The position numbers were made by a program, and so were the translations under genes. 56,850 bases of DNA from a virus. The stretch is from the IMG/VR virus record IMGVR_UViG_3300020156_000033, positions 1 through 56,850 of that record. The stretch is one strand, 5' to 3'. Positions 1 through 56,850 of the stretch are shown here, in pieces (positions within the stretch are counted from its first letter, which is position 1; the number at the start of each line of letters is the position of its first letter). Below the pieces are notes generated by a model. That model ran no database searches. It was not told where the DNA came from and saw nothing but the letters and a program-made list of their open reading frames with translations.

Positions 1-129
1 CAGCGCCGCTGGGGCCGACGACGCCGCGCGCTACCGCGAGGGCGGGCGGGCGTCCTACTACGCCACCGTCCCCGGGACGCTGTTCGAAGACGGGATCACC
101 ACCTACCCCGCCAAGGCCTACGTGGTGGT
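1..129. repeat. Terminal overlap of a circular assembly (copy 1; copy 2 at 56722-56850)
   Basis: Bases 4-129 are identical to 56725-56850; base 3 is G where 56724 is T. A coding frame that starts at 56441 continues without a break from the right end into the left end. This shows a circular or circularly permuted molecule with a unique length near 56,721 bp. An overlap of about 126 bp looks like an assembler k-mer overlap. A true terminal repeat of the virion DNA cannot be excluded from sequence alone. Confidence 0.9.
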
Positions 130-253
130 GGCGATCCGCCGGAGCGGCTACCACGAGGGCGACGTCATCGACGTCTACCGCAACGGCGCCGATCAGCCGG
201 ACGGCCGCTACACCGTCGGCCCGCGCGGTGGGCTGACCTGGGAGAAGTACTAG
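2..253 (+). CDS. Hypothetical early protein, C-terminal part of a junction-spanning gene
   Basis: This frame has no start here. It is the continuation of the gene that begins at 56441; joined across the ends the protein is about 177 aa. The visible part ends with an acidic, tyrosine-rich tail and a TAG at 251-253. No family is recognised. The one-base mismatch between the two overlap copies changes one residue (Ser here, Ile in the right-end copy). Confidence 0.75.
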   Translation, partial: SAAGADDAARYREGGRASYYATVPGTLFEDGITTYPAKAYVVVAIRRSGYHEGDVIDVYRNGADQPDGRYTVGPRGGLTWEKY

Positions 254-259
254 GACGAA

Positions 260-293
260 ACGCCCTTCGGGGCGTCCGCAGGTAAGGCCTGCG
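260..293 (+). terminator. Two tandem hairpins after the junction gene
   Basis: ACGCCC (260-265) pairs with GGGCGT (270-275) around a TTCG tetraloop, followed by CGCAGG (277-282) pairing with CCTGCG (288-293). No T tract follows, so it may be a weak terminator, a processing site or an mRNA stabiliser before the gene at 323. Confidence 0.5.
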
Positions 294-322
294 CTGACGA
301 GTCCGCAGACACGGGAGGGACC

Positions 323-649
323 ATGGATAAGTACGTGATCACGGCAGACGACATCATCGGTGCCAGCCAGGACGCGGGGAGCTTCTTCTTCTCCCCCAGC
401 ACCGTGAGGTTCTGGGGCACGCGCGTCATGAGCCAGGTGTTCGGGGTGCCCGGCGGCGCGGTGTTCGTGACGTCGGAGAACCCCCGCAAGGAGCGGGGAG
501 AGCGCGCCTACACCGTGCGGCTGTTCACCTCTGAGGGGGCCAAGATCCGCACGCTGGGACCGCAGTACGGGCACCGTACCCGCGAGCAGGCGCTGCGCGC
601 CGCCGCCGAGTACGCCCGGATGATCCGCGAGGGTGAGGACGTCGCCTGA
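323..649 (+). CDS. Hypothetical early protein, 108 aa
   Basis: ATG preceded by ACGGGAGGGACC, a good ribosome site. The protein starts MDKYVITADDIIGASQDAG, has an aromatic-rich middle and a basic C-terminal half ending in a helix (EQALRAAAEYARMIREG). No signal peptide or membrane segment. It looks like a small DNA- or nucleotide-binding early protein, but no family is recognised. The next gene begins 3 nt after its stop. Confidence 0.75.
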   Translation: MDKYVITADDIIGASQDAGSFFFSPSTVRFWGTRVMSQVFGVPGGAVFVTSENPRKERGERAYTVRLFTSEGAKIRTLGPQYGHRTREQALRAAAEYARMIREGEDVA

Positions 650-651
650 CC

Positions 652-852
652 ATGGACATGATCACGGCCGAGAACCTGGGTGCGGGCGACCGCATCCGCA
701 CGCGCAAGGGCTCCGGCACCGTGGAGCAGGTCATCCACACCGAGTCCGGCGTCACCGTGTTCACCCGCGAGGGGTGGACGCAGGGCTTCACCTACGGGCA
801 GCGGGTGGACGGCTTCGCCCGCCCGCGCCCCTCCGCCGAACGCGACTTCTAG
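652..852 (+). CDS. Hypothetical small protein, 66 aa, SH3/Tudor-like composition
   Basis: ATG two bases after the previous TGA, so probably translationally coupled. A beta-rich sequence (LGAGDRIRTRKGSGTVEQV, then VTVFTREGWTQGF) resembles small SH3-like barrels that bind nucleic acid or peptides. That resemblance is inference only. The C-terminus is Arg/Pro rich. Confidence 0.7.
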   Translation: MDMITAENLGAGDRIRTRKGSGTVEQVIHTESGVTVFTREGWTQGFTYGQRVDGFARPRPSAERDF

Positions 853-868
853 AAGGGCAGGACCACCC

Positions 869-1228
869 ATGGATTCCAGGACTCCCCGCATCGAGACCGT
901 ATTCGACACCATCGAGTGGCGCCGGGGCGACCTGGCGTACTACTTCCCCGCGTTCTCCGGTCCCGTCCCGTGTCGCGTGATGGGGCGCATCGGGCACCGC
1001 GCCGTTCTGGTGCGGATCACCGCATCGCGGCCCGGCTACAGCAGGAGCGAATACTGCACGGCGGGGCTGAGCGCCGACGGCGTTTCGGGCGAACTGTACG
1101 CACGCAACGCGGTGCACACCGACCGGGGCCGCTACTACGCGGACAACCACCGCCACGACCTGTCCGGACTGCCGGAGTACGTCCGCTTCGGACCCGGCTT
1201 CCACGAGCGCATGACCACCAACTACTGA
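869..1228 (+). CDS. Hypothetical early protein, 119 aa
   Basis: The ATG at 869 lies downstream of AGAAGGGCAGGACCACCC, the usual ribosome site style of this arm; the frame is open further upstream but without a ribosome site. The protein begins MDSRTPRIETVF and is rich in Tyr, Arg and His, with a central beta-like stretch (RVMGRIGHRAVLVRITASR). Soluble; no recognised family. Confidence 0.7.
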   Translation: MDSRTPRIETVFDTIEWRRGDLAYYFPAFSGPVPCRVMGRIGHRAVLVRITASRPGYSRSEYCTAGLSADGVSGELYARNAVHTDRGRYYADNHRHDLSGLPEYVRFGPGFHERMTTNY

Positions 1229-1244
1229 CAGGGGAGCACCACCC

Positions 1245-1568
1245 ATGGCCACCAACAACGAACTCCTGCGCGAAGCGGCCAAGATCACCGGGGCCCTGCG
1301 CAGCCTGGGGATGGTCGATCAGGACACCGAGGTCGGGATCGATTTCGGGTCTTCGACGCAGGGTGTCAGCTACCGCGCGGTCTACGTGCGCACCGGCCTC
1401 GGTGAGGACGGGGCCCGGCACCACCGGGAGTCGTCTGCCACCCCGGAGTGGGTCGCGGGATACAACGGGCGGATCGGGCGGACGCGGGGAGAGGCCCTGC
1501 ACACCCTGGAGACGGCGCGTGCGGCCCTGTGCGCCGCCTCCCGCGCCAGGACCCTGACCGACTCCTAG
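1245..1568 (+). CDS. Hypothetical early protein, 107 aa
   Basis: ATG after CAGGGGAGCACCACCC. N-terminal helix (NELLREAAKITGALRSLGM), a middle containing VGIDFGSSTQGVSYRAVY, and a C-terminal helix with repeated Arg/Ala. Soluble, family unknown. Its TAG stop is embedded in TAGCACAC, the repeat motif found at several gene ends here. Confidence 0.7.
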   Translation: MATNNELLREAAKITGALRSLGMVDQDTEVGIDFGSSTQGVSYRAVYVRTGLGEDGARHHRESSATPEWVAGYNGRIGRTRGEALHTLETARAALCAASRARTLTDS

Positions 1569-1611
1569 CACACGTCGAAACGCCGGTACAGCGCCGCCCG
1601 GGTGGTGTGCT
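1567..1611 (+). other. Inverted pair of the AGCACAC/GTGTGCT motif
   Basis: AGCACAC (1567-1573) overlaps the stop of the preceding gene and can pair with GTGTGCT (1605-1611) across a 31-nt loop. It belongs to the same series as the tighter hairpins at 2325, 8141 and 12473. Confidence 0.45.
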
Positions 1612-1672
1612 GGCGTCTGCGGGTCGTTCCCGCACTGATGAGACGACGCAACCGGAGAAAGAGGTAGGGCAG

Positions 1673-2308
1673 ATGGCATACCCGGACTACACCACCCACT
1701 GCGACGGGACGTTCCTGATCTTCGACACCGCCAAGCACAACGGCCGGGACGTCGACCCGGCGGAGGTCCGCGAGCACGTCGAGGGCTGCGCCACGTGCGC
1801 GGCGGCGGGGGTGGACCCCGATGACGCGGAGTTCGACGCCCGGACCTACAACGGGGACGTCGACGTCCCCTCCGACGACGAGTGCGCGTGCCGACTGGCC
1901 GGTGCGGCGGTGGCGGACCGCGTCCTCGCGGGTGCGGAGGTGCTGAAGCAGGTCTACGGCGCCGACTTCTACACCCGCATCGACACGGACAGGCTGGACG
2001 TCCAGAGCCTCTGCGACTGCGTCCTGGTGCAGCTGGGGAAGGGCCGCTCCGTGTTCGGCATGGACTCCGGCTCCCTTGTCGGCCTGGTGTCCTTCACCGA
2101 GATGGCGGAAGAGATCAAGTGCGCCGCCGTCGATGGGGTGTTCGGCTACGACACCGCCGACGGCAAGGTTGAGACGTGCTGCATGGGCTTCGACGGCGGG
2201 CGCGCAAGCGAAACGGAGTACGACGCCTACAGCGCCGACTGCGCGGAGCTGACGGCGGAGTGGAAGAAGCTGATCACCGACTGGCGCCGGTGGTCCGAAC
2301 TGGTCTGA
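1673..2308 (+). CDS. Hypothetical acidic Cys-rich protein, 211 aa
   Basis: Start chosen at the ATG after AGAAAGAGGTAGGGCAG; the frame is open upstream but lacks a ribosome site. The protein has CEGCATCAAA-like spacing (EGCATCAAAGVDPDDAEF) about 45 residues in, resembling the H-x3-C-x2-C zinc motif of anti-sigma factors (EHVEGCATCA), then an acidic region with further Cys (ECACRL, LCDCVL, KVETCCMGF). It may bind zinc. Whether it acts as an anti-sigma or other host-takeover factor is speculation. Soluble, strongly acidic. Confidence 0.7.
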   Translation: MAYPDYTTHCDGTFLIFDTAKHNGRDVDPAEVREHVEGCATCAAAGVDPDDAEFDARTYNGDVDVPSDDECACRLAGAAVADRVLAGAEVLKQVYGADFYTRIDTDRLDVQSLCDCVLVQLGKGRSVFGMDSGSLVGLVSFTEMAEEIKCAAVDGVFGYDTADGKVETCCMGFDGGRASETEYDAYSADCAELTAEWKKLITDWRRWSELV

Positions 2309-2324
2309 GCCGGAAGCGCAGTCC

Positions 2325-2366
2325 GAGCACACCCCCTGCCCCGGAGCATCCGCAGGGGGTGTGCTC
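2325..2366 (+). terminator. Perfect 15-bp stem-loop built from the GTGTGCTC motif
   Basis: GAGCACACCCCCTGC (2325-2339) and GCAGGGGGTGTGCTC (2352-2366) are perfectly complementary, with a 12-nt loop. It lies 16 nt after the stop of the 211-aa gene. There is no T tract, so either it is a GC-type terminator or it has another role such as protein binding or RNA stability. Confidence 0.65.
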
Positions 2367-2417
2367 CACTGCGCCGCCGGGCGCATAACCACGACGACGG
2401 GCAAGGGAGAGGTGGGC

Positions 2418-2873
2418 ATGCGAGGCGATGTGAACGACCGGATCATAGAGCACGTCGAGCACCGGATGGACAGCCTGCGGCAATGCGGGACGATCGGGGA
2501 GGTCGCCGAGTTCCTGCGGAATGCGCGGATCACGGGGCTCCCCCGGCGGTCGGGTGTGTGCCCGGTCGCCATGTGGATTCGCACCGGTGCACCGGCACTG
2601 CTGGGACTGCACGACGTCGAGGTCGCACCGCCACTGGTCACCATCACGTACAACCTCCTGGAGGCGTGCGGGTGCGGATGCGGTAGCGACGGGGACGAAC
2701 CCGAGCCGTTGCTGCACGAGGTGCAGACGAACGCCGTCATCGACGCGTTCGTTGAGCGCTTCGATGACGACGACGACTTCGCGCCGCAGCTGCGCGCGGA
2801 CGACGACTACATCGGCACGCACGGGTTCTACACCGGGTTCGCCCGGCAGTGGCAGCGGGAGCGGGGACAGTGA
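2418..2873 (+). CDS. Hypothetical protein, 151 aa, paralogue of the next gene
   Basis: ATG after GGGAGAGGTGGGC. N-terminal helical part, then the segment VAEFLRNARITG followed by CPVAMWIR, which recurs in altered form in the next gene (VAKFFRARGIRG, CPTAQYLR). A Cys/Gly cluster (EACGCGCGSDGD) could bind metal. The C-terminus is acidic (DDDDDF). The stop overlaps the next start as TGATG, indicating coupling. Function unknown. Confidence 0.7.
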   Translation: MRGDVNDRIIEHVEHRMDSLRQCGTIGEVAEFLRNARITGLPRRSGVCPVAMWIRTGAPALLGLHDVEVAPPLVTITYNLLEACGCGCGSDGDEPEPLLHEVQTNAVIDAFVERFDDDDDFAPQLRADDDYIGTHGFYTGFARQWQRERGQ

Positions 2874-3424
2874 TGGATACGAAGACCAAGGAGCGCATCC
2901 GGTTGAAGGCGGACGCCGGGTTGGCGGTACTGCTGGCGTCGGAGGAAGTGCTGAAGGCACCGAGCCCCAGCCTGGGAGTGGCGAAGTTCTTCCGCGCCCG
3001 GGGGATCAGGGGTGAGCGCGACGACGCGCGGACGTGCCCGACCGCGCAGTACTTGCGGGAATGCGTCGAAGACGCGTACGGCATCAACCCCGTGGTGTTC
3101 AACGAGACGATCTCGTTCTGCCGGAACGAGGCGGTGGTCAAGGTCGTGTCCATGCCGACCCCCGCCGCCGTACGGGAGTTCGAGCGGGACATGGGCGCGG
3201 GTGTCTACCCGGACCTGGACACGTCGGTCCGCCGCGATCCCTTTGCGGAAGACAGCGACAACCACTACATCGTGGAACCGACGGAATCCCAAGGGCGGGA
3301 GTACACGGTGTGGCGGGTGAACTGCATCGGGCAGCGCTGGTTCATCGCCTCCTACACCGGTGCCGACACCGCCGTGCGGCTGTGCTCGGTGATGAACCAG
3401 TTCGCCCACACGGAAGTGGTCTAG
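2873..3424 (+). CDS. Hypothetical protein, 183 aa, paralogue of the previous gene
   Basis: The start ATG shares its A with the previous stop (TGATG). It has the shared pattern V-A-x-F-x-R, then I-x-G, then C-P-x-A, with a longer C-terminal part containing NHYIVEPTESQGREYTV and ending in a helix (AVRLCSVMNQFAHTEVV). The two genes look like a tandem duplication that has diverged. Soluble; function unknown. Confidence 0.7.
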   Translation: MDTKTKERIRLKADAGLAVLLASEEVLKAPSPSLGVAKFFRARGIRGERDDARTCPTAQYLRECVEDAYGINPVVFNETISFCRNEAVVKVVSMPTPAAVREFERDMGAGVYPDLDTSVRRDPFAEDSDNHYIVEPTESQGREYTVWRVNCIGQRWFIASYTGADTAVRLCSVMNQFAHTEVV

Positions 3425-3444
3425 ACCATTCGGTGATCTGAGAG

Positions 3445-3468
3445 CGCGCGGACCTGCGGGCCCGCGCG
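3445..3468 (+). terminator. GC hairpin after the paralogue pair
   Basis: CGCGCGG (3445-3451) pairs with CCGCGCG (3462-3468), followed by TT. It lies 21 nt after the stop of the 183-aa gene. Confidence 0.45.
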
Positions 3469-3507
3469 TTCGACTGCCCATCGAAGGCACGTGGACGGAG
3501 GAAGGGC

Positions 3508-3735
3508 ATGGCCAGTGAGTGGAAGGAACTGCGGCGCGAGGACGACGACCGCCGGTACCTGATCGAGCACAGCGGGACCCCGGAGCTGATCATCAGCGCG
3601 TGGTTCTCCTACGACGACGGGATGCGCACCGCTGCGTGGAACGAGCTGCGTCGGCGGCGGGAGCGCGGGGAGCTGGACGCTCCGCAGCTCAGCGAGCTTG
3701 CCGACATCGACAAGCACAACCTGGGAGAGGGATGA
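3508..3735 (+). CDS. Hypothetical small protein, 75 aa
   Basis: ATG after GGACGGAGGAAGGGC. Highly charged: Glu/Arg/Asp-rich start (SEWKELRREDDDRRYL), a short hydrophobic core, then a helix of Arg and Glu (RRRRERGEL). Its stop overlaps the next ATG as ATGA. Unknown function; the charge pattern suggests a helical adaptor. Confidence 0.65.
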   Translation: MASEWKELRREDDDRRYLIEHSGTPELIISAWFSYDDGMRTAAWNELRRRRERGELDAPQLSELADIDKHNLGEG

Positions 3736-3923
3736 CGATGCGTGAGGGAGTGGAGATGAGCGTGGGCAGACTGCTCGTGCTGGTGGTGGCGCTGGCCGCC
3801 TTCATCGGGATCGTGTTCGCCAGCGTGGCGGCGGAGGTCGCGGCCGGACCGGAGCCCATCGGCGCCGATGCGGAGGGGACGGTCTACATCGACCCGACCG
3901 ACCGCACCAGCGGAGGTGAGTAG
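3732..3923 (+). CDS. Single-pass membrane protein, 63 aa
   Basis: ATG 3732 overlaps the previous stop; ATGs at 3738 and 3756 are alternative starts. One hydrophobic helix (LLVLVVALAAFIGIVFASVA), then a short polar tail with no cysteines. It could be a signal-anchor protein. It sits directly before another N-terminally anchored gene, suggesting a small membrane module. Confidence 0.6.
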   Translation: MTMREGVEMSVGRLLVLVVALAAFIGIVFASVAAEVAAGPEPIGADAEGTVYIDPTDRTSGGE

Positions 3924-3925
3924 CT

Positions 3926-4498
3926 GTGCTCGAACTGCTGAAGATGGCCGTGGTCTACGCAGGCCCGTCCGCACTCCTGTGCGGCCTGATCTACTGGCTC
4001 ACCCGGCCCCCGACCCCTGCCACCGGTGATGGGGAGCCCGAGGTGTCCGGCGCACCCGGTGCGCAGACTCCGTCCATCGGCGTGGTCGGTGACCACGTCG
4101 GCGGCTACTACCTCGCCGACGCGGACGGCACCGCCAGGCACCAGGTCAGCCAGGCTGCCCATGCGGGAGACCTGGACCCCCGGGACCGCGCGCTGACTGA
4201 GATGCTGAAGGGTGCGCAGTTCGGCGACGGGGTGTCCATCACCCTGCCGAGCGGGACCGTGGTGGATGGATCGCAGATGCGCCAGCTCCAGCATCAGCGG
4301 ATATGCGAAGAAGCCATGGACCGCAGGGAACTCAGGGAGCAGATGCGGCTGGAGCACAAGGTCTGGAACGACGCGTTCAACAGAAAGATCCAGGCGCTGA
4401 TCAAGTCGGGTGCGAGCGGTGCCGACATCGCCGAGTTCAGCCAGACCGAGATGGCGAAGCGGAAGCAGTACGAGCGGGAACGACGCAACGGAGAGTGA
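3926..4498 (+). CDS. N-terminally anchored coiled-coil protein, 190 aa
   Basis: GTG start 2 nt after the previous stop. One membrane segment near the N-terminus (YAGPSALLCGLIYWLT), a Pro/Gly linker, a middle containing GDGVSITLPSGTVVDGSQM, and a long charged helix (RRELREQMRLEHKVWNDAF) likely to form a coiled coil in the cytoplasm. No family recognised. Position suggests an early membrane-linked function such as superinfection exclusion, which is only a guess. Confidence 0.65.
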   Translation: MLELLKMAVVYAGPSALLCGLIYWLTRPPTPATGDGEPEVSGAPGAQTPSIGVVGDHVGGYYLADADGTARHQVSQAAHAGDLDPRDRALTEMLKGAQFGDGVSITLPSGTVVDGSQMRQLQHQRICEEAMDRRELREQMRLEHKVWNDAFNRKIQALIKSGASGADIAEFSQTEMAKRKQYERERRNGE

Positions 4499-4502
4499 CG
4501 GC

Positions 4503-4643
4503 ATGGGCATGGAGCTTCTGATCTTCGGCGCCGGGATGGCCTACGCCTCGCTGTTGTGGGCCTTCCTCAACCTGTGCTCGTGGCTGGCGGGCACCTATGC
4601 TTCCGGCGGAAAGGTCCCCGGACCCGGGGCGCATCGGTCCTGA
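4503..4643 (+). CDS. Membrane microprotein, 46 aa
   Basis: ATG 4 nt after the previous TGA. A single hydrophobic stretch (MELLIFGAGMAYASLLWAFL) followed by CSWLAGTYASGG and a short polar tail. Third consecutive gene coding a membrane-associated product. Confidence 0.6.
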   Translation: MGMELLIFGAGMAYASLLWAFLNLCSWLAGTYASGGKVPGPGAHRS

Positions 4644-4654
4644 GGCAGGACGTC

Positions 4655-4684
4655 GGGCGGCGGTCGCGTGGGGCACCGCCGCCC
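4655..4684 (+). terminator. GC hairpin followed by TTCGTCTC
   Basis: GGGCGGCGGT (4655-4664) pairs perfectly with ACCGCCGCCC (4675-4684), followed by TTCGTCT. A plausible terminator or attenuator after the membrane-gene trio. Confidence 0.6.
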
Positions 4685-4723
4685 TTCGTCTCGGTTCAGT
4701 AACGATCGGGAGAGAGGACGGAC

Positions 4724-5107
4724 ATGGACAACAAGGTCACGAAGAAGGCGAAGACCCGGAACGGGATGCGCGTTCGCTACCGCAGCGACGACGGCGTCCT
4801 GTGGGTCGTGCTCGACGCCGAACACGGCGACCCCATCGCGCACGCCTCGCTGAGTATGGCGGGCTACCCCACCGTGGTCTCCCTCAAGGGGCGATGGCGC
4901 CCGTTCCGGGCCGAGACCCTGGAGAAGGGCGCCATCCTGGCGGTGGAGAAGCAGGAGCGCTGGAAGCGGGACGTCCTGGCGGAGGTCGCCGACAACGGGC
5001 GCCGCTACGCCGGTGCGTCGGCGGCCCTGGGCTACAACCGGGGGCCGTACAGCAGCGGTTCCGTGGCCACGGCGAAGTGGCACGGGCAGCGGCGGTCGGC
5101 GCCGTGA
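4724..5107 (+). CDS. Hypothetical protein, 127 aa
   Basis: ATG after GGGAGAGAGGACGGAC. Basic N-terminus (KVTKKAKTRNGMRVRYRS), beta-rich centre (GVLWVVLDAEHGD), helical and basic C-terminal half. Soluble, unknown. Its TGA overlaps the GTG of the next gene (GTGA). Confidence 0.65.
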   Translation: MDNKVTKKAKTRNGMRVRYRSDDGVLWVVLDAEHGDPIAHASLSMAGYPTVVSLKGRWRPFRAETLEKGAILAVEKQERWKRDVLAEVADNGRRYAGASAALGYNRGPYSSGSVATAKWHGQRRSAP

Positions 5108-5226
5108 GCGAGGACACGCTGGACGTCGAAGGCGTCCGGGACTGCCCCGCGTGCAAGGGCAGGGGCACCGCCGCCGACGGTTCGCTGTGCCAGACGTGCG
5201 GCGGAAGCACCGTGCAGGCCAAGTAG
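5104..5226 (+). CDS. DnaJ-type zinc-knuckle microprotein, 40 aa
   Basis: GTG start overlapping the previous stop. The sequence carries CPACKGRGT and CQTCGGS, the C-x2-C-x-G-x-G pattern of DnaJ cysteine-rich repeats, enough for one zinc site. It ends with TAG embedded in TAGCACACC. A second such gene is at 20347-20460. Probably a zinc-stabilised adaptor; target unknown. Confidence 0.65.
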   Translation: MSEDTLDVEGVRDCPACKGRGTAADGSLCQTCGGSTVQAK

Positions 5227-5254
5227 CACACCACCATTGGAGAGGTTGAAGGAC

Positions 5255-5710
5255 ATGGGCAGGAAGATCAAGGCGGAGGCGGTACTCCCGGGGATCAGCG
5301 TGTGGCTGAACCTGGACGGCTCCCCCAACGGCCGGTCGCGCTACATCGTGGTCGAGGTCAGCGACCTGGAGCCGGGCACGGACACGGTGGAACTGGGGGT
5401 CATCACCTTCTACCAGTCGGTGACCCCCGACACCACGGTGAAGAACGTGGTCCTGCGGCGGGAGTTCCCCGTGGAGGTGGCCGAGACCAGCTGGAGCAAG
5501 GGCGTGCCGCAGGACTACCGCATCAAGGTCATGGAGCGGTTGGGCCGGGCGGGCGCCCACCTCTACACCTACAACCCGACGGGCAAGCTGAACGGTGAGC
5601 GCCACGTCTTCGAGCACCCGCACCGGGAGGGCGCCGCCAGCGGCGGATGGCTCAGCACCTTCGTGCTGCGCAAGCGGACCGACCACTACATGACGGGGAT
5701 CGTGCGATGA
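5255..5710 (+). CDS. Hypothetical protein, 151 aa
   Basis: ATG at 5255 follows GGAGAGGTTGAAGGAC; a TTG 18 nt upstream is in frame but is less likely. Beta-rich with many Val/Thr (RYIVVEVSDLEPGTDTVEL). A His cluster (HVFEHPHREG) near residue 120 could bind metal. The stop overlaps the next ATG (ATGA). Family unknown. Confidence 0.65.
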   Translation: MGRKIKAEAVLPGISVWLNLDGSPNGRSRYIVVEVSDLEPGTDTVELGVITFYQSVTPDTTVKNVVLRREFPVEVAETSWSKGVPQDYRIKVMERLGRAGAHLYTYNPTGKLNGERHVFEHPHREGAASGGWLSTFVLRKRTDHYMTGIVR

Positions 5711-6012
5711 ACCCGGACGGTGTGGAGTCGGACGACGAGCGCGGGGAGAAGGCGGTCGTGTACGTGGTCGTGCCCGCTTCGAAGGTCCGCATCCGGACCG
5801 AGGCGTACGGCGGTGGGATGAGCGCGCTGAATCAGGCGCAGGCCCTGGCCGGGCGGCTGGCGCAGGACGAACGCGAGGACTACTGCGTCTTCCAGGTGCG
5901 GGAGCACCGCCCGGGGGAGGTCGGCCTGCGGGCCGTCTACCACGGCGTGACCCTGAAGGTGCAGGACACCGAGGGCCTGCCTCTGGCCTACGGCGACGAA
6001 GAGGAGGACTGA
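5707..6012 (+). CDS. Hypothetical acidic protein, 101 aa
   Basis: ATG overlaps the previous TGA. Acidic N-terminus, hydrophobic beta strands (AVVYVVVPASKVRIRTEAY), a helix, and an Asp/Glu C-terminus. No membrane segment of sufficient length. Unknown function. Confidence 0.65.
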   Translation: MNPDGVESDDERGEKAVVYVVVPASKVRIRTEAYGGGMSALNQAQALAGRLAQDEREDYCVFQVREHRPGEVGLRAVYHGVTLKVQDTEGLPLAYGDEEED

Positions 6013-6015
6013 GGG

Positions 6016-6453
6016 ATGGGCAGCAGGACCACCTTGGCACAGGCGGAGGACTGCATCCGGCGGCGCGAGCCGTTCGCGGTCAGCGCCACGCACTACATGC
6101 GCGAGTCCACGGGCGTGCGGTTCAGCTTCCAGGGACTCCTGCGTCCGGACGCCCGCACCGTCGGCGACTGCGGTCTGCTCCCCCTCCACTGCGCGCGGGA
6201 ACTGGTGGAGCACATGCTGGAGTACCCGGGGGCGGTGCGCTACCTGGTCCTCAGCTACGAGACGCCGATCGCCTGGGAACTGGAGTCCGGCGGCGCCGTG
6301 TGCATGCCGCCGTACCGCTACTCCCCCACCACCAACAGCCACCAGGGCATCGCAGCCCGAGCGCTGGGAGTGGGGAAGTGGGACAGCTGGGACAAGCTCC
6401 CGGTACGCATACCGGGCAAGGCGCCCGGCTGGCAGGACAGGGAGCGTGGTTGA
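6016..6453 (+). CDS. Hypothetical protein, 145 aa
   Basis: ATG directly after GAGGACTGAGGG. Contains RTTLAQAEDCIRRREPF and a central hydrophobic segment (AVRYLVLSYETPIAWELES). Ends in a Trp/Pro-rich basic tail. Soluble, with four cysteines. No family recognised. Confidence 0.65.
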   Translation: MGSRTTLAQAEDCIRRREPFAVSATHYMRESTGVRFSFQGLLRPDARTVGDCGLLPLHCARELVEHMLEYPGAVRYLVLSYETPIAWELESGGAVCMPPYRYSPTTNSHQGIAARALGVGKWDSWDKLPVRIPGKAPGWQDRERG

Positions 6454-6456
6454 GGA

Positions 6457-6597
6457 ATGGGAGCACCGATGTGCGAGCAGTGCCGGAGCCGTCCCGCTGA
6501 GGTGCTGCTGCACCAGGGCACCGGCCCGGTCGTGAAGGTCTGCCGGACGTGCGCCGACGCGCACTGGGAGCAGGGGCCCAAGCCCCGCAAGGGCTGA
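6457..6597 (+). CDS. Zinc-ribbon microprotein, 46 aa
   Basis: ATG 6457, or ATG 6469 four codons later. Two C-x2-C pairs (MCEQCRSRPAEV and VCRTCADAHWE) about 25 residues apart form a classic treble-clef or zinc-ribbon site. The tail is basic (KPRKG). Coupled to the preceding gene by a 3-nt gap. Confidence 0.65.
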   Translation: MGAPMCEQCRSRPAEVLLHQGTGPVVKVCRTCADAHWEQGPKPRKG

Positions 6598-6598
6598 G

Positions 6599-6646
6599 CC
6601 CTTCTGGAGACGGCACGGTCACCGCGCCCGTGCCGTCGAAGAAGGA
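6599..6646 (+). other. Structured intercistronic RNA element, copy 1
   Basis: GACGGCACGG (6609-6618) pairs perfectly with CCGTGCCGTC (6628-6637). An outer helix CCTTCT (6600-6605) with AGAAGG (6640-6645) closes it. A second copy at 6992-7044 keeps both helices with two compensated base pairs, evidence for an RNA that must fold. It covers an AAGGAG sequence but lies about 20 nt before the actual ribosome site. Confidence 0.7.
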
Positions 6647-6668
6647 GTTCACCACGGGAAGGACGGAC

Positions 6669-6989
6669 ATGGATGTACGCGACGACTGGCCCTTCATCGC
6701 GGCGGCGCTGGCCGTCGGGGGTGTGCTGACCCTCAGCGGGTTCGCCGTTTGGGACCGCTTCACCGCACCCGTGCGGGGCGAAGTCATCGACACCGAGCAC
6801 ACCGGGGCCTACACCTCGGTGGTCAACAACTGCAACCGCAACGTCTGCACGCCGATCGTCACCAACCACCCCGAATCGTGGTCCCTGCGCCTGAGGGACG
6901 GAGACGAGACCGGGTGGCGGGACGTCAGCGAGCACGCCTACGAGAGCTGCGGGATCGGGGACCACTACGATCGCTGCACTCGCGACTGA
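6669..6989 (+). CDS. Membrane-anchored Cys-containing protein, 106 aa
   Basis: ATG after ACGGGAAGGACGGAC. One N-terminal membrane helix (WPFIAAALAVGGVLTLSGFA), then an exported-looking domain with CNRNVC and two later Cys (SCGIGDHYDRC), enough for two disulphides outside the cell. The family is unknown. It sits between the two copies of the structured RNA element. Confidence 0.65.
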   Translation: MDVRDDWPFIAAALAVGGVLTLSGFAVWDRFTAPVRGEVIDTEHTGAYTSVVNNCNRNVCTPIVTNHPESWSLRLRDGDETGWRDVSEHAYESCGIGDHYDRCTRD

Positions 6990-6991
6990 GC

Positions 6992-7044
6992 CCTTCTGGA
7001 GGCGGCGCGGGCACAGCCCCGCCGGTCCGCGCCGCCGAAGAAGG
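6992..7044 (+). other. Structured intercistronic RNA element, copy 2
   Basis: GGCGGCGCGG (7001-7010) pairs with CCGCGCCGCC (7027-7036); outer helix CCTTCT (6992-6997) with AGAAGG (7039-7044). Compared with copy 1, two A-T pairs are replaced by G-C pairs on both strands while flanks GAGCCCTTCTGGAG and GAAGAAGGAGTTCA are conserved. Confidence 0.7.
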
Positions 7045-7073
7045 AGTTCAGCACACCCACGGGAAGGGACACC

Positions 7074-7304
7074 ATGAGCAGCAGGAACAACTGGCGCCGC
7101 CGGGTAAGCCGGGAGATGCGCCCCATCGCCGAGAGGGCGCTGGAGCAGGGCTGGACCATCGACTGGAGCACGGGCAAGCACCAGGTCTGGACGAGCCCCG
7201 AAGGAGGCCGGGTCCGTGTACCCTGCACGCCATCCGACCGCAGGTCGGAGCGCAATACGATCGCCGAGCTGCGCCGGATGGGGCTGGATCTCGGCCGACA
7301 ATGA
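7074..7304 (+). CDS. HicA-like small protein, 76 aa
   Basis: ATG after CACGGGAAGGGACACC. The order fits the HicA fold (a dsRBD-like mRNA-interferase family): a helix, then GWTIDWSTGKHQVWTSPEGG with His36 at the usual catalytic place, then STPSD-like CTPSDRRSERN and a last helix (IAELRRMGLDL). HicA toxins normally pair with a HicB antitoxin, which is absent here; the next gene encodes an HTH protein instead. It may be a solitary HicA-fold RNA-binding protein. Confidence 0.7.
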   Translation: MSSRNNWRRRVSREMRPIAERALEQGWTIDWSTGKHQVWTSPEGGRVRVPCTPSDRRSERNTIAELRRMGLDLGRQ

Positions 7305-7316
7305 GAGGCGGACGCC

Positions 7317-7553
7317 ATGAGCGGGACGCAGGAGTACGTCGGGATGTCGGTGGTCGCCTCGCTGCTGGGCGTGAGCCGCCAGCACGTGGCCAAGCTGTAC
7401 GAGCGGTACCGGGACGACCCCGACCACCCGTTCCCCGCCCCCGAGGCCGTCACCGTGTCGCAGGGCAAGCGGGTACCCGGGTGGTCGGCGTCCTCGGTGG
7501 ACGCCGTCGTGTGCTGGTACCGGGAGTACCGGAAGGGGGGCGGCGATGCCTGA
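7317..7553 (+). CDS. Helix-turn-helix DNA-binding protein, 78 aa
   Basis: ATG after GAGAGGCGGACGCC. The N-terminal half reads as an HTH (VGMSVVASLLGVSRQHVAKL), similar to AlpA/excisionase-type winged helices, followed by a wing-like stretch (VPGWSASSVDAVVCWYREY). It may regulate its own operon or the HicA-like neighbour. Confidence 0.7.
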   Translation: MSGTQEYVGMSVVASLLGVSRQHVAKLYERYRDDPDHPFPAPEAVTVSQGKRVPGWSASSVDAVVCWYREYRKGGGDA

Positions 7554-7665
7554 ATGCCCGAGCTGCGGCTCTGAGCTGGACGTTTACGAGGATGCCCACG
7601 GCACGGTGTACCAGTGCCACGACATGGGGTGCTTGTCGCTGTTCGCAGACGACGAGATCGAATGA
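7546..7665 (+). CDS. Zinc-knuckle microprotein, 39 aa
   Basis: ATG 7546 overlaps the end of the HTH gene. MPECPSCGSELDVYED provides C-x2-C, then YQCHDMGCLSLF supplies C-H-x3-C, giving one complete zinc site. Acidic tail. Unknown partner. Confidence 0.6.
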   Translation: MPECPSCGSELDVYEDAHGTVYQCHDMGCLSLFADDEIE

Positions 7666-7684
7666 GCGAGTAGAGAGGTAGGGC

Positions 7685-8083
7685 ATGGACAGCACCAAGA
7701 GCATCTACGAGAAGGCGGCGGCCGCCGCCGACGCTTCGGCGGAGCACTTCCGCACCGAGTGCCTTCAGTACAACAAGGACACGATGACGCCCAACGCACG
7801 GCAGCGGGCGGAGCTGTCGGACCACCTGGGCGAGTCGTTCGAGCGGCTGTCGGCCGTGTTCACGGCGGCGGGTGACGGCATGTACCGCAGCTACGAGGCG
7901 GTGGCCGAGGTCGGCGCCGCCCTGGAGGTGCTGGCCGCCTTCCTCGGGCAGTCCCCGCTGCTGCCCCGGGAGCAGGAGTCGGCGCCGCTGGCCGAGAAGG
8001 TGGAACTGAGTGTGCTCCGCCGGACCCGGGATGCGCTGGAGGGCATGCGGGTCCCCGACGGCGACGGTCCGAGCGCGGCCTAG
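7685..8083 (+). CDS. Hypothetical alpha-helical protein, 132 aa
   Basis: ATG after GAGAGGTAGGGC. Almost wholly helical, Ala/Glu rich (SIYEKAAAAADASAEHFR; AVAEVGAALEVLAAFLGQ). Soluble, probably oligomeric. No family recognised. Confidence 0.65.
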   Translation: MDSTKSIYEKAAAAADASAEHFRTECLQYNKDTMTPNARQRAELSDHLGESFERLSAVFTAAGDGMYRSYEAVAEVGAALEVLAAFLGQSPLLPREQESAPLAEKVELSVLRRTRDALEGMRVPDGDGPSAA

Positions 8084-8140
8084 CTGAAGCTGGTCCACCG
8101 CCCCGGTGCCGACGACCTCTGACCCGGTGGCACGAGCGGG

Positions 8141-8165
8141 GAGCACACGCCTGCGGGGTGTGCTT
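8141..8165 (+). terminator. Hairpin of the GAGCACAC/GTGTGCT motif
   Basis: AGCACAC (8142-8148) pairs with GTGTGCT (8158-8164) around a 9-nt GC loop, followed by TCCTGCCC. It sits in the 118-nt gap between two early genes. Confidence 0.5.
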
Positions 8166-8201
8166 CCTGCCCGGATCATCCGGATACGGGAAGGAAGAGA
8201 C

Positions 8202-8582
8202 ATGCAGGAGAACGAAGAGCGCGCGATGCGTACGGTGGAAGCACTGCCGCCGACCAGGAAGAGGCTGATGCGGGACGTGTGGAACGGCGTCCTGGGCACG
8301 GTGCGAAAGGCCACGGAGGAGACGGGTGCGTGGGCCGTCGTCTACGACGACAACCCCGAGACGTGTGAGCAGGAGCCGCTGCCCTACCTGGGGCTCCAGG
8401 ACGTCCACGTCAAGGAGGGGGCGGTCTACGGCGCCCTGCACCGGCCCCCGGAGATCCGCCCCGCCGCTTCGGTGCGCGGAGCCCTGATGGCACACGTGGC
8501 CCCGGGCGATCGGGAAGGCAAGTACGAGATCACCGTCCGGGGGACGCGCGTCTACGCCCGCTACATCCTGCGGGAGGGCTGA
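8202..8582 (+). CDS. Hypothetical protein, 126 aa
   Basis: ATG after ATACGGGAAGGAAGAGAC. N-terminal helix, central VRKATEETGAWAVVYDDNP, C-terminal beta segment (YEITVRGTRVYARYILREG). Soluble. Unknown. The next gene starts 2 nt after its stop. Confidence 0.65.
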   Translation: MQENEERAMRTVEALPPTRKRLMRDVWNGVLGTVRKATEETGAWAVVYDDNPETCEQEPLPYLGLQDVHVKEGAVYGALHRPPEIRPAASVRGALMAHVAPGDREGKYEITVRGTRVYARYILREG

Positions 8583-8584
8583 CC

Positions 8585-8851
8585 GTGGATGACTACGTGT
8601 GGGTGGTCGGGGTCGGCTACAACGACGGCGGCATCCCGACCGCCGTCTTCACCGACCGGGACAGCGCCGTGGACTACCTCGTGAAGCAGCAGCGGCACTA
8701 CGAACCCTATGGCGACCTGAAGGTGGAGGCCGACCAGTTCGGCAAGATCGAGCAGCTGTACTGGAAGAACCCGCGTACCGGCCGCTGGAACAAGACGATC
8801 AACTGGATGTGCGAAATGCCGGTGCGGCGGGCGGTGGACGACCGTGGCTGA
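8585..8851 (+). CDS. Hypothetical protein, 88 aa
   Basis: GTG start right after the previous TGA (GGCTGACCGTG). Starts MDDYVWVVGVGYNDGG, with TAVFTDRDSAVDYLVKQQ giving a beta-alpha-beta feel. Trp/Lys-rich C-terminal half. Unknown; overlaps the next gene by 8 nt. Confidence 0.65.
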   Translation: MDDYVWVVGVGYNDGGIPTAVFTDRDSAVDYLVKQQRHYEPYGDLKVEADQFGKIEQLYWKNPRTGRWNKTINWMCEMPVRRAVDDRG

Positions 8852-8993
8852 GCCGACCGAGGAGGAGAAGGCCAGGCTGCGCGAGGAGATGCAGCGCGAG
8901 GTGATCCGGCGGGAGAACGAGGACCGCAAGAAGGAGGCCGACGCGCTGGAGAAGATCCGCGCGCGGACCCGGAGGAAGGGCAAGGACGGGTGA
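8844..8993 (+). CDS. Charged coiled-coil microprotein, 49 aa
   Basis: GTG 8844. The whole product is one highly charged helix (EEEKARLREEMQREVIRREN and following) ending in a basic tail. Overlap with the upstream gene and dense early packing support translation. Confidence 0.55.
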   Translation: MAEPTEEEKARLREEMQREVIRRENEDRKKEADALEKIRARTRRKGKDG

Positions 8994-9011
8994 ACCGATG
9001 AGCGCCAGCTC

Positions 9012-9110
9012 ATGCTGATCCGGCCGGACTTCCCGGAGAAGCAGTACAGCGTGGACCGGATCAACGAGGAGTACGGCCCGCTGGAGGTCGTCTACCGCAG
9101 TCCGGTGTAG
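9012..9110 (+). CDS. Possible 32-aa peptide
   Basis: ATG CTG ATC ... TAG gives MLIRPDFPEKQYSVDRINEE and 12 more residues. It fills the gap before a hairpin, and no other frame is better there, but the ribosome site is poor. A weak call. Confidence 0.35.
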   Translation: MLIRPDFPEKQYSVDRINEEYGPLEVVYRSPV

Positions 9111-9117
9111 CGAAGCC

Positions 9118-9144
9118 GGATGCACGGGCGCGGTCCGTGCATCC
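9118..9144 (+). terminator. Perfect 10-bp hairpin
   Basis: GGATGCACGG (9118-9127) pairs with CCGTGCATCC (9135-9144), loop of 7 nt, followed by CCTCC. It precedes the leader of the gene at 9179. Confidence 0.55.
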
Positions 9145-9178
9145 CCTCCGGTACACCACCGACACGGGAAGGAACACC

Positions 9179-9520
9179 ATGGAGATCAAGGGGATCAGGA
9201 GGCTGGCGGAGTTCACGCGGACCAACGCCACTGCGGCGGAGGAGTTCGGCCGGACCGTCAGCGAGCAGATCGCGCAGCTCAACGCCCGGGTTTCCCGGTT
9301 GGAGGGACCCGACCCGGCGGCGGCGGTGCGGGACTACGACCAGCTCATCGGCAAGAACGTCGTGGTCGAGGAAGGAGCGTACTTCACCGCCGGGAAGCTG
9401 GTGGGCTACACCGAGAACCGGGTCTACCTGTCGATTCCCGAAGTCGGGTTCAGCCCGCCCGCCGTCCAGGGTGTGCTCCGGGAGAAGATCACCGCCGTCT
9501 TCGAGCCGAAGGGGTTGTGA
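9179..9520 (+). CDS. Hypothetical coiled-coil protein, 113 aa
   Basis: The true start is the ATG after CACCGACACGGGAAGGAACACC, the recurrent leader of this genome; the frame is open 14 codons further upstream. N-terminal coiled coil (TVSEQIAQLNARVSRLEG), then a beta-rich domain (KNVVVEEGAYFTAGKLVGY) that may be an SH3-like barrel. Unknown function. Confidence 0.7.
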   Translation: MEIKGIRRLAEFTRTNATAAEEFGRTVSEQIAQLNARVSRLEGPDPAAAVRDYDQLIGKNVVVEEGAYFTAGKLVGYTENRVYLSIPEVGFSPPAVQGVLREKITAVFEPKGL

Positions 9521-9840
9521 TGACCGAGGACGCCGAGCGGGCGTGGGCCGACATCGTTACCAAAGCGAGACACACCCTGGCGCTGGACACGCTGCACCGG
9601 GCCGAGCGCATGGTGCACGGGGACCCCGACCACGACGGGCTGATCGCCGACTACGGCAGGGGCAGCGCCCACCTGGAGCGCATCGCCGCAGATCTGGAGG
9701 AGCACCTGTCCCGTAGCGCCGAGGAGACCGCCGACATGATGGCGCAGGTCCGGGACCATGCGGGTTCGGCGTCCAAGCCCTGGGACGTCGGCAACGTGGA
9801 CGATGACTGGGAATTGGACCACTCCCCCGATGACTTCTGA
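9520..9840 (+). CDS. Hypothetical alpha-helical protein, 106 aa
   Basis: ATG 9520 overlaps the previous stop (TGATG). Helical with His/Asp spacing (AERMVHGDPDHDGLIADY) and an acidic C-terminus. Unknown. Confidence 0.65.
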   Translation: MTEDAERAWADIVTKARHTLALDTLHRAERMVHGDPDHDGLIADYGRGSAHLERIAADLEEHLSRSAEETADMMAQVRDHAGSASKPWDVGNVDDDWELDHSPDDF

Positions 9841-9851
9841 GAGGACACGGG

Positions 9852-10034
9852 ATGCCGCTGAACCACACTGACCTGGTCATGCTCATGTTCAGGGACCGCC
9901 AGCTCGGTCTGATCACCGACGAAGAACTCCGCCGCCTGGTGGACAGCCTGCTCTCGTCGGTGCGCTGGAGCAAGAGCGAGGAGCTGCGCAAGGAGATCGC
10001 CCTGCGTATCGAGGCCGGGGAGTTCGGGACGTGA
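9852..10034 (+). CDS. Hypothetical small helical protein, 60 aa
   Basis: ATG after GAGAGGACACGGG. Two or three helices (LGLITDEELRRLVDSLLSSV; KSEELRKEIALRIEAGEF). Its TGA overlaps the GTG of the helicase gene, so it is the first gene of the replication block and may be coupled to it. Confidence 0.65.
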   Translation: MPLNHTDLVMLMFRDRQLGLITDEELRRLVDSLLSSVRWSKSEELRKEIALRIEAGEFGT

Positions 10035-11437
10035 GGGTCGAACGCGAGCGGATGATCCTTCGCCCCTACCAGGTCGAAGATCTGGACATCGTGCTCGCCG
10101 CCGAGGACGGCTCGGCCCTGATCGCCAACACGATGGGCACGGGCAAGACCCTGCTCGCCGTCGAGGCGGTCAGGGCCGTGGCCCCGGCCACCGGACGGGC
10201 GCTGGTCATCGCACCGCTCAACACGCACACCGGCTGGGAGCGCACCATCCGGGCGCAGAGCGGTCCGGACACCCCCATCCACAGACTGACCGGGGGCAAG
10301 GACGGCAAGCTCGCCTGGGACGCTCTGGCGGACGGCTGGGCGGGCTGGTACCTCATCGGCTGGGAGTACTTCCGGCGCTTCGACTGGCGGCCGCCCGGCG
10401 TGTTCGACGTGGCCGTAGCCGACGAGTGCCACCGGGCGCAGAACCGCAAGTCCAAGACGGCCAAGGCCCTGTGGTCGGTGCGCGCCCGGCGCAAGCTGGC
10501 CATGTCGGGAACCCCGGCGGGCAACCGGATCGAGGGACTGTGGTCGGTGCTGCACTGGTTGTGGCCCGAGCAGCACCCCCACTACTGGCCGTGGGTGAAG
10601 AAGTACCTGCGCACCCGGCCCAACCGCTACACCCAGGTGGAGATCGTCGGGGAGAAGGTGCCCGGCCAGGTCATCCGCAGCGTGCCGTGCTACACCCGCC
10701 GCAAGCTGGAGGACGTGGTCGCCGACCTGCCCGAGCGCATCACCTACACGGTGGACACGCGGATGCTCCCGGCCCAGGCCAGGATCTACCGCCAGTTCGA
10801 GGCGCAGTCCCTGGCGTGGTTGAAGGAGCACCCGGTGGCCACGCCCCTGCCCGTGCAGCAGCGGTTGCGCATGCTGCAGACGGCGCTGGGCGTGCCGACG
10901 CTGTTCGAGAAGGAGGAGCTGGACGAGGACGGGTTCCCCAAGACCGAGATCGGGTTCGAGCCGGACTGCAAATCGGCCAAGATCGACGCGATGCTCGACA
11001 TCGTCTCCGACCTGCCCGAGCACACCCCCGTGATGGTCTACACCCACTCAGCCCGCTTCGCCGAGGTCGTGGTCGCACGGCTGAACGACAAGGGCATCGG
11101 CCGGGCCGAACTGTGGACGGGCCGGGTCCCCCAGCACACCCGCATGCGTGTGCTGAAGGAGTTCGGCGGCGGGGTCCGGTTCATCGTGGCCGGGATCGCC
11201 GCCATCGGGGAGGGCGTGGACGGGTTGCAGCGGGTGTGCAACCACGAGATCTGGCTGAGCAAGCACGACAACGGGCTGCTCAACGAGCAGGCCGCCGCCC
11301 GCCTGCTGCGCATGGGGCAGTCCAAGCCCGTGCTGAGCTGGGTCATCCGGGCCGAGGACACCATCGACACGCTGGTCTACCAGCGGCTGGACGAGAACGC
11401 GGAGGCCATGGCCTTCGCACTGGAGAAGGAGGACTGA
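10031..11437 (+). CDS. SF2 (SNF2-like) DEAH/DECH-box helicase, 468 aa
   Basis: An ATP-dependent nucleic-acid translocase, probably acting at the replication fork or in recombination. Motifs are in order: LRPYQ (Q-like, residues 10-14), Walker A NTMGTGKT (33-40), DECH box at 131-134, SGTP motif III at 159-162, and in the second RecA domain AAARLLRMGQSKPV (motif VI, with Arg fingers). A SNF2-type C-terminal domain is complete. GTG start overlaps the previous stop. It heads the helicase, Cas4, Sak4, SSB-like, primase, PolA, resolvase series, a common actinophage order. Confidence 0.9.
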   Translation: MRVERERMILRPYQVEDLDIVLAAEDGSALIANTMGTGKTLLAVEAVRAVAPATGRALVIAPLNTHTGWERTIRAQSGPDTPIHRLTGGKDGKLAWDALADGWAGWYLIGWEYFRRFDWRPPGVFDVAVADECHRAQNRKSKTAKALWSVRARRKLAMSGTPAGNRIEGLWSVLHWLWPEQHPHYWPWVKKYLRTRPNRYTQVEIVGEKVPGQVIRSVPCYTRRKLEDVVADLPERITYTVDTRMLPAQARIYRQFEAQSLAWLKEHPVATPLPVQQRLRMLQTALGVPTLFEKEELDEDGFPKTEIGFEPDCKSAKIDAMLDIVSDLPEHTPVMVYTHSARFAEVVVARLNDKGIGRAELWTGRVPQHTRMRVLKEFGGGVRFIVAGIAAIGEGVDGLQRVCNHEIWLSKHDNGLLNEQAAARLLRMGQSKPVLSWVIRAEDTIDTLVYQRLDENAEAMAFALEKED

Positions 11438-11438
11438 C

Positions 11439-11807
11439 GTGCGGTTCAACGACGCCGAACTCGGCGGTATGAGCGACGAGCGGCTGGCCAAGGAGATGGC
11501 CAACGCCAAGCTGGAGTACGACGCCGCCGATGCCCAGCTGGAGGAGATGAAGCGGGAGTACCGGCGCCGCCGCCGCGACGAGCTGGGCGACTACGAGCAC
11601 GAGGACGCGGGTGTGCGGGTGAAGTTGCAGCCCAACCGCCGATTCGACCTCGAACGGGCCGAGCAGATCCTGACGGATGAGGAGAAGGCGCGGTTCACCC
11701 GCCCCATGCTCGACCGGGAGCTGATCAAGAAGGGGCTGAGCCCCGAGGACTACTCGGCCCTGTGCAAGGAGTACGACCCCAAGGTGAAGATCGAGGTCCT
11801 GGGGTGA
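11439..11807 (+). CDS. Hypothetical coiled-coil protein next to the helicase, 122 aa
   Basis: GTG start immediately after the helicase stop. A long N-terminal coiled coil (LEYDAADAQLEEMKREYRRR), then a domain with VRVKLQPNRRFDLERAEQIL. Small coiled-coil genes often follow the helicase in this type of replication block. A helicase or recombinase partner is a reasonable guess. Overlaps the next GTG. Confidence 0.65.
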   Translation: MRFNDAELGGMSDERLAKEMANAKLEYDAADAQLEEMKREYRRRRRDELGDYEHEDAGVRVKLQPNRRFDLERAEQILTDEEKARFTRPMLDRELIKKGLSPEDYSALCKEYDPKVKIEVLG

Positions 11808-11884
11808 GCGAGTTCGTCACCTACGCCGCCTACGTCTGCCTCGGGGTCTTCCTGGCCTTCCTGCTGATCCGCAGCGGGGAGTAG
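11804..11884 (+). CDS. Membrane micropeptide, 26 aa
   Basis: GTG AGC GAG ... TAG overlapping the previous stop as GTGA. One hydrophobic helix (FVTYAAYVCLGVFLAFLLI) then RSGE. The coupled start and clean membrane helix argue it is expressed. It is followed by a terminator. Confidence 0.5.
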   Translation: MSEFVTYAAYVCLGVFLAFLLIRSGE

Positions 11885-11907
11885 CAGGTCAAGGACTTCC
11901 GATCATG

Positions 11908-11938
11908 GGGAGCACCGATTAGGGTCGGTGCTCCCTTT
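11908..11938 (+). terminator. Rho-independent terminator
   Basis: GGGAGCACCGA (11908-11918) pairs perfectly with TCGGTGCTCCC (11925-11935), 6-nt loop, then TTT. Confidence 0.8.
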
Positions 11939-11974
11939 CCGTTCCAAGGGCACACGGAAGATGGGAGAGCAGGG

Positions 11975-12331
11975 ATGTTCAGAATGCGCATCGGTAGGGC
12001 GCTGGCCTACTTCGAGATGGCGGGCGAACTGAAGTGCCGCGCCAGCCGGGAGGACATCGGCAGGTGGGCGTGGGGCGCCCCGGGCGAGCGCGGCCCCGAG
12101 TACGACGACTACACCGTGATAGGGGTCTTCCCCAGCGGGGACTTCCACGGGGTGCTGGTCCTCTACGACCAGCTGTCGGGGGTGTTCTACGGAACGACGC
12201 TCGACCTGCTGTGTACGGGGCCGAACCCGTTCGGGGAGCCCGACTTCGTCACCTTCCATCGATACGCGGTGACGGGCGGGGAGCTGGTTCCCTTCCGCAA
12301 GGCCGAGTACAACCTGGGCCAGACCGGATGA
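11975..12331 (+). CDS. Hypothetical protein, 118 aa
   Basis: ATG after GATGGGAGAGCAGGG. Begins MFRMRIGRALAYFEMAGEL. Aromatic- and Gly-rich beta region (YTVIGVFPSGDFHGVLVLYD). Soluble; unknown. It stands alone between the terminator and the structured leader of the exonuclease operon. Confidence 0.65.
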   Translation: MFRMRIGRALAYFEMAGELKCRASREDIGRWAWGAPGERGPEYDDYTVIGVFPSGDFHGVLVLYDQLSGVFYGTTLDLLCTGPNPFGEPDFVTFHRYAVTGGELVPFRKAEYNLGQTG

Positions 12332-12336
12332 CGCGG

Positions 12337-12368
12337 TTGTGCTGTCTGTGACCCGGTTCCACTAGGGT
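12337..12368 (+). promoter_or_regulatory. Weak candidate promoter for the recombination operon
   Basis: TTGTGC (12337-12342) and TAGGGT (12363-12368) resemble the -35/-10 pair of vegetative actinomycete promoters, but the 20-nt spacing is long. Offered because a terminator lies upstream and a structured leader follows. Confidence 0.25.
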
Positions 12369-12402
12369 GGAAGCCGCGCCGCAGCCGGGCAGCCAGGTCA
12401 GA

Positions 12403-12501
12403 ACAGGCCGCAGGGTGCAGGGCTGACCGAGTACCGCGTATCGATCTGCGGCCTGTCGCGTGCGAGCGCCGTGAAGCACACGCCCGAGCGGGGTGTGCTT
12501 C
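12403..12501 (+). promoter_or_regulatory. Two-hairpin structured leader
   Basis: ACAGGCCGCAG (12403-12413) pairs with CTGCGGCCTGT (12446-12456), enclosing 32 nt. GAAGCACAC (12473-12481) pairs with GTGTGCTTC (12493-12501). Together with the mini-ORF at 12540 they form a leader of over 150 nt ahead of the exonuclease gene, compatible with attenuation or translational control. Confidence 0.5.
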
Positions 12502-12539
12502 GCGGGGTCCGACACGGGACCGTGAACGGGAAGGACACC

Positions 12540-12569
12540 ATGGAGAACGACGAGGAAGTACGCGCTTGA
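12540..12569 (+). CDS. Putative 9-aa leader peptide
   Basis: ATG after ACGGGAAGGACACC, one of the best ribosome sites in the window, encodes MENDEEVRA and stops at TGA 12567-12569, overlapping the TTG start of the exonuclease gene (TTGA). The good ribosome site thus serves the peptide, and the exonuclease would be reached by re-initiation. Confidence 0.45.
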   Translation: MENDEEVRA

Positions 12570-13285
12570 GCGGAGAGCACGACCGCGAGAAGCGACGGGC
12601 CGTGGTGGAGAAGGCGGTGCTGGACGGGATCACCCGGACCACCGCCCGCGACCAGCAGAAGGGCATCGGCCCGAGCGAGATCGGCCAGGACTGCGACTTC
12701 TGCGTGGGCCTGGCGCTGACCCGGCGCTACCCCCAGCTCCGGCGGGGGGTGGACGCCGAGCCCGTCCTGCTGGAGGAGTCCTCCTACCGCAGGTTCAGCC
12801 TGAAGGCGTGGACGGGGACGGCGACGCACGAGAAGCTGGAGCGCGACGTCGAGTTCCCCGGGCTGCTGAAGGAGCACACCTTCGAGGTGTACTGGATGGA
12901 GGGATACGGGCAGATCGTCGGCCACGTGGACGCCGCCTTCCTGGAGCAGCTGACCGCCTTGGACTACAAGACCAAGGACGTCGCCAAGATCCGCTACTTC
13001 AAGCTGAACGGCGTACCGCAGAAGGAGGCCGTGCAGCTGATGCTGTACGGATGGGCGCTGGAGCGGGCCGGGCACCCCGTCGAGGACGTGGGCCTGTGCT
13101 ACATCCCGCGCGACTCCAACACCCTCGGCGACATCTGGACGGCCTTCGCCGTCTACCGCTCCGACTACGCCGAGCGGGCACTGGAGCGGCTGGAGAAGTT
13201 GTGGCAGCGGGTGCGCAGTGGCGACCTCGCCGCGCTGGAGCGCGACCCCGAGTGCTACGAGTGCAATCAGTCGTTCCGCATCTAG
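12566..13285 (+). CDS. Cas4/RecB-family PD-(D/E)XK exonuclease, 239 aa
   Basis: Predicted ssDNA exonuclease for recombination or end processing. Motifs: H89 (GTATHEK), D122 (GHVDAAF), D133-x-K135 (LDYKTK) and the Q157-x3-Y161 box. Four cysteines, C43 and C46 near the N-terminus and C230 and C233 at the C-terminus, match the iron-sulphur cluster of Cas4/AddB nucleases. The only possible start in frame is TTG 12566; no other start codon occurs until residue 111. Its stop TAG is fused to the repeat cassette leading to the Sak4-like gene. Confidence 0.85.
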   Translation: MSGEHDREKRRAVVEKAVLDGITRTTARDQQKGIGPSEIGQDCDFCVGLALTRRYPQLRRGVDAEPVLLEESSYRRFSLKAWTGTATHEKLERDVEFPGLLKEHTFEVYWMEGYGQIVGHVDAAFLEQLTALDYKTKDVAKIRYFKLNGVPQKEAVQLMLYGWALERAGHPVEDVGLCYIPRDSNTLGDIWTAFAVYRSDYAERALERLEKLWQRVRSGDLAALERDPECYECNQSFRI

Positions 13286-13314
13286 CACACACCGACACGG
13301 GAAGGAACACCATG
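13283..13314 (+). promoter_or_regulatory. Stop/ribosome-site/start cassette, copy at the Sak4-like gene
   Basis: TAGCACACACCGACACGG followed by GAAGGAACACCATG. The same stop-overlapping leader recurs at 19609 (nearly identical for 25 nt), 21265, and in shorter form at 5224, 7050 and 9150. Confidence 0.6.
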
Positions 13315-14082
13315 GCCCTCGATCTGAGCGGGCTCCCCGGCATCGAGATCAGGAAGCCCAAGGACGTGGCGAAGTCGCCGACGTTCCTGTTCTACGGACT
13401 GCCCAAGTCCGGCAAGACCACCCTGGCCGCCTCGGCGGCGCTGGTGGAGGAGCTGAGTCCGGTCCTCGTCATCGACTTCGAGGGCGGGACCGAGTCGCTG
13501 GCCGGTCTCTACGACGTCGATGTCATCCGGATCACCAACTACGAGCAGGGCAGCGAGTTCCTGCCGAAGTTGCTCACGCAGGACCACGGCTACAAGACCG
13601 TCGTCCTGGACCCGGTCAACGCCTTCCAGAAGCAGCTCCAGGACCAGATCGTCCGCAAGCAGAAGGAGTTCCAGCCGAGCGCCAAGGCCAACAACTCCCT
13701 CGGCGAGCGGTCGATGCTCCAGGCCGACTGGATGGTGGTCGGCGACAAGATGCGCAAGCTGTTCGAGGGGTTCCACAACGCCCCGTTCGTCACGATCTTC
13801 ACGGCGCACGCCGAGAAGGACAAGGACCCCAACACGGGGGCCCTGCTCATGGAACCCATGATGCAGGGCAAGATCTCGAAGTCCGAGCTGGGCCGCATCC
13901 CGACGATCATCGGCTACGTCCGCATGGTCGAAGAGGGTGGTAACGTCTTCCCCGTCGTCCGCTTCGGGGGCGGGAGGGGCATCATCGCTGGTGACCGCCT
14001 CCGTGTCCTGGACACCGAGGAGAAGGACCCCACGATGCGGACCATCTGGGGCAAGATCAAGCCCGTTCTCATCACCAAGTAA
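13312..14082 (+). CDS. Sak4-like RecA-fold ATPase, 256 aa
   Basis: Likely single-strand annealing or recombination ATPase. Walker A GLPKSGKT at residues 29-36; Walker B-like strand TVVLDPVNAF near residue 100; later conserved IFTAHAEKDKD. The size and single RecA core match phage Sak4/AAA_24 proteins, which work with a Cas4-type nuclease and an SSB; both neighbours fit. ATG with the canonical leader; the open frame upstream overlaps the exonuclease and is not coding. Confidence 0.85.
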   Translation: MALDLSGLPGIEIRKPKDVAKSPTFLFYGLPKSGKTTLAASAALVEELSPVLVIDFEGGTESLAGLYDVDVIRITNYEQGSEFLPKLLTQDHGYKTVVLDPVNAFQKQLQDQIVRKQKEFQPSAKANNSLGERSMLQADWMVVGDKMRKLFEGFHNAPFVTIFTAHAEKDKDPNTGALLMEPMMQGKISKSELGRIPTIIGYVRMVEEGGNVFPVVRFGGGRGIIAGDRLRVLDTEEKDPTMRTIWGKIKPVLITK

Positions 14083-14109
14083 CCACTGCACCACGGAAAG
14101 AGGCAGCAC

Positions 14110-14619
14110 GTGTCCGACGCCACGTTCAACCCGGCCGAGATCAACCTCAACCTGACCGAGGACGACTTCGCCGACAACGGGTTCAAGCTGATCCCGGTCG
14201 GCACCTGGGTCACCACCGTCATCTACGACGTCCAGATGAAGACCGTCGGCAAGCCGGGCGACAACTTCGGCAAGCCGATGTACAACGTCACCTTCCGCGT
14301 GTGCAACAACGAGTACGGCAGGAACAAGCAGCTCCGCAGCATGGTCTGCCTCTGGCAGGGTGCGCACTTCACCTACGCCAACCTGGTCAAGGCGCTGGGC
14401 GCGGCCAAGACCGGCGGCCAGGGGGTCCTGAGCCCCGAGGAGCTGATGGGTCTCGAGGTGGACGTGCGGATCAAGCGCCACCGCGAGCACGAGGGCAACC
14501 TCTACGAGGAGATCGGCGGCTTCGCCCCCGCCGGGACGAAGGCGGGCGGGGTGGTCTCCGACTCCGCCGCCCAGGAGTTCGGCGCCAAGTCGGGCACCAC
14601 CGTCAACCTCTTCGACTAG
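14110..14619 (+). CDS. ssDNA-binding-like protein (DUF669-type), 169 aa
   Basis: GTG after GGAAAGAGGCAGCAC. The fold looks like an OB-type or DUF669 phage protein: LIPVGTWVTTVIYDVQM, then NVTFRVCNNEYGRNKQ, VWQGAHF-like CLWQGAHFTYANLVKALG, and a Gly-rich tail ending TTVNLFD. Position between Sak4 and primase suggests it coats ssDNA. Its TAG is embedded in TAGCACACC and it is followed by a strong terminator. Confidence 0.7.
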   Translation: MSDATFNPAEINLNLTEDDFADNGFKLIPVGTWVTTVIYDVQMKTVGKPGDNFGKPMYNVTFRVCNNEYGRNKQLRSMVCLWQGAHFTYANLVKALGAAKTGGQGVLSPEELMGLEVDVRIKRHREHEGNLYEEIGGFAPAGTKAGGVVSDSAAQEFGAKSGTTVNLFD

Positions 14620-14635
14620 CACACCGACTGAGGAA

Positions 14636-14662
14636 GGGGGCCACCGGAAGGTGGCCCCCTTT
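14636..14662 (+). terminator. Rho-independent terminator
   Basis: GGGGGCCACC (14636-14645) and GGTGGCCCCC (14650-14659) pair perfectly with a GGAA tetraloop, then TTTCT. Separates the recombination genes from the primase gene. Confidence 0.85.
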
Positions 14663-14682
14663 CTGGTCTCGCAACGGATCGG

Positions 14683-16962
14683 ATGCAGATGAACACGGGT
14701 GAATTCTTCGATCTGCTGTTCGGGGACCTCGACGGCTGGGCCGTGGTGTGCTCGTTCCCGGGAGGGTTCTTCTCCCCCAAGGCGGGACCGACGGACCAGG
14801 AGTGGTTCGCCTGGCCCGAGGAGCGGGCGCAGATGATCGCCTACGTCCTCCAGAGGACCGACAACGACCTCTACACGGTGCCGACCCTCTACCGCACCAA
14901 GGGCAGCCGCAAGGCCGCCAACGCCCATCTGGGGCGCACGGTCTACGCCGACGCCGACAGCGCTCCGCCGGAGGCGTTCAAGCTGAAGCCGACGGCGGTG
15001 GTGGCCACGTCGACGGGCAGGACCCAGTGCTACTGGGTGGTCGATGACTGCCGGGACCCCGACCTGCTGTCGCAGTACGGGCGGGCGCTGGCCCACATGC
15101 ACCGCAACGACGGGTGCGACACCGGCGGCTGGGACATCGGCCAGCTGCTGCGCATCCCCGGCACCACCAACAACAAGCCGGACCTGGTCGCCCCCTTCCG
15201 GGTCGAAGTCGTTGAGCACACTTCCGGATTGGTCTATACCTCTTCGGTGTTTTCCAAGGTCTACGACCCGAACTCGGTGAAGTCCGCTGCGGTCCAGCTC
15301 GACGTCGAGATGCCGGACGAGTCCAGACTGCCGACCTTCGAGGAGGCCCGGGGTGTGCTCGTCGGTAGCTACGAGCTGCTGCGGTTGGTGGACGAGGCCG
15401 TCGTCAAAGGCGAGAAGGGCGGGGCAGGGGACCGCAGCGCGCGCATGTGGGCGCTGCTCAGCAACCTGTCCCGGATGGGCGTGGACCCGGGCACGGCCTT
15501 CGTGCTGGCCCGCAACGCCGGGTGCAACAAGTACCGCCAGGACGGCAGGCCCGAGGAGGAGCTGTGGGCCGAGGTCATGCGGGCCTACGGCGACCCCGAC
15601 AACCAGCCGGTGGTCTCCGACGCCGACGCCGCCAAGCTGGACCGCACCATCGCCCGGGAGAACAGGGCTCGCCAGCCGGTGGCCGCTGCGGTGCAGACCA
15701 CGCTGCTGCCCGCCCACTTCCTGTCCAAGGAGGAGCGGCCGCAGGTGCCCTACGACACGTTCGTGGACCGGTACCAGGCGTGGGGCTCGACGCGTACCGA
15801 CGCCGCTCCGCAGTACCTGCGGGCCGCCGCGCTCACGTGCATGTCGGCGGTCTACGGGGACTTCGGCAAGCCGCCCACCAAGTACGACTCGGGCGGCCTG
15901 AACCTGTGGTTCCTCATCCTGGGCGGCACCACCCGCAGCCGCAAATCGACGGTGCGCGGGATGATGGTCTACACCCTGGACGCCCTGTCCAACGACGGGT
16001 TCGTCTACGACATCGGGTCCAACGCCACGGCCGAGGGCCTGATGAACGAGCTGGCCGAGCGGCCGGGCTGGACGTCGGTGTTCCATCGGGACGAGGTCCA
16101 CGGCCTGCTGTACGAGGTCGGGGCCAAGAACTACATGGCGGGGTTCAAGGAGGCCCTGACCGAGCTGTACGACGGCCGGGTCCACGGCAAGCTGCGCGCC
16201 ACGGGCACGGTGAAGAAGACGGCGAGCACGCGGACCGTCTTCATCATGCTGATGGCGGGCGTCACCGAGCACGTGACCAAGGCGCTGACCGCCGCCGACT
16301 TCGCCTCGGGGTTCCTGGCCCGGTTCGTCTTCATCCACGCCGATCCGCCGCCGCGAACGCGGGAATCGGAGTGGATGGAGCAGGAGGAGGAGACGGTGGC
16401 CGCCGGTGGCGACACCGTGTTCGAGAGCTTGGTGGACGAGCTGCTGCTGGGCCGGTCTTTCTGGTCCGTCCAGACCACGCGCGGCGCCCAGTTGAAGATC
16501 GGGTTCGATGACATCGCCTGGAAGCGGCTGAACGAGTTCATCTGGGAGGCGGGCAACGCCGCCGAGGAGCACGAGCTGAGGGAGGTGCTGCAGCCCACCG
16601 TCGACCGCATGACGAAGTCGGTCATGAAGACCGCCATCCTCCTGGCGATGCACGAGAGCGAGTTGACGGTATCCTTGCGGCACGTGCTGAAGGCGGTGAG
16701 CCTGGCGGAGGAGTGGTACGGGCACCTGGTGACCGTGGCCACCAAGATCCGCCAGTCCTACTGGCTCAGGCGCCAAGACGACCTCATGGACATCATCGAG
16801 GAGTACGGCGGCCAGGTCAGCTGGAGCAAAGCCTACGCCAGGATGCGGAGGGACCTGCGTCCCCGGGAGTTCGGAGAGGTCGTGGATGCCCTGGTGATGG
16901 CGGGCAAGGCGATCCTCCGCCGACACGGGAACACGCAGGTCATCGAGAGTACGGGGAGGTAG
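14683..16962 (+). CDS. AEP-type primase fused to SF3/DUF3987-like helicase, 759 aa
   Basis: A bifunctional replicative primase-helicase. N-terminal archaeo-eukaryotic primase: D90-x-D92 (VYADADS), STGRTQCYWVVDD (110-122) and LLRIPGTTNNK (155-165). C-terminal ATPase: LILGGTTRSRKST (411-423) as P-loop, where the usual Gly before Lys421 is Arg, and VFHRDEVH (466-473) as Walker B. A helical C-terminal domain (from about 600) resembles winged-helix tails. Start at 14683 or the second ATG at 14689. The gene follows a terminator, so it probably has its own promoter or anti-termination. Confidence 0.85.
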   Translation: MQMNTGEFFDLLFGDLDGWAVVCSFPGGFFSPKAGPTDQEWFAWPEERAQMIAYVLQRTDNDLYTVPTLYRTKGSRKAANAHLGRTVYADADSAPPEAFKLKPTAVVATSTGRTQCYWVVDDCRDPDLLSQYGRALAHMHRNDGCDTGGWDIGQLLRIPGTTNNKPDLVAPFRVEVVEHTSGLVYTSSVFSKVYDPNSVKSAAVQLDVEMPDESRLPTFEEARGVLVGSYELLRLVDEAVVKGEKGGAGDRSARMWALLSNLSRMGVDPGTAFVLARNAGCNKYRQDGRPEEELWAEVMRAYGDPDNQPVVSDADAAKLDRTIARENRARQPVAAAVQTTLLPAHFLSKEERPQVPYDTFVDRYQAWGSTRTDAAPQYLRAAALTCMSAVYGDFGKPPTKYDSGGLNLWFLILGGTTRSRKSTVRGMMVYTLDALSNDGFVYDIGSNATAEGLMNELAERPGWTSVFHRDEVHGLLYEVGAKNYMAGFKEALTELYDGRVHGKLRATGTVKKTASTRTVFIMLMAGVTEHVTKALTAADFASGFLARFVFIHADPPPRTRESEWMEQEEETVAAGGDTVFESLVDELLLGRSFWSVQTTRGAQLKIGFDDIAWKRLNEFIWEAGNAAEEHELREVLQPTVDRMTKSVMKTAILLAMHESELTVSLRHVLKAVSLAEEWYGHLVTVATKIRQSYWLRRQDDLMDIIEEYGGQVSWSKAYARMRRDLRPREFGEVVDALVMAGKAILRRHGNTQVIESTGR

Positions 16963-16967
16963 GGCGG

Positions 16968-17756
16968 ATGGGCACAGGCCGAGCCGGGGCCACGCAGGGG
17001 GGCTACCGGGTCCGCAAGGACGGATCGGTGGCGTTCACGTACACGGAGCTGCACCTCGGCGAGGCACTGACCCACGCCATCTACTGCTTCGAGAAGGGCG
17101 CGCGCATGAACCGCGCCACCTGGCAGCGGGAGGCGCGCAAGCTGGCCGAGTGGGGGGTGTTCTCCCAGGCCAACATCGCCGCCGTCTTCGGCGTCTCCGC
17201 CACCCGCATCCGCCAGTTGGGCATCACCACCCTCAACGGCGCCAAGATGATGCGGGGCCGCTTCTCCCCCAAGTCCCTGCGGTTCCTCGCCCTGTCGATG
17301 CGCGAGAAGCTGACCAAGGGCAAGCACAACCCCCTGTGGGTGCTGGAGGCCGAGATCCGAGGGACGTCGCAGACGGTCATCGCGCGTCTCCTCGGCCTCT
17401 CCTCCAGCACCATCAGCCGCTTGGTACGGGAAGGAAACCTCATCCATGAGCGTCATGCTCTTCGATACCTCGAAGATAACGCCGATGACGAAGGACGTCC
17501 TGAGGAGAGCGTGGGAACTGAGCACGCCGGAAGCGACGCCGCTGGCGTTCACGCCGGAAGTGCCCCGGGCCCTGAAGCACCTCGAACAGGGCAGCCCGCT
17601 GGTCACGCTGGGCACGTTTACCGAGGTCCCGGGGATCGCCACCCTGTCGCAGCCGCAGATCCGCAGCCGCGCGGACGCGCTGACCATGCTGACGTCGGCG
17701 TTCCGCCTGGCCTGGCAGCAGGAGACGGGCCGCCTGCGTCCGCACCCGACGGGTGA
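16968..17756 (+). CDS. HTH DNA-binding protein, up to 262 aa, overlapping polA by 311 nt
   Basis: ATG after GGGGAGGTAGGGCGG. The first 160 residues look real: two helix-turn-helix-like segments, ANIAAVFGVSATRIRQLG and VIARLLGLSSSTISRLV. There is no stop before 17756, so the frame runs deep into the polymerase gene, and the last 100 residues are Gly/Ala/Pro-rich out-of-frame-type sequence. Either the protein has a disordered tail read from polA or a sequencing error hides the stop near 17446. It may be a replication initiator or regulator. Confidence 0.6.
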   Translation: MGTGRAGATQGGYRVRKDGSVAFTYTELHLGEALTHAIYCFEKGARMNRATWQREARKLAEWGVFSQANIAAVFGVSATRIRQLGITTLNGAKMMRGRFSPKSLRFLALSMREKLTKGKHNPLWVLEAEIRGTSQTVIARLLGLSSSTISRLVREGNLIHERHALRYLEDNADDEGRPEESVGTEHAGSDAAGVHAGSAPGPEAPRTGQPAGHAGHVYRGPGDRHPVAAADPQPRGRADHADVGVPPGLAAGDGPPASAPDG

Positions 17757-19611
17757 GCACCGTGTGCTGACCGGCCCCCAGGCCACCGCCTGGGTGGCCG
17801 AGCGGCGGAACCGGCCGGTCGTCGTGGACATCGAGACCCACGGCGACATCAGCCGCCTCCACCACAGTGAGCGCCTGCTGCTGTGCGTCGGCCTGTGCGA
17901 CGGCACCGAGACCGTGGTCGTGGACGGCGAGGAACTGGGAGACGGCCGGGACTACGCCCGCTTCCTGCACGAGTTGTCGCACCTGAAGCTCATCGCCCAC
18001 AACGGCAAGTTCGACCTGCCGGTGCTGGCGCAGGGTGCCGACGAAGGCACGGATCTGAAGCTGCACCACGACACCCTGCTCATGCACTATGCCCTGTTCC
18101 CCGCCGCCGGTGAGCACGGTCTGAAGCCCCTGTGCAAGCACCGCTTCGGGGCGCCCGACTGGGACAACCACGGCCACGACATGCGGGACCTGGGTTCGAT
18201 GGACCGCGCCGCCCTGCGGCTGTACAACGCCTTCGACGTCCAGTGGACGTGGCGCCTGTTCGAGCACCTGGTCCCCATGGTCGAGTCGCACGAGCACAAG
18301 GACCGCCTCTACCGGGGTGTGCTGATCCGGGCGAGCAACGCCCTCCAGCAGATCGAGCCCCGGGGGATCGGCTACGACCGCGACTACGCCGAGCGGCTGT
18401 ACACCGACCTGGGTGTGCTCGCCGACAGGCAGCGGGCCGATCTGGTGGCCGAAGCACACGCCTTGTCCCCCGGGGTCGCGTGGCCCTGGGCCAAGGAGGG
18501 CGGCAGGCTGGCCCGCGACGCCGACGGCGAGAAGTACCGGGAGTTCAACCCGGGCAGCCCGAAGCAGATCAAGGACCTCTACGCGGCGCAGGGCGTCAAG
18601 CTGGACAAGACCGACGAGTACGTGATGAGCAGGCGCGCGGAGAAGGGCGACGCCTTCGCCGAGAAGCTGCTCGCCTGGCGGGGCACGACCAAGCTGCGGT
18701 CCACCTACGTGGTCAGCCTCCTGGACAAGGCCAAGGCCCTGCCCGGGATGGAGCGGCCCCGGGTCTACCCCTCCTACCTGATCCACGGCACGAGCACGGG
18801 TCGGTTGTCCAGCTCCCACCCCAACATCCAGAACATCCCGCGCACCAAGCAGGACGGGACGCCGTCGATCCGGCGGATGTTCGTGCCGACGTCCGCCGAC
18901 CGCCTGCTCGTGCAGGTGGACTACTCCCAGGCCGAGCTGCGGGTCATGGCGGTGCTGGCCGGTGACCCCTGGCTGTCGGAGATCTTCTCCAACCCGAAGG
19001 TGGACATCTTCAACCAGATGATGCCCTCGGCCTTCCCCGACGCCGACATCGACGCCTGGGGGCCGGACGAGGCCAAGAACAACCGGGCCAAGCTGAAGGG
19101 CGTCATCTACGGCCTGAGCTTCGGACGGCGGGCACCGGCCATCGCCGACGCTCTGCGGATGCCGGTGGCCGAGGCGCAGCGGATCATCGACAACTACCTC
19201 GCCTCGGCGGCCAAGGTCGCCGAGTGGCGCGAGGAGGTCAGCCGCAAGGCGGTCCACGGCATCCCGCTGGTGAGCCCCTTCGGACGCCACTTCCAGCACG
19301 AGGTCGTCACGCCCCGGGGCAAGGACGACGTGGTCCGCAAGGCCCTGTCGTTCCTGCCGCAGAGCACCGCCAGCGACATCTGCCTGCGGGCCGCCTGCCG
19401 GATCATCGAGGAGCAGGAGGAGTCCGGCGGCGACTGGAACGTGGTGGCCCTGGTCCACGACGCCATCACCGTGGACGTCCCCGCCTACGAGGCCGAGGAC
19501 GCCGCCAAGTACGTGTCCGAGCACATGGTGCGCTCGGCCCGCGACACCTTCCCCGACCTGCCCTTCGCCGTCGAGGCGAAGTACGGGGACGACTGGGCCA
19601 AGACCAGCTAG
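17446..19611 (+). CDS. polA: Family A DNA polymerase (PolI-type) with 3'-5' exonuclease, 721 aa
   Basis: Replicative phage polymerase. Exonuclease domain: D128-x-E130 (VVVDIETHG), IAHNGKFDLPVL and YNAFDVQWTW. Polymerase domain: STGRLSSSHPNIQNIP, motif A VDYSQAELR (Asp492), motif B RAKLKGVIYGLSFG, motif C LVHDAITVD (His671, Asp672). Motif C carries Ala where E. coli PolI has Glu883, and motif B has Ile in place of the usual Asn. No 5'-3' nuclease domain. Start ATG 17446 follows TACGGGAAGGAAACC. The stop TAG is fused to the repeat cassette. Confidence 0.92.
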   Translation: MSVMLFDTSKITPMTKDVLRRAWELSTPEATPLAFTPEVPRALKHLEQGSPLVTLGTFTEVPGIATLSQPQIRSRADALTMLTSAFRLAWQQETGRLRPHPTGEHRVLTGPQATAWVAERRNRPVVVDIETHGDISRLHHSERLLLCVGLCDGTETVVVDGEELGDGRDYARFLHELSHLKLIAHNGKFDLPVLAQGADEGTDLKLHHDTLLMHYALFPAAGEHGLKPLCKHRFGAPDWDNHGHDMRDLGSMDRAALRLYNAFDVQWTWRLFEHLVPMVESHEHKDRLYRGVLIRASNALQQIEPRGIGYDRDYAERLYTDLGVLADRQRADLVAEAHALSPGVAWPWAKEGGRLARDADGEKYREFNPGSPKQIKDLYAAQGVKLDKTDEYVMSRRAEKGDAFAEKLLAWRGTTKLRSTYVVSLLDKAKALPGMERPRVYPSYLIHGTSTGRLSSSHPNIQNIPRTKQDGTPSIRRMFVPTSADRLLVQVDYSQAELRVMAVLAGDPWLSEIFSNPKVDIFNQMMPSAFPDADIDAWGPDEAKNNRAKLKGVIYGLSFGRRAPAIADALRMPVAEAQRIIDNYLASAAKVAEWREEVSRKAVHGIPLVSPFGRHFQHEVVTPRGKDDVVRKALSFLPQSTASDICLRAACRIIEEQEESGGDWNVVALVHDAITVDVPAYEAEDAAKYVSEHMVRSARDTFPDLPFAVEAKYGDDWAKTS

Positions 19612-19646
19612 CACACACCGACACGGGAAGGAAGCGCACAGCTGTG
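19609..19646 (+). promoter_or_regulatory. Stop/ribosome-site/start cassette, copy at the resolvase gene
   Basis: Begins with the polA stop as TAGCACACACCGACACGG, then GAAGGAAG, and ends in a GTG start 12 nt later. Identical to the copy at 13283 for the first 25 nt. Confidence 0.6.
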
Positions 19647-20141
19647 TTCATCATCATCGGGGTGGACCCCGGCAAGACGACGGGGATCGCCCACATCGCC
19701 TTCAACGACTCGGGCTCGCCCTTCCACGTCGATTACGAGGCGGTCCCCTACGAGGACAGCCCCGACGGGGACCACCCGGTGGACGTGGTCCGGGAACTCA
19801 TCGAGACCGCCATCGCCTACGCGGAGATGCCGAGGGTCGCCGTCGTTGCCGAGCAGTTCGTGCTGGAGGAGGGCACCCACGGCGTGGACACCACGGCGCT
19901 GCGGGTCCTCGGCGCGCTGGAGTACCTGCTGCGCCAGTCCCGCTACAGCGGGGTCGAGCTGGTCTACCAGCTGCGCACCGCCAAGCGCCTGGTCAAGGAC
20001 CGCCACCTGAAGTCGCTGGACCTCTACAGCGACTCCCCCCATAGCCGGGACGCCTTGCGCCACATCGCGGCCTACGTGCTGGCCAACCGGCCCGCTTCGC
20101 CGATGGCGAAGTTCTTCGCCCAGGCGTATCCCTCCGACTGA
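19644..20141 (+). CDS. RuvC-like Holliday-junction resolvase, 165 aa
   Basis: Cleaves branched DNA, probably before packaging. RNase H-fold signatures: GVDPGKTTGIA with D8, AVVAEQFV with E70, and SRDALRHIAAYV with D136 and H140 as the last acidic/His pair. Length fits RuvC (about 170 aa). GTG start selected by the repeat cassette leader; the frame upstream lies inside polA. Last large gene of the replication arm. Confidence 0.8.
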   Translation: MFIIIGVDPGKTTGIAHIAFNDSGSPFHVDYEAVPYEDSPDGDHPVDVVRELIETAIAYAEMPRVAVVAEQFVLEEGTHGVDTTALRVLGALEYLLRQSRYSGVELVYQLRTAKRLVKDRHLKSLDLYSDSPHSRDALRHIAAYVLANRPASPMAKFFAQAYPSD

Positions 20142-20153
20142 GGCGGTGCCATC

Positions 20154-20366
20154 ATGCCCATCAAGAAGGTCGTCGCCCTGTACGGCCTGTTCTGTGAGGA
20201 GTGTTCGGCGGTCCTGTGGCCCGTCGGCGCCGGAACGGCCTCCGAAGCACGCCGACGCGCCCGCGCCCAGGGCTGGCGTGCCCCGCACAACAACCCCAAG
20301 AACCCCACCGTCCTCTGCCCCCGCCATTACCGGAATCGAGACGACCATGTTGAAGGTGATACGTAG
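20154..20366 (+). CDS. Small zinc-finger-like protein, 70 aa
   Basis: ATG after GAGGCGGTGCCATC. C-x2-C (FCEECSAVLWPV) and a later C-x2-H (VLCPRHYRNR) form a putative metal site; a basic helix (ASEARRRARAQGW) lies between. Small proteins of this type are frequent in actinophages; function unknown. Overlaps the next gene by 20 nt. Confidence 0.65.
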   Translation: MPIKKVVALYGLFCEECSAVLWPVGAGTASEARRRARAQGWRAPHNNPKNPTVLCPRHYRNRDDHVEGDT

Positions 20367-20460
20367 GCTTACCGTCAGAGACTGCCCGGCGTGCGGCGGT
20401 TCGGGCATCGGGCCGCACGGCCACTGCTCGCGCTGCCACGGCAGCGGGAAGATCAGCTGA
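20347..20460 (+). CDS. DnaJ-type zinc-knuckle microprotein, 37 aa
   Basis: ATG 20347. Contains CPACGGSGIG and CSRCHGSGK, two C-x2-C-x-G-x-G units that together complete one DnaJ-type zinc site. Second such gene in the window (the other at 5104). Last gene of the plus-strand arm. Confidence 0.65.
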   Translation: MLKVIRRLTVRDCPACGGSGIGPHGHCSRCHGSGKIS

Positions 20461-20467
20461 CACGGGT

Positions 20468-20498
20468 GAGGCCCCGGGTGGATGACTCCCGGGGCCTC
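20468..20498. terminator. Bidirectional terminator between converging arms
   Basis: GAGGCCCCGGG (20468-20478) pairs perfectly with CCCGGGGCCTC (20488-20498), with TT on the plus side. It lies between the last early gene and the end of the late minus-strand arm. Confidence 0.8.
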
Positions 20499-20517
20499 TT
20501 CACGCAGAGTACTACAC

Positions 20518-20910
20518 TCAGACCTGATCGTGACGCGTGGTACGCGCCTGGATGTTCTCCGTGTCGATCGCGTTGTCCCGCGTCTTGGCGGCGGTGATCG
20601 CCTCGTCGGTGATGTGCTTGGCCGACTGGGAGTCGGCGGGCACGAGCACACTCACCACGTTGCTGGACTGGGGATCGAGCTTGGCCCCCTCCAGACGGCG
20701 CTGCACGTAGGACGAGAAGGCGCCGAACAGGATGGCGCCGACGACCGTGACCATCTGCTGCACGGTGACGGCGTCGCCGGTGCCGAACAGGTTCAGCAGG
20801 CCCTCCAGTACCGCCACGATCAGGACGGCGATACCGCCGCCGACGGTGTACTGCCCGAGCGAGCGCAGCGAGCGCCGCGTCGCATCGGTCTTGGTGACCT
20901 TGGTGGCCAT
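20518..20910 (-). CDS. Holin-like membrane protein, 130 aa
   Basis: Two hydrophobic helices (GGGIAVLIVAVLEGLLNLF and MVTVVGAILFGAFSSYV) followed by a soluble tail, a class II-like holin layout. It is the most promoter-distal late gene, downstream of the endolysin and tail fibre, as in many actinophage lysis cassettes. Alternative holin candidates are the membrane genes at 25283-25967. Confidence 0.6.
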   Translation of the reverse strand: MATKVTKTDATRRSLRSLGQYTVGGGIAVLIVAVLEGLLNLFGTGDAVTVQQMVTVVGAILFGAFSSYVQRRLEGAKLDPQSSNVVSVLVPADSQSAKHITDEAITAAKTRDNAIDTENIQARTTRHDQV

Positions 20911-20973
20911 CCGTCCTCCTCTGGTAGGAACGATGTGATTCTACGCTGCCACGCACAGGAACCGGAGGCCCCG

Positions 20974-21267
20974 ATGGCCGACCAGTACGCCAAGATGACG
21001 CCGCACAAGCGCCGCGAGATGACCAAGGAGCTGCTGATGGAGCTGCTGGAGCACGAGGAGAGCTTCTACCTCGCCGTCGTCAGCGCCGGTGGCGGCACGC
21101 TGCACATGGCCCGTCAGGAACCGGACCTCTCGGTCTTCCAGGTCACCGACGACAACTTCTTCTACGCCGACACCGACGAGCGCTACTGCTACGCGGGGCT
21201 GACGCCCCTCCAGGCGGTGGTCAAGCTCACCGAGCTGGCGCAGAAGTACCGCTCCACCACCGACTAG
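20974..21267 (+). CDS. Hypothetical protein in a plus-strand island, 97 aa
   Basis: ATG after GAACCGGAGGCCCCG. Helical N-terminus (KRREMTKELLMELLEHEESF), then beta-rich sequence with many acidic and aromatic residues. It is divergent from the adjacent holin-like gene with only 63 nt between the starts, which must hold its promoter. Its TAG is fused to AGCACACC. Unknown; may be a moron expressed independently of the late genes. Confidence 0.65.
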   Translation: MADQYAKMTPHKRREMTKELLMELLEHEESFYLAVVSAGGGTLHMARQEPDLSVFQVTDDNFFYADTDERYCYAGLTPLQAVVKLTELAQKYRSTTD

Positions 21268-21291
21268 CACACCACCACGGGAAGGACGCAC

Positions 21292-21564
21292 ATGTTCAAC
21301 GGGATCTTCATGCGAGCCGACTTCGAGTTCCTGCCGGGCGAGCTGATCGACGCCCAGATGCGCGACGGCGGACCGGGTGAGCAGGCCAGCGTCCTCGTCC
21401 TGTACTTCAGCGACGAGGCCCACCTCACGGCGTTCCGGGACAAGATGCGCGAGCTGGACAACCAGGGGATCGAGGACTTCGAGTTCCACTGCGACTTCCT
21501 GCACTTCACCCACCGCTTCCACATCGATGAGTGCGGCGTCAGTTCGCAACTCTACGAGGACTAG
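21292..21564 (+). CDS. Hypothetical protein in a plus-strand island, 90 aa
   Basis: ATG after CACGGGAAGGACGCAC. Mixed alpha/beta: MFNGIFMRADFEFLPGELI, then VLVLYFSDEAHLTAF and FHCDFLHFTHRFHIDEC. The His/Cys-rich C-terminus could bind metal. Followed directly by a hairpin that also ends the opposing tail-fibre transcript. Confidence 0.65.
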   Translation: MFNGIFMRADFEFLPGELIDAQMRDGGPGEQASVLVLYFSDEAHLTAFRDKMRELDNQGIEDFEFHCDFLHFTHRFHIDECGVSSQLYED

Positions 21565-21572
21565 TACAGCGA

Positions 21573-21603
21573 AGAGCCCGGCCCCTTCGGGGGACCGGGC
21601 TCT
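21573..21603. terminator. Bidirectional terminator
   Basis: AGAGCCCGG (21573-21581) pairs with CCGGGCTCT (21595-21603), with inner CCC/GGG pairs and a TTCG loop. Convergent stops on both sides. Confidence 0.75.
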
Positions 21604-21610
21604 CCGTATG

Positions 21611-23767
21611 TCAGCTGACGGTCAGGTAGCTGAAGCACCCCTGCATGTTGCGCACGCCGACCCCGATGTAGCCGCTGGTCAGCTGGCTGTCGGTGGCGGT
21701 GAAAGACGCACCGGTGTCCAACCGGGTGCAGGTGATCTGCGTGGGCGTCACGGCGATCCGGACCCGGATGCCCGCCGTGCCGGTCGTGATCGCGGTGGAC
21801 GCCTGAGAACCGATCGACGTCTTGACGGGCGCGGCGACCGTTCCCGTCACCTTGAACAGCTCGATGGTGCCGTTGGTCCGCTGGAGCAGGTTGTAGCAGT
21901 TCACCGACCTGGTGTCGTCGTTGTAGCCCAAGTCGTCGGACATGCAGAACTGCACCTGCATGGACGACGTCGTGTGCGTGAAGTGCAGGAAGTCCATGGT
22001 CACTTCGATGGTGTACGAAGGACTCCTCGACGCCACCGGCCCCACCTGGCCGACGACCACCGCGCCGTAGTTGCCGCTGGTCCCGTCGTTGTAGCGGTCG
22101 AGCACAACCCCCTGGGCCAGGCCGGTGGTGTGCCCCGACCAGTCCAGCCCCGACAGCGACATGCGCTTCGACGTCGCCGCGTAGGTATCCTGCGTCGATC
22201 CGTCACCGGAGACCAGGAACGTGCCGCTGCTCTGGTTGGCGGTGACGAACCCCAGCTTCGGACCCGTCCCCGTGTAGGTGCGGGTCGCCGTGGTGTAGTA
22301 GCTCAGCGGCTTGGCGTTCTGCGGCAGGTTGAAGATGTTCGCGCTGCTCGCGTTGGCCGCCGACAGGTTGTTGCCGTCGGACTGGACCTCGCCCTTGAGC
22401 ACGACCCGGCCCCCGAGCCTGCGCCACTGGCACGGGTCGGTCGCGGTGAAGCCCGGCAGGGCGTGCAGGTTGACCCACTCGCTCGTCGGGCCTCCGTTGG
22501 GCATCATCTGGCCCCGGTACTGGTCCACGATGTTGCGGCCCATGCCGTTGTCCCAGCTGCCCGAGGCCAGCGCCACCCGTCCGCGCGTCCACCCCGTCGA
22601 GACGTAGGCCGCGTCGTCGCTGATGACCGACACCTGGGGCACGGCGGCGCGCAGCGCGGCCACGTCGGTCCGCGACTGCATGTCCAGGATCGCGCTGCCG
22701 GAGTTGGGCTTGGTGCCGTACACCAGCAGCCGCATCCCCGCCGACACGGCAGCCTGCATCCGCGCCGTGGTGGCGTCCGACCTCATGCCGTAGTAGGCGA
22801 AGCCCTCCGACATGAGCGACGCCGGGCTGGTCGCGCCCGCCGTCTCCAGGTAGCCGCCCGGGATTCCCGCCGCGATCGCCGGAGCGACGCACTCCTTCTG
22901 GAACCCCTGGACGATCACCCTCTCCTGCATGGAGAACTTGGCCACTTCGGCCACGATCGCCTGCCCGAGCGCCGTGCGCTGCGCCGTCGTGCTGGTCCCG
23001 TCGATCTTGGCCTCGATCAGCCAGCACACCGGCGAGGAGGCGTAGCGGCGGAACATGTCTTCCAACGTCGGGATCGGGTACTCGTCCAAGTTGGAGAACC
23101 CGAAGAGCCACGGCTTGACCGTCAGCCCGCGAACGCTGGGCAGGCTCAGCCCCGCGATCGGCACGTCCACGCCCGTTGTCTTGAGGCAGCTCAGATCGTG
23201 CTGGAGGACCAGCGCGCCGTCGGCCGTGAGCTGGACGTCGATCTCCAGGAGCTGGAGCCCCTGGTCCACCGCGTTGTCGAAGGCCAAGTAGCTGTTCTCG
23301 GGCGCGATGTTGCCGCCACCCCGGTGCGGGATGACCTGCGGCCACGTGAGTTCCGAGATCTTCAGGATGTTCGAGGCGGATTCACCGGGAGGGCCCTGCG
23401 GGCCTATCTCACCCTGGATACCCTGCGGCCCCTGATCCCCGGGATCTCCCTTGTCGCCCTTGGGACCGGGTTCCCCCTGCGGTCCCGGGTCCCCCGGATC
23501 GCCCTTGTCCCCCTTCGGCCCCTGGTCGCCCGCAGGACCGGCGGGACCGGGCACCCCCTGGGCTCCCTTCAGGGAGTCGAGCCACTGGTCCAGCGTGCCG
23601 CTGAAGCCCTCCTCGACGGCCAGCTCGTAGGCCGACTCCCCCGGCGGACCCTGTTCACCGCTTCCGCCGCCCCCGCTCGTCGTCGGAAGGGGCGTGTCGG
23701 GCGTGACGGTGACCCAATGGCCGGGCGTGTCTTCCGTGCCCGGGACGAAGTACTGGACGGCGGCCAC
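21611..23767 (-). CDS. Tail fibre with collagen-like stalk and GDPD domain, 718 aa
   Basis: Probable receptor-binding fibre that also degrades a cell-surface polymer. Residues 1-35 match the N-terminus of the neighbouring short protein. About 36-128 hold Gly-x-y collagen repeats (GDKGDPGDPGPQGEPGPKGD). About 145-375 is a glycerophosphodiester phosphodiesterase domain with all key residues: HRG 148-150, E157-N158, E175-x-D177, H190-D191. The rest is a beta-rich tip. GDPD domains hydrolyse glycerophosphodiesters and could act on teichoic acid of Gram-positive walls. GTG start overlaps the upstream stop as TAGTG. Confidence 0.85.
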   Translation of the reverse strand: MAAVQYFVPGTEDTPGHWVTVTPDTPLPTTSGGGGSGEQGPPGESAYELAVEEGFSGTLDQWLDSLKGAQGVPGPAGPAGDQGPKGDKGDPGDPGPQGEPGPKGDKGDPGDQGPQGIQGEIGPQGPPGESASNILKISELTWPQVIPHRGGGNIAPENSYLAFDNAVDQGLQLLEIDVQLTADGALVLQHDLSCLKTTGVDVPIAGLSLPSVRGLTVKPWLFGFSNLDEYPIPTLEDMFRRYASSPVCWLIEAKIDGTSTTAQRTALGQAIVAEVAKFSMQERVIVQGFQKECVAPAIAAGIPGGYLETAGATSPASLMSEGFAYYGMRSDATTARMQAAVSAGMRLLVYGTKPNSGSAILDMQSRTDVAALRAAVPQVSVISDDAAYVSTGWTRGRVALASGSWDNGMGRNIVDQYRGQMMPNGGPTSEWVNLHALPGFTATDPCQWRRLGGRVVLKGEVQSDGNNLSAANASSANIFNLPQNAKPLSYYTTATRTYTGTGPKLGFVTANQSSGTFLVSGDGSTQDTYAATSKRMSLSGLDWSGHTTGLAQGVVLDRYNDGTSGNYGAVVVGQVGPVASRSPSYTIEVTMDFLHFTHTTSSMQVQFCMSDDLGYNDDTRSVNCYNLLQRTNGTIELFKVTGTVAAPVKTSIGSQASTAITTGTAGIRVRIAVTPTQITCTRLDTGASFTATDSQLTSGYIGVGVRNMQGCFSYLTVS

Positions 23768-24045
23768 TACGCCCCCGCGATGATCCCCGCAGCACGCAGC
23801 GAGGCGAGCAGCGCGTTGAGCTGGGTGACGGCTGAGGCCTCGTCGGTAGCGTCGGCGACGGCGCCCGCCGGGGACAGGGACATGGTGGACGTGGCGCTGT
23901 CCCAGTCGAGCGGGGCCGTGGCGTTGACGTCAGAGGGCTGCATTCCTCCACCTCCAGTGACGGGCAGCGGGTTGTCGGTGGAGACGAGGATCATCCGGCC
24001 CGGATTGTCCGCGTCGCCGGGCTCGAAGTAGTGGATGCCGGACAT
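23767..24045 (-). CDS. Short tail-associated protein, 92 aa
   Basis: The N-terminus (YFEPGDADNPGRM, then STDNPLPVTGGGG) parallels that of the tail fibre (YFVPGTEDTPGHW, PDTPLPTTSGGGG), so it probably shares the attachment module. The remainder is an Ala-rich helix (EASAVTQLNALLASLRAAG) likely to trimerise. Start ATG after GAGGAGGACC. May be a truncated fibre or fibre-linker. Confidence 0.65.
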   Translation of the reverse strand: MSGIHYFEPGDADNPGRMILVSTDNPLPVTGGGGMQPSDVNATAPLDWDSATSTMSLSPAGAVADATDEASAVTQLNALLASLRAAGIIAGA

Positions 24046-24084
24046 GGTCCTCCTCGTGTCGCACGTGGTCACAGCATAACGAAA

Positions 24085-24107
24085 GCCCCGGCCACAAGGA
24101 CCGGGGC
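24085..24107 (-). terminator. Terminator after the endolysin gene
   Basis: On the minus strand GCCCCGG and CCGGGGC form a stem with TTTCG after it. Confidence 0.65.
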
Positions 24108-24120
24108 GGATGCGTTCATT

Positions 24121-25122
24121 CTAGCGCTTGGACTGGAACATGGTGGCCTTGCCGCCCCGCCATTCGTAATCGCCCTCGCCCAGCTGCTGGACGTAGACCC
24201 GCAGGCGCTCGTCCTTCTGGGTCACCTCGGTGATGGGCCGGGCGAACTTGGTGTTGGGGTAGGACCCCGCACGGAACAGCGGGCTGGGCTTGGCGCTGGC
24301 CGCCTTGTCGCCCTTCACCTTGCCGAGCATGACCTCGTAGTTGGGCTCGATCAGGTTGCCGTCGGCGTCCTTGGCGATGACCTCGCCCTCCAGCGTGCCG
24401 AGCACCTTGGTGTCGGCGAAGGCGATGGTCGCGTACTGGTTGTCCTTGGTCACCTTTTTGTCGGTGGCGTTGTCCCAGGTGATGCAGACGGGCTCGCCCT
24501 TCTTCAGCTTCTGGGTCGTGCTGGAGCTGAACCAGACCATGTCGGCCATATCGAGGAAGTCCCCCTCGGTCTCGTCGGTGTCGGGGGCAGCGGCGCCGCC
24601 CTTCAGGTTCCAGGCGGGCGGCTTGGCGAAGGTCCCGTTCCTGACCAGCGCGTACGCCTTGTCACCAGGGCAGGAGGTGGCGATGAAGTCGCGGTGGCCC
24701 TTCACGGTGCTCGCGATGCTGGACTCGGGCTCCATCAGCCACGCGCGGAGCTGGCGGACGGCCTCGATCTGAGCCGACGTGATGGTGTCCGTGGGGCCGG
24801 TGGCCAGGGTGACCGAGTAGTAGGTCGAGTTGCCGCCCGGCTGCGCCGCCTGCTGCTTGAACAGACCGCGCCCCTCCATGACGTAGCCGTGAGCACACGC
24901 CATAAAAGAATATCCAATGTCCGCCCAGCCCCGCGAGGGGCCGGTGTGGAACTTGCGGGTGTTCTGCCAGTACTCGACGCACTCGCCGTGCGCCTCGCCC
25001 GCCAGTCCCTGGTTGACGGAGTCGTAGTGGACGGCGATCCCGCTGCGCGGGTTGGCGTAGGAGGCGGGCGACGCCTTCCAGCCCAGGTCCTTGCGGCTCA
25101 TGTAGAGCTGCGGTTTCGGCAT
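24121..25122 (-). CDS. Endolysin: N-acetylmuramoyl-L-alanine amidase, 333 aa
   Basis: Cuts the bond between muramic acid and the peptide stem. Amidase_2 fold with zinc ligands H32 (AVHYDS), H143 (KGHRDF) and C151 (SCPGDK), and Y71 in the active site (DIGYSFM). Residues 1-165 form the catalytic part. After a linker, the C-terminal 140 residues are a beta-rich domain (probable wall-binding). A run of AT-ending codons encodes GYSF in the active site, unusual in this genome. No signal peptide, so it needs a holin. Confidence 0.88.
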   Translation of the reverse strand: MPKPQLYMSRKDLGWKASPASYANPRSGIAVHYDSVNQGLAGEAHGECVEYWQNTRKFHTGPSRGWADIGYSFMACAHGYVMEGRGLFKQQAAQPGGNSTYYSVTLATGPTDTITSAQIEAVRQLRAWLMEPESSIASTVKGHRDFIATSCPGDKAYALVRNGTFAKPPAWNLKGGAAAPDTDETEGDFLDMADMVWFSSSTTQKLKKGEPVCITWDNATDKKVTKDNQYATIAFADTKVLGTLEGEVIAKDADGNLIEPNYEVMLGKVKGDKAASAKPSPLFRAGSYPNTKFARPITEVTQKDERLRVYVQQLGEGDYEWRGGKATMFQSKR

Positions 25123-25131
25123 GGTCCTTCC

Positions 25132-25290
25132 CTACTCGCACGCCTCGCACGTGCGGTTCCTCTGGAGGGCGGGGTTCTGGTAGTCGGCGGCCCGGGTGGG
25201 TGGGAACGGCTTGTCCCAGCTGGCGTCGTCGGTGGGCAGCGGTTCCTCGGCGGATGCATCGACCGGTCCGCCGGGGGTGTGCTCAGACAT
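25132..25290 (-). CDS. Hypothetical acidic peptide, 52 aa
   Basis: ATG overlaps the end of the upstream gene. Pro/Asp/Glu-rich, apparently disordered (SEHTPGGPVDASAEEPLPTD) with C-terminal RTCEACE, a lone C-x2-C pair that could bind metal as a dimer. Lies directly before the endolysin. Confidence 0.55.
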   Translation of the reverse strand: MSEHTPGGPVDASAEEPLPTDDASWDKPFPPTRAADYQNPALQRNRTCEACE

Positions 25291-25762
25291 CGCAGACCTC
25301 GTCGGGCAGCGGCGGGTAGTTCTCCCGCTCCTCGTCGCTCTGCTCCCGCGCCTCCAGGTAGTCCCGGAGGATGTCGCGGTTGTCCTCGGCGGGGTCGGCT
25401 TCGACCAGCCGGGTGATCGTCTCGTCCAAGTTCTCCCTGTCCTGCGTCGTCAGCTCGGTGTTGTGCTTCAGCGTATCGAGGAACTGGCGGTTGATGTCGG
25501 TCTGGCAGTCCGCGCGGGCCGCGTCGTAGGCGGCACGCTGGCGGTCCACGTGGGCGTTGTACACCCCGAGCGCGACGGCGACCAGGGATACGACCAGTAT
25601 CCCCGCCGCCAGCGCCGTGCTCGCCGACACCGCGCCCCGGTCACCGCCGCCGTGGAAGCGGTCGGTGCCGGGGTCACCGGCGACCAGGATCATGTACGCG
25701 AGCAGGAACCCGCTGGTGTACCAGACCACGGCGTCCAGCGCGAAGGTCTCAGCCTGTGCCAT
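25283..25762 (-). CDS. Membrane protein with cytoplasmic coiled coil, 159 aa; holin candidate
   Basis: Two membrane helices (VVWYTSGFLLAYMILV and TALAAGILVVSLVAVALGVY) with a Gly/His-rich link between, then a charged tail with coiled-coil character (RENLDETITRLVEADP). Being adjacent to the endolysin it is a second candidate for holin or anti-holin. Overlaps both neighbours. Confidence 0.65.
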   Translation of the reverse strand: MAQAETFALDAVVWYTSGFLLAYMILVAGDPGTDRFHGGGDRGAVSASTALAAGILVVSLVAVALGVYNAHVDRQRAAYDAARADCQTDINRQFLDTLKHNTELTTQDRENLDETITRLVEADPAEDNRDILRDYLEAREQSDEERENYPPLPDEVCDV

Positions 25763-25967
25763 CGTGCTCCCTCGTCTCTGTTTCCTTGGTCTTCCCCGTG
25801 TGCTCCTGGTACACCAGGAACGCGGTGATCGTTCCGAGGAGACCGAACAGCTCGATGGGCACCGTATCCCCCCTGACGACGTACACCAGGAACGCGGTCA
25901 GCAGGACCCCGAGCACACCCAGCAGAGCGATGACCCGGATGATCTGTACCACCACGCACACCCCCAC
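25749..25967 (-). CDS. Small two-helix membrane protein, 72 aa; holin candidate
   Basis: GTG start in a run of GTGs. Helices VIALLGVLGVLLTAFLVYVV and IELFGLLGTITAFLVY joined by a short polar turn, then a charged tail (TGKTKETETREHDG). This is a classic small class II holin layout. Overlaps the 159-aa membrane gene by 14 nt, so they may be a holin/anti-holin pair. Confidence 0.65.
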   Translation of the reverse strand: MGVCVVVQIIRVIALLGVLGVLLTAFLVYVVRGDTVPIELFGLLGTITAFLVYQEHTGKTKETETREHDGTG

Positions 25968-26024
25968 TACGTTGATCCGATATTGCCATCTCGGGAGCTG
26001 GGGCGTGCGTCCCGGGTGAGTAGC

Positions 26025-26174
26025 TTACTGAGGGTTATCGGTACCCGACTCCAAGGCCACAATCTGTGACTGGAAGACGTCGTTCTGTGCTTGTGCCATG
26101 GCCAGTTCGAAATGGAGCTGCGCGATCTGCTCCTTCAGCTTCTCGATGACCTTCTCGGCGGGGATGCCTGCCAT
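26025..26174 (-). CDS. Coiled-coil microprotein, 49 aa
   Basis: ATG at 26174 after GGAGACACGGGC. The product is a single amphipathic helix with heptads (IPAEKVIEKLKEQIAQLHFE; further to FQSQIVALE) and a short polar tail. Probably a dimeric adaptor. Local base composition is lower in GC than the main structural genes. Confidence 0.6.
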   Translation of the reverse strand: MAGIPAEKVIEKLKEQIAQLHFELAMAQAQNDVFQSQIVALESGTDNPQ

Positions 26175-26191
26175 GCCCGTGTCTCCTTGTG

Positions 26192-26446
26192 CTACTGCTC
26201 GGTCGAATTGCTGAAGGTCTCCCGCTGCTCGGTGATCGTGGTCCGGACAAGGTCCTCCACGTTGTAGCCAGCCGAGGCGTAGGCGTCAGCCAGGAAGTTC
26301 AGTGCCGATTCGAGGAGGTCGGGGTCCTGGACACTGGCTGCTATGCGAACCTCCTGACTGGGCTGGCCAGGAGAAGGATTGCTCGGATCGTAAGGCATGT
26401 GAGCACTGAACACGTACTCGTAACGCGTGGTGACCCAATTGTTCAT
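26192..26446 (-). CDS. Hypothetical protein, 84 aa
   Basis: ATG overlaps the previous stop (TGATG). N-terminal VTTRYEYVFSAHMPYD and a C-terminal helical part (DPDLLESALNFLADAY). Pro/Ser-rich in the middle. Unknown. GC content looks lower than in neighbouring tail genes. Confidence 0.6.
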   Translation of the reverse strand: MNNWVTTRYEYVFSAHMPYDPSNPSPGQPSQEVRIAASVQDPDLLESALNFLADAYASAGYNVEDLVRTTITEQRETFSNSTEQ

Positions 26447-26988
26447 CAAAACTCCTTCGGAAGGGTGAGGTAGGGGCTGATGATGCGGGCGAGGTCCATC
26501 GCATCGGCAAGTTCCATTTTATCGGAGTCTTCCTCGATCATCTGCATCAACTCCTTCCACACGTCGTTGTCCGCGACCTCCATCGCGGCCTCGACAGCAC
26601 CAATCAGCGACGGTTCGGCACTCGCCTCTTCGACGGCGTCCACCAGCTGGTCGAGCACACCCGCCCGGGTGGCCGATCCGCTGCGTTGCGCTGCCGCCCT
26701 GAGCACACCCCCCACCTTCTCGTCCCGCACTTCGTAAGCGTTGCGGTGCATGTCGTTGGGCAGCTCAGGAGGGCAATGGAGCGCCGCCATGAGGACACGA
26801 GTCGCGTCTTCGTAGCTGAGATTCAGCATGCGCGCTCGGCAGACGATGGCTTCCCGCGTGATACCGCAGTGGTGCCCTTCCCCTGTCCGGGGATGGTTGT
26901 AGAAGACGCTGTAACCGTCCTCTGCGTTACGGTCTGCGATGCGGTCCCTGATCACATGGACCAGTTCGATCCTGCCCGTGCCTGTCAT
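26446..26988 (-). CDS. Hypothetical protein, 180 aa
   Basis: ATG overlaps the stop of the minor tail gene (ATGA). N-terminal half with His/Cys (YNHPRTGEGHHCGITREAIV), which could be an enzyme-like metal or nucleophile centre, and a helical C-terminal half (AVEAAMEVADNDVWKELMQM). No family recognised. One of three small genes between tail and lysis modules, with below-average GC. Confidence 0.6.
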   Translation of the reverse strand: MTGTGRIELVHVIRDRIADRNAEDGYSVFYNHPRTGEGHHCGITREAIVCRARMLNLSYEDATRVLMAALHCPPELPNDMHRNAYEVRDEKVGGVLRAAAQRSGSATRAGVLDQLVDAVEEASAEPSLIGAVEAAMEVADNDVWKELMQMIEEDSDKMELADAMDLARIISPYLTLPKEF

Positions 26989-29900
26989 CCTGCTCCTCCT
27001 TGGAACGCCATGTAGAAGATCCCGGAAACGCTGGCGTTGCACGCCCAGGCGAACGAATTCGAACCGATCTCCGACACGTAGAAAGACCGTGTCGCGGCGG
27101 CCAAGGGCGTGATCACCGGCCGTGCTTCCCCGCTACGCGGCGGTACTGGCCACGGGACGGTCCCCGCAGAACTCCCAGCCGACGTACGGTACCCGGCCCG
27201 GATCAGGTCGTCCGTGTCGTGCGCACCTGTGAACTCCCCCCAGATGTTCATGATCCGGAGGTTGGATTCGATGCCCGTCTTGTAGTCCCCGTACTCCGTG
27301 GCCAGCTTGACGCCGCCCATCCCCTGCTGGAGCACCAATGCGGCGCGACCCGAATTGTTGATGGTGGTCTCCGCCGACAGGGCAACCAGGGCGCCCGCAC
27401 CGTAGGACCCGCCTGCGCTTGAGGACTCGCCGAAGATGCAGGGTTGGAGTTCTCGGCTAGTGAGGCCCGTGTGGAACTGGACGCCTGCACGGCCGGGGTA
27501 GACGGCGTTGCTCAGGATGGCCCGCTGACCGGCGATGCCCGACTGGAACTGGCCGGTGGCCGTCATGTCCCCCGACGCAGCCGAGTAGGACAACGTCACC
27601 TGGCCGCTGCTGCTGTAGCCGGTCATGCCGGTACTGGTGATCTTCAGCCCCCGGCTCGCGGTGGCCGTGGTCTGGATCGTGGCACCGGTGATCGTGTGCT
27701 TCGACGTGATGGCGTCGGCGTCGAGCTGCGTGGTCTTGATCGCGTCGGCGGCGATGGCGCCTGCGGTGACCGAGCCGACCATGAGGTTGTCGGCGGTGAT
27801 CGCGTTGGCGGCGATCTTGCCGGTGGTGATCGCGCCGTTCTGGATCAGGGTCGATCCGAACCCGAACATCGGCAGCTCGAAGTCGTAGACCCCGAACTCC
27901 GCCCCCTGCTCCATACCCGGGTTGGCGGCCAAGTTCAGCTGAATCCACATGAGGGGGAGGATGTGGGTGACGGGGTTGTCCGGGTCGCTGGCGTTGAGGG
28001 TGTCGATGTCCAGGACGTAGGTGTAGGTGGACACGTCGCTGGCCGAGGCCCCGGGGCCCGGGTAGGCGGTGAGCGGCGCGTTGAGGGTGTACCGCGTGTC
28101 ATCGGCGCGGCGGTAGTACCAGACCACGTACAGGTCGATGGACGACGCCGCGCTGTAATTGGCCCGGTACACCTGGCAGCGGTAGGTGACCTCGGTCAGG
28201 TCCTCGACGGCGTAGAAGTTCTCGGGCGCGCTGTTGCGCAGGTCGTTGAGGGAGACCGGGGTGGCGTCGGCACCGGTCTGCAACGGCATGATCCAGGCCA
28301 GGGTGCCCGAGGCGGGCTGCGTGCCCGTCAATTCCACCTGGTAGCCCTTGCGCCCGACGGGGAAGGTGTAGCCGTAGGTGGCCGTCCACCCGCTGCTGGT
28401 CCCCGTGGAGGCGATGACTTCCCGGACGTCGTTGACGGCCGGATCGGTGAGGCCGGGGTCCACGATGGCGTTCTCGAAGCCGCCGATGGCCAGCTTCTCG
28501 GCCGTGACCGCGCGGGCGTTCAGCTTGTCGGCGATGACCGCGCCGGTGGCGATCTTCGAGGAGGAGATCGCGCCGTCCTGGAGCACACGGTCGCGGACCG
28601 CGTTGTCGGCCAGCAGTTCGTAGCCGATGGACCCGGGGGTCAGGATCTCGCTGGGGTTCAGCGGCTCGGGCGTGGCCGAGGCGATCCCCGAGGGGCCGGA
28701 CTCGTTGCCGCTGTTGTCCACGGCCGTCAGGCGGAAGTCGCGGGCCTCGCCGTAAGGCTGGCCGGGCACGACGAGCGTGCCCGCCCGGTACAGCGTGCCG
28801 ATCATCGCCCAGTCGTTCGTCCCGCCCGGCGCCATGTAGACGTTGACGTGGTCGAAGTCGGCCACCATCCCCGCGCCGTTGAAGGCCAGGCCGTCCCAGA
28901 CCACGCTGATCACGCCGAGGCGGACGCTGGTGGTGGGGTCGCTGGGCTCGGGCGGCGGCGTGGTGTCGGGCAGCGTCAGGATCGTCTCGACCTCGGACGG
29001 CCCGGAGTAGATGTCGTTGTGCCCGATGGCCCGCACACGGACGGCGTAGCTGGTGTTGATGTCCAGCGGGCCCATGGTCGCGGTGTTGTCGGGGTCGGTG
29101 GTGCGGGTCACCTCCTGCCACGGCAGCCCGAACTCGTTGCGCCGCAGTTCCACCGCGTACCGGTCGATCTGCATGTCCCCGCCGGTGGTGGCGGTGTCAA
29201 CCAGGTCCCAGGCCGCGCTGACCTGCGCCTGCGGACGACCGGCCCCGTCGATGTAGGTCGTGGTGCCCAGCACCAGGTTCTCCGGCGCGGACGGGGTGCG
29301 CCCGTCCTCGCCTTCGGGCACGGGCCGACCGCCGGAACCGCCCGGCATCCCGATGCCGCCGGTGATCCCCGCGAGCTTGCGCTGCTGCATGATGTCGCGT
29401 TCGAGGAACCGGTCGTTGAGGACCAGGTTCCCGCCGAGGCGGTTGCCCGTGTCGGCCGTGAGCGTGACCTGGCGGATGCGCAGCTTCTCCTGCACGCCCT
29501 CGCTGTTGGGCGCGAGGATGTGGTCGCCGGGCCGGTAGTCCAGGTACGGCAGCTTGTGCGCCGAGGGGAACCGGATCTCCCGGGTCATCTGGACCCGCTT
29601 GTCGGCGGTCTTGTCCAGCGAGGACTGCGCGAGCACCTGCATGGTGGCCACGTCGCTGACGCCGCTCTGCGTCAGGTAGTCCTCCCAGATGCCCCACGGC
29701 GTCAGCGCGCCGGAGTTGGGCATGTCCAGGTAGATGCCGTTGTCGCCCTGCACGAGCACACGACCGGCCAGGGCCTCGTAGCTCGCGTCGTCGGGGGCGG
29801 CCACCAGATCGCGCCCGTAGAACAGGCTGACGGCGTCCGGACCGGTGGACTTGTCCAGGTTGAGCGCGCCGTTGGCGTTGTAGACCTGGAGCTGGCGGCC

Positions 29901-30491
29901 CACGATCGTCCAGTCCACCACGCCTTGGTCGGTGAGCTGCATCAGCGTGGTGAACAGGTCCTGGCCCGCGTCGAACCCCATGGTCAGCGACGTCGCCCAG
30001 GCGTCGCCGTTGGAATCGAGGGACGAGGTGAAGCTGTAGTCCAGCTGGGGCACGTTGCCCCGGTCGCGCGCCTCGTTGATGAGGGTCAGCAGCACATTGC
30101 CCGGCGAGGACGCCGAGAAGTTCCGCTTGCCCTGGTCATCGAACAGGGTGTAGCGGATGTTGCGGACCTTCTTCATCACCCAGCCGTAGCTGGGCATGGT
30201 GTAGTTGACCAGCCCTTCGCGGGCGAGGTCGTCGTTGGCCGAGCGCAGCCGCAGGAACCGCATGCCCGCGTATTCGGTGTACTCCTCCTCGCCCTCGCGG
30301 GCCAGCTGGAGGGCGATCTCGACGGGCTGGTTGAGCAGTTCGTGCCGCCGCGCGCGGGGGTGGTAGCCCAGGGTCAGCGAGGAGAGGTCGTTGAGCGGCC
30401 CGGCGAACTGGAGGCTGGAGGGGTCGGGCAGCTCGCCCAGCCGGTCGCCGTCCGGTTCGTAGGCGGTCAGCTTGTACCGCAGACCTGTCAC
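26985..30491 (-). CDS. Minor tail protein (baseplate/fibre) with two fibronectin III domains, 1168 aa
   Basis: Structural tail-tip protein. The N-terminal 400 residues resemble Gp37-like/hub domains of siphophage tails (start MTGLRYKLTAYEPDGDRLGE). About 410-620 are two fibronectin type III repeats (SYAVRVRAIGHNDIYSGPSE; FRLTAVDNSGNESGP). About 620-660 and 900-960 contain the repeating DNAVRDRVLQDGAISSSKIA and AITADNLMVGSVTAGAIAAD pattern of tail-fibre beta-helices. The C-terminus is a beta-sandwich tip. Stop overlaps the next start. Confidence 0.8.
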   Translation of the reverse strand: MTGLRYKLTAYEPDGDRLGELPDPSSLQFAGPLNDLSSLTLGYHPRARRHELLNQPVEIALQLAREGEEEYTEYAGMRFLRLRSANDDLAREGLVNYTMPSYGWVMKKVRNIRYTLFDDQGKRNFSASSPGNVLLTLINEARDRGNVPQLDYSFTSSLDSNGDAWATSLTMGFDAGQDLFTTLMQLTDQGVVDWTIVGRQLQVYNANGALNLDKSTGPDAVSLFYGRDLVAAPDDASYEALAGRVLVQGDNGIYLDMPNSGALTPWGIWEDYLTQSGVSDVATMQVLAQSSLDKTADKRVQMTREIRFPSAHKLPYLDYRPGDHILAPNSEGVQEKLRIRQVTLTADTGNRLGGNLVLNDRFLERDIMQQRKLAGITGGIGMPGGSGGRPVPEGEDGRTPSAPENLVLGTTTYIDGAGRPQAQVSAAWDLVDTATTGGDMQIDRYAVELRRNEFGLPWQEVTRTTDPDNTATMGPLDINTSYAVRVRAIGHNDIYSGPSEVETILTLPDTTPPPEPSDPTTSVRLGVISVVWDGLAFNGAGMVADFDHVNVYMAPGGTNDWAMIGTLYRAGTLVVPGQPYGEARDFRLTAVDNSGNESGPSGIASATPEPLNPSEILTPGSIGYELLADNAVRDRVLQDGAISSSKIATGAVIADKLNARAVTAEKLAIGGFENAIVDPGLTDPAVNDVREVIASTGTSSGWTATYGYTFPVGRKGYQVELTGTQPASGTLAWIMPLQTGADATPVSLNDLRNSAPENFYAVEDLTEVTYRCQVYRANYSAASSIDLYVVWYYRRADDTRYTLNAPLTAYPGPGASASDVSTYTYVLDIDTLNASDPDNPVTHILPLMWIQLNLAANPGMEQGAEFGVYDFELPMFGFGSTLIQNGAITTGKIAANAITADNLMVGSVTAGAIAADAIKTTQLDADAITSKHTITGATIQTTATASRGLKITSTGMTGYSSSGQVTLSYSAASGDMTATGQFQSGIAGQRAILSNAVYPGRAGVQFHTGLTSRELQPCIFGESSSAGGSYGAGALVALSAETTINNSGRAALVLQQGMGGVKLATEYGDYKTGIESNLRIMNIWGEFTGAHDTDDLIRAGYRTSAGSSAGTVPWPVPPRSGEARPVITPLAAATRSFYVSEIGSNSFAWACNASVSGIFYMAFQGGAG

Positions 30492-31321
30492 GTCGTGGTC
30501 CTCCGCCCCCGCACCACTACGACGGCTCCCGTCCCCGTGATGTCCAGGGTCAGCGAGCTGGTACCCCCGCCGCCCAGCTCAGGAAGCGCCGACGGAGCGA
30601 GCATACCGTTTCCTCGAACAGACAGACGATCGATGACGCTGGTCTCCTGCGCGGTCCAGCTGCTGGTGGTGTTGCGCCAGGCGGTGAACTCCCCGCAGTC
30701 GATCAGCAGGTACTCCCCCGAGGGGATGCCGACCCCGCCGAACCACCGGACCCCCGTCCCGCTGACGTCGTCGTCCAGCGTGAAGGAGGTCACCGGCCCC
30801 GTAATGCGGATCTGGAGATCGGTGACCGGGGCGGTGGAGTCCGACACGAAGGGGACCTCGATCCCCGTGCCCTCGGTGATGGTGTGCTCGATGTAGCCCT
30901 CGGCCGTCCACCGCCCCGAGGGGATGTTCATGGTGACCAGGGTCTTGATCATGTGCAGGTGGTCGGTGCAGGTGTAGATCGGGGCGGAGGTGGTGACCAG
31001 CTGCGCCTGCGCCGTCTCGGTGCCGCCCGCCGTGGTGCGCCGCACGGTGACGGGCCGCTGGGCGCCGACGCCCAGGAGGCGCAGCAGGTAGCGGTAGCGC
31101 TGGTCGAGCACACCCGCCGAGGAGGCCGTGATCTTCATGTCCAGGATCAGGGTGGCCGCGCTCATCGGGTCGTCCCACAGGGCCAGCGTGCCGTGCATGC
31201 GGGGGATCTCGACGTTGACGCGGCGCATGCTCAGTCCCGAGGTGTAGCTGGTCGTGCCGACCAGCTGGAACCCCGCCGCCTTGTTGTCCAGGTCGAAGCC
31301 GTCGATCTGGTACTGGAGCAT
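30488..31321 (-). CDS. Distal tail protein (Dit-like), 277 aa
   Basis: Connects the tail tube to the tip. Its position right after the tape measure and its size fit Dit. The N-terminal domain has the jellyroll-type strands (VNVEIPRMHGTLALWDD) and the C-terminal part ends with a beta-rich GTSSLTLDITGTGAVVVVRG. Its start overlaps the tape-measure stop. Confidence 0.75.
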   Translation of the reverse strand: MLQYQIDGFDLDNKAAGFQLVGTTSYTSGLSMRRVNVEIPRMHGTLALWDDPMSAATLILDMKITASSAGVLDQRYRYLLRLLGVGAQRPVTVRRTTAGGTETAQAQLVTTSAPIYTCTDHLHMIKTLVTMNIPSGRWTAEGYIEHTITEGTGIEVPFVSDSTAPVTDLQIRITGPVTSFTLDDDVSGTGVRWFGGVGIPSGEYLLIDCGEFTAWRNTTSSWTAQETSVIDRLSVRGNGMLAPSALPELGGGGTSSLTLDITGTGAVVVVRGRRTTT

Positions 31322-34300
31322 CAGCCCAGCTCCCCGAGGTTGGCCGCGTACTGGAGCACGCGGTTGGTGGTGACCGACGTGGGCTCGGCCTGCGGGTGGT
31401 TGTTGGTGATGGTGATGTCGTAGACGATGCGCGGCCCGCCCTCAGGCCCGCGCCGCACGGCGCTGGCCGCGAAGTCGGGGATGCGCGCCTGGAGGCTGGC
31501 GGAGTTCTGGATCTGCTGGGCGTTCTCCCACGCCTGCGCCTGGCCGCTGACCCCAGCGCTGCCGCCGCGCACGTACTGGCCGAGCTGGTCGTTGTTGATG
31601 GCTTCGAGCACACCCGCGTACTTGCGCGCCGAGTGGGCGTTGACCATGAACTCGTCCTTGCTGGCCGCGATCAGGATGTTGTCCTGGCGGGGACCGCCCT
31701 GGCCGCCGATCCAGCCGCCATCGGCGTACCCGGCGACCACGCCCAGGGATTCCCGGAAGTTGCGCCGCAGCCAGCCGAACAGGTCGTCGGCGTTGTCGAA
31801 CAGTGCGTTCCAGAAATTGGACCACTTGCGCCAGAACGAACCCGTCTCGAAATCGGCGGTGGCGTCGATCTCGCGGCCGTCGGCCTCGTCCAGTGCCCGC
31901 TGCTGCTGTTCCAGTGCGAGCTGGCCACGACGAGTGTCGATGTCGGCAGTGGAGACGGGGTTGACATCCTCCAGCGAGTTGATCTCTTCGGCGTAGTCGG
32001 CCACGATCTCTTCGACCGGGCGCTCACCGGCGCGCATCTCCTCCAGGAACCGGTACACCAGCTGCTCGCCCATGTCTCCGGCCGTACCTTCGGCCAGCGG
32101 GATGCCGCCCTGGAGGATATCGACCATGCCCTGCACACCGTCGTCGGTGGTCTGCATGAACAGCCCCGAGAAGGTCTGGAGCTGGGCGTCGGTGCCGTCC
32201 ACCAGCTGCTGCACCAGCGGCGCGGCCTCCGGACCGAGCTTGGCCAGCTCCATGGCCACGCCCGGGGGCAGCCGACCGGCCAGCTCCAGCATGTTGGTGA
32301 CCCAGTTGTGCTGGGCCTCCACGATCTTGGCCAGTTCGACCAGGTACTGGTCCAGGCTGAACGTCGCGTCCTCGGCGAACTGCGCGGTGGAGGCGCTGGC
32401 GGCCTGGTTGTTGGCCTCGGTCGCGGCGCGGGCCTCGTCTTCCAGCACACGCCGCCGCTCCTGCGCGGCCTCGTAACGCTGCTGGGCCGCCGTCTCCCGC
32501 GCCTCCCGGGTCGCCGCCGCCTGGGCCTGGATCTGCTCCAGCCGGGCCGCGCTGCGCTCCTGGATCTGCTCGGACTTCAGCGCGGCGGCCTCCTGGATGG
32601 AAGCCAGCCGCTCCGCGCTCTGCTCCTGGCGCTGCGCACTCAGCTCCTGGGCCTTGGCGCTGTTGGCCTGCGCCTTCTCCAGCGCCTCGGTGAGCTGGAG
32701 CACAGCCTTCGACGCCTGCTCGGCCGCCTTCTGCGATTCGGTGACCGCGTTCTGCGCCTTGCCGTGCTCGGCGGCGGCGGCGGCGGCCTTCTCGCGCGCG
32801 GCGGCCTCGTTGCGGATCGCCGCCTCCAGCGCGCGCTGCCACTGCACCTGGTTCTGCGGGTCGGCGTTGGCCAGCCCCAGCTCGGCGGCCTGCCGCGAGG
32901 CGATGGCGGCTTCGAGCTGCTTGTTGGCGTTCTCCTTGCGCTCGGCCGCGTCCTCCTCGGCGCGTGCGGACTCCTCGGCCAGCTGCTCGGCCTCGCGCTG
33001 GGTCTCCTCAGCGGCGCGCAGCTGCTCCTCGGCCGCCGTCTCGGCGTCGGCCATCTGCTTCTCGTAGTCGCGCATGGCCTTGACCAGCGCGTCGTGCTGC
33101 TTCTCCGCCGCCTTGACGACGGCCTCCTGCTGGGCCTGCGCCTGCTTCACCGTCTGCTCGTGCTGGCGCCGGGCGGCGTCCACGACGGCCTTCTCCTGGG
33201 CCTGCGCCCACTTGCGGACCGCGTCGTACTGCTTCTTGGCCGCCTCGACGGCGCCGTTGTCCAGCTCCCGGCCGCTCGGCGTGCGCTCGCGGCTCGTGCT
33301 CCCGCCGCCGCCCCCTCCGCCGTCGCGACGGCGGTTGGCCGCGTCCTGGGCGTTGCGCCAGGCGTCGGTGGCCGAGCCGAACCCGGTGAGCGCGCCGCGC
33401 AGCGCGTCGGCGTCGGCCTGGGCCTGCTGCATCTGGTCGCCCATGGCGTCGGCGGCGCTCCCGGCGGCGTCCAGTCCACCGGCGGCCCCGGCTCCGGCGG
33501 CCCCGGTGTCGGCCATGCTCGTGCCCAGCAGCTCGTTGGCCCGCTGTGCCCCGGTGACCTGATTGGCCTGGCCGTCGATGGCGCCGCCCAGCGCCTCGAT
33601 CTCCATGGCCAGGTCATTGGCCTCCATACCCGCACTCGTCCCGTAGGGGACGAGCTGCCGCAGCATCTCGCCGAACTGCCGCATCTTCGAGCTGGACTCG
33701 CTGGCGGAGACACCCGCTTCTTCCAGCTGCTGGCGCAGGTTCTCGGTGGCGCCGCCCTCCTCCTCCAGACCTGCGGCGATCGCCTCGTTGAGATCGATCC
33801 CCATGTCACGGAAGGAGTTGTACAGCTCTTCGTCCTCGGTGATCGCCTTGATCTCGTCAGACGCGAGCACAGCCTGGGTGATCCAATCCTGGGTCGCACT
33901 GCCCAGGGCGGCGGCGGAACCGGTGTAGCGGTTGGCCGCCTCCTCCGACGCCTCGCCCGCCACGCGGAAGCCGTCGGCCGCCGCATACAGCCCGCCCTGC
34001 GCGGTGCGGCTGGCGGTGTCCATGTTGCTGGACTCCCCAGCCGCCACCCCCATCGACTGCCCCAGCTCGTTGAGGCGCCCCTGCGCGGCCTGCGCCGCCT
34101 GCTCGGCCTCGCTGAGCCCTCCGGCCGCACCCGAGGAGTTCTCCCCGATGACGCGGATCGCCTCACCGGTGTCGCGCCACGCGGCGGTGTCGGTGGCCAC
34201 GGCCTGGCGCAGTCCTTCGACGCCGCCGCCCGCCTGGGTCAGGGCCTCGGCCGAATCGCTGATCTTCGTGGAGGCGTCGGTCGCCGAGCCGGTCAGCTCG

Positions 34301-36321
34301 TCCCAGGACATGGCCAGAGCCGCGACGGCCGACACACCCGCCAGCGCCCAACCCCATCCAGGGATCGCTGAGATGGCCGCTCGCAGCCCAATGGCACCGA
34401 CCGTGGCTCCCCGCATGCCCGTCGCCGCCGCAGCCGTCCCAGCGGCCGTCTGGGCGCCCATGGCACCCATTGCCGCACCGGCCGTCGTCGCGCCCGTGGA
34501 CATGGTGCCGAACGTCTGCGCGGCGAGCACACCCAACCCGCGCAACGAGACGCCGCCGATGGAGGCGGTCTGCGCCGTGACGAACTGGAGGGCCAGCATC
34601 GCCGCCATGGTGGTGGCCAGCGCGATGCGGAAGCCGAGGAAGGCGGCCACGCCCAGGCTGATCAGCGCCACGACCGCGCCGAGCGCCCGGACGAAGGGGT
34701 TGTCCAGCAGGGTGATCAGCTCGGTGACGCCGTTGACCAGCAGTGTCAGCACCGGCACGAACCCCTGGCCCACACCCGCCGCGAAGTTGCGCATCGCGTT
34801 GATCATGCGGGTGATGCTGGCGTCCAGGGTGTTGAAGACGACCGCCGACTCCTCGCCGAGGTAGGTCCCCTGGGCGTAGGAGGTGTAGGCGGTGTTCATG
34901 CTGTCGGCCAGCAGCTGGTAGTTGCCGCTGAGCCGGGACACCATGTTGATGTCACGGACGTTGGCCATGCCGAGTTCGGTCATGACCTGGCTGGCACTGC
35001 CGCCCGCGTCGCGCACGCCCTCCAGGCCCTGGATGAACCGCATGAAGAACTCGTCGGGGTTGGTCTCCCAGAGCTTCGCGGTCTCCTGGACGGTCATGTC
35101 CATGACCCGGGCGTAGATCGCCAGGTTGTCGTTGACGCCCATGACGGCGTTGTCGATGTCGGCGAAGATGCGCTCGGTCGAACCGCGCGCCGCCTCCGGC
35201 GCGACCCGCAGGGAGGCCAGGGCCGAGGACAGGCCGAGCACCGACTGCGTGCTCAGGCCCGCCTGGTTGGCCGCCGCCGCGATCTGCTCGGCCACGCCCA
35301 GGATGTCGGTCTCCGTGGCCGCCGAGTTGTCGCCGAGTTCGGAGACCGAGCTGGCCAGGTTTCGGTAGTCGGCGGGGAGCACACCCAGCAGGTTGGAGAT
35401 CCGGCCGAAAGACTTCGACGCCTGCTCGGCGGTGACGTTGGTGGTGGCCGCGAACTCCGCGACCACCCCGGTGAAGCCCTCCAGGTCCCCCGCCGCGATG
35501 CCCATCTGCGACCCGAAGCTGGCGATCTCGCTGATGTCCTCGAAGGCCAGGGGGATCTCGGTCCCCATGTCCATCAAACCCTGGCGCAGTTCACCGAGCT
35601 GGGCGTCGGTGGCGTCGGTGGTGCGCTGCACCTGGGCGAAGGCCACCTCGTACTCGCGCGCCGCCTGCACGGCGGCCACCGGCCACGCCACCAGCGCCTG
35701 GGCCGACTGCTGGTAGACCCCGACGAGGTCGTACATGGCGTAGCGCAGCGCCATGGTGTGCTCGATGGTCTCGGCCATGCCCGCCGCCGCGCGGGTGTCG
35801 GCCTGCGCCTTGGCGTCGCTGGCCTGGGCCATCTGCGTCATCTGGTTCTGGAGCTGCGTGCCCGACTGCCCGGCCTGGGCGGTGAGGCTGTTCATCGTCC
35901 GCAGGCTGGCGGAGTAGGTGTTCACCGCCCCGGCCATCTGCTGGTAGAGGCCGAGCGTGTTGCGCAGCGCGCTGGCCTCCTTGTCGCTCATCCCCTGGAC
36001 GGAGGACAGCGACCGGCCCATCTGCTCCAGCGCGGTGTTGAAGTTCTGGCTGCTCTGCGCCGCCGTCGCACTGGAGCGCGCCAGCTTGTCCGTGGCCGTG
36101 GCGTAGGCCGCGACCGACGAGGTGAGCTGCTGGTACAGCCGCAGCGTCGCCGACAGCGACGCGGCCTTCTTCTTCTCGACGGCCTCGACGTTGCCGAGGC
36201 TGGTCTGCAACGACCGCAGCGACGTGTCCCAGGCACCGCCGCTCTGCGCGGCCTCACGGGCGGCGGACGTGAACTGCCCGAGGTCCACCCGCACCCGTGC
36301 GGTTGCATCGAAGTCGGCCAC
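31321..36321 (-). CDS. Tape measure protein, 1666 aa
   Basis: Sets tail length and may help DNA entry. GTG start overlaps the upstream stop (TAGTG); the frame is open further upstream but this lies inside the chaperone gene. N-terminal 700 residues are helical with tail-length repeats; hydrophobic helices (VRALGAVVALISLGVAAFLG; WGWALAGVSAVAALAMS) may insert in the host membrane. About 1020-1340 is a long Ala/Gln/Glu coiled coil (QAAATREARETAAQQRYEAA). At about 0.15 nm per residue a tail near 250 nm is predicted. Confidence 0.9.
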   Translation of the reverse strand: MADFDATARVRVDLGQFTSAAREAAQSGGAWDTSLRSLQTSLGNVEAVEKKKAASLSATLRLYQQLTSSVAAYATATDKLARSSATAAQSSQNFNTALEQMGRSLSSVQGMSDKEASALRNTLGLYQQMAGAVNTYSASLRTMNSLTAQAGQSGTQLQNQMTQMAQASDAKAQADTRAAAGMAETIEHTMALRYAMYDLVGVYQQSAQALVAWPVAAVQAAREYEVAFAQVQRTTDATDAQLGELRQGLMDMGTEIPLAFEDISEIASFGSQMGIAAGDLEGFTGVVAEFAATTNVTAEQASKSFGRISNLLGVLPADYRNLASSVSELGDNSAATETDILGVAEQIAAAANQAGLSTQSVLGLSSALASLRVAPEAARGSTERIFADIDNAVMGVNDNLAIYARVMDMTVQETAKLWETNPDEFFMRFIQGLEGVRDAGGSASQVMTELGMANVRDINMVSRLSGNYQLLADSMNTAYTSYAQGTYLGEESAVVFNTLDASITRMINAMRNFAAGVGQGFVPVLTLLVNGVTELITLLDNPFVRALGAVVALISLGVAAFLGFRIALATTMAAMLALQFVTAQTASIGGVSLRGLGVLAAQTFGTMSTGATTAGAAMGAMGAQTAAGTAAAATGMRGATVGAIGLRAAISAIPGWGWALAGVSAVAALAMSWDELTGSATDASTKISDSAEALTQAGGGVEGLRQAVATDTAAWRDTGEAIRVIGENSSGAAGGLSEAEQAAQAAQGRLNELGQSMGVAAGESSNMDTASRTAQGGLYAAADGFRVAGEASEEAANRYTGSAAALGSATQDWITQAVLASDEIKAITEDEELYNSFRDMGIDLNEAIAAGLEEEGGATENLRQQLEEAGVSASESSSKMRQFGEMLRQLVPYGTSAGMEANDLAMEIEALGGAIDGQANQVTGAQRANELLGTSMADTGAAGAGAAGGLDAAGSAADAMGDQMQQAQADADALRGALTGFGSATDAWRNAQDAANRRRDGGGGGGGSTSRERTPSGRELDNGAVEAAKKQYDAVRKWAQAQEKAVVDAARRQHEQTVKQAQAQQEAVVKAAEKQHDALVKAMRDYEKQMADAETAAEEQLRAAEETQREAEQLAEESARAEEDAAERKENANKQLEAAIASRQAAELGLANADPQNQVQWQRALEAAIRNEAAAREKAAAAAAEHGKAQNAVTESQKAAEQASKAVLQLTEALEKAQANSAKAQELSAQRQEQSAERLASIQEAAALKSEQIQERSAARLEQIQAQAAATREARETAAQQRYEAAQERRRVLEDEARAATEANNQAASASTAQFAEDATFSLDQYLVELAKIVEAQHNWVTNMLELAGRLPPGVAMELAKLGPEAAPLVQQLVDGTDAQLQTFSGLFMQTTDDGVQGMVDILQGGIPLAEGTAGDMGEQLVYRFLEEMRAGERPVEEIVADYAEEINSLEDVNPVSTADIDTRRGQLALEQQQRALDEADGREIDATADFETGSFWRKWSNFWNALFDNADDLFGWLRRNFRESLGVVAGYADGGWIGGQGGPRQDNILIAASKDEFMVNAHSARKYAGVLEAINNDQLGQYVRGGSAGVSGQAQAWENAQQIQNSASLQARIPDFAASAVRRGPEGGPRIVYDITITNNHPQAEPTSVTTNRVLQYAANLGELG

Positions 36322-36740
36322 TAGCCACGCTCCATCCTCTGGTAGGACTCGCGCCGCGAGGGCAGTCGGTCCTCCGCGAAGACGGTCGTCGGCTGGACCG
36401 TCCTCACCTCGCCGGGCTTGCTCTTCTTCTTCTCGTGGTCGCGGCGGTCCTGCTCCAGGACAGCACACGCATAGCAGAAGCTGGACTCGATCTTAAACTG
36501 CACGCGGTTGTCTGTGCTGTAGGCCAGCCAGACGGGTACTCCGCACTGCCCGCAGGTCTCGGCCTCCAGGATGGTCAGGGCCTGGGCCAGCTTGCGGTCC
36601 GCCGGGGTCCACCCGTCCGAGGGCTGGGCCTCGGCCAGGATGACCAGCGGCGGCACACCCCACTCCCGCGCCGTCTTGATCGCGTTGACGTAGTGGCGGT
36701 TACCCGGCCACGTCAGCGTCTCCGCCAGGAAATCCGGCAT
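36321..36740 (-). CDS. Tail assembly chaperone, downstream (T-like) frame, 139 aa
   Basis: Sits between the first chaperone and the tape measure, where lambda has its T frame. It carries C-x2-C (TCGQCGVP) and C-x2-C (FCYACAVL), a possible zinc site. The ATG at 36740 lacks a ribosome site, so expression as a fusion with the upstream frame is more likely. The fused product would be about 379 aa. Confidence 0.75.
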   Translation of the reverse strand: MPDFLAETLTWPGNRHYVNAIKTAREWGVPPLVILAEAQPSDGWTPADRKLAQALTILEAETCGQCGVPVWLAYSTDNRVQFKIESSFCYACAVLEQDRRDHEKKKSKPGEVRTVQPTTVFAEDRLPSRRESYQRMERG

Positions 36741-37461
36741 CGGCCATCTTGTCGAAGACGTTGCCGACCATCATCGCGCGGCTGGAGGCGTTGATCAGCT
36801 TGACCCACTCCATGGGGATGAGCTTGTGGCGCAGGCCCTCCAGGTTCTCGCGGGTGAACTCCCCGCTGTGCTCCTGCCCCCGCCCGTTGGTGATCCGATC
36901 GACGCAGGCGATGAACACGTTGCAGATCAGCTCTTCGGAGAGTTCGCCCTGAAGCTGCTCCTGCTCCTCCTTGGACAGCGCCTTCAGCTTGGCGGGGGTG
37001 AAGCCCAACCGCTCCTCGACCTCCTTGCGGATCGCGTCGGCCTCCCGCTGTTCGAGGCTGTGCATGTGGAAGGTCAGCGAAGAGCCCACGATCTCGGACT
37101 CCAGGTCGTCCTTCTCCAGCGACAGGTTCTTCTTCTCCACCGTCAGCGCCTTGACCATGTTCTCCGCCGGGACTTCCTCGCCGATCCCCAGCGTCATCGT
37201 CTCGCGCTCCTGCTTGGCGCGGGCCTCGGCCTGGCGGACCTCCCTGTCGATCTCCTGGAGGCGCTTGACGATCTCGGACCGCCGCGCCCCGCGCTCGACA
37301 TCGAGGAACACCGTTTCGGAGAAGGTGATCCTAGTGGCCTTCTTCTGCACCCATTCGGACAGGTCGAAGCTGTCCATGGTGGTGGCGGCCTCGACCTGCT
37401 TGCGGACGTCCTCGACCAGCTTTTCGGAGATGCCGTCGAAGCCGTGCCCCTGCTCGCTCAT
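36700..37461 (-). CDS. Tail assembly chaperone, upstream (G-like) frame, 253 aa
   Basis: Helical, charged protein located between the major tail protein and the tape measure, as for lambda G. Coiled-coil parts (IVKRLQEIDREVRQAEARAK; LTVEKKNLSLEKDDLESE). Its last 41 nt overlap the T-like frame. Most copies would end at TAA 36700-36702; a fraction shift frame to make the longer chaperone that binds the tape measure. Confidence 0.75.
   Translation of the reverse strand: MSEQGHGFDGISEKLVEDVRKQVEAATTMDSFDLSEWVQKKATRITFSETVFLDVERGARRSEIVKRLQEIDREVRQAEARAKQERETMTLGIGEEVPAENMVKALTVEKKNLSLEKDDLESEIVGSSLTFHMHSLEQREADAIRKEVEERLGFTPAKLKALSKEEQEQLQGELSEELICNVFIACVDRITNGRGQEHSGEFTRENLEGLRHKLIPMEWVKLINASSRAMMVGNVFDKMADAGFPGGDADVAG
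36727..36735 (-). promoter_or_regulatory. Candidate +1 frameshift site GGA-TTT-CCT
   Basis: In the overlap, the upstream frame reads GGA TTT CCT. A +1 slip of the Phe tRNA from TTT to TTC leads into the downstream frame (CTG GCG GAG). All three codons are uncommon in this GC-rich genome. The alternative is a slip on GGG at the TAA stop (GGG TAA to GGT AAC). Confidence 0.55.
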
Positions 37462-37495
37462 GTGCTGCTCCCGTGTCCACCCGTGTCATGAGGAA

Positions 37496-37536
37496 GGCCC
37501 TGCACTCCCGGACACGGGCGACGGGAGTGCAGGGCC
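37496..37536 (-). terminator. Perfect 15-bp terminator after the major tail protein
   Basis: GGCCCTGCACTCCCG (37496-37510) is complementary to CGGGAGTGCAGGGCC (37522-37536). On the minus strand it is followed by TTCCT. It would cap major-tail mRNA and lower chaperone expression. Confidence 0.75.
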
Positions 37537-37552
37537 AGCTTATCGCCGTTAT

Positions 37553-37810
37553 CTACGGCGCGGTAACGGTGATGTCGCTGGTGTCCGACGCACCGGCGTA
37601 GACGGCGGTGACGGTCGCGGTGCCCGCAGCGACACCGGTCACCGTACCGTCGGCGTCCACCGTGGCCACGCCAGGCGCCGACGACGTCCACGTGGCCGAA
37701 TCGTCCACGTTCACCGGGGTGCCGCCGTCGACGCTGTACGCGGCGGCCAGTTCCGTGGTGGCCCCTACCTCGACTGAGGCGCTTGCCGGGGTCACCGTCA
37801 GGGAGAAGGG
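37553..37810 (-). CDS. Ig-like (BIG2) C-terminal extension of the major tail protein, -1 frame
   Basis: This frame overlaps the end of the major tail gene and continues 84 codons past the slip. It reads FSLTVTPASASVEVGATTEL at its start and ends ATVTAVYAGASDTSDITVTA-Pro, a complete BIG2 bacterial Ig-like domain. It has no plausible independent ribosome site; its only in-frame start is a GTG inside the domain. Expression as a frameshift fusion (about 270 aa) is the natural reading, as known for other phage major tail and capsid proteins with Ig domains. Confidence 0.7.
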   Translation of the reverse strand, partial: PFSLTVTPASASVEVGATTELAAAYSVDGGTPVNVDDSATWTSSAPGVATVDADGTVTGVAAGTATVTAVYAGASDTSDITVTAP

Positions 37811-38364
37811 ACGACCTCGACCCAGCCGTCGGAGGAGACGCCCTGCGCGTAGAACCGGATGTCGGACTGGACCGGCCCCTCGTTGTCGTTGATGGAGTTC
37901 GGGTCGCCCGACAGCACCTGGAAGACCTGCACCTCGTCACCGGCGACGATGGGCTCACCGGCCCGCTTGCCGACGCGCTTGATGAGGTAGCCCGGCTGCA
38001 TGGGCTTCTTGAACGCCTCGTAGGACTGCATGTAGACCGAGGCGGTGTCGGCGCTGTCCCCCTCGCGGAAGAACTGGATCTGCGCCTCGTAGTTCTTCCG
38101 GGTCGGGGTCTCCACGTTGGAGTCGTCGCAGATGGACGCGGAGTCGTCGGTGTCGCGGTCGGTCCACCCGAGGGTGAAGGGGTCCACGACGGCGCAGGAC
38201 ACGTTCAGCACACCCGAGCCCTGGACGGCGGGGTCGGCGGTGAAGTCCGGCGGGGTCCAGGCCGCCGTCAGCTCGGCGACCGTGGGCGCGTTGATGTCGG
38301 CGATCGCGTCGTATCCGGCCGCCCAGTACACGGACACGTTGGGCGGCAGCATCTTCTGGGGCAA
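37798..38364 (-). CDS. Major tail (tube) protein, 188 aa
   Basis: Forms the tail tube. It lies between the tail terminator-like gene and the chaperones. ATG after AGGAGGAACCTTGCCCC. Beta-rich with acidic loops (WTDRDTDDSASICDDSNVET); ends WVEVVPSP then TGA. A -1 slip at CCT (37807-37809, preceded by C) opens the BIG2 frame. Confidence 0.8.
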   Translation of the reverse strand: MPQKMLPPNVSVYWAAGYDAIADINAPTVAELTAAWTPPDFTADPAVQGSGVLNVSCAVVDPFTLGWTDRDTDDSASICDDSNVETPTRKNYEAQIQFFREGDSADTASVYMQSYEAFKKPMQPGYLIKRVGKRAGEPIVAGDEVQVFQVLSGDPNSINDNEGPVQSDIRFYAQGVSSDGWVEVVPSP

Positions 38365-38408
38365 GGTTCCTCCTCATTCGCGTGGCCACGCGATACGCAA
38401 GTGTATCG

Positions 38409-38849
38409 CTAAGTGTTGACCAGATTGTTGTCAACGATCCCGCTGAACGACAGCGGTATCGCGTACCGCACGGGCACACCAGAGGGGTCGATCGGTGTTC
38501 GCGGGTTGGGGTTGCCGTCCTCGGACAGCTCCCCCTGCCCGGCGGGTTCGTAGCCCTCCAGGAGGTCGCGCACGCGGTTGGCCACGCTGCGGGCGATGGC
38601 GCCCGTCGGACCCACGCACTGCACGATGAAGGGGACACGCTTGCTGTGCCCGCGCACGCCGCAGATGCCCGCGTAACCGAAACCGGCGGGCAGCTTGCCG
38701 CCCCACCACACCACGAGGTAGGGCTTGAGCAGCCCGTCCTGGCGCGGCAGGTCCACGTAGTCGGGCACACCGCCGTCGTAGACGCCGGTCCCGGGGATGG
38801 TCTTCAGGCGGACGACGATCTGGTCCTGCCACTCCTGGAGGCTGCTCAC
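38409..38849 (-). CDS. Tail terminator/completion-like protein, 146 aa
   Basis: GTG overlaps the previous stop. Size and position (between the gp10-like protein and the major tail protein) match tail-terminator proteins such as lambda gpU. N-terminal helix (SLQEWQDQIVVRLKTIPG), beta strands (LLKPYLVVWWGGKLPAG), C-terminal VPVRYAIPLSFSGIVD. Assignment is from context. Confidence 0.65.
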   Translation of the reverse strand: MSSLQEWQDQIVVRLKTIPGTGVYDGGVPDYVDLPRQDGLLKPYLVVWWGGKLPAGFGYAGICGVRGHSKRVPFIVQCVGPTGAIARSVANRVRDLLEGYEPAGQGELSEDGNPNPRTPIDPSGVPVRYAIPLSFSGIVDNNLVNT

Positions 38850-39262
38850 GTGATCCCCCGTCCCAGTGCTTCGGTGAGCTGCGCCCGCGTTGACAGGAAC
38901 GCGGTGTAGACCGCCAGCATCGGTTCGATGCCGTCGCGCGTGCCGAACTCCTGGAAGGGGGCGTAGTAGGGGCGGTCGGCGTCCCAGCCGAAGACCAGGG
39001 TCAGCACATCCCCCTGCTCCTCCAGCCGGTGCATGGCCATCGACTGCATGAGCCCGGTGTCCACCCGGCTCCGCAGCTTGATCATCTGCTCGGCCTCGGC
39101 ACCCAGCTCCAGCATGCGGGTGCGGATGCGGTTGCGCGAGGTGTTGAGGTAGTCGATGACCCACGCGGTGAGCGGCTGGTCGAACTGCCCCACCGGGCCG
39201 GTGTAGTAGTAGCGCTTGCCGCCGGAGAAGTCGTAGTTGTAGGACCACTCAACCCTGGCCAT
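38846..39262 (-). CDS. HK97 gp10-like head-tail protein, 138 aa
   Basis: Neck protein between head closure and tail terminator. Motifs typical of the gp10 family: AEQMIKLRSRVDTGLMQSMA and the C-terminal FGTRDGIEPMLAVYTAF. ATG; overlaps both neighbours. Confidence 0.7.
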   Translation of the reverse strand: MARVEWSYNYDFSGGKRYYYTGPVGQFDQPLTAWVIDYLNTSRNRIRTRMLELGAEAEQMIKLRSRVDTGLMQSMAMHRLEEQGDVLTLVFGWDADRPYYAPFQEFGTRDGIEPMLAVYTAFLSTRAQLTEALGRGIT

Positions 39263-39701
39263 CGGGGTGCTCCTCCACGTCCACGTCGCACAGGATGTTG
39301 CGCAGCCAGGGGTTGGAGGAGTTCAGCGGGTTGCGCACGCGGAAGACGAAGGTCTCCAGATCGGGGTCGTCCGGGCAGTCGAGCACACGCACGACGGTGC
39401 CGATCGGAATGGGGGGCGTGTCCTTCAGCGGGATCTGGAGGCGCAGGGCGTGCATCGTGATCGGGTCGTCGGCGGCCACACGCGAGCGCGCGCGCCAGTC
39501 CTTGTTCGGCTGGCAGCGCGCCTGCCCGGTCCACAGGACCTCGACGGGCGCCGTCACCTCACCGGTGTCGGGGTCCCACACCGCCGCGCCGTCGTCGGAC
39601 AGCGACAGCCGCACCGTGGCCAGCATGAACCCGGCGGGCACCGAGCGGTGGTGCCTGGTCCACCGCGCGTCCAGCGACGGCCGCAGGTTGAGCGGGCTCA
39701 T
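39249..39701 (-). CDS. Head closure/connector protein, 150 aa
   Basis: Located between the adaptor and the gp10-like gene. Beta-barrel-like sequence (MLATVRLSLSDDGAAVWDP; IGTVVRVLDCPDDPDLE) resembles actinophage head-closure proteins of the DUF6093 type. Start ATG overlaps the previous stop (ATGA). Assignment mainly from context. Confidence 0.6.
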   Translation of the reverse strand: MSPLNLRPSLDARWTRHHRSVPAGFMLATVRLSLSDDGAAVWDPDTGEVTAPVEVLWTGQARCQPNKDWRARSRVAADDPITMHALRLQIPLKDTPPIPIGTVVRVLDCPDDPDLETFVFRVRNPLNSSNPWLRNILCDVDVEEHPDGQG

Positions 39702-40078
39702 CGCGGACCGCACAGGGGCGGGCGCGGGTAGAACGGCACGACCTCGAAGAACGCCTCGCCCTCGGCCGCGTCGTCCTCCTCGGCCTGGTCCCACAGGTCG
39801 TTGGCCCGCGCGCGCAGCGCCTGCGCGACCTTGGACCCGTCGGTCTGAAGGTCCTCGGTCTTGATGACCTTCGAGATCAGCGCCTCGGACACGGCGATGG
39901 CGCCGATCGCCGAGGACGCCGCGCGCTTGACGCTGCCGCTGTAGATGTCGAGCAGCGCCTGGAGGTGGTCGTCGGGGAAGATGTAGGACGCTTCGCCGTC
40001 GCCCTCCCAGTCCACTTCCTCGGTGTCGGGGATGAGCGCGCGGACCTTGCCGAGGTCGGTGCTGAAGTCCACTGCCAC
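39698..40078 (-). CDS. Head-tail adaptor protein, 126 aa
   Basis: First gene after the capsid gene, helical (HLQALLDIYSGSVKRAASSA; SKVAQALRARANDLWDQAE) as expected for gp6/gp15-like adaptors that bind the portal. Starts MAVDFSTDLGKVRALIPDTE, a typical adaptor N-terminus. Ribosome site GGAGGGCAGACAC. Confidence 0.7.
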   Translation of the reverse strand: MAVDFSTDLGKVRALIPDTEEVDWEGDGEASYIFPDDHLQALLDIYSGSVKRAASSAIGAIAVSEALISKVIKTEDLQTDGSKVAQALRARANDLWDQAEEDDAAEGEAFFEVVPFYPRPPLCGPR

Positions 40079-40110
40079 GTGTCTGCCCTCCTGGGTCGCT
40101 GCCAGCTTAG

Positions 40111-40130
40111 ACCAGCACGCGTGTGCTGGT
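40111..40130. promoter_or_regulatory. Palindrome ACCAGCAC-gcgt-GTGCTGGT
   Basis: A perfect 8-bp inverted repeat that contains the GTGTGCT motif at 40121-40127, in the 182-nt gap between the capsid and adaptor genes. It could be an operator or a short hairpin. Confidence 0.45.
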
Positions 40131-40142
40131 CATGGCATGAGA

Positions 40143-40180
40143 AGAGGGGCCGCCCACGGGAAGGTGAAAGCGGCCCCTCT
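40143..40180 (-). terminator. Terminator after the major capsid gene
   Basis: AGAGGGGCCGC (40143-40153) pairs perfectly with GCGGCCCCTCT (40170-40180). On the minus strand TTCTC follows. Would separate high-level capsid mRNA from connector genes. Confidence 0.75.
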
Positions 40181-40260
40181 GGTCTCACCACCAGCTGCAC
40201 CAGGAGATCAACAGCCCTCTCCTGGGGCAAGGGTACTACATGCGGAGCCGGATACCGCTA

Positions 40261-41391
40261 TCAGGTGCCCGAGCCGTTGGACACGATCGTCGGGGACGGG
40301 TCCAGGCCCTTGGCCCCGACGAAGTGCCGGACGCGGTACTGGACGTCGTCGTTGAGGAACGACCCCTGGAGCGGGTCGATGTCCCCGCCGCCCAGAGCGC
40401 GGCCCTGGTCGCCGGAGATCCGCAGCTCAGGGGTCTCGTGCCCGCGCAGGAACCCGGTGACCAGCGCGGTCCGGCCGCTGATCCCGGTCTCGCCCCCGGA
40501 GGGGACCAGGTACCAGGTGGTGTCCGCGTTGACCGAGGTGTCCAGGACCGGCAGCCAGTACTCGACCACGACCGACACCGGGAAGGGCATCCCGGGGTTG
40601 GTGCGGGTGGTCTCGACGGAGCCGTCGGGCAGCGTCACCTCGCGGGTGACCTCCACCGCGTTCAGGATCTCCTGGGCGACGATCTGGAGCGACGGCGGGA
40701 CCACCAGGGCGAAGTTGCGGACGGTGACCGGACGGCCGTTGACCCGGCGGTCGGTGACCTGGCGCATCGCCTCGACCAGCGACTCCCGGGTGAGCGGCGG
40801 GTTGCCGTCCATCAGGTTGCCGTTGCTGGCGTTGAAGAACGCCGGGTTCGGGCCGGTGGTGGTGGCCAGCACACCCGCCGTCAGGATCTGCTCGGTCTGG
40901 CGGGCCAGCTCGGCCATGGCACCGGGCATCTGCTGGATGAGCTGGTACTCGTCGTTGATGAACGCTTCCATGCTGAAGGGGAAGCGGCCACCGTGCTTGC
41001 CGATCTGGTACTGCCCGCTCGCCGTGTCGTACTCGAAGACCGGGTACTCGGTCAGCTCGGGCACGCGCGGCAGCATGGTCATGCCGTTGGTGTCGCCCAG
41101 CGTCGGGGCGCCGCCGTTCACGGCGGGCAGCAGGCCGGTGTCCAGCCGGAACTCGCGCCAGGTCTGCGGCTTGAAGTCCGGGACGGCGACGCGCCGCGAG
41201 TACTGCGGCCAGGTGACGGGGAAGGCATCGTACTGCGCCCGGACCTCGTCCTGCGTGATGCGGCGGAACAGCTCCGGGAACTCGTCGGAGGTGGAGACCG
41301 CCTCCTTGAGCCGGGCCTGCGCAACCCAGTCGCCGCGCATGGCGGAAGCGAGGGTGCGCGCGGTGCCCAGCACCTTCTCAGACGTGATCAT
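40261..41391 (-). CDS. Major capsid protein, HK97-fold, 376 aa
   Basis: Forms the icosahedral shell. It follows protease-scaffold and decoration genes. The fold is suggested by PRVPELTEYPVFEYDTASGQ, the Glu-rich FINDEYQLIQQMPGAMAELA segment, and the late VVEYWLPVLDTSVNADTTWY and FVGAKGLDPSP tail. Start is ATG 41391 after GAGAGGATTGAGA; an upstream TTG in frame is ignored. Confidence 0.85.
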   Translation of the reverse strand: MITSEKVLGTARTLASAMRGDWVAQARLKEAVSTSDEFPELFRRITQDEVRAQYDAFPVTWPQYSRRVAVPDFKPQTWREFRLDTGLLPAVNGGAPTLGDTNGMTMLPRVPELTEYPVFEYDTASGQYQIGKHGGRFPFSMEAFINDEYQLIQQMPGAMAELARQTEQILTAGVLATTTGPNPAFFNASNGNLMDGNPPLTRESLVEAMRQVTDRRVNGRPVTVRNFALVVPPSLQIVAQEILNAVEVTREVTLPDGSVETTRTNPGMPFPVSVVVEYWLPVLDTSVNADTTWYLVPSGGETGISGRTALVTGFLRGHETPELRISGDQGRALGGGDIDPLQGSFLNDDVQYRVRHFVGAKGLDPSPTIVSNGSGT

Positions 41392-41421
41392 TCTCAATCC
41401 TCTCGTATGCAGTCGTCGCGA

Positions 41422-41817
41422 CTACGCGGCCGGGTCGGGCGACTGGCACACGCGGACGATGGTGCGGCCGTCCTTGGTCATCCCCAGCTTGTGGCCGAAC
41501 AGCTTGCCGCCGGTGGGGAGGGTACCGACCAGGGGGGCCTCGGTGCCGATGTAGACCTGCGCGCCGATGGCCAGCGCGTCACCACCGGTGATGGTGAAGG
41601 CCCACGCACCGTTGAGGGCGACGGAGGCGTAGCCCTCGTCGTTGAACCCCTGGTAGGTGAAGTCGGGGGCGTCGGGCGTGTCCTGGCTGGCCGTGGACCG
41701 GGTGGTCTGGGCCACGCCCACGATGGAGCCTACGCGCACGGGGTCGCCGCTCTCGGTGCCCTCGGGCACCGGCAGCGAGATGTAGGTGCCCTCCTTGAAG
41801 ACCTCGTTGCGCGCCAT
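41422..41817 (-). CDS. Capsid decoration protein (DUF2190-like), 131 aa
   Basis: Probable shell-stabilising protein. MARNEVFKEGTYISLPVPEG followed by GDPVRVGSIVGVAQT and ALAIGAQVYIGTEAPL is the DUF2190 pattern. Usual position beside the major capsid gene. Ends at TAG before the capsid start. Confidence 0.8.
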   Translation of the reverse strand: MARNEVFKEGTYISLPVPEGTESGDPVRVGSIVGVAQTTRSTASQDTPDAPDFTYQGFNDEGYASVALNGAWAFTITGGDALAIGAQVYIGTEAPLVGTLPTGGKLFGHKLGMTKDGRTIVRVCQSPDPAA

Positions 41818-42926
41818 TACTTGCTACCTCCGAAGATGGTGTTGTTGAGCGAGCGCAGCTGGGTCGCGTACCCGTTGGGTCCGCCCAGCGCGCCGGACTC
41901 GCGGAGCACACCACCCGGGGCGCGCGAGGTCAGCGACTCCTGGATCTCGTCCACCAGCGCCTGCTCGGCGGCGATGGCGGCGTCCAGGTCCTGGCCGGGC
42001 TTGTAGTCGTTGGCCAGCCGCTTGCGGCTGGCGGCGGGCAGGCCCGAGCCGTCGAGCTTGTCCACGACCTCGCCGTAGCTCAGCGCGGACGCGTCGGCGG
42101 AGGCGTCCTTCTCCTCGCCGCCGGTGTCCCCGGCCTTCTCCTCGCCGCCGCCGGTGGCGACGTCGTTGGGACCCTGGCCCGGCGCCTGGTGCATCGGCCC
42201 CGTGCTGGCCGACGGCGTCGCGGCGCGGTCCTCGGCCTCGGTCAGGCGCTTCTCCAGCGCTTCCATCTTCTGGGCCATCGAAGTCATGGTCTCGGACACC
42301 GAGGTGATCATCTCACCCAGCCGGTTCATGCCCACCTTGTCCGATTCCTTCAGCTCGAAGATCGGCGCGGCCTTGGGCGCGGACTCCCCGCCACCCTGGC
42401 GAGCGCTTTCGGCGATGCTCACAAGTTTCCCTCCTGCACCCGCTCGGGTAACGACGTCGACTGACAGACCTTCTACGATCTCGGTCACCACGAGGAGCCC
42501 GGTGTCGGGGTTCTCCTCGGTGATCCCGATGGCGCGGATGGACAGGCCGACGGTATCGGGTAGTTGGTTCTCGGACAGATCCGCGACCAGGTCGCGGGCC
42601 TCGCCCAGGAACTGCACGGTGGCGAAGAGCCCGTGGCCGTCGGCCCCGTTCTCATACACCGCGTCCTCCAGGAGCACACCCGCCAGGTCGCGCACGGAGC
42701 GCTCGGGGCGCTCCCACTCCTCGCTGCTGGTGGGGTGGTCCAGGTACATCTGCATTCCCTGGCGGAAGACCTTGGCCTCCGCCGCCTTCGCCAGCACCGC
42801 CGCCGGGTAGAACCCGGAACTGCCGCTGACGTCGGCCTCGATGATGAGCACACGCCACTTGCCCGCAGTGCTCCCCCGCTTCGCGGGGCGCGTGGCCTCT
42901 CTCAGTTCTGCGCGCACGGTGCCCAT
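41817..42926 (-). CDS. Prohead protease fused to scaffold, 369 aa
   Basis: Residues 1-170 form a capsid maturation protease: MYLDHPTSSEEW with the catalytic His, and VGLSIRAIGI with the likely catalytic Ser. The rest is a coiled coil and disordered Gly/Glu/Ala region (SMAQKMEALEKRLTEAEDRA) typical of a scaffold, which the protease would remove. Stop overlaps the decoration-protein start. Confidence 0.8.
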   Translation of the reverse strand: MGTVRAELREATRPAKRGSTAGKWRVLIIEADVSGSSGFYPAAVLAKAAEAKVFRQGMQMYLDHPTSSEEWERPERSVRDLAGVLLEDAVYENGADGHGLFATVQFLGEARDLVADLSENQLPDTVGLSIRAIGITEENPDTGLLVVTEIVEGLSVDVVTRAGAGGKLVSIAESARQGGGESAPKAAPIFELKESDKVGMNRLGEMITSVSETMTSMAQKMEALEKRLTEAEDRAATPSASTGPMHQAPGQGPNDVATGGGEEKAGDTGGEEKDASADASALSYGEVVDKLDGSGLPAASRKRLANDYKPGQDLDAAIAAEQALVDEIQESLTSRAPGGVLRESGALGGPNGYATQLRSLNNTIFGGSK

Positions 42927-42955
42927 CGTCCTCCTCGTTCTCGGAAATCATAGCG

Positions 42956-42979
42956 GTGTTACCAGGTTTTCGGTAACAC
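42956..42979 (-). terminator. Hairpin after the portal gene
   Basis: GTGTTACC (42956-42963) pairs with GGTAACAC (42972-42979), with a loop AT-rich for this genome. It is in the 55-nt gap between portal and protease genes. Confidence 0.5.
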
Positions 42980-42981
42980 GG

Positions 42982-44424
42982 TTAGTCCGTGTGTGCCTGC
43001 AACCCCTCGTCGCGGAGTTCGTGGTCGCCGTAGCTGGGCGGTTCCACCTGCGCCATGCCGTCCGCACCGGGGGCCGGAGCGGGCGGCGCGGGCTCGGGGG
43101 GCTCCTCCCTGTCGCTGTCGTAGTCCAGCGCGCGCAGCAGCATCGCGCGCACCTCCTCGGGATAGAGCATCCCCGTCCCGTCGGCCATGGTGATGGCCTG
43201 GATGAGGCGGTGCGTGGGCTCGGTGGTGACCGGCGGCCACACGACGTCCCACTCGAAGCCGAGCAGGTCGGCGATCTGGCGGCCCGCCGCGTCCCACAGG
43301 CGCTGGCGCGCCTTCATCGCCATGCCCGTCACCGGCTCCAGCGATTCGCTGTTGGCCGCGTTGCCCGAGGGGTCGCTGAGCATGACGGGCAGCGGCACCT
43401 CCAGCCCGGCGGCCACGAGCGCGGCCAGCGCCCGGCCCTCGTTGAAGTTCACCGAGGAGGAGTTCTTGCCGAGCGCCGACAGGTCCTGCCCGGCCCCGAG
43501 CACGGCCGTGTTGCCGACGTTGGCGTAGCCGCCGGTCATCGGGTCGCGCAGCGGCTGGTCGGCGATCTTGGACGCCACCGCCTTCTGCCCCTTGCCGGTC
43601 GCGCTGGTGACCTTCCACGCGTACTGCGCGTAGGACTTCAGCAGCTTCTTGCAATCCTCCAGGAACTCCTTGTACGCCTGGCTCCAGAAGATGACGGGGA
43701 AGACGTCGGGCAGGCCCCAGGTCCAGCCCGCGAGCTTGTTGGCCGACACGGTGACCACGACCTTGCTGTAGTCGACCGCGTCCCCGGCGATCGTCTTCGG
43801 CTTGTCGGCACCGTCGTCCTTGTAGCGGTCGTAGGAGGGGTACCACTCGCGCCGCTGGACCGCCTCGGGCGCGGCGGAGGGGTCGGCGAAGGGCCGGACT
43901 TCCTCGTTCCAGCTGCGCCGGTAGAACCACACGTCCTCGTCGTCGCCCGGAGCGGTGATCGTGGCCGTGAGCTGCCGGAACGGCAGTCGCTGGATCTTCT
44001 TGCGGGCGACGTCGACCAGGAAGGACACGTTGCCGTCGCCCGCCAGGCTGCGCTCCAGCTCGTACTGGGCCTGCGGCGAGGCGAGCACACGCACCAGGGA
44101 GGGGGTGCGCCACGCGTCGCCCTCGGCCCCGATCTGCACGCCCTCGCCCCAGATGTAGGACGTGCGCACGGCCACGGCCCGCTTGATCAGGGGGTTCACC
44201 GTGATGAGCGCCCGGCAGGTCTCGGCCGTGCTCTGGATGTTGGACAGCGGTATCTGGTCGTCGCCCTCGGTCAGCCCGCCCAGCGGCTTCCACCCGAGGT
44301 CGTCCACCGCGAGCGCGACCTGCGTCATGAGGTCGGAGTTGCGCTCCTCCAGCAGCTCCATCTGGGTCTCCAGGTGCCGGACCGTCTCGGTCAGCTGCGT
44401 GTGCTCGGTGGCCTCGGTGGTCAT
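42982..44424 (-). CDS. Portal protein, 480 aa
   Basis: Dodecameric DNA channel at the capsid vertex. Size and place between terminase and protease fit. Segments typical of actinophage portals: VNPLIKRAVAVRTSYIWGEG, ALAALVAAGLEVPLPVMLSD and ARQRLWDAAGRQIADLLGFE. N-terminal coiled coil (VRHLETQMELLEERN). Start ATG after CGGGAGAGGCG; an in-frame ATG 45 nt upstream has no ribosome site. Confidence 0.85.
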   Translation of the reverse strand: MTTEATEHTQLTETVRHLETQMELLEERNSDLMTQVALAVDDLGWKPLGGLTEGDDQIPLSNIQSTAETCRALITVNPLIKRAVAVRTSYIWGEGVQIGAEGDAWRTPSLVRVLASPQAQYELERSLAGDGNVSFLVDVARKKIQRLPFRQLTATITAPGDDEDVWFYRRSWNEEVRPFADPSAAPEAVQRREWYPSYDRYKDDGADKPKTIAGDAVDYSKVVVTVSANKLAGWTWGLPDVFPVIFWSQAYKEFLEDCKKLLKSYAQYAWKVTSATGKGQKAVASKIADQPLRDPMTGGYANVGNTAVLGAGQDLSALGKNSSSVNFNEGRALAALVAAGLEVPLPVMLSDPSGNAANSESLEPVTGMAMKARQRLWDAAGRQIADLLGFEWDVVWPPVTTEPTHRLIQAITMADGTGMLYPEEVRAMLLRALDYDSDREEPPEPAPPAPAPGADGMAQVEPPSYGDHELRDEGLQAHTD

Positions 44425-44472
44425 CGCCTCTCCCGTGTGCTCGGTTCCGGCCAGTCTAGTCCCGGGCATGAA

Positions 44473-44513
44473 GAAGGCCCGGTCGCTGTTCCCCCTTCAG
44501 CGACCGGGCCTTC
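44473..44513 (-). terminator. Perfect 16-bp hairpin upstream of portal
   Basis: GAAGGCCCGGTCGCTG (44473-44488) pairs with CAGCGACCGGGCCTTC (44498-44513). On the minus strand TTCATG follows. It shares its bottom stem and an AAGGGGG loop start with the hairpin at 44773. Confidence 0.7.
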
Positions 44514-44615
44514 ACCGGAGTTGGCCTCCGATACCCCCACCTGTACAGACTCTCGTCGTATGTACCGGTAGGGACATGATACCACCCTACCCGAGCGGTA
44601 GGTGAAGATGCGGAT

Positions 44616-44645
44616 GGCCCCGGCGGGTGCCAGCCCGCCGGGGCC
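44616..44645 (-). other. Perfect 12-bp hairpin
   Basis: GGCCCCGGCGGG (44616-44627) pairs with CCCGCCGGGGCC (44634-44645), 6-nt loop. Confidence 0.6.
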
Positions 44646-44738
44646 GGGAACGGACCTGACTGGAGAGGTAGAGCCGTTCCGATGGAGGACCCCTGGCGCT
44701 GGAGGTAGGGCAGTACCGGAGCGCCGGAGCTTCCCACG

Positions 44739-44747
44739 AGTATAGCA
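44739..44747 (-). promoter_or_regulatory. Candidate extended -10 promoter
   Basis: On the minus strand TG-C-TATACT, an extended -10 box, lies downstream of the terL hairpin and upstream of portal. No good -35 is visible. It could start an internal late transcript. Confidence 0.35.
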
Positions 44748-44772
44748 GTAACCGGGTGGTAGCATGGAGTCA

Positions 44773-44824
44773 GAAGGCCCGCGCCCCGGTCCTCCTCAGA
44801 GGAACCCCCTTGGCGCGGGCCTTC
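44773..44824 (-). terminator. Terminator after terL
   Basis: GAAGGCCCGCGCC (44773-44785) pairs with GGCGCGGGCCTTC (44812-44824), and the loop holds a second small stem (TCCTC/GAGGA). It starts 12 nt after the terL stop. Confidence 0.7.
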
Positions 44825-44835
44825 ACTGTGCCCGG

Positions 44836-47301
44836 CTACAGCGGGCTGATGCGGTTCTCCATCTGGTCGGCCATCATCTCCTGGAGCGCCTGAAGCAGCT
44901 GCTCCGGACTGGCCTGTACCACGTCGCCGGGCTGGAGCCCCAGCGGCGGGCGGTCGGCGCAGGCGTAGACGAAGGCGTCGGCGAAGTCGGGCGAGGACCC
45001 CCCGGTGCGCTTGCGGATGTCGTCCTTGGACTCGATGTAGAGACGGTCGTTGGAGTACTTGAACCGCACGCCCTGAAGCTCCTCGTACAGCTGGTCGTGC
45101 ATGACGGCCTTCTGCACCCCGTTGAGCATGTACTGCCGCGTGCGGTCGTACCACAGTGCGCGGGCGTTGCCATAGCCCGCCACCGGGGTGCCGTCCTCCT
45201 CGGCGGCCCGCGCCGATCCGATCATCTCGATGACGGTCAGCCCCCGGTAGCGGGTCGGTTCGGCCGCGATCATGGCCATGGCCGCATCGACCACACCGGC
45301 GCCCAGGCCGACGGCGTCCACGCGGACCTCGACCTCCTCGTCGTCGTCGGTGCGCAGGTCGCAGGCGATGCCGAGCACACGCCGCGCGGAACTCGTGGTG
45401 TCCATGCCCTTCCAGGAGTCCTGCACCCAGGCGACCGACCCGCGCCGAGCACACACCGCCGTGGTGTCGTCGCCGTAGCGCGCGGGGTCCACGCCCAGGA
45501 ACAGCGGCCCCTCGCCCCGCTCGTCGGCCAGGTCGAAGCCGTTGGCCAGCACCTGCGCCCCGAACAGCGAGGACACCGCGTTGTCGGGGAAGTCCGCCAG
45601 CACCTTGGACTGGTAGCGGGGGTCGTCCTCGCCCCACGCCTTGCGGCGGTCCTCCACCCACTCCCGCTGCACGAGCACGTCGCGCAGCAGCGCGGGCACC
45701 TGCTCGTCGGTGAAGTTCGGGGTGTCGAACGCCGAGATGGTGATGCGGTTCCACAGGTCGGCCTGCGACTCCGACGTGCAGACCCTGCCGAACTCGGTGT
45801 CGGGGTCGTCGGGGTTGCCGATGGCCAGGATGCGGGCGTCGCCGGTGGTGGTGATCGCCTCGACCGCCGTCCACAGGGCGGGGGCCACGCCGCACGCCTC
45901 ATCGATCACGACGAGGACGTAGCGGCGGTGGATGCCCTGGAAGGCGTGGATGTTGTGGTCGGAGGGCTTGCGCCCGAACCCGATGATCTCGCCGTTGTCC
46001 AGCTTCCACTCGTCGGACTGGGTGACGTAGCCGACCAGCGGTGTGAAGCGCTCGTCGGACTCGGCGCGGGCGGAGGCCCGGCGGTGGTGCTTGCGGATCT
46101 CCTCCCACAGGATCTTGTTCACCTGGGCGTAGGTCGGCGCGGTGGAGACCACGATCGCCTCGCCGGGCGGGTGGGTGTCCAGCCACCAGGCCGAGGCCAC
46201 CGAGGCGATCATCGAGTTGTGCGTGGGCACCATGTCGGCGCCCGCGAGGTAGAGGTGGTTGTCCGAGGCCACCTGCACGCACTGCGTGGGCACCGACGGC
46301 ACCGGCCGCACCTCGCGGATGACCCGGCCGGTCAGGCGGCTGCGGCCGTTCTTGCCCCCGTTGCGCTTCTCCCAGCGCTCCAGGGCGTGCTCGGCCTCGG
46401 CCGGGAAGGGGTTGTCCACCGTGCGCAGCACCACCGCGTAGTCGCCGGTCGGCTCCCCCATGCGGTACAGCGGAACCGGACCGCCCGGCACCACCCGGTG
46501 CCCCAGGGTGCGGGCCAGCTCCGCCGCGCGCTCGGCGGCGGCCAGCTTGGGCAGCGCGAGCAGCACCGCGCCGTCGGCGCGGACCGAGCCCCAGGCAGCA
46601 CACACCCCGGTGAAGGCCGCCTCGCGCTGCTTGAGGGCGGCGCGCATCAGGTGCGAGGGCAGCGCGGCCTGGACGCCCATCTCGTAGGGGTCCTGGACGA
46701 AGCCGGTCTCCGGGCCCTGCAGCGGCCGCGCCAGCGGCACCGCGTGGTTGTAGTCGCCCCGGTGGTTCTTCAGGCTGGCCGCGATCTCGGCCGTGGTGCG
46801 GACCTCGGCCGCGTCCCAGTGGTCGCGCCAGTCCACCTCGGTGCCCGCGCGGTGGGCGGCGGTGCGGATGCGCTGCCGGGTGCGGGCGTCGATGGTGGCC
46901 CACTCGTGGTTCCACCCGCACCGCACCGCCGAGCCGTCATCGAAGACGACCTCGGCCACGTCGTGGCGGAACACCTGGGACTTGGCCACCACCAGCACCG
47001 GGCCGCCGTGCTCGCCCAGCAGGTGGTCCCCCACCGACACCCGCCCCATCGACGTCCAGCCGGTGGGGGTCGGCAGCAGGGTGTCCAGCGGCAGGTCCTT
47101 GCCCGAGCCGTGGCAGGACTTCACCGCCGTGCGCTTGTGGTCGCGCACGCTCTGAAGCACCTCGACCTGCTTGGACCAGGCGTGGACCTGGAGCCGGTCG
47201 CGCGCCCAGCCCCCCGGGTCCATGCGGTACCCGCTGGACTTGGCCTCGGCGGCGAGGCGCCGCAGCGCCCCCTCCACCACCTCGGCGTCGAAGCCGCCCA
47301 T
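44836..47301 (-). CDS. Terminase large subunit interrupted by an intein, 821-aa precursor
   Basis: DNA-packaging ATPase and nuclease. The precursor has N-extein 1-68, intein 69-362 and C-extein 363-821; the spliced protein is 527 aa, normal for TerL. The Walker A motif is split: C63-H-G-S-G-K68 before, S363 after the intein. Walker B is VLVVIDEA (462-469). Nuclease domain: FLGVDPARYGDD with D605, later VRVDAVGLGAG (D662) and PDFADAFVYAC (D772/D775). Without splicing the P-loop is broken, so packaging depends on protein splicing. Confidence 0.92.
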   Translation of the reverse strand: MGGFDAEVVEGALRRLAAEAKSSGYRMDPGGWARDRLQVHAWSKQVEVLQSVRDHKRTAVKSCHGSGKDLPLDTLLPTPTGWTSMGRVSVGDHLLGEHGGPVLVVAKSQVFRHDVAEVVFDDGSAVRCGWNHEWATIDARTRQRIRTAAHRAGTEVDWRDHWDAAEVRTTAEIAASLKNHRGDYNHAVPLARPLQGPETGFVQDPYEMGVQAALPSHLMRAALKQREAAFTGVCAAWGSVRADGAVLLALPKLAAAERAAELARTLGHRVVPGGPVPLYRMGEPTGDYAVVLRTVDNPFPAEAEHALERWEKRNGGKNGRSRLTGRVIREVRPVPSVPTQCVQVASDNHLYLAGADMVPTHNSMIASVASAWWLDTHPPGEAIVVSTAPTYAQVNKILWEEIRKHHRRASARAESDERFTPLVGYVTQSDEWKLDNGEIIGFGRKPSDHNIHAFQGIHRRYVLVVIDEACGVAPALWTAVEAITTTGDARILAIGNPDDPDTEFGRVCTSESQADLWNRITISAFDTPNFTDEQVPALLRDVLVQREWVEDRRKAWGEDDPRYQSKVLADFPDNAVSSLFGAQVLANGFDLADERGEGPLFLGVDPARYGDDTTAVCARRGSVAWVQDSWKGMDTTSSARRVLGIACDLRTDDDEEVEVRVDAVGLGAGVVDAAMAMIAAEPTRYRGLTVIEMIGSARAAEEDGTPVAGYGNARALWYDRTRQYMLNGVQKAVMHDQLYEELQGVRFKYSNDRLYIESKDDIRKRTGGSSPDFADAFVYACADRPPLGLQPGDVVQASPEQLLQALQEMMADQMENRISPL
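46216..47097 (-). other. Class 3-type intein in the TerL P-loop, 294 aa
   Basis: The intein starts with Asp69, not Cys or Ser, and reads DTLLPTPTGWTSMGRVSVGD (block A). Block B RCGWNHEWAT has H132 and W134; block F TQCVQVASDNHLYLAG has C341; block G MVPTHN-S has T360, H361, N362 and Ser363 as +1. W134-C341-T360 is the WCT signature of class 3 inteins, where the block F Cys makes the first ester branch. The endonuclease region is mostly gone. Confidence 0.88.
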
Positions 47302-47304
47302 GTC

Positions 47305-47511
47305 CTACCCCGCCTTCTTCTTCAGGCGGTCGCGGACGCTCCGCACCACCGCCTCGTCGGCCTGCACCATGCGCAGCCAGTCGGCCAGCTCCCCGGCGCT
47401 ACCGGCGTTGCTGGCCAGCACCAGCACCATCTTCTCCATCTCGCGGCGGGCCTCCTCCTCCGAAGACCTCGGCACCGTGACCTGGCTGCCGCGCCCCATG
47501 AAGTCAACCAT
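47305..47511 (-). CDS. Hypothetical helical protein beside terL, 68 aa
   Basis: ATG 47511 overlaps the previous stop. Charged helix content (EEEARREMEKMVLVLASNAG) with a basic C-terminus (DRLKKKAG). It ends 3 nt before the terL start. Unknown; could assist the terminase. Confidence 0.65.
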   Translation of the reverse strand: MVDFMGRGSQVTVPRSSEEEARREMEKMVLVLASNAGSAGELADWLRMVQADEAVVRSVRDRLKKKAG

Positions 47512-47722
47512 CCTGCTCCTCCCGGAACACCGCGCCGTCGGCGCGCCCCTGCTCCCGGGCGGGCATCAGCCCCTTCCGGCTGGACCCCAGGGTCTCGACC
47601 CGGATGTAGGTGAGCCACATCCCGTCGGTGTTCTCCACCAGCACCCGCCGCAGCTCGTCCTCGCTCGGCGGTTCTCCCGGCCCCGTGTGGTAGTACCGCA
47701 CCACCAGCTCGTACGCGCCCAT
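47504..47722 (-). CDS. Hypothetical protein, 72 aa
   Basis: ATG directly after the TerS stop. YELVVRYYHTGPGEPPSEDE and then a helix with Arg. Between TerS and TerL; unknown. Confidence 0.65.
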   Translation of the reverse strand: MGAYELVVRYYHTGPGEPPSEDELRRVLVENTDGMWLTYIRVETLGSSRKGLMPAREQGRADGAVFREEQDG

Positions 47723-48331
47723 CTACTTCGCCCCCTTCGACGTCCGCGTGCTGTTGGCCGTCATCGCCTCGGTCGCCACCTCGGCGAAGCGCGCCGCCCA
47801 GCCGTCGGCGATCTCCCGGCGGATGCGCACCGCCTCTTCGTCACCGCGCGGCAGACGGGCCAGGCGGTCCTCCACGAAGGACAGCATCTGGTCCCGCACG
47901 CCCGCGAGCATGGTGTGGACCATGTCCTTCTGCACCCGGGTCAGCTCCACCTGCTCGTCGCGCAGCCGGTCCTTCTTCAGTTCCATCAGCTCGGTGATGG
48001 TGGTCAGGGTGTCGATCAGGTTCTTGGTCTGCTTGCCCTCGGTGATCAGGTCGCCCGACATCACCTGGGGCCACAGGGCGTTGACGATCGACTCCAGGCG
48101 CACGAGCTGGAGCATGCGCATCTCCAACGCCGAGGACCGGTTGTAGTTGCTGAGCAGGTAGTCGTTGACGACCATCGCCGCATACGCGGGGTCGATGCCC
48201 GTCTCCTTCTCGATCTGGTACCAGTTCAGGCCCCGCGCCCGCAGGCCGACCAGCATGTCCACCAGCTCACGCTCGCGCATCCGCCGGTGGGCCTGCTCCT
48301 GGGGGTCCTCGTAGACCTCGACCTCACTCAC
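47723..48331 (-). CDS. Terminase small subunit, 202 aa
   Basis: Binds the packaging site and recruits TerL. N-terminal HTH-like segment (LRARGLNWYQIEKETGIDPA), central coiled coil for ring formation (TLTTITELMELKKDRLRDEQ), basic C-terminal tail (TANSTRTSKGAK). GTG start. Position two genes upstream of TerL. Confidence 0.75.
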   Translation of the reverse strand: MSEVEVYEDPQEQAHRRMRERELVDMLVGLRARGLNWYQIEKETGIDPAYAAMVVNDYLLSNYNRSSALEMRMLQLVRLESIVNALWPQVMSGDLITEGKQTKNLIDTLTTITELMELKKDRLRDEQVELTRVQKDMVHTMLAGVRDQMLSFVEDRLARLPRGDEEAVRIRREIADGWAARFAEVATEAMTANSTRTSKGAK

Positions 48332-48599
48332 CCGTGTCCACCTCCTCGTACTCCTCGACCATGCCGTCCTCGCTCTCCACGATCCATCCGGCCAGTTCGC
48401 GGGAGTCGTGCCGGATGGCCAGGTGGTCGGTCAGGGCCCCGGTGCCCCCGGACTCCTCCTCGTGGCCGGGGGAGTGCCACCCGCACACCGGGCACCGCGC
48501 CTCGTAGCGCTGGCGGGTGCGCGCGGTGCGGGTGGCCCAGCGGTGCTCGTCCAGCGGTGACGCCTTCTCGGGCAGCCGCACCGCGTACCCCCGCCTCAC
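48324..48599 (-). CDS. C2H2-type zinc-finger protein, 91 aa
   Basis: GTG start overlapping the previous stop. CPVCGWHS followed by HLAIRH gives C-x2-C ... H-x4-H, a C2H2-like finger. Basic N-terminal half, acidic C-terminal tail (EEYEEVDTGE). May bind DNA or regulate late genes. Confidence 0.65.
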   Translation of the reverse strand: MRRGYAVRLPEKASPLDEHRWATRTARTRQRYEARCPVCGWHSPGHEEESGGTGALTDHLAIRHDSRELAGWIVESEDGMVEEYEEVDTGE

Positions 48600-48847
48600 G
48601 CCTCGCCCCTGCGGGTTTCGGCGGACGTGTCGATCATGTAAACGATGTGCTTGGAAACCTTCTTGACGATGTGCTCACCGTTCCTGGACAGCAGCAGGTG
48701 GATGAGCGGGTCGGAGTCCCTGTCGATGTCGGCCACCCGGTACCACAACTTCTCGGAATCCCCCGGAACACTGAGCGCGATCCGGTCGCCGACCCACAGG
48801 CTCTGCGCGAACACGAAGTCGGTCGCGGTACCAGCGGTCTCGTCCAT
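48596..48847 (-). CDS. Hypothetical protein, 83 aa
   Basis: ATG after CTGAGATGG. Beta-rich (LWVGDRIALSVPGDSEKLWY; LIHLLLSRNGEHIVKKV), an SH3-like barrel is possible. Unknown. Confidence 0.65.
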   Translation of the reverse strand: MDETAGTATDFVFAQSLWVGDRIALSVPGDSEKLWYRVADIDRDSDPLIHLLLSRNGEHIVKKVSKHIVYMIDTSAETRRGEA

Positions 48848-48848
48848 C

Positions 48849-48977
48849 TCAGAACCCCATCTCGTCGGTGTTGTGCTCGGTGAGCACGTGGATGTCGTAG
48901 GCGGTGGCGGCCCCCGGGCCGGAGCAGGTCCAGGTGCATCCGGGGTAGCCGCACCGCACGTCGGGCTGGGCGCTCAC
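48849..48977 (-). CDS. C2H2 zinc-finger microprotein, 42 aa
   Basis: GTG start overlapping the upstream stop. RCGYPGCTWTC and then IHVLTEHN form C-x4-C ... H-x4-H, a classical single finger. Ends just before the next start. Confidence 0.6.
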   Translation of the reverse strand: MSAQPDVRCGYPGCTWTCSGPGAATAYDIHVLTEHNTDEMGF

Positions 48978-49378
48978 GTGCCGCCCCCGATGCCGAGTTC
49001 GCGCTTACAGAGGGGGTGCGGCTTACGCACCGGCTCGGGCCCCAGGGGCAGCGGGCCACGCGTGTCCGCGCACTCCAGATCGGAGGCGCGGCACTCCATG
49101 CTCCGGCCCGGCCAGCCCGACTCTCCCGGCGCGTCGATCACCGACATCAGCGGCCGGACGGTCACCGAATGGCGGTCGGACTGCGACGTCGGGCCGGGGG
49201 TGAAGAACTCCCGGAGGAGCGGGACCCGCTGCACGAGCCCGCGCTCCCACTTGAGCACTTCCGGGTGCCACCAGGCGGCGTCATCCGCCCGGCGCAATTC
49301 CCGGTCTACCCGCTCCAGCGCGCTCCGCGCGGCCTCCATGACGGCGCCGCCCAGCTTGTCGTTCGGCCCCTTGGTCAC
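48974..49378 (-). CDS. Hypothetical protein, 134 aa
   Basis: GTG overlaps the previous stop (GTGA). Begins with KGPNDKLGGAVMEAARSALE, Trp-rich middle (ADDAAWWHPEVLKWERGL), and a Cys/Pro-rich basic C-terminal part. Unknown. Confidence 0.6.
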   Translation of the reverse strand: MTKGPNDKLGGAVMEAARSALERVDRELRRADDAAWWHPEVLKWERGLVQRVPLLREFFTPGPTSQSDRHSVTVRPLMSVIDAPGESGWPGRSMECRASDLECADTRGPLPLGPEPVRKPHPLCKRELGIGGGT

Positions 49379-49716
49379 TGCGGCCTCCCGATCCCCAGCT
49401 CGCGCTCCAGTTCGGCGATCCGCTTCTCCTGCTCGCGGATGCGCCTGTCCTTCTCCCGGGGGTCGTGCTCGACCGCCGTCTTCTCCACCGCGCCGCCGAA
49501 GGCGCGGACGGGCAGCACCACGGGCCAGAAGAAGAGGGTCGCCGTGGTGTCCTCCTTCACGCGCGCCAGGACGTACTTCTCCTTGGTGTACTCCTTGCGC
49601 GCGGCCGCCCACGCACGGGGCAGGTCGCGCCTGGCCAGGTACCAGCCGATGGAGAAGTAGGCCGCCAGGTAGACGAGCACACCCACCAGGACGTGGACCA
49701 CGGTCACCGGTCCCAC
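49375..49716 (-). CDS. Membrane-anchored coiled-coil protein, 113 aa
   Basis: GTG start. N-terminal membrane helix (VVHVLVGVLVYLAAYFSIGW), a second weaker hydrophobic segment (TATLFFWPVVLPVRAFGG), and a charged coiled-coil tail (RRIREQEKRIAELERELG). Unknown. Confidence 0.65.
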   Translation of the reverse strand: MGPVTVVHVLVGVLVYLAAYFSIGWYLARRDLPRAWAAARKEYTKEKYVLARVKEDTTATLFFWPVVLPVRAFGGAVEKTAVEHDPREKDRRIREQEKRIAELERELGIGRPQ

Positions 49717-49802
49717 CGCCCCAGCAGCGCGGAGACGAAGACGCCGATGAAGACGCCGCAGGCCAGCGTGCTGAGCACAAGGCCGACGAGTTCGGTGCTC
49801 AT
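49704..49802 (-). CDS. Membrane micropeptide, 32 aa
   Basis: ATG overlapping the previous stop. One helix (LVGLVLSTLACGVFIGVFVS) ending in LLGRWDR. Overlaps the next membrane gene by 13 nt, suggesting a paired function. Confidence 0.55.
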   Translation of the reverse strand: MSTELVGLVLSTLACGVFIGVFVSALLGRWDR

Positions 49803-50167
49803 CCGCCGTCCCCCTCCTTCTGCACGGCGATCCGGAGCACGTCGGCGAGCGGCACGGTCACCGACGCGGGCGTCAGCACGATGTCACTGCTGGCGGCGTA
49901 AGCGTCGATGTCGACGCCGTCGACCACGGCCGCCCGGATGGGGTTGTGGATGGTGCCCACCTCGTACACCTCGATGTCGTGGTGCCCGGCCAGAGCGGGC
50001 AGCAGGTAGCGGCGGACCAGGGCGGCGAGCGGGTACCCCACGGCGGCGGCATCGACGCCGTGGGCGTCGCAGTAGTCGAACCACGCATCAGGGGCGTCGC
50101 CGTCGTTGAAGCCCCACTTCGACAGCAGGCCGCTGGAATGCAGGGTGACGGCTTCGTCGCTGCTCAC
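49799..50167 (-). CDS. Hypothetical protein, 122 aa
   Basis: GTG overlaps the previous stop. Segment FNDGDAPDAWFDYCDAHGVD, then AALVRRYLLPALAGHHDIEV and a Val-rich C-terminal beta part. Soluble, unknown. Confidence 0.65.
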   Translation of the reverse strand: MSSDEAVTLHSSGLLSKWGFNDGDAPDAWFDYCDAHGVDAAAVGYPLAALVRRYLLPALAGHHDIEVYEVGTIHNPIRAAVVDGVDIDAYAASSDIVLTPASVTVPLADVLRIAVQKEGDGG

Positions 50168-50976
50168 TGCTCCTCCTCCGGCCCCGCGATGGCGATCTCC
50201 TCGATGCGCGCGGCGGCCGCGTAGTGGCCGTACTCGCACAGCAGGTCCGCCGCACGGCGGCGGAACTCCCGCACCGCCTTCTCCCGGATCGCGTGGCGGT
50301 CCCGCGCGAAGTGGTCCTCCCAGTAGTCCTTGACGGCCTTGTAGGCGGCCAGCACACGCGCCTCGTGCCGCAGGGAGTTCGCGGTCAGGCGCTCGGGATT
50401 GGGGACCGAGGACGGGTCGGCGGCGTGGATGGCGGTCCACAGGTCCGCCCACAGCTTGCCGTCGGTGAAGTCATCGGTGACCTCGTGGGCCCCGCCGTCG
50501 CGGAACATCAGCTCGGGGGCGTTCTCTTCGAGAACGCAGGACCCGACCACCCACGCCCCGCCACCGGCATCGACCCAGTCGCGCAGCGGTACGGTCTGAT
50601 CGGCCACGCGTACGTAGCGCTCCTCGGACGGGGTTTCCGTGCCGGGGCAGACGAACCCGTTCCAGCCCCGCAGGTAGCCGTGCCGGGGATGCGGCTCATC
50701 GCGCCCGCAGGGCGCGGTGCGCTGCTCCGCGTCCTCTTCGGAGAGGGAGACACCGCTGATCCACTGGTCGAGCGTAACCCTGCGCCCGCCGCCGAGGTCC
50801 ATCATGACCGGCTCACGCTCCTCCTGCGGCTCGGGGTAGTCGGCGCGGTAAGCGGCGAGCACCGCGTGGACGTGCGCGGCGTCGACCAGGTCGCGCGCTT
50901 CACTGGCGCTGTAGTCGGGGAGGTCACTTCCTTCGAGCAGGCGCATCGCGGCCTGGTAGTGCTCCTCGGCGTTCAC
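50164..50976 (-). CDS. Hypothetical protein, 270 aa
   Basis: GTG overlaps the previous stop. Mostly polar, helical at both ends (HYQAAMRLLEGSDLPDYSAS; HEARVLAAYKAVKDYWEDHF) with a central beta region containing PHPRHGYLRGWNGFVCPGTE. No family recognised. Largest unknown of the promoter-proximal minus-strand genes. Confidence 0.65.
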   Translation of the reverse strand: MNAEEHYQAAMRLLEGSDLPDYSASEARDLVDAAHVHAVLAAYRADYPEPQEEREPVMMDLGGGRRVTLDQWISGVSLSEEDAEQRTAPCGRDEPHPRHGYLRGWNGFVCPGTETPSEERYVRVADQTVPLRDWVDAGGGAWVVGSCVLEENAPELMFRDGGAHEVTDDFTDGKLWADLWTAIHAADPSSVPNPERLTANSLRHEARVLAAYKAVKDYWEDHFARDRHAIREKAVREFRRRAADLLCEYGHYAAAARIEEIAIAGPEEEQ

Positions 50977-51341
50977 CGCTCCCCCTCCCGGCACTCGTGC
51001 CGCAGGGCGGCGAGGACGAGCTTGTTCAGGCTGTCGTTCGGCTCGATGGAGCACACGGCGTGGCCGGAGTCGTCATAGGGGTACGGGATGTGGTGCAGCG
51101 CGTAGTCGTAGCGGTCGTCGCCGTTGACGTAGAAGTGGTCGATCACCCGGTGCAGGTCGTCGGCCAACTCGTCGGACAGCTTGTTGTACTGCCGGTCCTG
51201 CTCCTGGATCAGCTGGTCGGCGGCGGCCAGCTCCCGCCGCAGGTCCGCGTTCTGCGCCCGCAGCTGGTCCAGGCGGTCCTTCGTGTGGTCGCACCGGCAG
51301 GTGCAGACGACCAGCTTCTCGTGGGCGCCGCAGTCACACAT
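50973..51341 (-). CDS. Coiled-coil protein with N-terminal Cys cluster, 122 aa
   Basis: ATG 51341 after TGGAGGAATCG. MCDCGAHEKLVVCTCRCDH provides five Cys and two His for one or two metal sites. A coiled coil follows (LDQLRAQNADLRRELAAADQ) and then an acidic C-terminal region. Could be a small zinc-dependent regulator. Confidence 0.65.
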   Translation of the reverse strand: MCDCGAHEKLVVCTCRCDHTKDRLDQLRAQNADLRRELAAADQLIQEQDRQYNKLSDELADDLHRVIDHFYVNGDDRYDYALHHIPYPYDDSGHAVCSIEPNDSLNKLVLAALRHECREGER

Positions 51342-51633
51342 CGATTCCTCCAGAGCACGATCCGTTGACGGGGTCGTCTTCACAGGGGGACCCGTGCCCC
51401 TTGTGGAGCAGGCCGTCGGCCGACTCCAGCAGCAGCCGGTAGCCGGAGCGGCGCGCCTTGCCGTCGGTGTGCAGGCTCTTCAGCACCACCCACCGGCCCC
51501 GCTTGGGGCCGAACACGTTCTCGACCCAGGCGCTGGGCCGCAGGTTGCCCCGGTATCCCAGCGGATCGACGTGGCAGACGCGCACCAGCCTCTGACTCCG
51601 GCAGTTCTCGTAGACCTGTCCCTCCTTGATCAC
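51334..51633 (-). CDS. Hypothetical protein, 99 aa
   Basis: GTG overlaps the previous stop. IKEGQVYENCRSQRLVRV and WVENVFGPKRGRWVVLKSLH look like a small beta barrel (KOW/SH3-like); it ends with a Gly/Cys-rich tail. Unknown. Confidence 0.6.
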   Translation of the reverse strand: MIKEGQVYENCRSQRLVRVCHVDPLGYRGNLRPSAWVENVFGPKRGRWVVLKSLHTDGKARRSGYRLLLESADGLLHKGHGSPCEDDPVNGSCSGGIDV

Positions 51634-52103
51634 CACTGCTCCCGCCCCGCCTTCCGCTTCCTCAGCCACTCCCGGGCGCAGCGCACGGCCGTGGCCTGCG
51701 TCGGGGTGTAGTCCTCGGCGGACTCCCCAGCGCGCTCCAGCAGCTGCTCCACCACCCAGGCCAGGTCGGACTCCTTGGCGGGGTCGGGGGCGCGCCGGGG
51801 GCGATACACCAGCTCCGCGCAGTAGAACGCGAAATTCAGGGCGTAATCGGCGTGGCCCTCGGCCTGGCGCTCGACGCGGGCGATCTCGTCCGCCTCCACC
51901 AGGGGGCGGGCGTGCTCGCCGCGCTCGGCGTTGACGTGATCGAGCATGAGGCCGCGCTCGTACAGCACCCACTCGGGCACCACCGCGCCGCCGTTGCAGG
52001 GGTCGGGGACCAGGTCGGGCCGCTCGTCGCGGTGGGCGGCGGCCCACTCCAGGACGCCGTACATCCGGTCCCGCAGGTCCAGCAGTTCTCTCAGGTGGGG
52101 CAT
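51630..52103 (-). CDS. Hypothetical protein, 157 aa
   Basis: ATG after ACAGGAGGTTCCCCC. Almost all helical, charged (HLRELLDLRDRMYGVLEWAA; VERQAEGHADYALNFAFYC). Ends REWLRKRKAGREQW. Unknown family. Confidence 0.65.
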   Translation of the reverse strand: MPHLRELLDLRDRMYGVLEWAAAHRDERPDLVPDPCNGGAVVPEWVLYERGLMLDHVNAERGEHARPLVEADEIARVERQAEGHADYALNFAFYCAELVYRPRRAPDPAKESDLAWVVEQLLERAGESAEDYTPTQATAVRCAREWLRKRKAGREQW

Positions 52104-52122
52104 GGGGGAACCTCCTGTTCAG
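52101..52122 (-). repeat. Duplicated translational leader (second copy 52551-52572)
   Basis: TGAACAGGAGGTTCCCCC-ATG precedes two genes with the same sequence, from the upstream stop codon through an ideal ribosome site to the start. The two genes are not obviously homologous. Confidence 0.65.
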
Positions 52123-52553
52123 GCTTCGTCGTCAAGCACGTACTGGACGGTGGCGCCCGGGGCCTCGTCGGCGGGGCTGGTCGGCATCTGCTCGATGGCG
52201 GCGTACACCGGGTCGAACATCATCGCGAGCGGGTTGTGGTCCAGCATCATGTCGCGGATGCGGCGGCGCATCTCCCCGGCACCGCGCCGGTAGGCGGCCT
52301 CCTCGGTGTCGGAGGGGGACTCGGTGGTGAAGACCTCGCCGCCGTGGCAGCGGGCCACGCTGCACGGCCACAGGATGGGCGCACGCTCCCCGGAGCAGAC
52401 CGAGCACACCCACTGCGGGTCGCGCTCGTAGGGGACCCAGGCGGGGATGTGGTAGGCCGGGGGCAGCTTCCTGCGCTCGGCGGGGGTCATGTCGGCCAGC
52501 TCCTCGTAGCCGGGCTGGCCGGGCGCCTCGATGAGGCGGGCTCGCGGGTCCAT
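52119..52553 (-). CDS. Zinc-binding hypothetical protein, 144 aa
   Basis: ATG from the second copy of the duplicated leader. VCSVCSGERAPILWPC and ARCHGGEVF supply C-x2-C and C-x4-C-H for a zinc site. C-terminal half helical (EMRRRIRDMMLDHNPLAMMF). Unknown. Confidence 0.65.
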   Translation of the reverse strand: MDPRARLIEAPGQPGYEELADMTPAERRKLPPAYHIPAWVPYERDPQWVCSVCSGERAPILWPCSVARCHGGEVFTTESPSDTEEAAYRRGAGEMRRRIRDMMLDHNPLAMMFDPVYAAIEQMPTSPADEAPGATVQYVLDDEA

Positions 52554-52568
52554 GGGGGAACCTCCTGT

Positions 52569-52991
52569 TCAGACGGTCTTGTCTTCGTAGCCTTCGGCGC
52601 CGCAGCGGCGGCACTCGCCCTGCCACGACTCCTCGTCGTCGTGGATGGTCGCGTAGTCGTGCTCGGGCCAGACCTCGTCGTCGGCGTCGATGCACTCGTA
52701 CTCGTCGCCGGTCCCATCGGCCACGGGTTCGTAGGTGTCCTCGAAGATGTCGGGCCTGCAGGGGTACAGCTCACCCTGGACGCCCCGGATGATCCAGTCG
52801 CCGACGGAGGCGGTCATGGTGCCCTCGAGGGTGTAGATGTAGACGCCCTCGTGCATGCCGCGCCCCGGGCCGGGAAGCAGCCCCTGCTCGGCCTTGGCCT
52901 GAGCGCCCATGAACTGCTTGACCTCGTCCAGGTTGTCGCCGGTGTAGCGGACGGCCTCGACCTCGACGGGCTTCTTGCGGTACTTGGACAT
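52569..52991 (-). CDS. PGDYG-type phage protein with C-terminal zinc ribbon, 140 aa
   Basis: ATG after CGGGAGGAAGTGACC. The N-terminal SKYRKKPVEVEAVRYTG and VGDWIIRGVQGELYPCRPDI match a small domain common in phages (PGDYG-like); role unknown. C-terminal GECRRCGAEGY adds a C-x2-C pair. Fusion of the two parts is unusual. Confidence 0.7.
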   Translation of the reverse strand: MSKYRKKPVEVEAVRYTGDNLDEVKQFMGAQAKAEQGLLPGPGRGMHEGVYIYTLEGTMTASVGDWIIRGVQGELYPCRPDIFEDTYEPVADGTGDEYECIDADDEVWPEHDYATIHDDEESWQGECRRCGAEGYEDKTV

Positions 52992-52993
52992 GG

Positions 52994-53182
52994 TCACTTC
53001 CTCCCGGTGGCCTTGTCGGTCAGCAGACCGGCCAGGACCAGCGCCTCGCCCGGCTGCATCGTGAACAGGAAGTGGGAACCGTCGGCGACCTCGGGCTCCA
53101 CCCGCAGGTGGATGCGGCCGTCACCGGTCCGCTCGACCTTGATCCTGGCGCTGTCGCTGCTGTACTTCCTGGGCGTCTTCAC
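52994..53182 (-). CDS. Hypothetical small protein, 62 aa
   Basis: GTG overlaps the previous stop. VERTGDGRIHLRVEPEV and LFTMQPGEALVLAGLL parallel the first gene of this arm (VYDHEDGHVNLRLRTP; LFALHPEAARKVADFL), so the two are probably paralogues. Unknown. Confidence 0.6.
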   Translation of the reverse strand: MKTPRKYSSDSARIKVERTGDGRIHLRVEPEVADGSHFLFTMQPGEALVLAGLLTDKATGRK

Positions 53183-53421
53183 GACTCCTCCTCCTCCGTC
53201 TCGATGAGGTACTTGGCGGCTCCCCGGAACCCCCGCGCGGCCGCCAGGGTCGCGGCGACGGCGAGGGCGGTGGTGTAGGCGATCGTCGGCACGGAGGACC
53301 ACCAGTGGTGGTGGGCGGTGCCGACGACGACCATGAGCGCCCAGGCGTCCACGAGGACGCGGAGCACGACCACCGCGACGAGGGCCGGAATCTGGCGCCA
53401 CTCCGCCGTACGCTTCTTCAC
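53179..53421 (-). CDS. Two-helix membrane protein, 80 aa
   Basis: GTG overlaps the previous stop. Hydrophobic helices IPALVAVVVLRVLVDAWALM and IAYTTALAVAATLAAARG separated by a His/Trp-rich loop; acidic tail. Lies between the two paralogues. Confidence 0.6.
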   Translation of the reverse strand: MKKRTAEWRQIPALVAVVVLRVLVDAWALMVVVGTAHHHWWSSVPTIAYTTALAVAATLAAARGFRGAAKYLIETEEEES

Positions 53422-53648
53422 GACTCCCCCACCTCGATGACGGCGCCGGAGGCGGCCTCGTACAGGAAGTCCGCCACCTTCCGCGCGGCCTCGGGGTGCA
53501 GGGCGAACAGGATGTCGGCCGACCAGACGGGCTCGCCGCCGCCGCTGGTGCCGGAAGGCGTGCGCAGGCGCAGGTTGACGTGGCCGTCCTCGTGGTCGTA
53601 GACCGTGAGGCACGTCCCCTCGTAGTCCTTCAGCCCGTACTTCTTCAT
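53418..53648 (-). CDS. First gene of the minus-strand arm, hypothetical, 76 aa
   Basis: ATG after GGAGACTCC. Small alpha/beta protein with DHEDGHVNLRLRTPSGTS and a C-terminal helix (LHPEAARKVADFLYEAASGA). Paralogue of 52994-53182. Transcription of the whole late arm passes through here. Confidence 0.65.
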   Translation of the reverse strand: MKKYGLKDYEGTCLTVYDHEDGHVNLRLRTPSGTSGGGEPVWSADILFALHPEAARKVADFLYEAASGAVIEVGES

Positions 53649-53670
53649 GGAGTCTCCTCGGTGGGGGTGT

Positions 53671-53705
53671 GTAACGTTTCCTATCTTACCACACGCGCGC
53701 GCGTG
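53671..53705 (-). promoter_or_regulatory. Candidate leftward promoter with a 14-bp CG palindrome
   Basis: Minus strand: TAAGAT about 36 nt before the first late-arm start codon could be a -10 box; the -35 is poor. CACGCGCGCGCGTG (53692-53705) is a perfect palindrome overlapping the spacer, a plausible operator. Confidence 0.35.
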
Positions 53706-54207
53706 GGCGGGAAATTTTTCGGTTTCCCGTGGAACCGGAGGCCGATCACGTGGAGGCAGAGGTCACGTTCGCGGGGGTGCTACCACCCATCCTCCCAGGC
53801 ATAACTCTTCGTATTGGTTTTGTCACCCCACCCCCCGTGGTTTTCAGCGCCGAGCCAGCGCGGCCCCCGCGTGCCGACTAGCACACGACCGCTGGCTTGG
53901 CCTCACTCTTCGGCTACATCCTTGTCACCGCATAGCTACATCCCTGCCATGCACGCACCCCTACCTACCCATGGGTAACTATGCCTATATGTACCAACCT
54001 ATGTACCGAATGTAGGGAACGGTAGCGCTAGAGCGAACCACCCCATACCCACCCGTACTCCACGTATCGGACATCAGACATCTGATAGCTCTGCACGCAG
54101 CGTGACTGTGTGACCTACGTCACTAGACCACTGAACCTCACCCTTACTTCAGCTCAGGCTAGCCTTCCCTCAGTAGCTATGAGTAGTTGTCGTAAGCGAA
54201 GAGTTAG

Positions 54208-54223
54208 ATCGATGGCCATCGAT
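54208..54223. promoter_or_regulatory. Perfect 16-bp palindrome
   Basis: ATCGATGGCCATCGAT in the C-rich segment. It lies between the arms of two longer-range inverted repeats (ATGAGTAGT 54179 / ACTACTCAT 54321; AGAGCGAAGTCT 54232 / AGACTTCGCTCT 54355). Confidence 0.55.
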
Positions 54224-54357
54224 GGGCCAGTAGAGCGAAGTCTCGACGTGTTTCACCCCCCTGTCTCCCTCCCCGAAAAAGATCATTTACCCTCTCTGTA
54301 ACCAACAACTACAATCAGTTACTACTCATCGACACACCCCCCTTACATAGCTCAAGA

Positions 54358-54525
54358 CTTCGCTCTCCCGGCCCACAACGCTCTGACCAGGCAAAACAGT
54401 AGTTACCAATCCGTGATGTACCCACTGCCAACATCTAGACCACTGCCTCAACCACGCCTGACTACCACCCATTCATCCCACTTCATCCCCTTTGTCCGTT
54501 CCGTCCCCTTCGCTCTCCCGGCCCA
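54358..54525 (+). repeat. 18-bp direct repeat pair
   Basis: CTTCGCTCTCCCGGCCCA occurs at 54358-54375 and 54508-54525, 150 bp apart. The first copy overlaps the right arm of the 12-bp inverted repeat at 54355. Confidence 0.6.
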
Positions 54526-55181
54526 TATACCATCTGACCTGCAACAACACCCCTCCCTCCCCCTCCCTATCTCATAGCTACTCCCCAGTAACCACCCTCT
54601 AGACATCCCATCACCCCACCCATCCTCACTCTGTCCGTATTCAACTACACCCCATAGAAACCGGACATCAGTACCCATACCTGCCCATATCCCCGAACCC
54701 CTTCCCGATCATCGTCACCGTGCGTGTGCTTCCTCCCTCCCAGCCCACGTGCCCACCCCCTCTGACCTGCACAGTTGACAAAGAACCGGCCACTCATGCA
54801 GAGTTTGGCCTAGCAACACCGCAGCACCCGCCCCGCAACCAGGGGCGGCGCACCACCCCCGGTGCCTCTCAGTGGGCATGAACCGGGGTCGGCACGGCCA
54901 CAACTCCACAGCGGCGCACAGCACGAAGAACATGAAGCCTTACTCAGCGCTTCGCGGATCTGGGCAGATCAGCACCAGGAAGTTCCGGCGAACGGCGACG
55001 ATCCGGCCCCTCAGGGGCCAACCGCCCGCCCCCTGGTGGAAGTACCGCCCCCGCACCGCCGACAGGCACACGTGCAGCACACGCGCCGCTATGAGGATGC
55101 AGGCACGGCCTCTCAACTCCACAGCGCGCACCATGAGGACGACACCGGCGCTAGGCGCCCCGGATGGATGTGTAGCTTTCG

Positions 55182-55471
55182 GCGGGTATCCGCCGTCTGA
55201 TTCTCCGCAGACTCGTTCCGAACTCTGCCAGCGCAGGTTGTTTCGTCACGGCCGCAGGCCGTGCCGCGAGCCTCCGCGTTAGGGCGCAGACGAACCCGGT
55301 GAGATCCCATGGCGTGCGTGTACCCACCGAACGAGCGCGACCCCAGCGCGACCGGCGGTGCGAGTACCTGCAACCGGGTGTGGAACCCCGGTATTGACAA
55401 CGACATGATCGAACTGTGATCGGACACGGCACCGTCCGGTCCCCGTAGGTCCCCTGCGAGCGGATACCCGC
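55182..55471. promoter_or_regulatory. Inverted pair of 12-bp operator-like sites
   Basis: GCGGGTATCCGC (55182-55193, centre of the palindrome CGGCGG-gtat-CCGCCG) and its reverse complement GCGGATACCCGC (55460-55471). A related site GATAC-TGA-GTATC with GTATCCGC lies at 55594-55609. Also CCGAACGAGCG is repeated at 55327 and 55516. These look like binding sites for a phage regulator. Confidence 0.5.
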
Positions 55472-56061
55472 TGAGGTCAGGGCAATTACGGGGGTCACCG
55501 GGTAGCGGCGCTCCCCCGAACGAGCGAGATCCGTACATAGTGGTAACGCGAAAAGCCTTACACCGAACGGCATGAGGTGCGCTCGCTGCTGCCGATACTG
55601 AGTATCCGCAGGTCGAGCGCCCCCGTAAGACCGTGGAACGCCCGAGCACGACGGGGCGCGGCCGACCGGGCGGGGTGTGCTGGTGGCGGAGTCGATACCG
55701 ACCACCGGCGCCCACCCCGCGCCTGCGCCGCACCTGCGCTGCGCACGACGGGAAAGGGCGTTCTGGGTGAAGGCATGGAGTCCGAGGGCGAATGGGGCGC
55801 TTCCCTCGCACACCCCTTGCGGGTGCGCGGCACGGGTACGGGTGACCGGGTCACCAGCGTCCGAAGCCCCGGGCGGACACGTGTTCCAGGTGCGCAGACG
55901 CGCGGCACGGCCGGAATGAGACCTTCCGGCCACGACCGCGCGACGGCTCGCTTGGCGGGTCTGATGCGACCGCCGCACCTGGCACGTGCCCTGCCCAGTA
56001 CCACATGTCCAAGGTGTGGTGCGGGTTGGGTGCGTGGAAGCACACGGAGAGGACACCACCG

Positions 56062-56364
56062 GTGACGCTGATCTACGACAAGAAGTTCCGGACGGACTTC
56101 GAGCGCTGGGAGCTGGCGCCGAAGGCGTGGGGCAAGCCCACGCGGATGCGCTACTTCGCCGACGTCTACGCCGACGCCAGTGAGAACCTGTTGGTCACGT
56201 GGGAGCAGCGCGCGCACATCGTCGCGCTGCTCGGTATCGAGCACCTGCCCGTGGAGAACGGGCGCGGGCTGAACGTCATCGTGACCGACATCGCGAAGGT
56301 CGCAGACACGGTCGCTGATCTCTTCGACCTGCTGCGCGAACTGGGCTACGAGCCGATGATGTGA
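56062..56364 (+). CDS. First gene of the plus-strand arm, hypothetical, 100 aa
   Basis: GTG after GGAGAGGACACCACCG. Starts MTLIYDKKFRTDFERWELAP; contains an aromatic segment and a C-terminal helix (DIAKVADTVADLFDLLRELG). Soluble, unknown. Being first after the control region it may be an immediate-early protein. Confidence 0.65.
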   Translation: MTLIYDKKFRTDFERWELAPKAWGKPTRMRYFADVYADASENLLVTWEQRAHIVALLGIEHLPVENGRGLNVIVTDIAKVADTVADLFDLLRELGYEPMM

Positions 56365-56373
56365 TCGGAGCAT

Positions 56374-56402
56374 GGCGCAGGGCCCCTAGAGGACCCTGCG
56401 CC
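56374..56402 (+). terminator. 9-bp hairpin after the first early gene
   Basis: GGCGCAGGG (56374-56382) pairs with CCCTGCGCC (56394-56402), extended inside by CC/GG. GTGTGCT follows at 56403. Confidence 0.55.
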
Positions 56403-56440
56403 GTGTGCTGGACACATGCACCAACGGGAGGGAAGCACTG

Positions 56441-56850
56441 ATGGCTGTCTACGTATTCCCCGGTGAGGGGCGCTTGCGCGTCGAGCGGTACGGCCAGGAC
56501 GGCGGACCTGAGCGCCACGTCTACCGCCTCGCCTTCATGGCGGAGGACCCCGGGCGCTTCGGCGGGCGCGTGCTGCGGAGCCGGATCACGGTCCCCTGGC
56601 AGCCCGACCCGCGCACACATGAGAACCGCGTCGTCGCCGACGCGCTCGCGGCGGTCGAACACGGGATCTCCGGTGCCGACGACGACCCCACGGGGACGGT
56701 CCTGGGCCTGTACGCCGACGACATCGCCGCTGGGGCCGACGACGCCGCGCGCTACCGCGAGGGCGGGCGGGCGTCCTACTACGCCACCGTCCCCGGGACG
56801 CTGTTCGAAGACGGGATCACCACCTACCCCGCCAAGGCCTACGTGGTGGT
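56441..56850 (+). CDS. Hypothetical early protein, N-terminal part of the junction-spanning gene
   Basis: ATG after ACGGGAGGGAAGCACTG. The first 136 residues are in the window; the rest is at 2-253, giving about 177 aa. Starts MAVYVFPGEGRLRVERYGQD, later acidic (GADDDPTGTVLGLYADD). Soluble. Unknown family. Confidence 0.75.
   Translation, partial: MAVYVFPGEGRLRVERYGQDGGPERHVYRLAFMAEDPGRFGGRVLRSRITVPWQPDPRTHENRVVADALAAVEHGISGADDDPTGTVLGLYADDIAAGADDAARYREGGRASYYATVPGTLFEDGITTYPAKAYVV

Follow-up and report, generated by a model that had tools for sequence, protein, structure and literature searches.

A class 3 intein with a decayed homing endonuclease in the Walker A motif of a phage terminase large subunit

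Introduction

The class 3 splicing pathway requires a cysteine at F:4, a histidine at B:10 and a tryptophan at B:12 (PMC5222942), and the catalytic triad of these inteins is Cys-His-Thr (PMC7664689). In the class 3 intein of the DnaB P-loop the +1 serine also belongs to the P-loop, and the block B aspartate of class 3 inteins has been argued to have a role (PMC6195587). Inteins are likewise known from the large terminase subunit (TerL) of mycobacteriophages; those at site TerL1-a are inserted between the P-loop lysine and a nucleophilic threonine, and published TerL inteins at sites c and e are of class 3 and splice (PMC5050341).

Here we describe an intein in the TerL gene of a single 56,850-base uncultivated virus record, analysed over its full length and hereafter denoted the window; the host of the phage is probably an actinobacterium. 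Neither the insertion site nor the intein class is new for phage TerL, and the window intein is a further example which had not been annotated. It resembles TerL1-a in its insertion into Walker A after the lysine (PMC5050341, where the class is stated for sites c and e). The mini-inteins DnaBi1 of Mycobacterium smegmatis (6bs8) and DnaB1 of M. chimaera (6rix), which are its best match in both sequence and fold, are also of class 3, lie in a P-loop, have Ser at +1 and carry no active endonuclease; their host protein, however, is a replicative helicase, a short linker replaces the middle domain, and block B reads DxxH where the window intein has GxxH.

The TerL proteins of the Clavibacter phages CMP1 (GQ241246, ACY35907) and CN1A (KF669650) share with the window the GK/D...THN/S or T boundary, the class 3 residues and an aspartate at position 1, with splicing domains about 50–52% identical to that of the window, but retain both LAGLIDADG motifs, including DTDG, whereas the window lacks the first half and the acidic residues of the second motif. 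The CN1A TerL is annotated in GenBank as 'contains intein'; our literature search, in which coverage of class 3 work was incomplete, found no paper on the CMP1 or CN1A TerL inteins. The exteins nearest to those of the window are of Streptomyces type (50–55% identity). The Streptomyces phages Kela, Satis and Frankenweenie, together with many IMG/VR kin, resemble the window in boundary, class 3 residues and the lack of a recognisable endonuclease, but have Ala at position 1, inteins of 267–320 residues with a differently eroded middle domain, and splicing domains only 32–42% identical to that of the window.

Results

The window TerL gene encodes a precursor whose Walker A motif is split between K68 and S363 (KSCHGSGK/D...THN/SMIAS; Table 1). 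The C-terminal part of the precursor hits the terminase large subunit family PHROG 2 (E = 3.3e-29). After the TerL gene come, in the customary order, a portal gene (match to PHROG 10963, E = 4.4e-108) and a head maturation protease. The insert reads DLPLDT...MVPTHN without a stop. A preliminary description of this DNA had placed it between GSGK and the S that completes Walker A, and the translation puts it exactly there; the coordinates, lengths and residue numbers given in that description are all correct, as is the 527-residue length of the spliced protein (821 - 294). The translation has Asp at 69, His at 132, Trp at 134, Cys at 341, Thr at 360, Asn at 362 and Ser at 363. Elsewhere in the window, the stretch 9557–25416 holds several long open reading frames without a PHROG match at E ≤ 0.001, for example 13282–16926 (-), 1214 residues; 17440–19614 (-), 724 residues; and 24031–25416 (+), 461 residues.

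Table 1. Features of the interrupted TerL gene, in window coordinates
Feature	Position	Strand	Basis
Gene for the TerL precursor of 821 aa (N-extein, intein and C-extein)	44836..47301	-	ORF translation; C-extein match to PHROG 2
N-extein, 68 aa, C-terminus KSCHGSGK (Walker A through invariant Lys)	47098..47301	-	translation
Class 3 intein of 294 residues, Asp1-Asn294 (D69-N362 of precursor)	46216..47097	-	translation, 6bs8 match, motifs, Foldseek
Splicing half at the N-terminus (blocks A and B; residues 1-82 of the intein), with His132 (B:10) and Trp134 (B:12)	46852..47097	-	alignment to 6bs8; pLDDT 84-95
Fossil remnant of a LAGLIDADG homing endonuclease, at about residues 136-239 of the intein	46381..46692	-	alignments; no Pfam endonuclease match
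Splicing half at the C-terminus (blocks F and G; residues 246-294 of the intein), with Cys341 (F:4), Thr360 (G:5), His361 and Asn362	46216..46362	-	6bs8 alignment, residue checks
C-extein, 459 aa and stop codon; first residue Ser363 (Walker A Ser and intein +1)	44836..46215	-	translation, PHROG 2 match

Profile searching, from which the preliminary description would have taken the lack of an intein match as a refutation, did not recover the insert: Pfam returned neither an intein nor an endonuclease match, and the NCBIfam model of intein C-termini (TIGR01443) scored 14.8 bits, below its cut-off of 15.6. A search of the whole record for a second intein with TIGR01443, a model which also misses the known TerL intein, found none. 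We attribute the profile misses to thin coverage of class 3 in the libraries, since the match to solved class 3 inteins is decisive. A phmmer search of PDB structures found 6bs8, a class 3 intein of 139 residues from M. smegmatis DnaB (E = 1.2e-24), to the ends of which both splicing halves align (query 2–82 to 6bs8 2–84, plus query 246–294), and tblastn showed that TerL proteins of Clavibacter phages hold class 3 inteins at this boundary too (E = 9e-22). In an AlphaFold model of the intein the splicing domain has a pLDDT of about 90, whilst residues 125–254 are mostly poorly predicted; class 3 inteins (6bs8/6rix/6riy, best E = 3.9e-11) account for the top seven Foldseek chains and are followed by other inteins, several bearing endonucleases.

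The lack of a Pfam match, or of an above-threshold NCBIfam intein match, would also be expected if the insert were an extra domain in an atypical TerL, retained in the mature protein. We give this reading almost no weight, as the insert divides Walker A between Lys and Ser, solved inteins are matched by both phmmer and Foldseek, and homologues exist that are empty at that exact point. Two of the latter (L034 and L078) read GSGKS or GAGKS at the insertion point, which supports both intein junctions; the sites of Molivia, Thunderclap, Nonagon and Yappy are likewise empty.

No relative emerged when the intein by itself was used to scan viral contigs; kin were recovered through extein and whole-TerL queries. 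The extein-only scan gave 40 loci, 36 with a readable insertion site, which are not independent because several contigs are near duplicates; an intein occupies 35 of these sites (29 read whole and six in the C-terminal part only), the single empty one being L034 (43% identity). The same boundary is occupied in CMP1, CN1A, Mwe-JY05, Kela, Satis and Frankenweenie, as well as in one genome contig each from an Actinomyces MAG and from Streptomyces NEAU-Y11. The Walker A class 3 inteins of Frankenweenie (L073), Kela (L079) and Satis (L080) are unannotated, the records giving 'terminase' only.

Further inteins were encountered in these relatives. Three IMG/VR TerL genes (L035, L036 and L037; open frames of 1003–1187 residues) contain two inteins apiece: the class 3 intein of Walker A, and a second of class 1 type located at Walker B, where it starts with the Cys of DEAC and ends GN before CGVPEEIW; both Walker motifs of these proteins are thus interrupted, by inteins of different classes. 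Frankenweenie gene 79 (L074), noted as 'Cas4 exonuclease and intron', has an apparent class 3 intein in a Cas4-like exonuclease (WKG/LALDT...VVTHN/T, the first residue being uncertain by one). The LAGLIDADG motifs of this intein are intact; the TerL intein of the same genome has none.

The catalytic residues place the window intein in class 3. As the preliminary description had proposed, position 1 is not Cys, Ser or Thr but Asp69, so no nucleophile is present there, and the set of W134 (B:12), C341 (F:4) and T360 (G:5) is complete, each residue aligning with its counterpart in 6bs8 and 37 other class 3 inteins. His132 (B:10), His361, the C-terminal Asn362 and Ser363 (+1) are all present, and W, C, T, H and N are kept in every one of the 38 distinct class 3 inteins compared, the window included. 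The assignment is further supported by the sequence match to 6bs8 and by the predicted fold. A position 1 without a nucleophile is also found in class 2 inteins, in which case Ser363 would attack the K68–D69 bond directly; this is extremely improbable given the full WCT set and the proximity in sequence and fold to class 3 inteins, and class 2 inteins have been reported only in KlbA genes (PMC3196547).

That the TerL intein splices, and by which chemistry, we infer from the mechanism of its class. With the help of His132 and Thr360, Cys341 of block F would attack the K68–D69 peptide bond to give the branched thioester of class 3. The N-extein would then pass by transesterification to Ser363, the +1 residue and itself the P-loop serine, the intein would be released through cyclisation of Asn362, and an acyl shift would restore the P-loop as GSGKS in a 527-residue TerL. 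Unspliced TerL is predicted to be an inactive ATPase, owing to the insert in its P-loop, and there is sound reason to regard TerL ATPase activity as dependent on splicing.

Two residues of the window intein are unusual. B:7 is Gly (in the other 37 class 3 inteins it is Ser in 33, Asp in three and His in one), and Ala stands four positions after Cys341, where 36 of the others have Asp and one has Asn; the window intein is the only one of the 38 with Gly at B:7 and Ala at F:4+4. These changes at otherwise conserved positions bring the efficiency of splicing into question. An intein that is class 3 by descent may have lost or slowed its splicing, such that TerL stays unmatured or matures only conditionally, and there is a precedent in the Arthrobacter Arth_1007 pseudogene, whose class 3 intein is inactive (PMC3196547). 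The window intein, however, keeps Cys F:4 and His B:10, unlike that pseudogene; its 821-codon frame is unbroken, and the portal, protease, tape measure and tail genes of the window are all open. TerL is, moreover, an essential protein of tailed phages. We therefore regard lost or slowed splicing as unlikely; from the essential nature of the terminase and the intact frame and catalytic residues, the window intein likely splices.

The middle of the window intein is the remnant of a homing endonuclease. The TerL inteins of CMP1, CN1A and Mwe-JY05 hold both LAGLIDADG motifs (YILGAWLGDGSS and LLRGIMDTDG in CMP1) and are matched by Pfam LAGLIDADG_3/Hom_end with E-values of 3.9e-5 to 4.5e-3, some under the curated cut-off. 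Relative to these three, the first motif of the window intein has shrunk to DPYEMGVQAA and the stretch after it, about 40 to 75 residues by alignment, is deleted; the second motif reads FTGVCAAWGSV, with AAWG for DTDG, such that both acidic residues are gone. The window intein thus lacks the two LAGLIDADG motifs with acidic residues that mark a mobile intein. With its first LAGLIDADG half lost and its second motif altered, the endonuclease appears to be a dead fossil which would not cut DNA, and because of this decay the intein is probably no longer mobile. An immobile intein may persist at this position because the active site is essential and imprecise removal would be lethal.

In the Streptomyces-type kin no Pfam endonuclease match was obtained and no motif other than GxxDxxGR was found. 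The intein of one of these (L009:3151-3957) was nevertheless modelled with a whole-model mean pLDDT of 94.7, its middle region having an alpha-beta-beta-alpha-beta-beta-alpha layout, which we take to be that of one LAGLIDADG half-domain. The pN/pS ratio of the middle region is 0.04–0.13 in close pairs of Streptomyces-type kin and 0.43 pooled over all pairs, with pooled values of 0.25 and 0.08 for the two splicing halves. These low ratios indicate that the middle region is still under purifying selection among close relatives of the Streptomyces-type kin; the window has no close relative. This suggests, from the kin and not from the window itself, a further reading which we advance tentatively and hold to be rather unlikely: that the class 3 intein is fixed and immobile in the TerL lineage, with the decayed endonuclease half-domain kept folded and selected for a new job, such as the timing of TerL maturation.

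The descent of the intein was considered from the same comparisons. The splicing domain of the window is 50–53% identical to those of CMP1, CN1A and Mwe-JY05, as against 32–42% for its extein kin, whereas the exteins give the reverse order, the window being nearest the Streptomyces-type TerL. These discordant identities suggested a horizontal replacement of the intein, which the trees fail to establish: a splicing-domain tree grouping the window intein with its extein kin was not rejected (p-AU 0.22), and the full-length tree places the window beside the extein kin with support of 84/91 (not starred). Since the trees accommodate the window with its extein kin, intein transfer may have occurred but is not needed, and one old insertion in the TerL lineage, followed by gradual decay of the endonuclease, would be the simpler reading.

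Discussion

The evidence as a whole is very probably best explained by a class 3 intein in the Walker A motif of TerL which splices by the Cys341 route and carries a decayed homing endonuclease. It is a further case of a recurrent theme, that of inteins in the ATPase active sites of phage packaging motors. Because class 3 inteins can be missed by standard profile libraries, Streptomyces phage TerL records have been annotated without them. Together with its relatives, the window intein forms a graded series at one site, from an intact endonuclease (Clavibacter and Microcystis phages), through a half-deleted and dead one (the window), to one that is barely recognisable (Streptomyces-type kin), such that the decay of a homing endonuclease and the retention of an immobile intein become testable at a single site.
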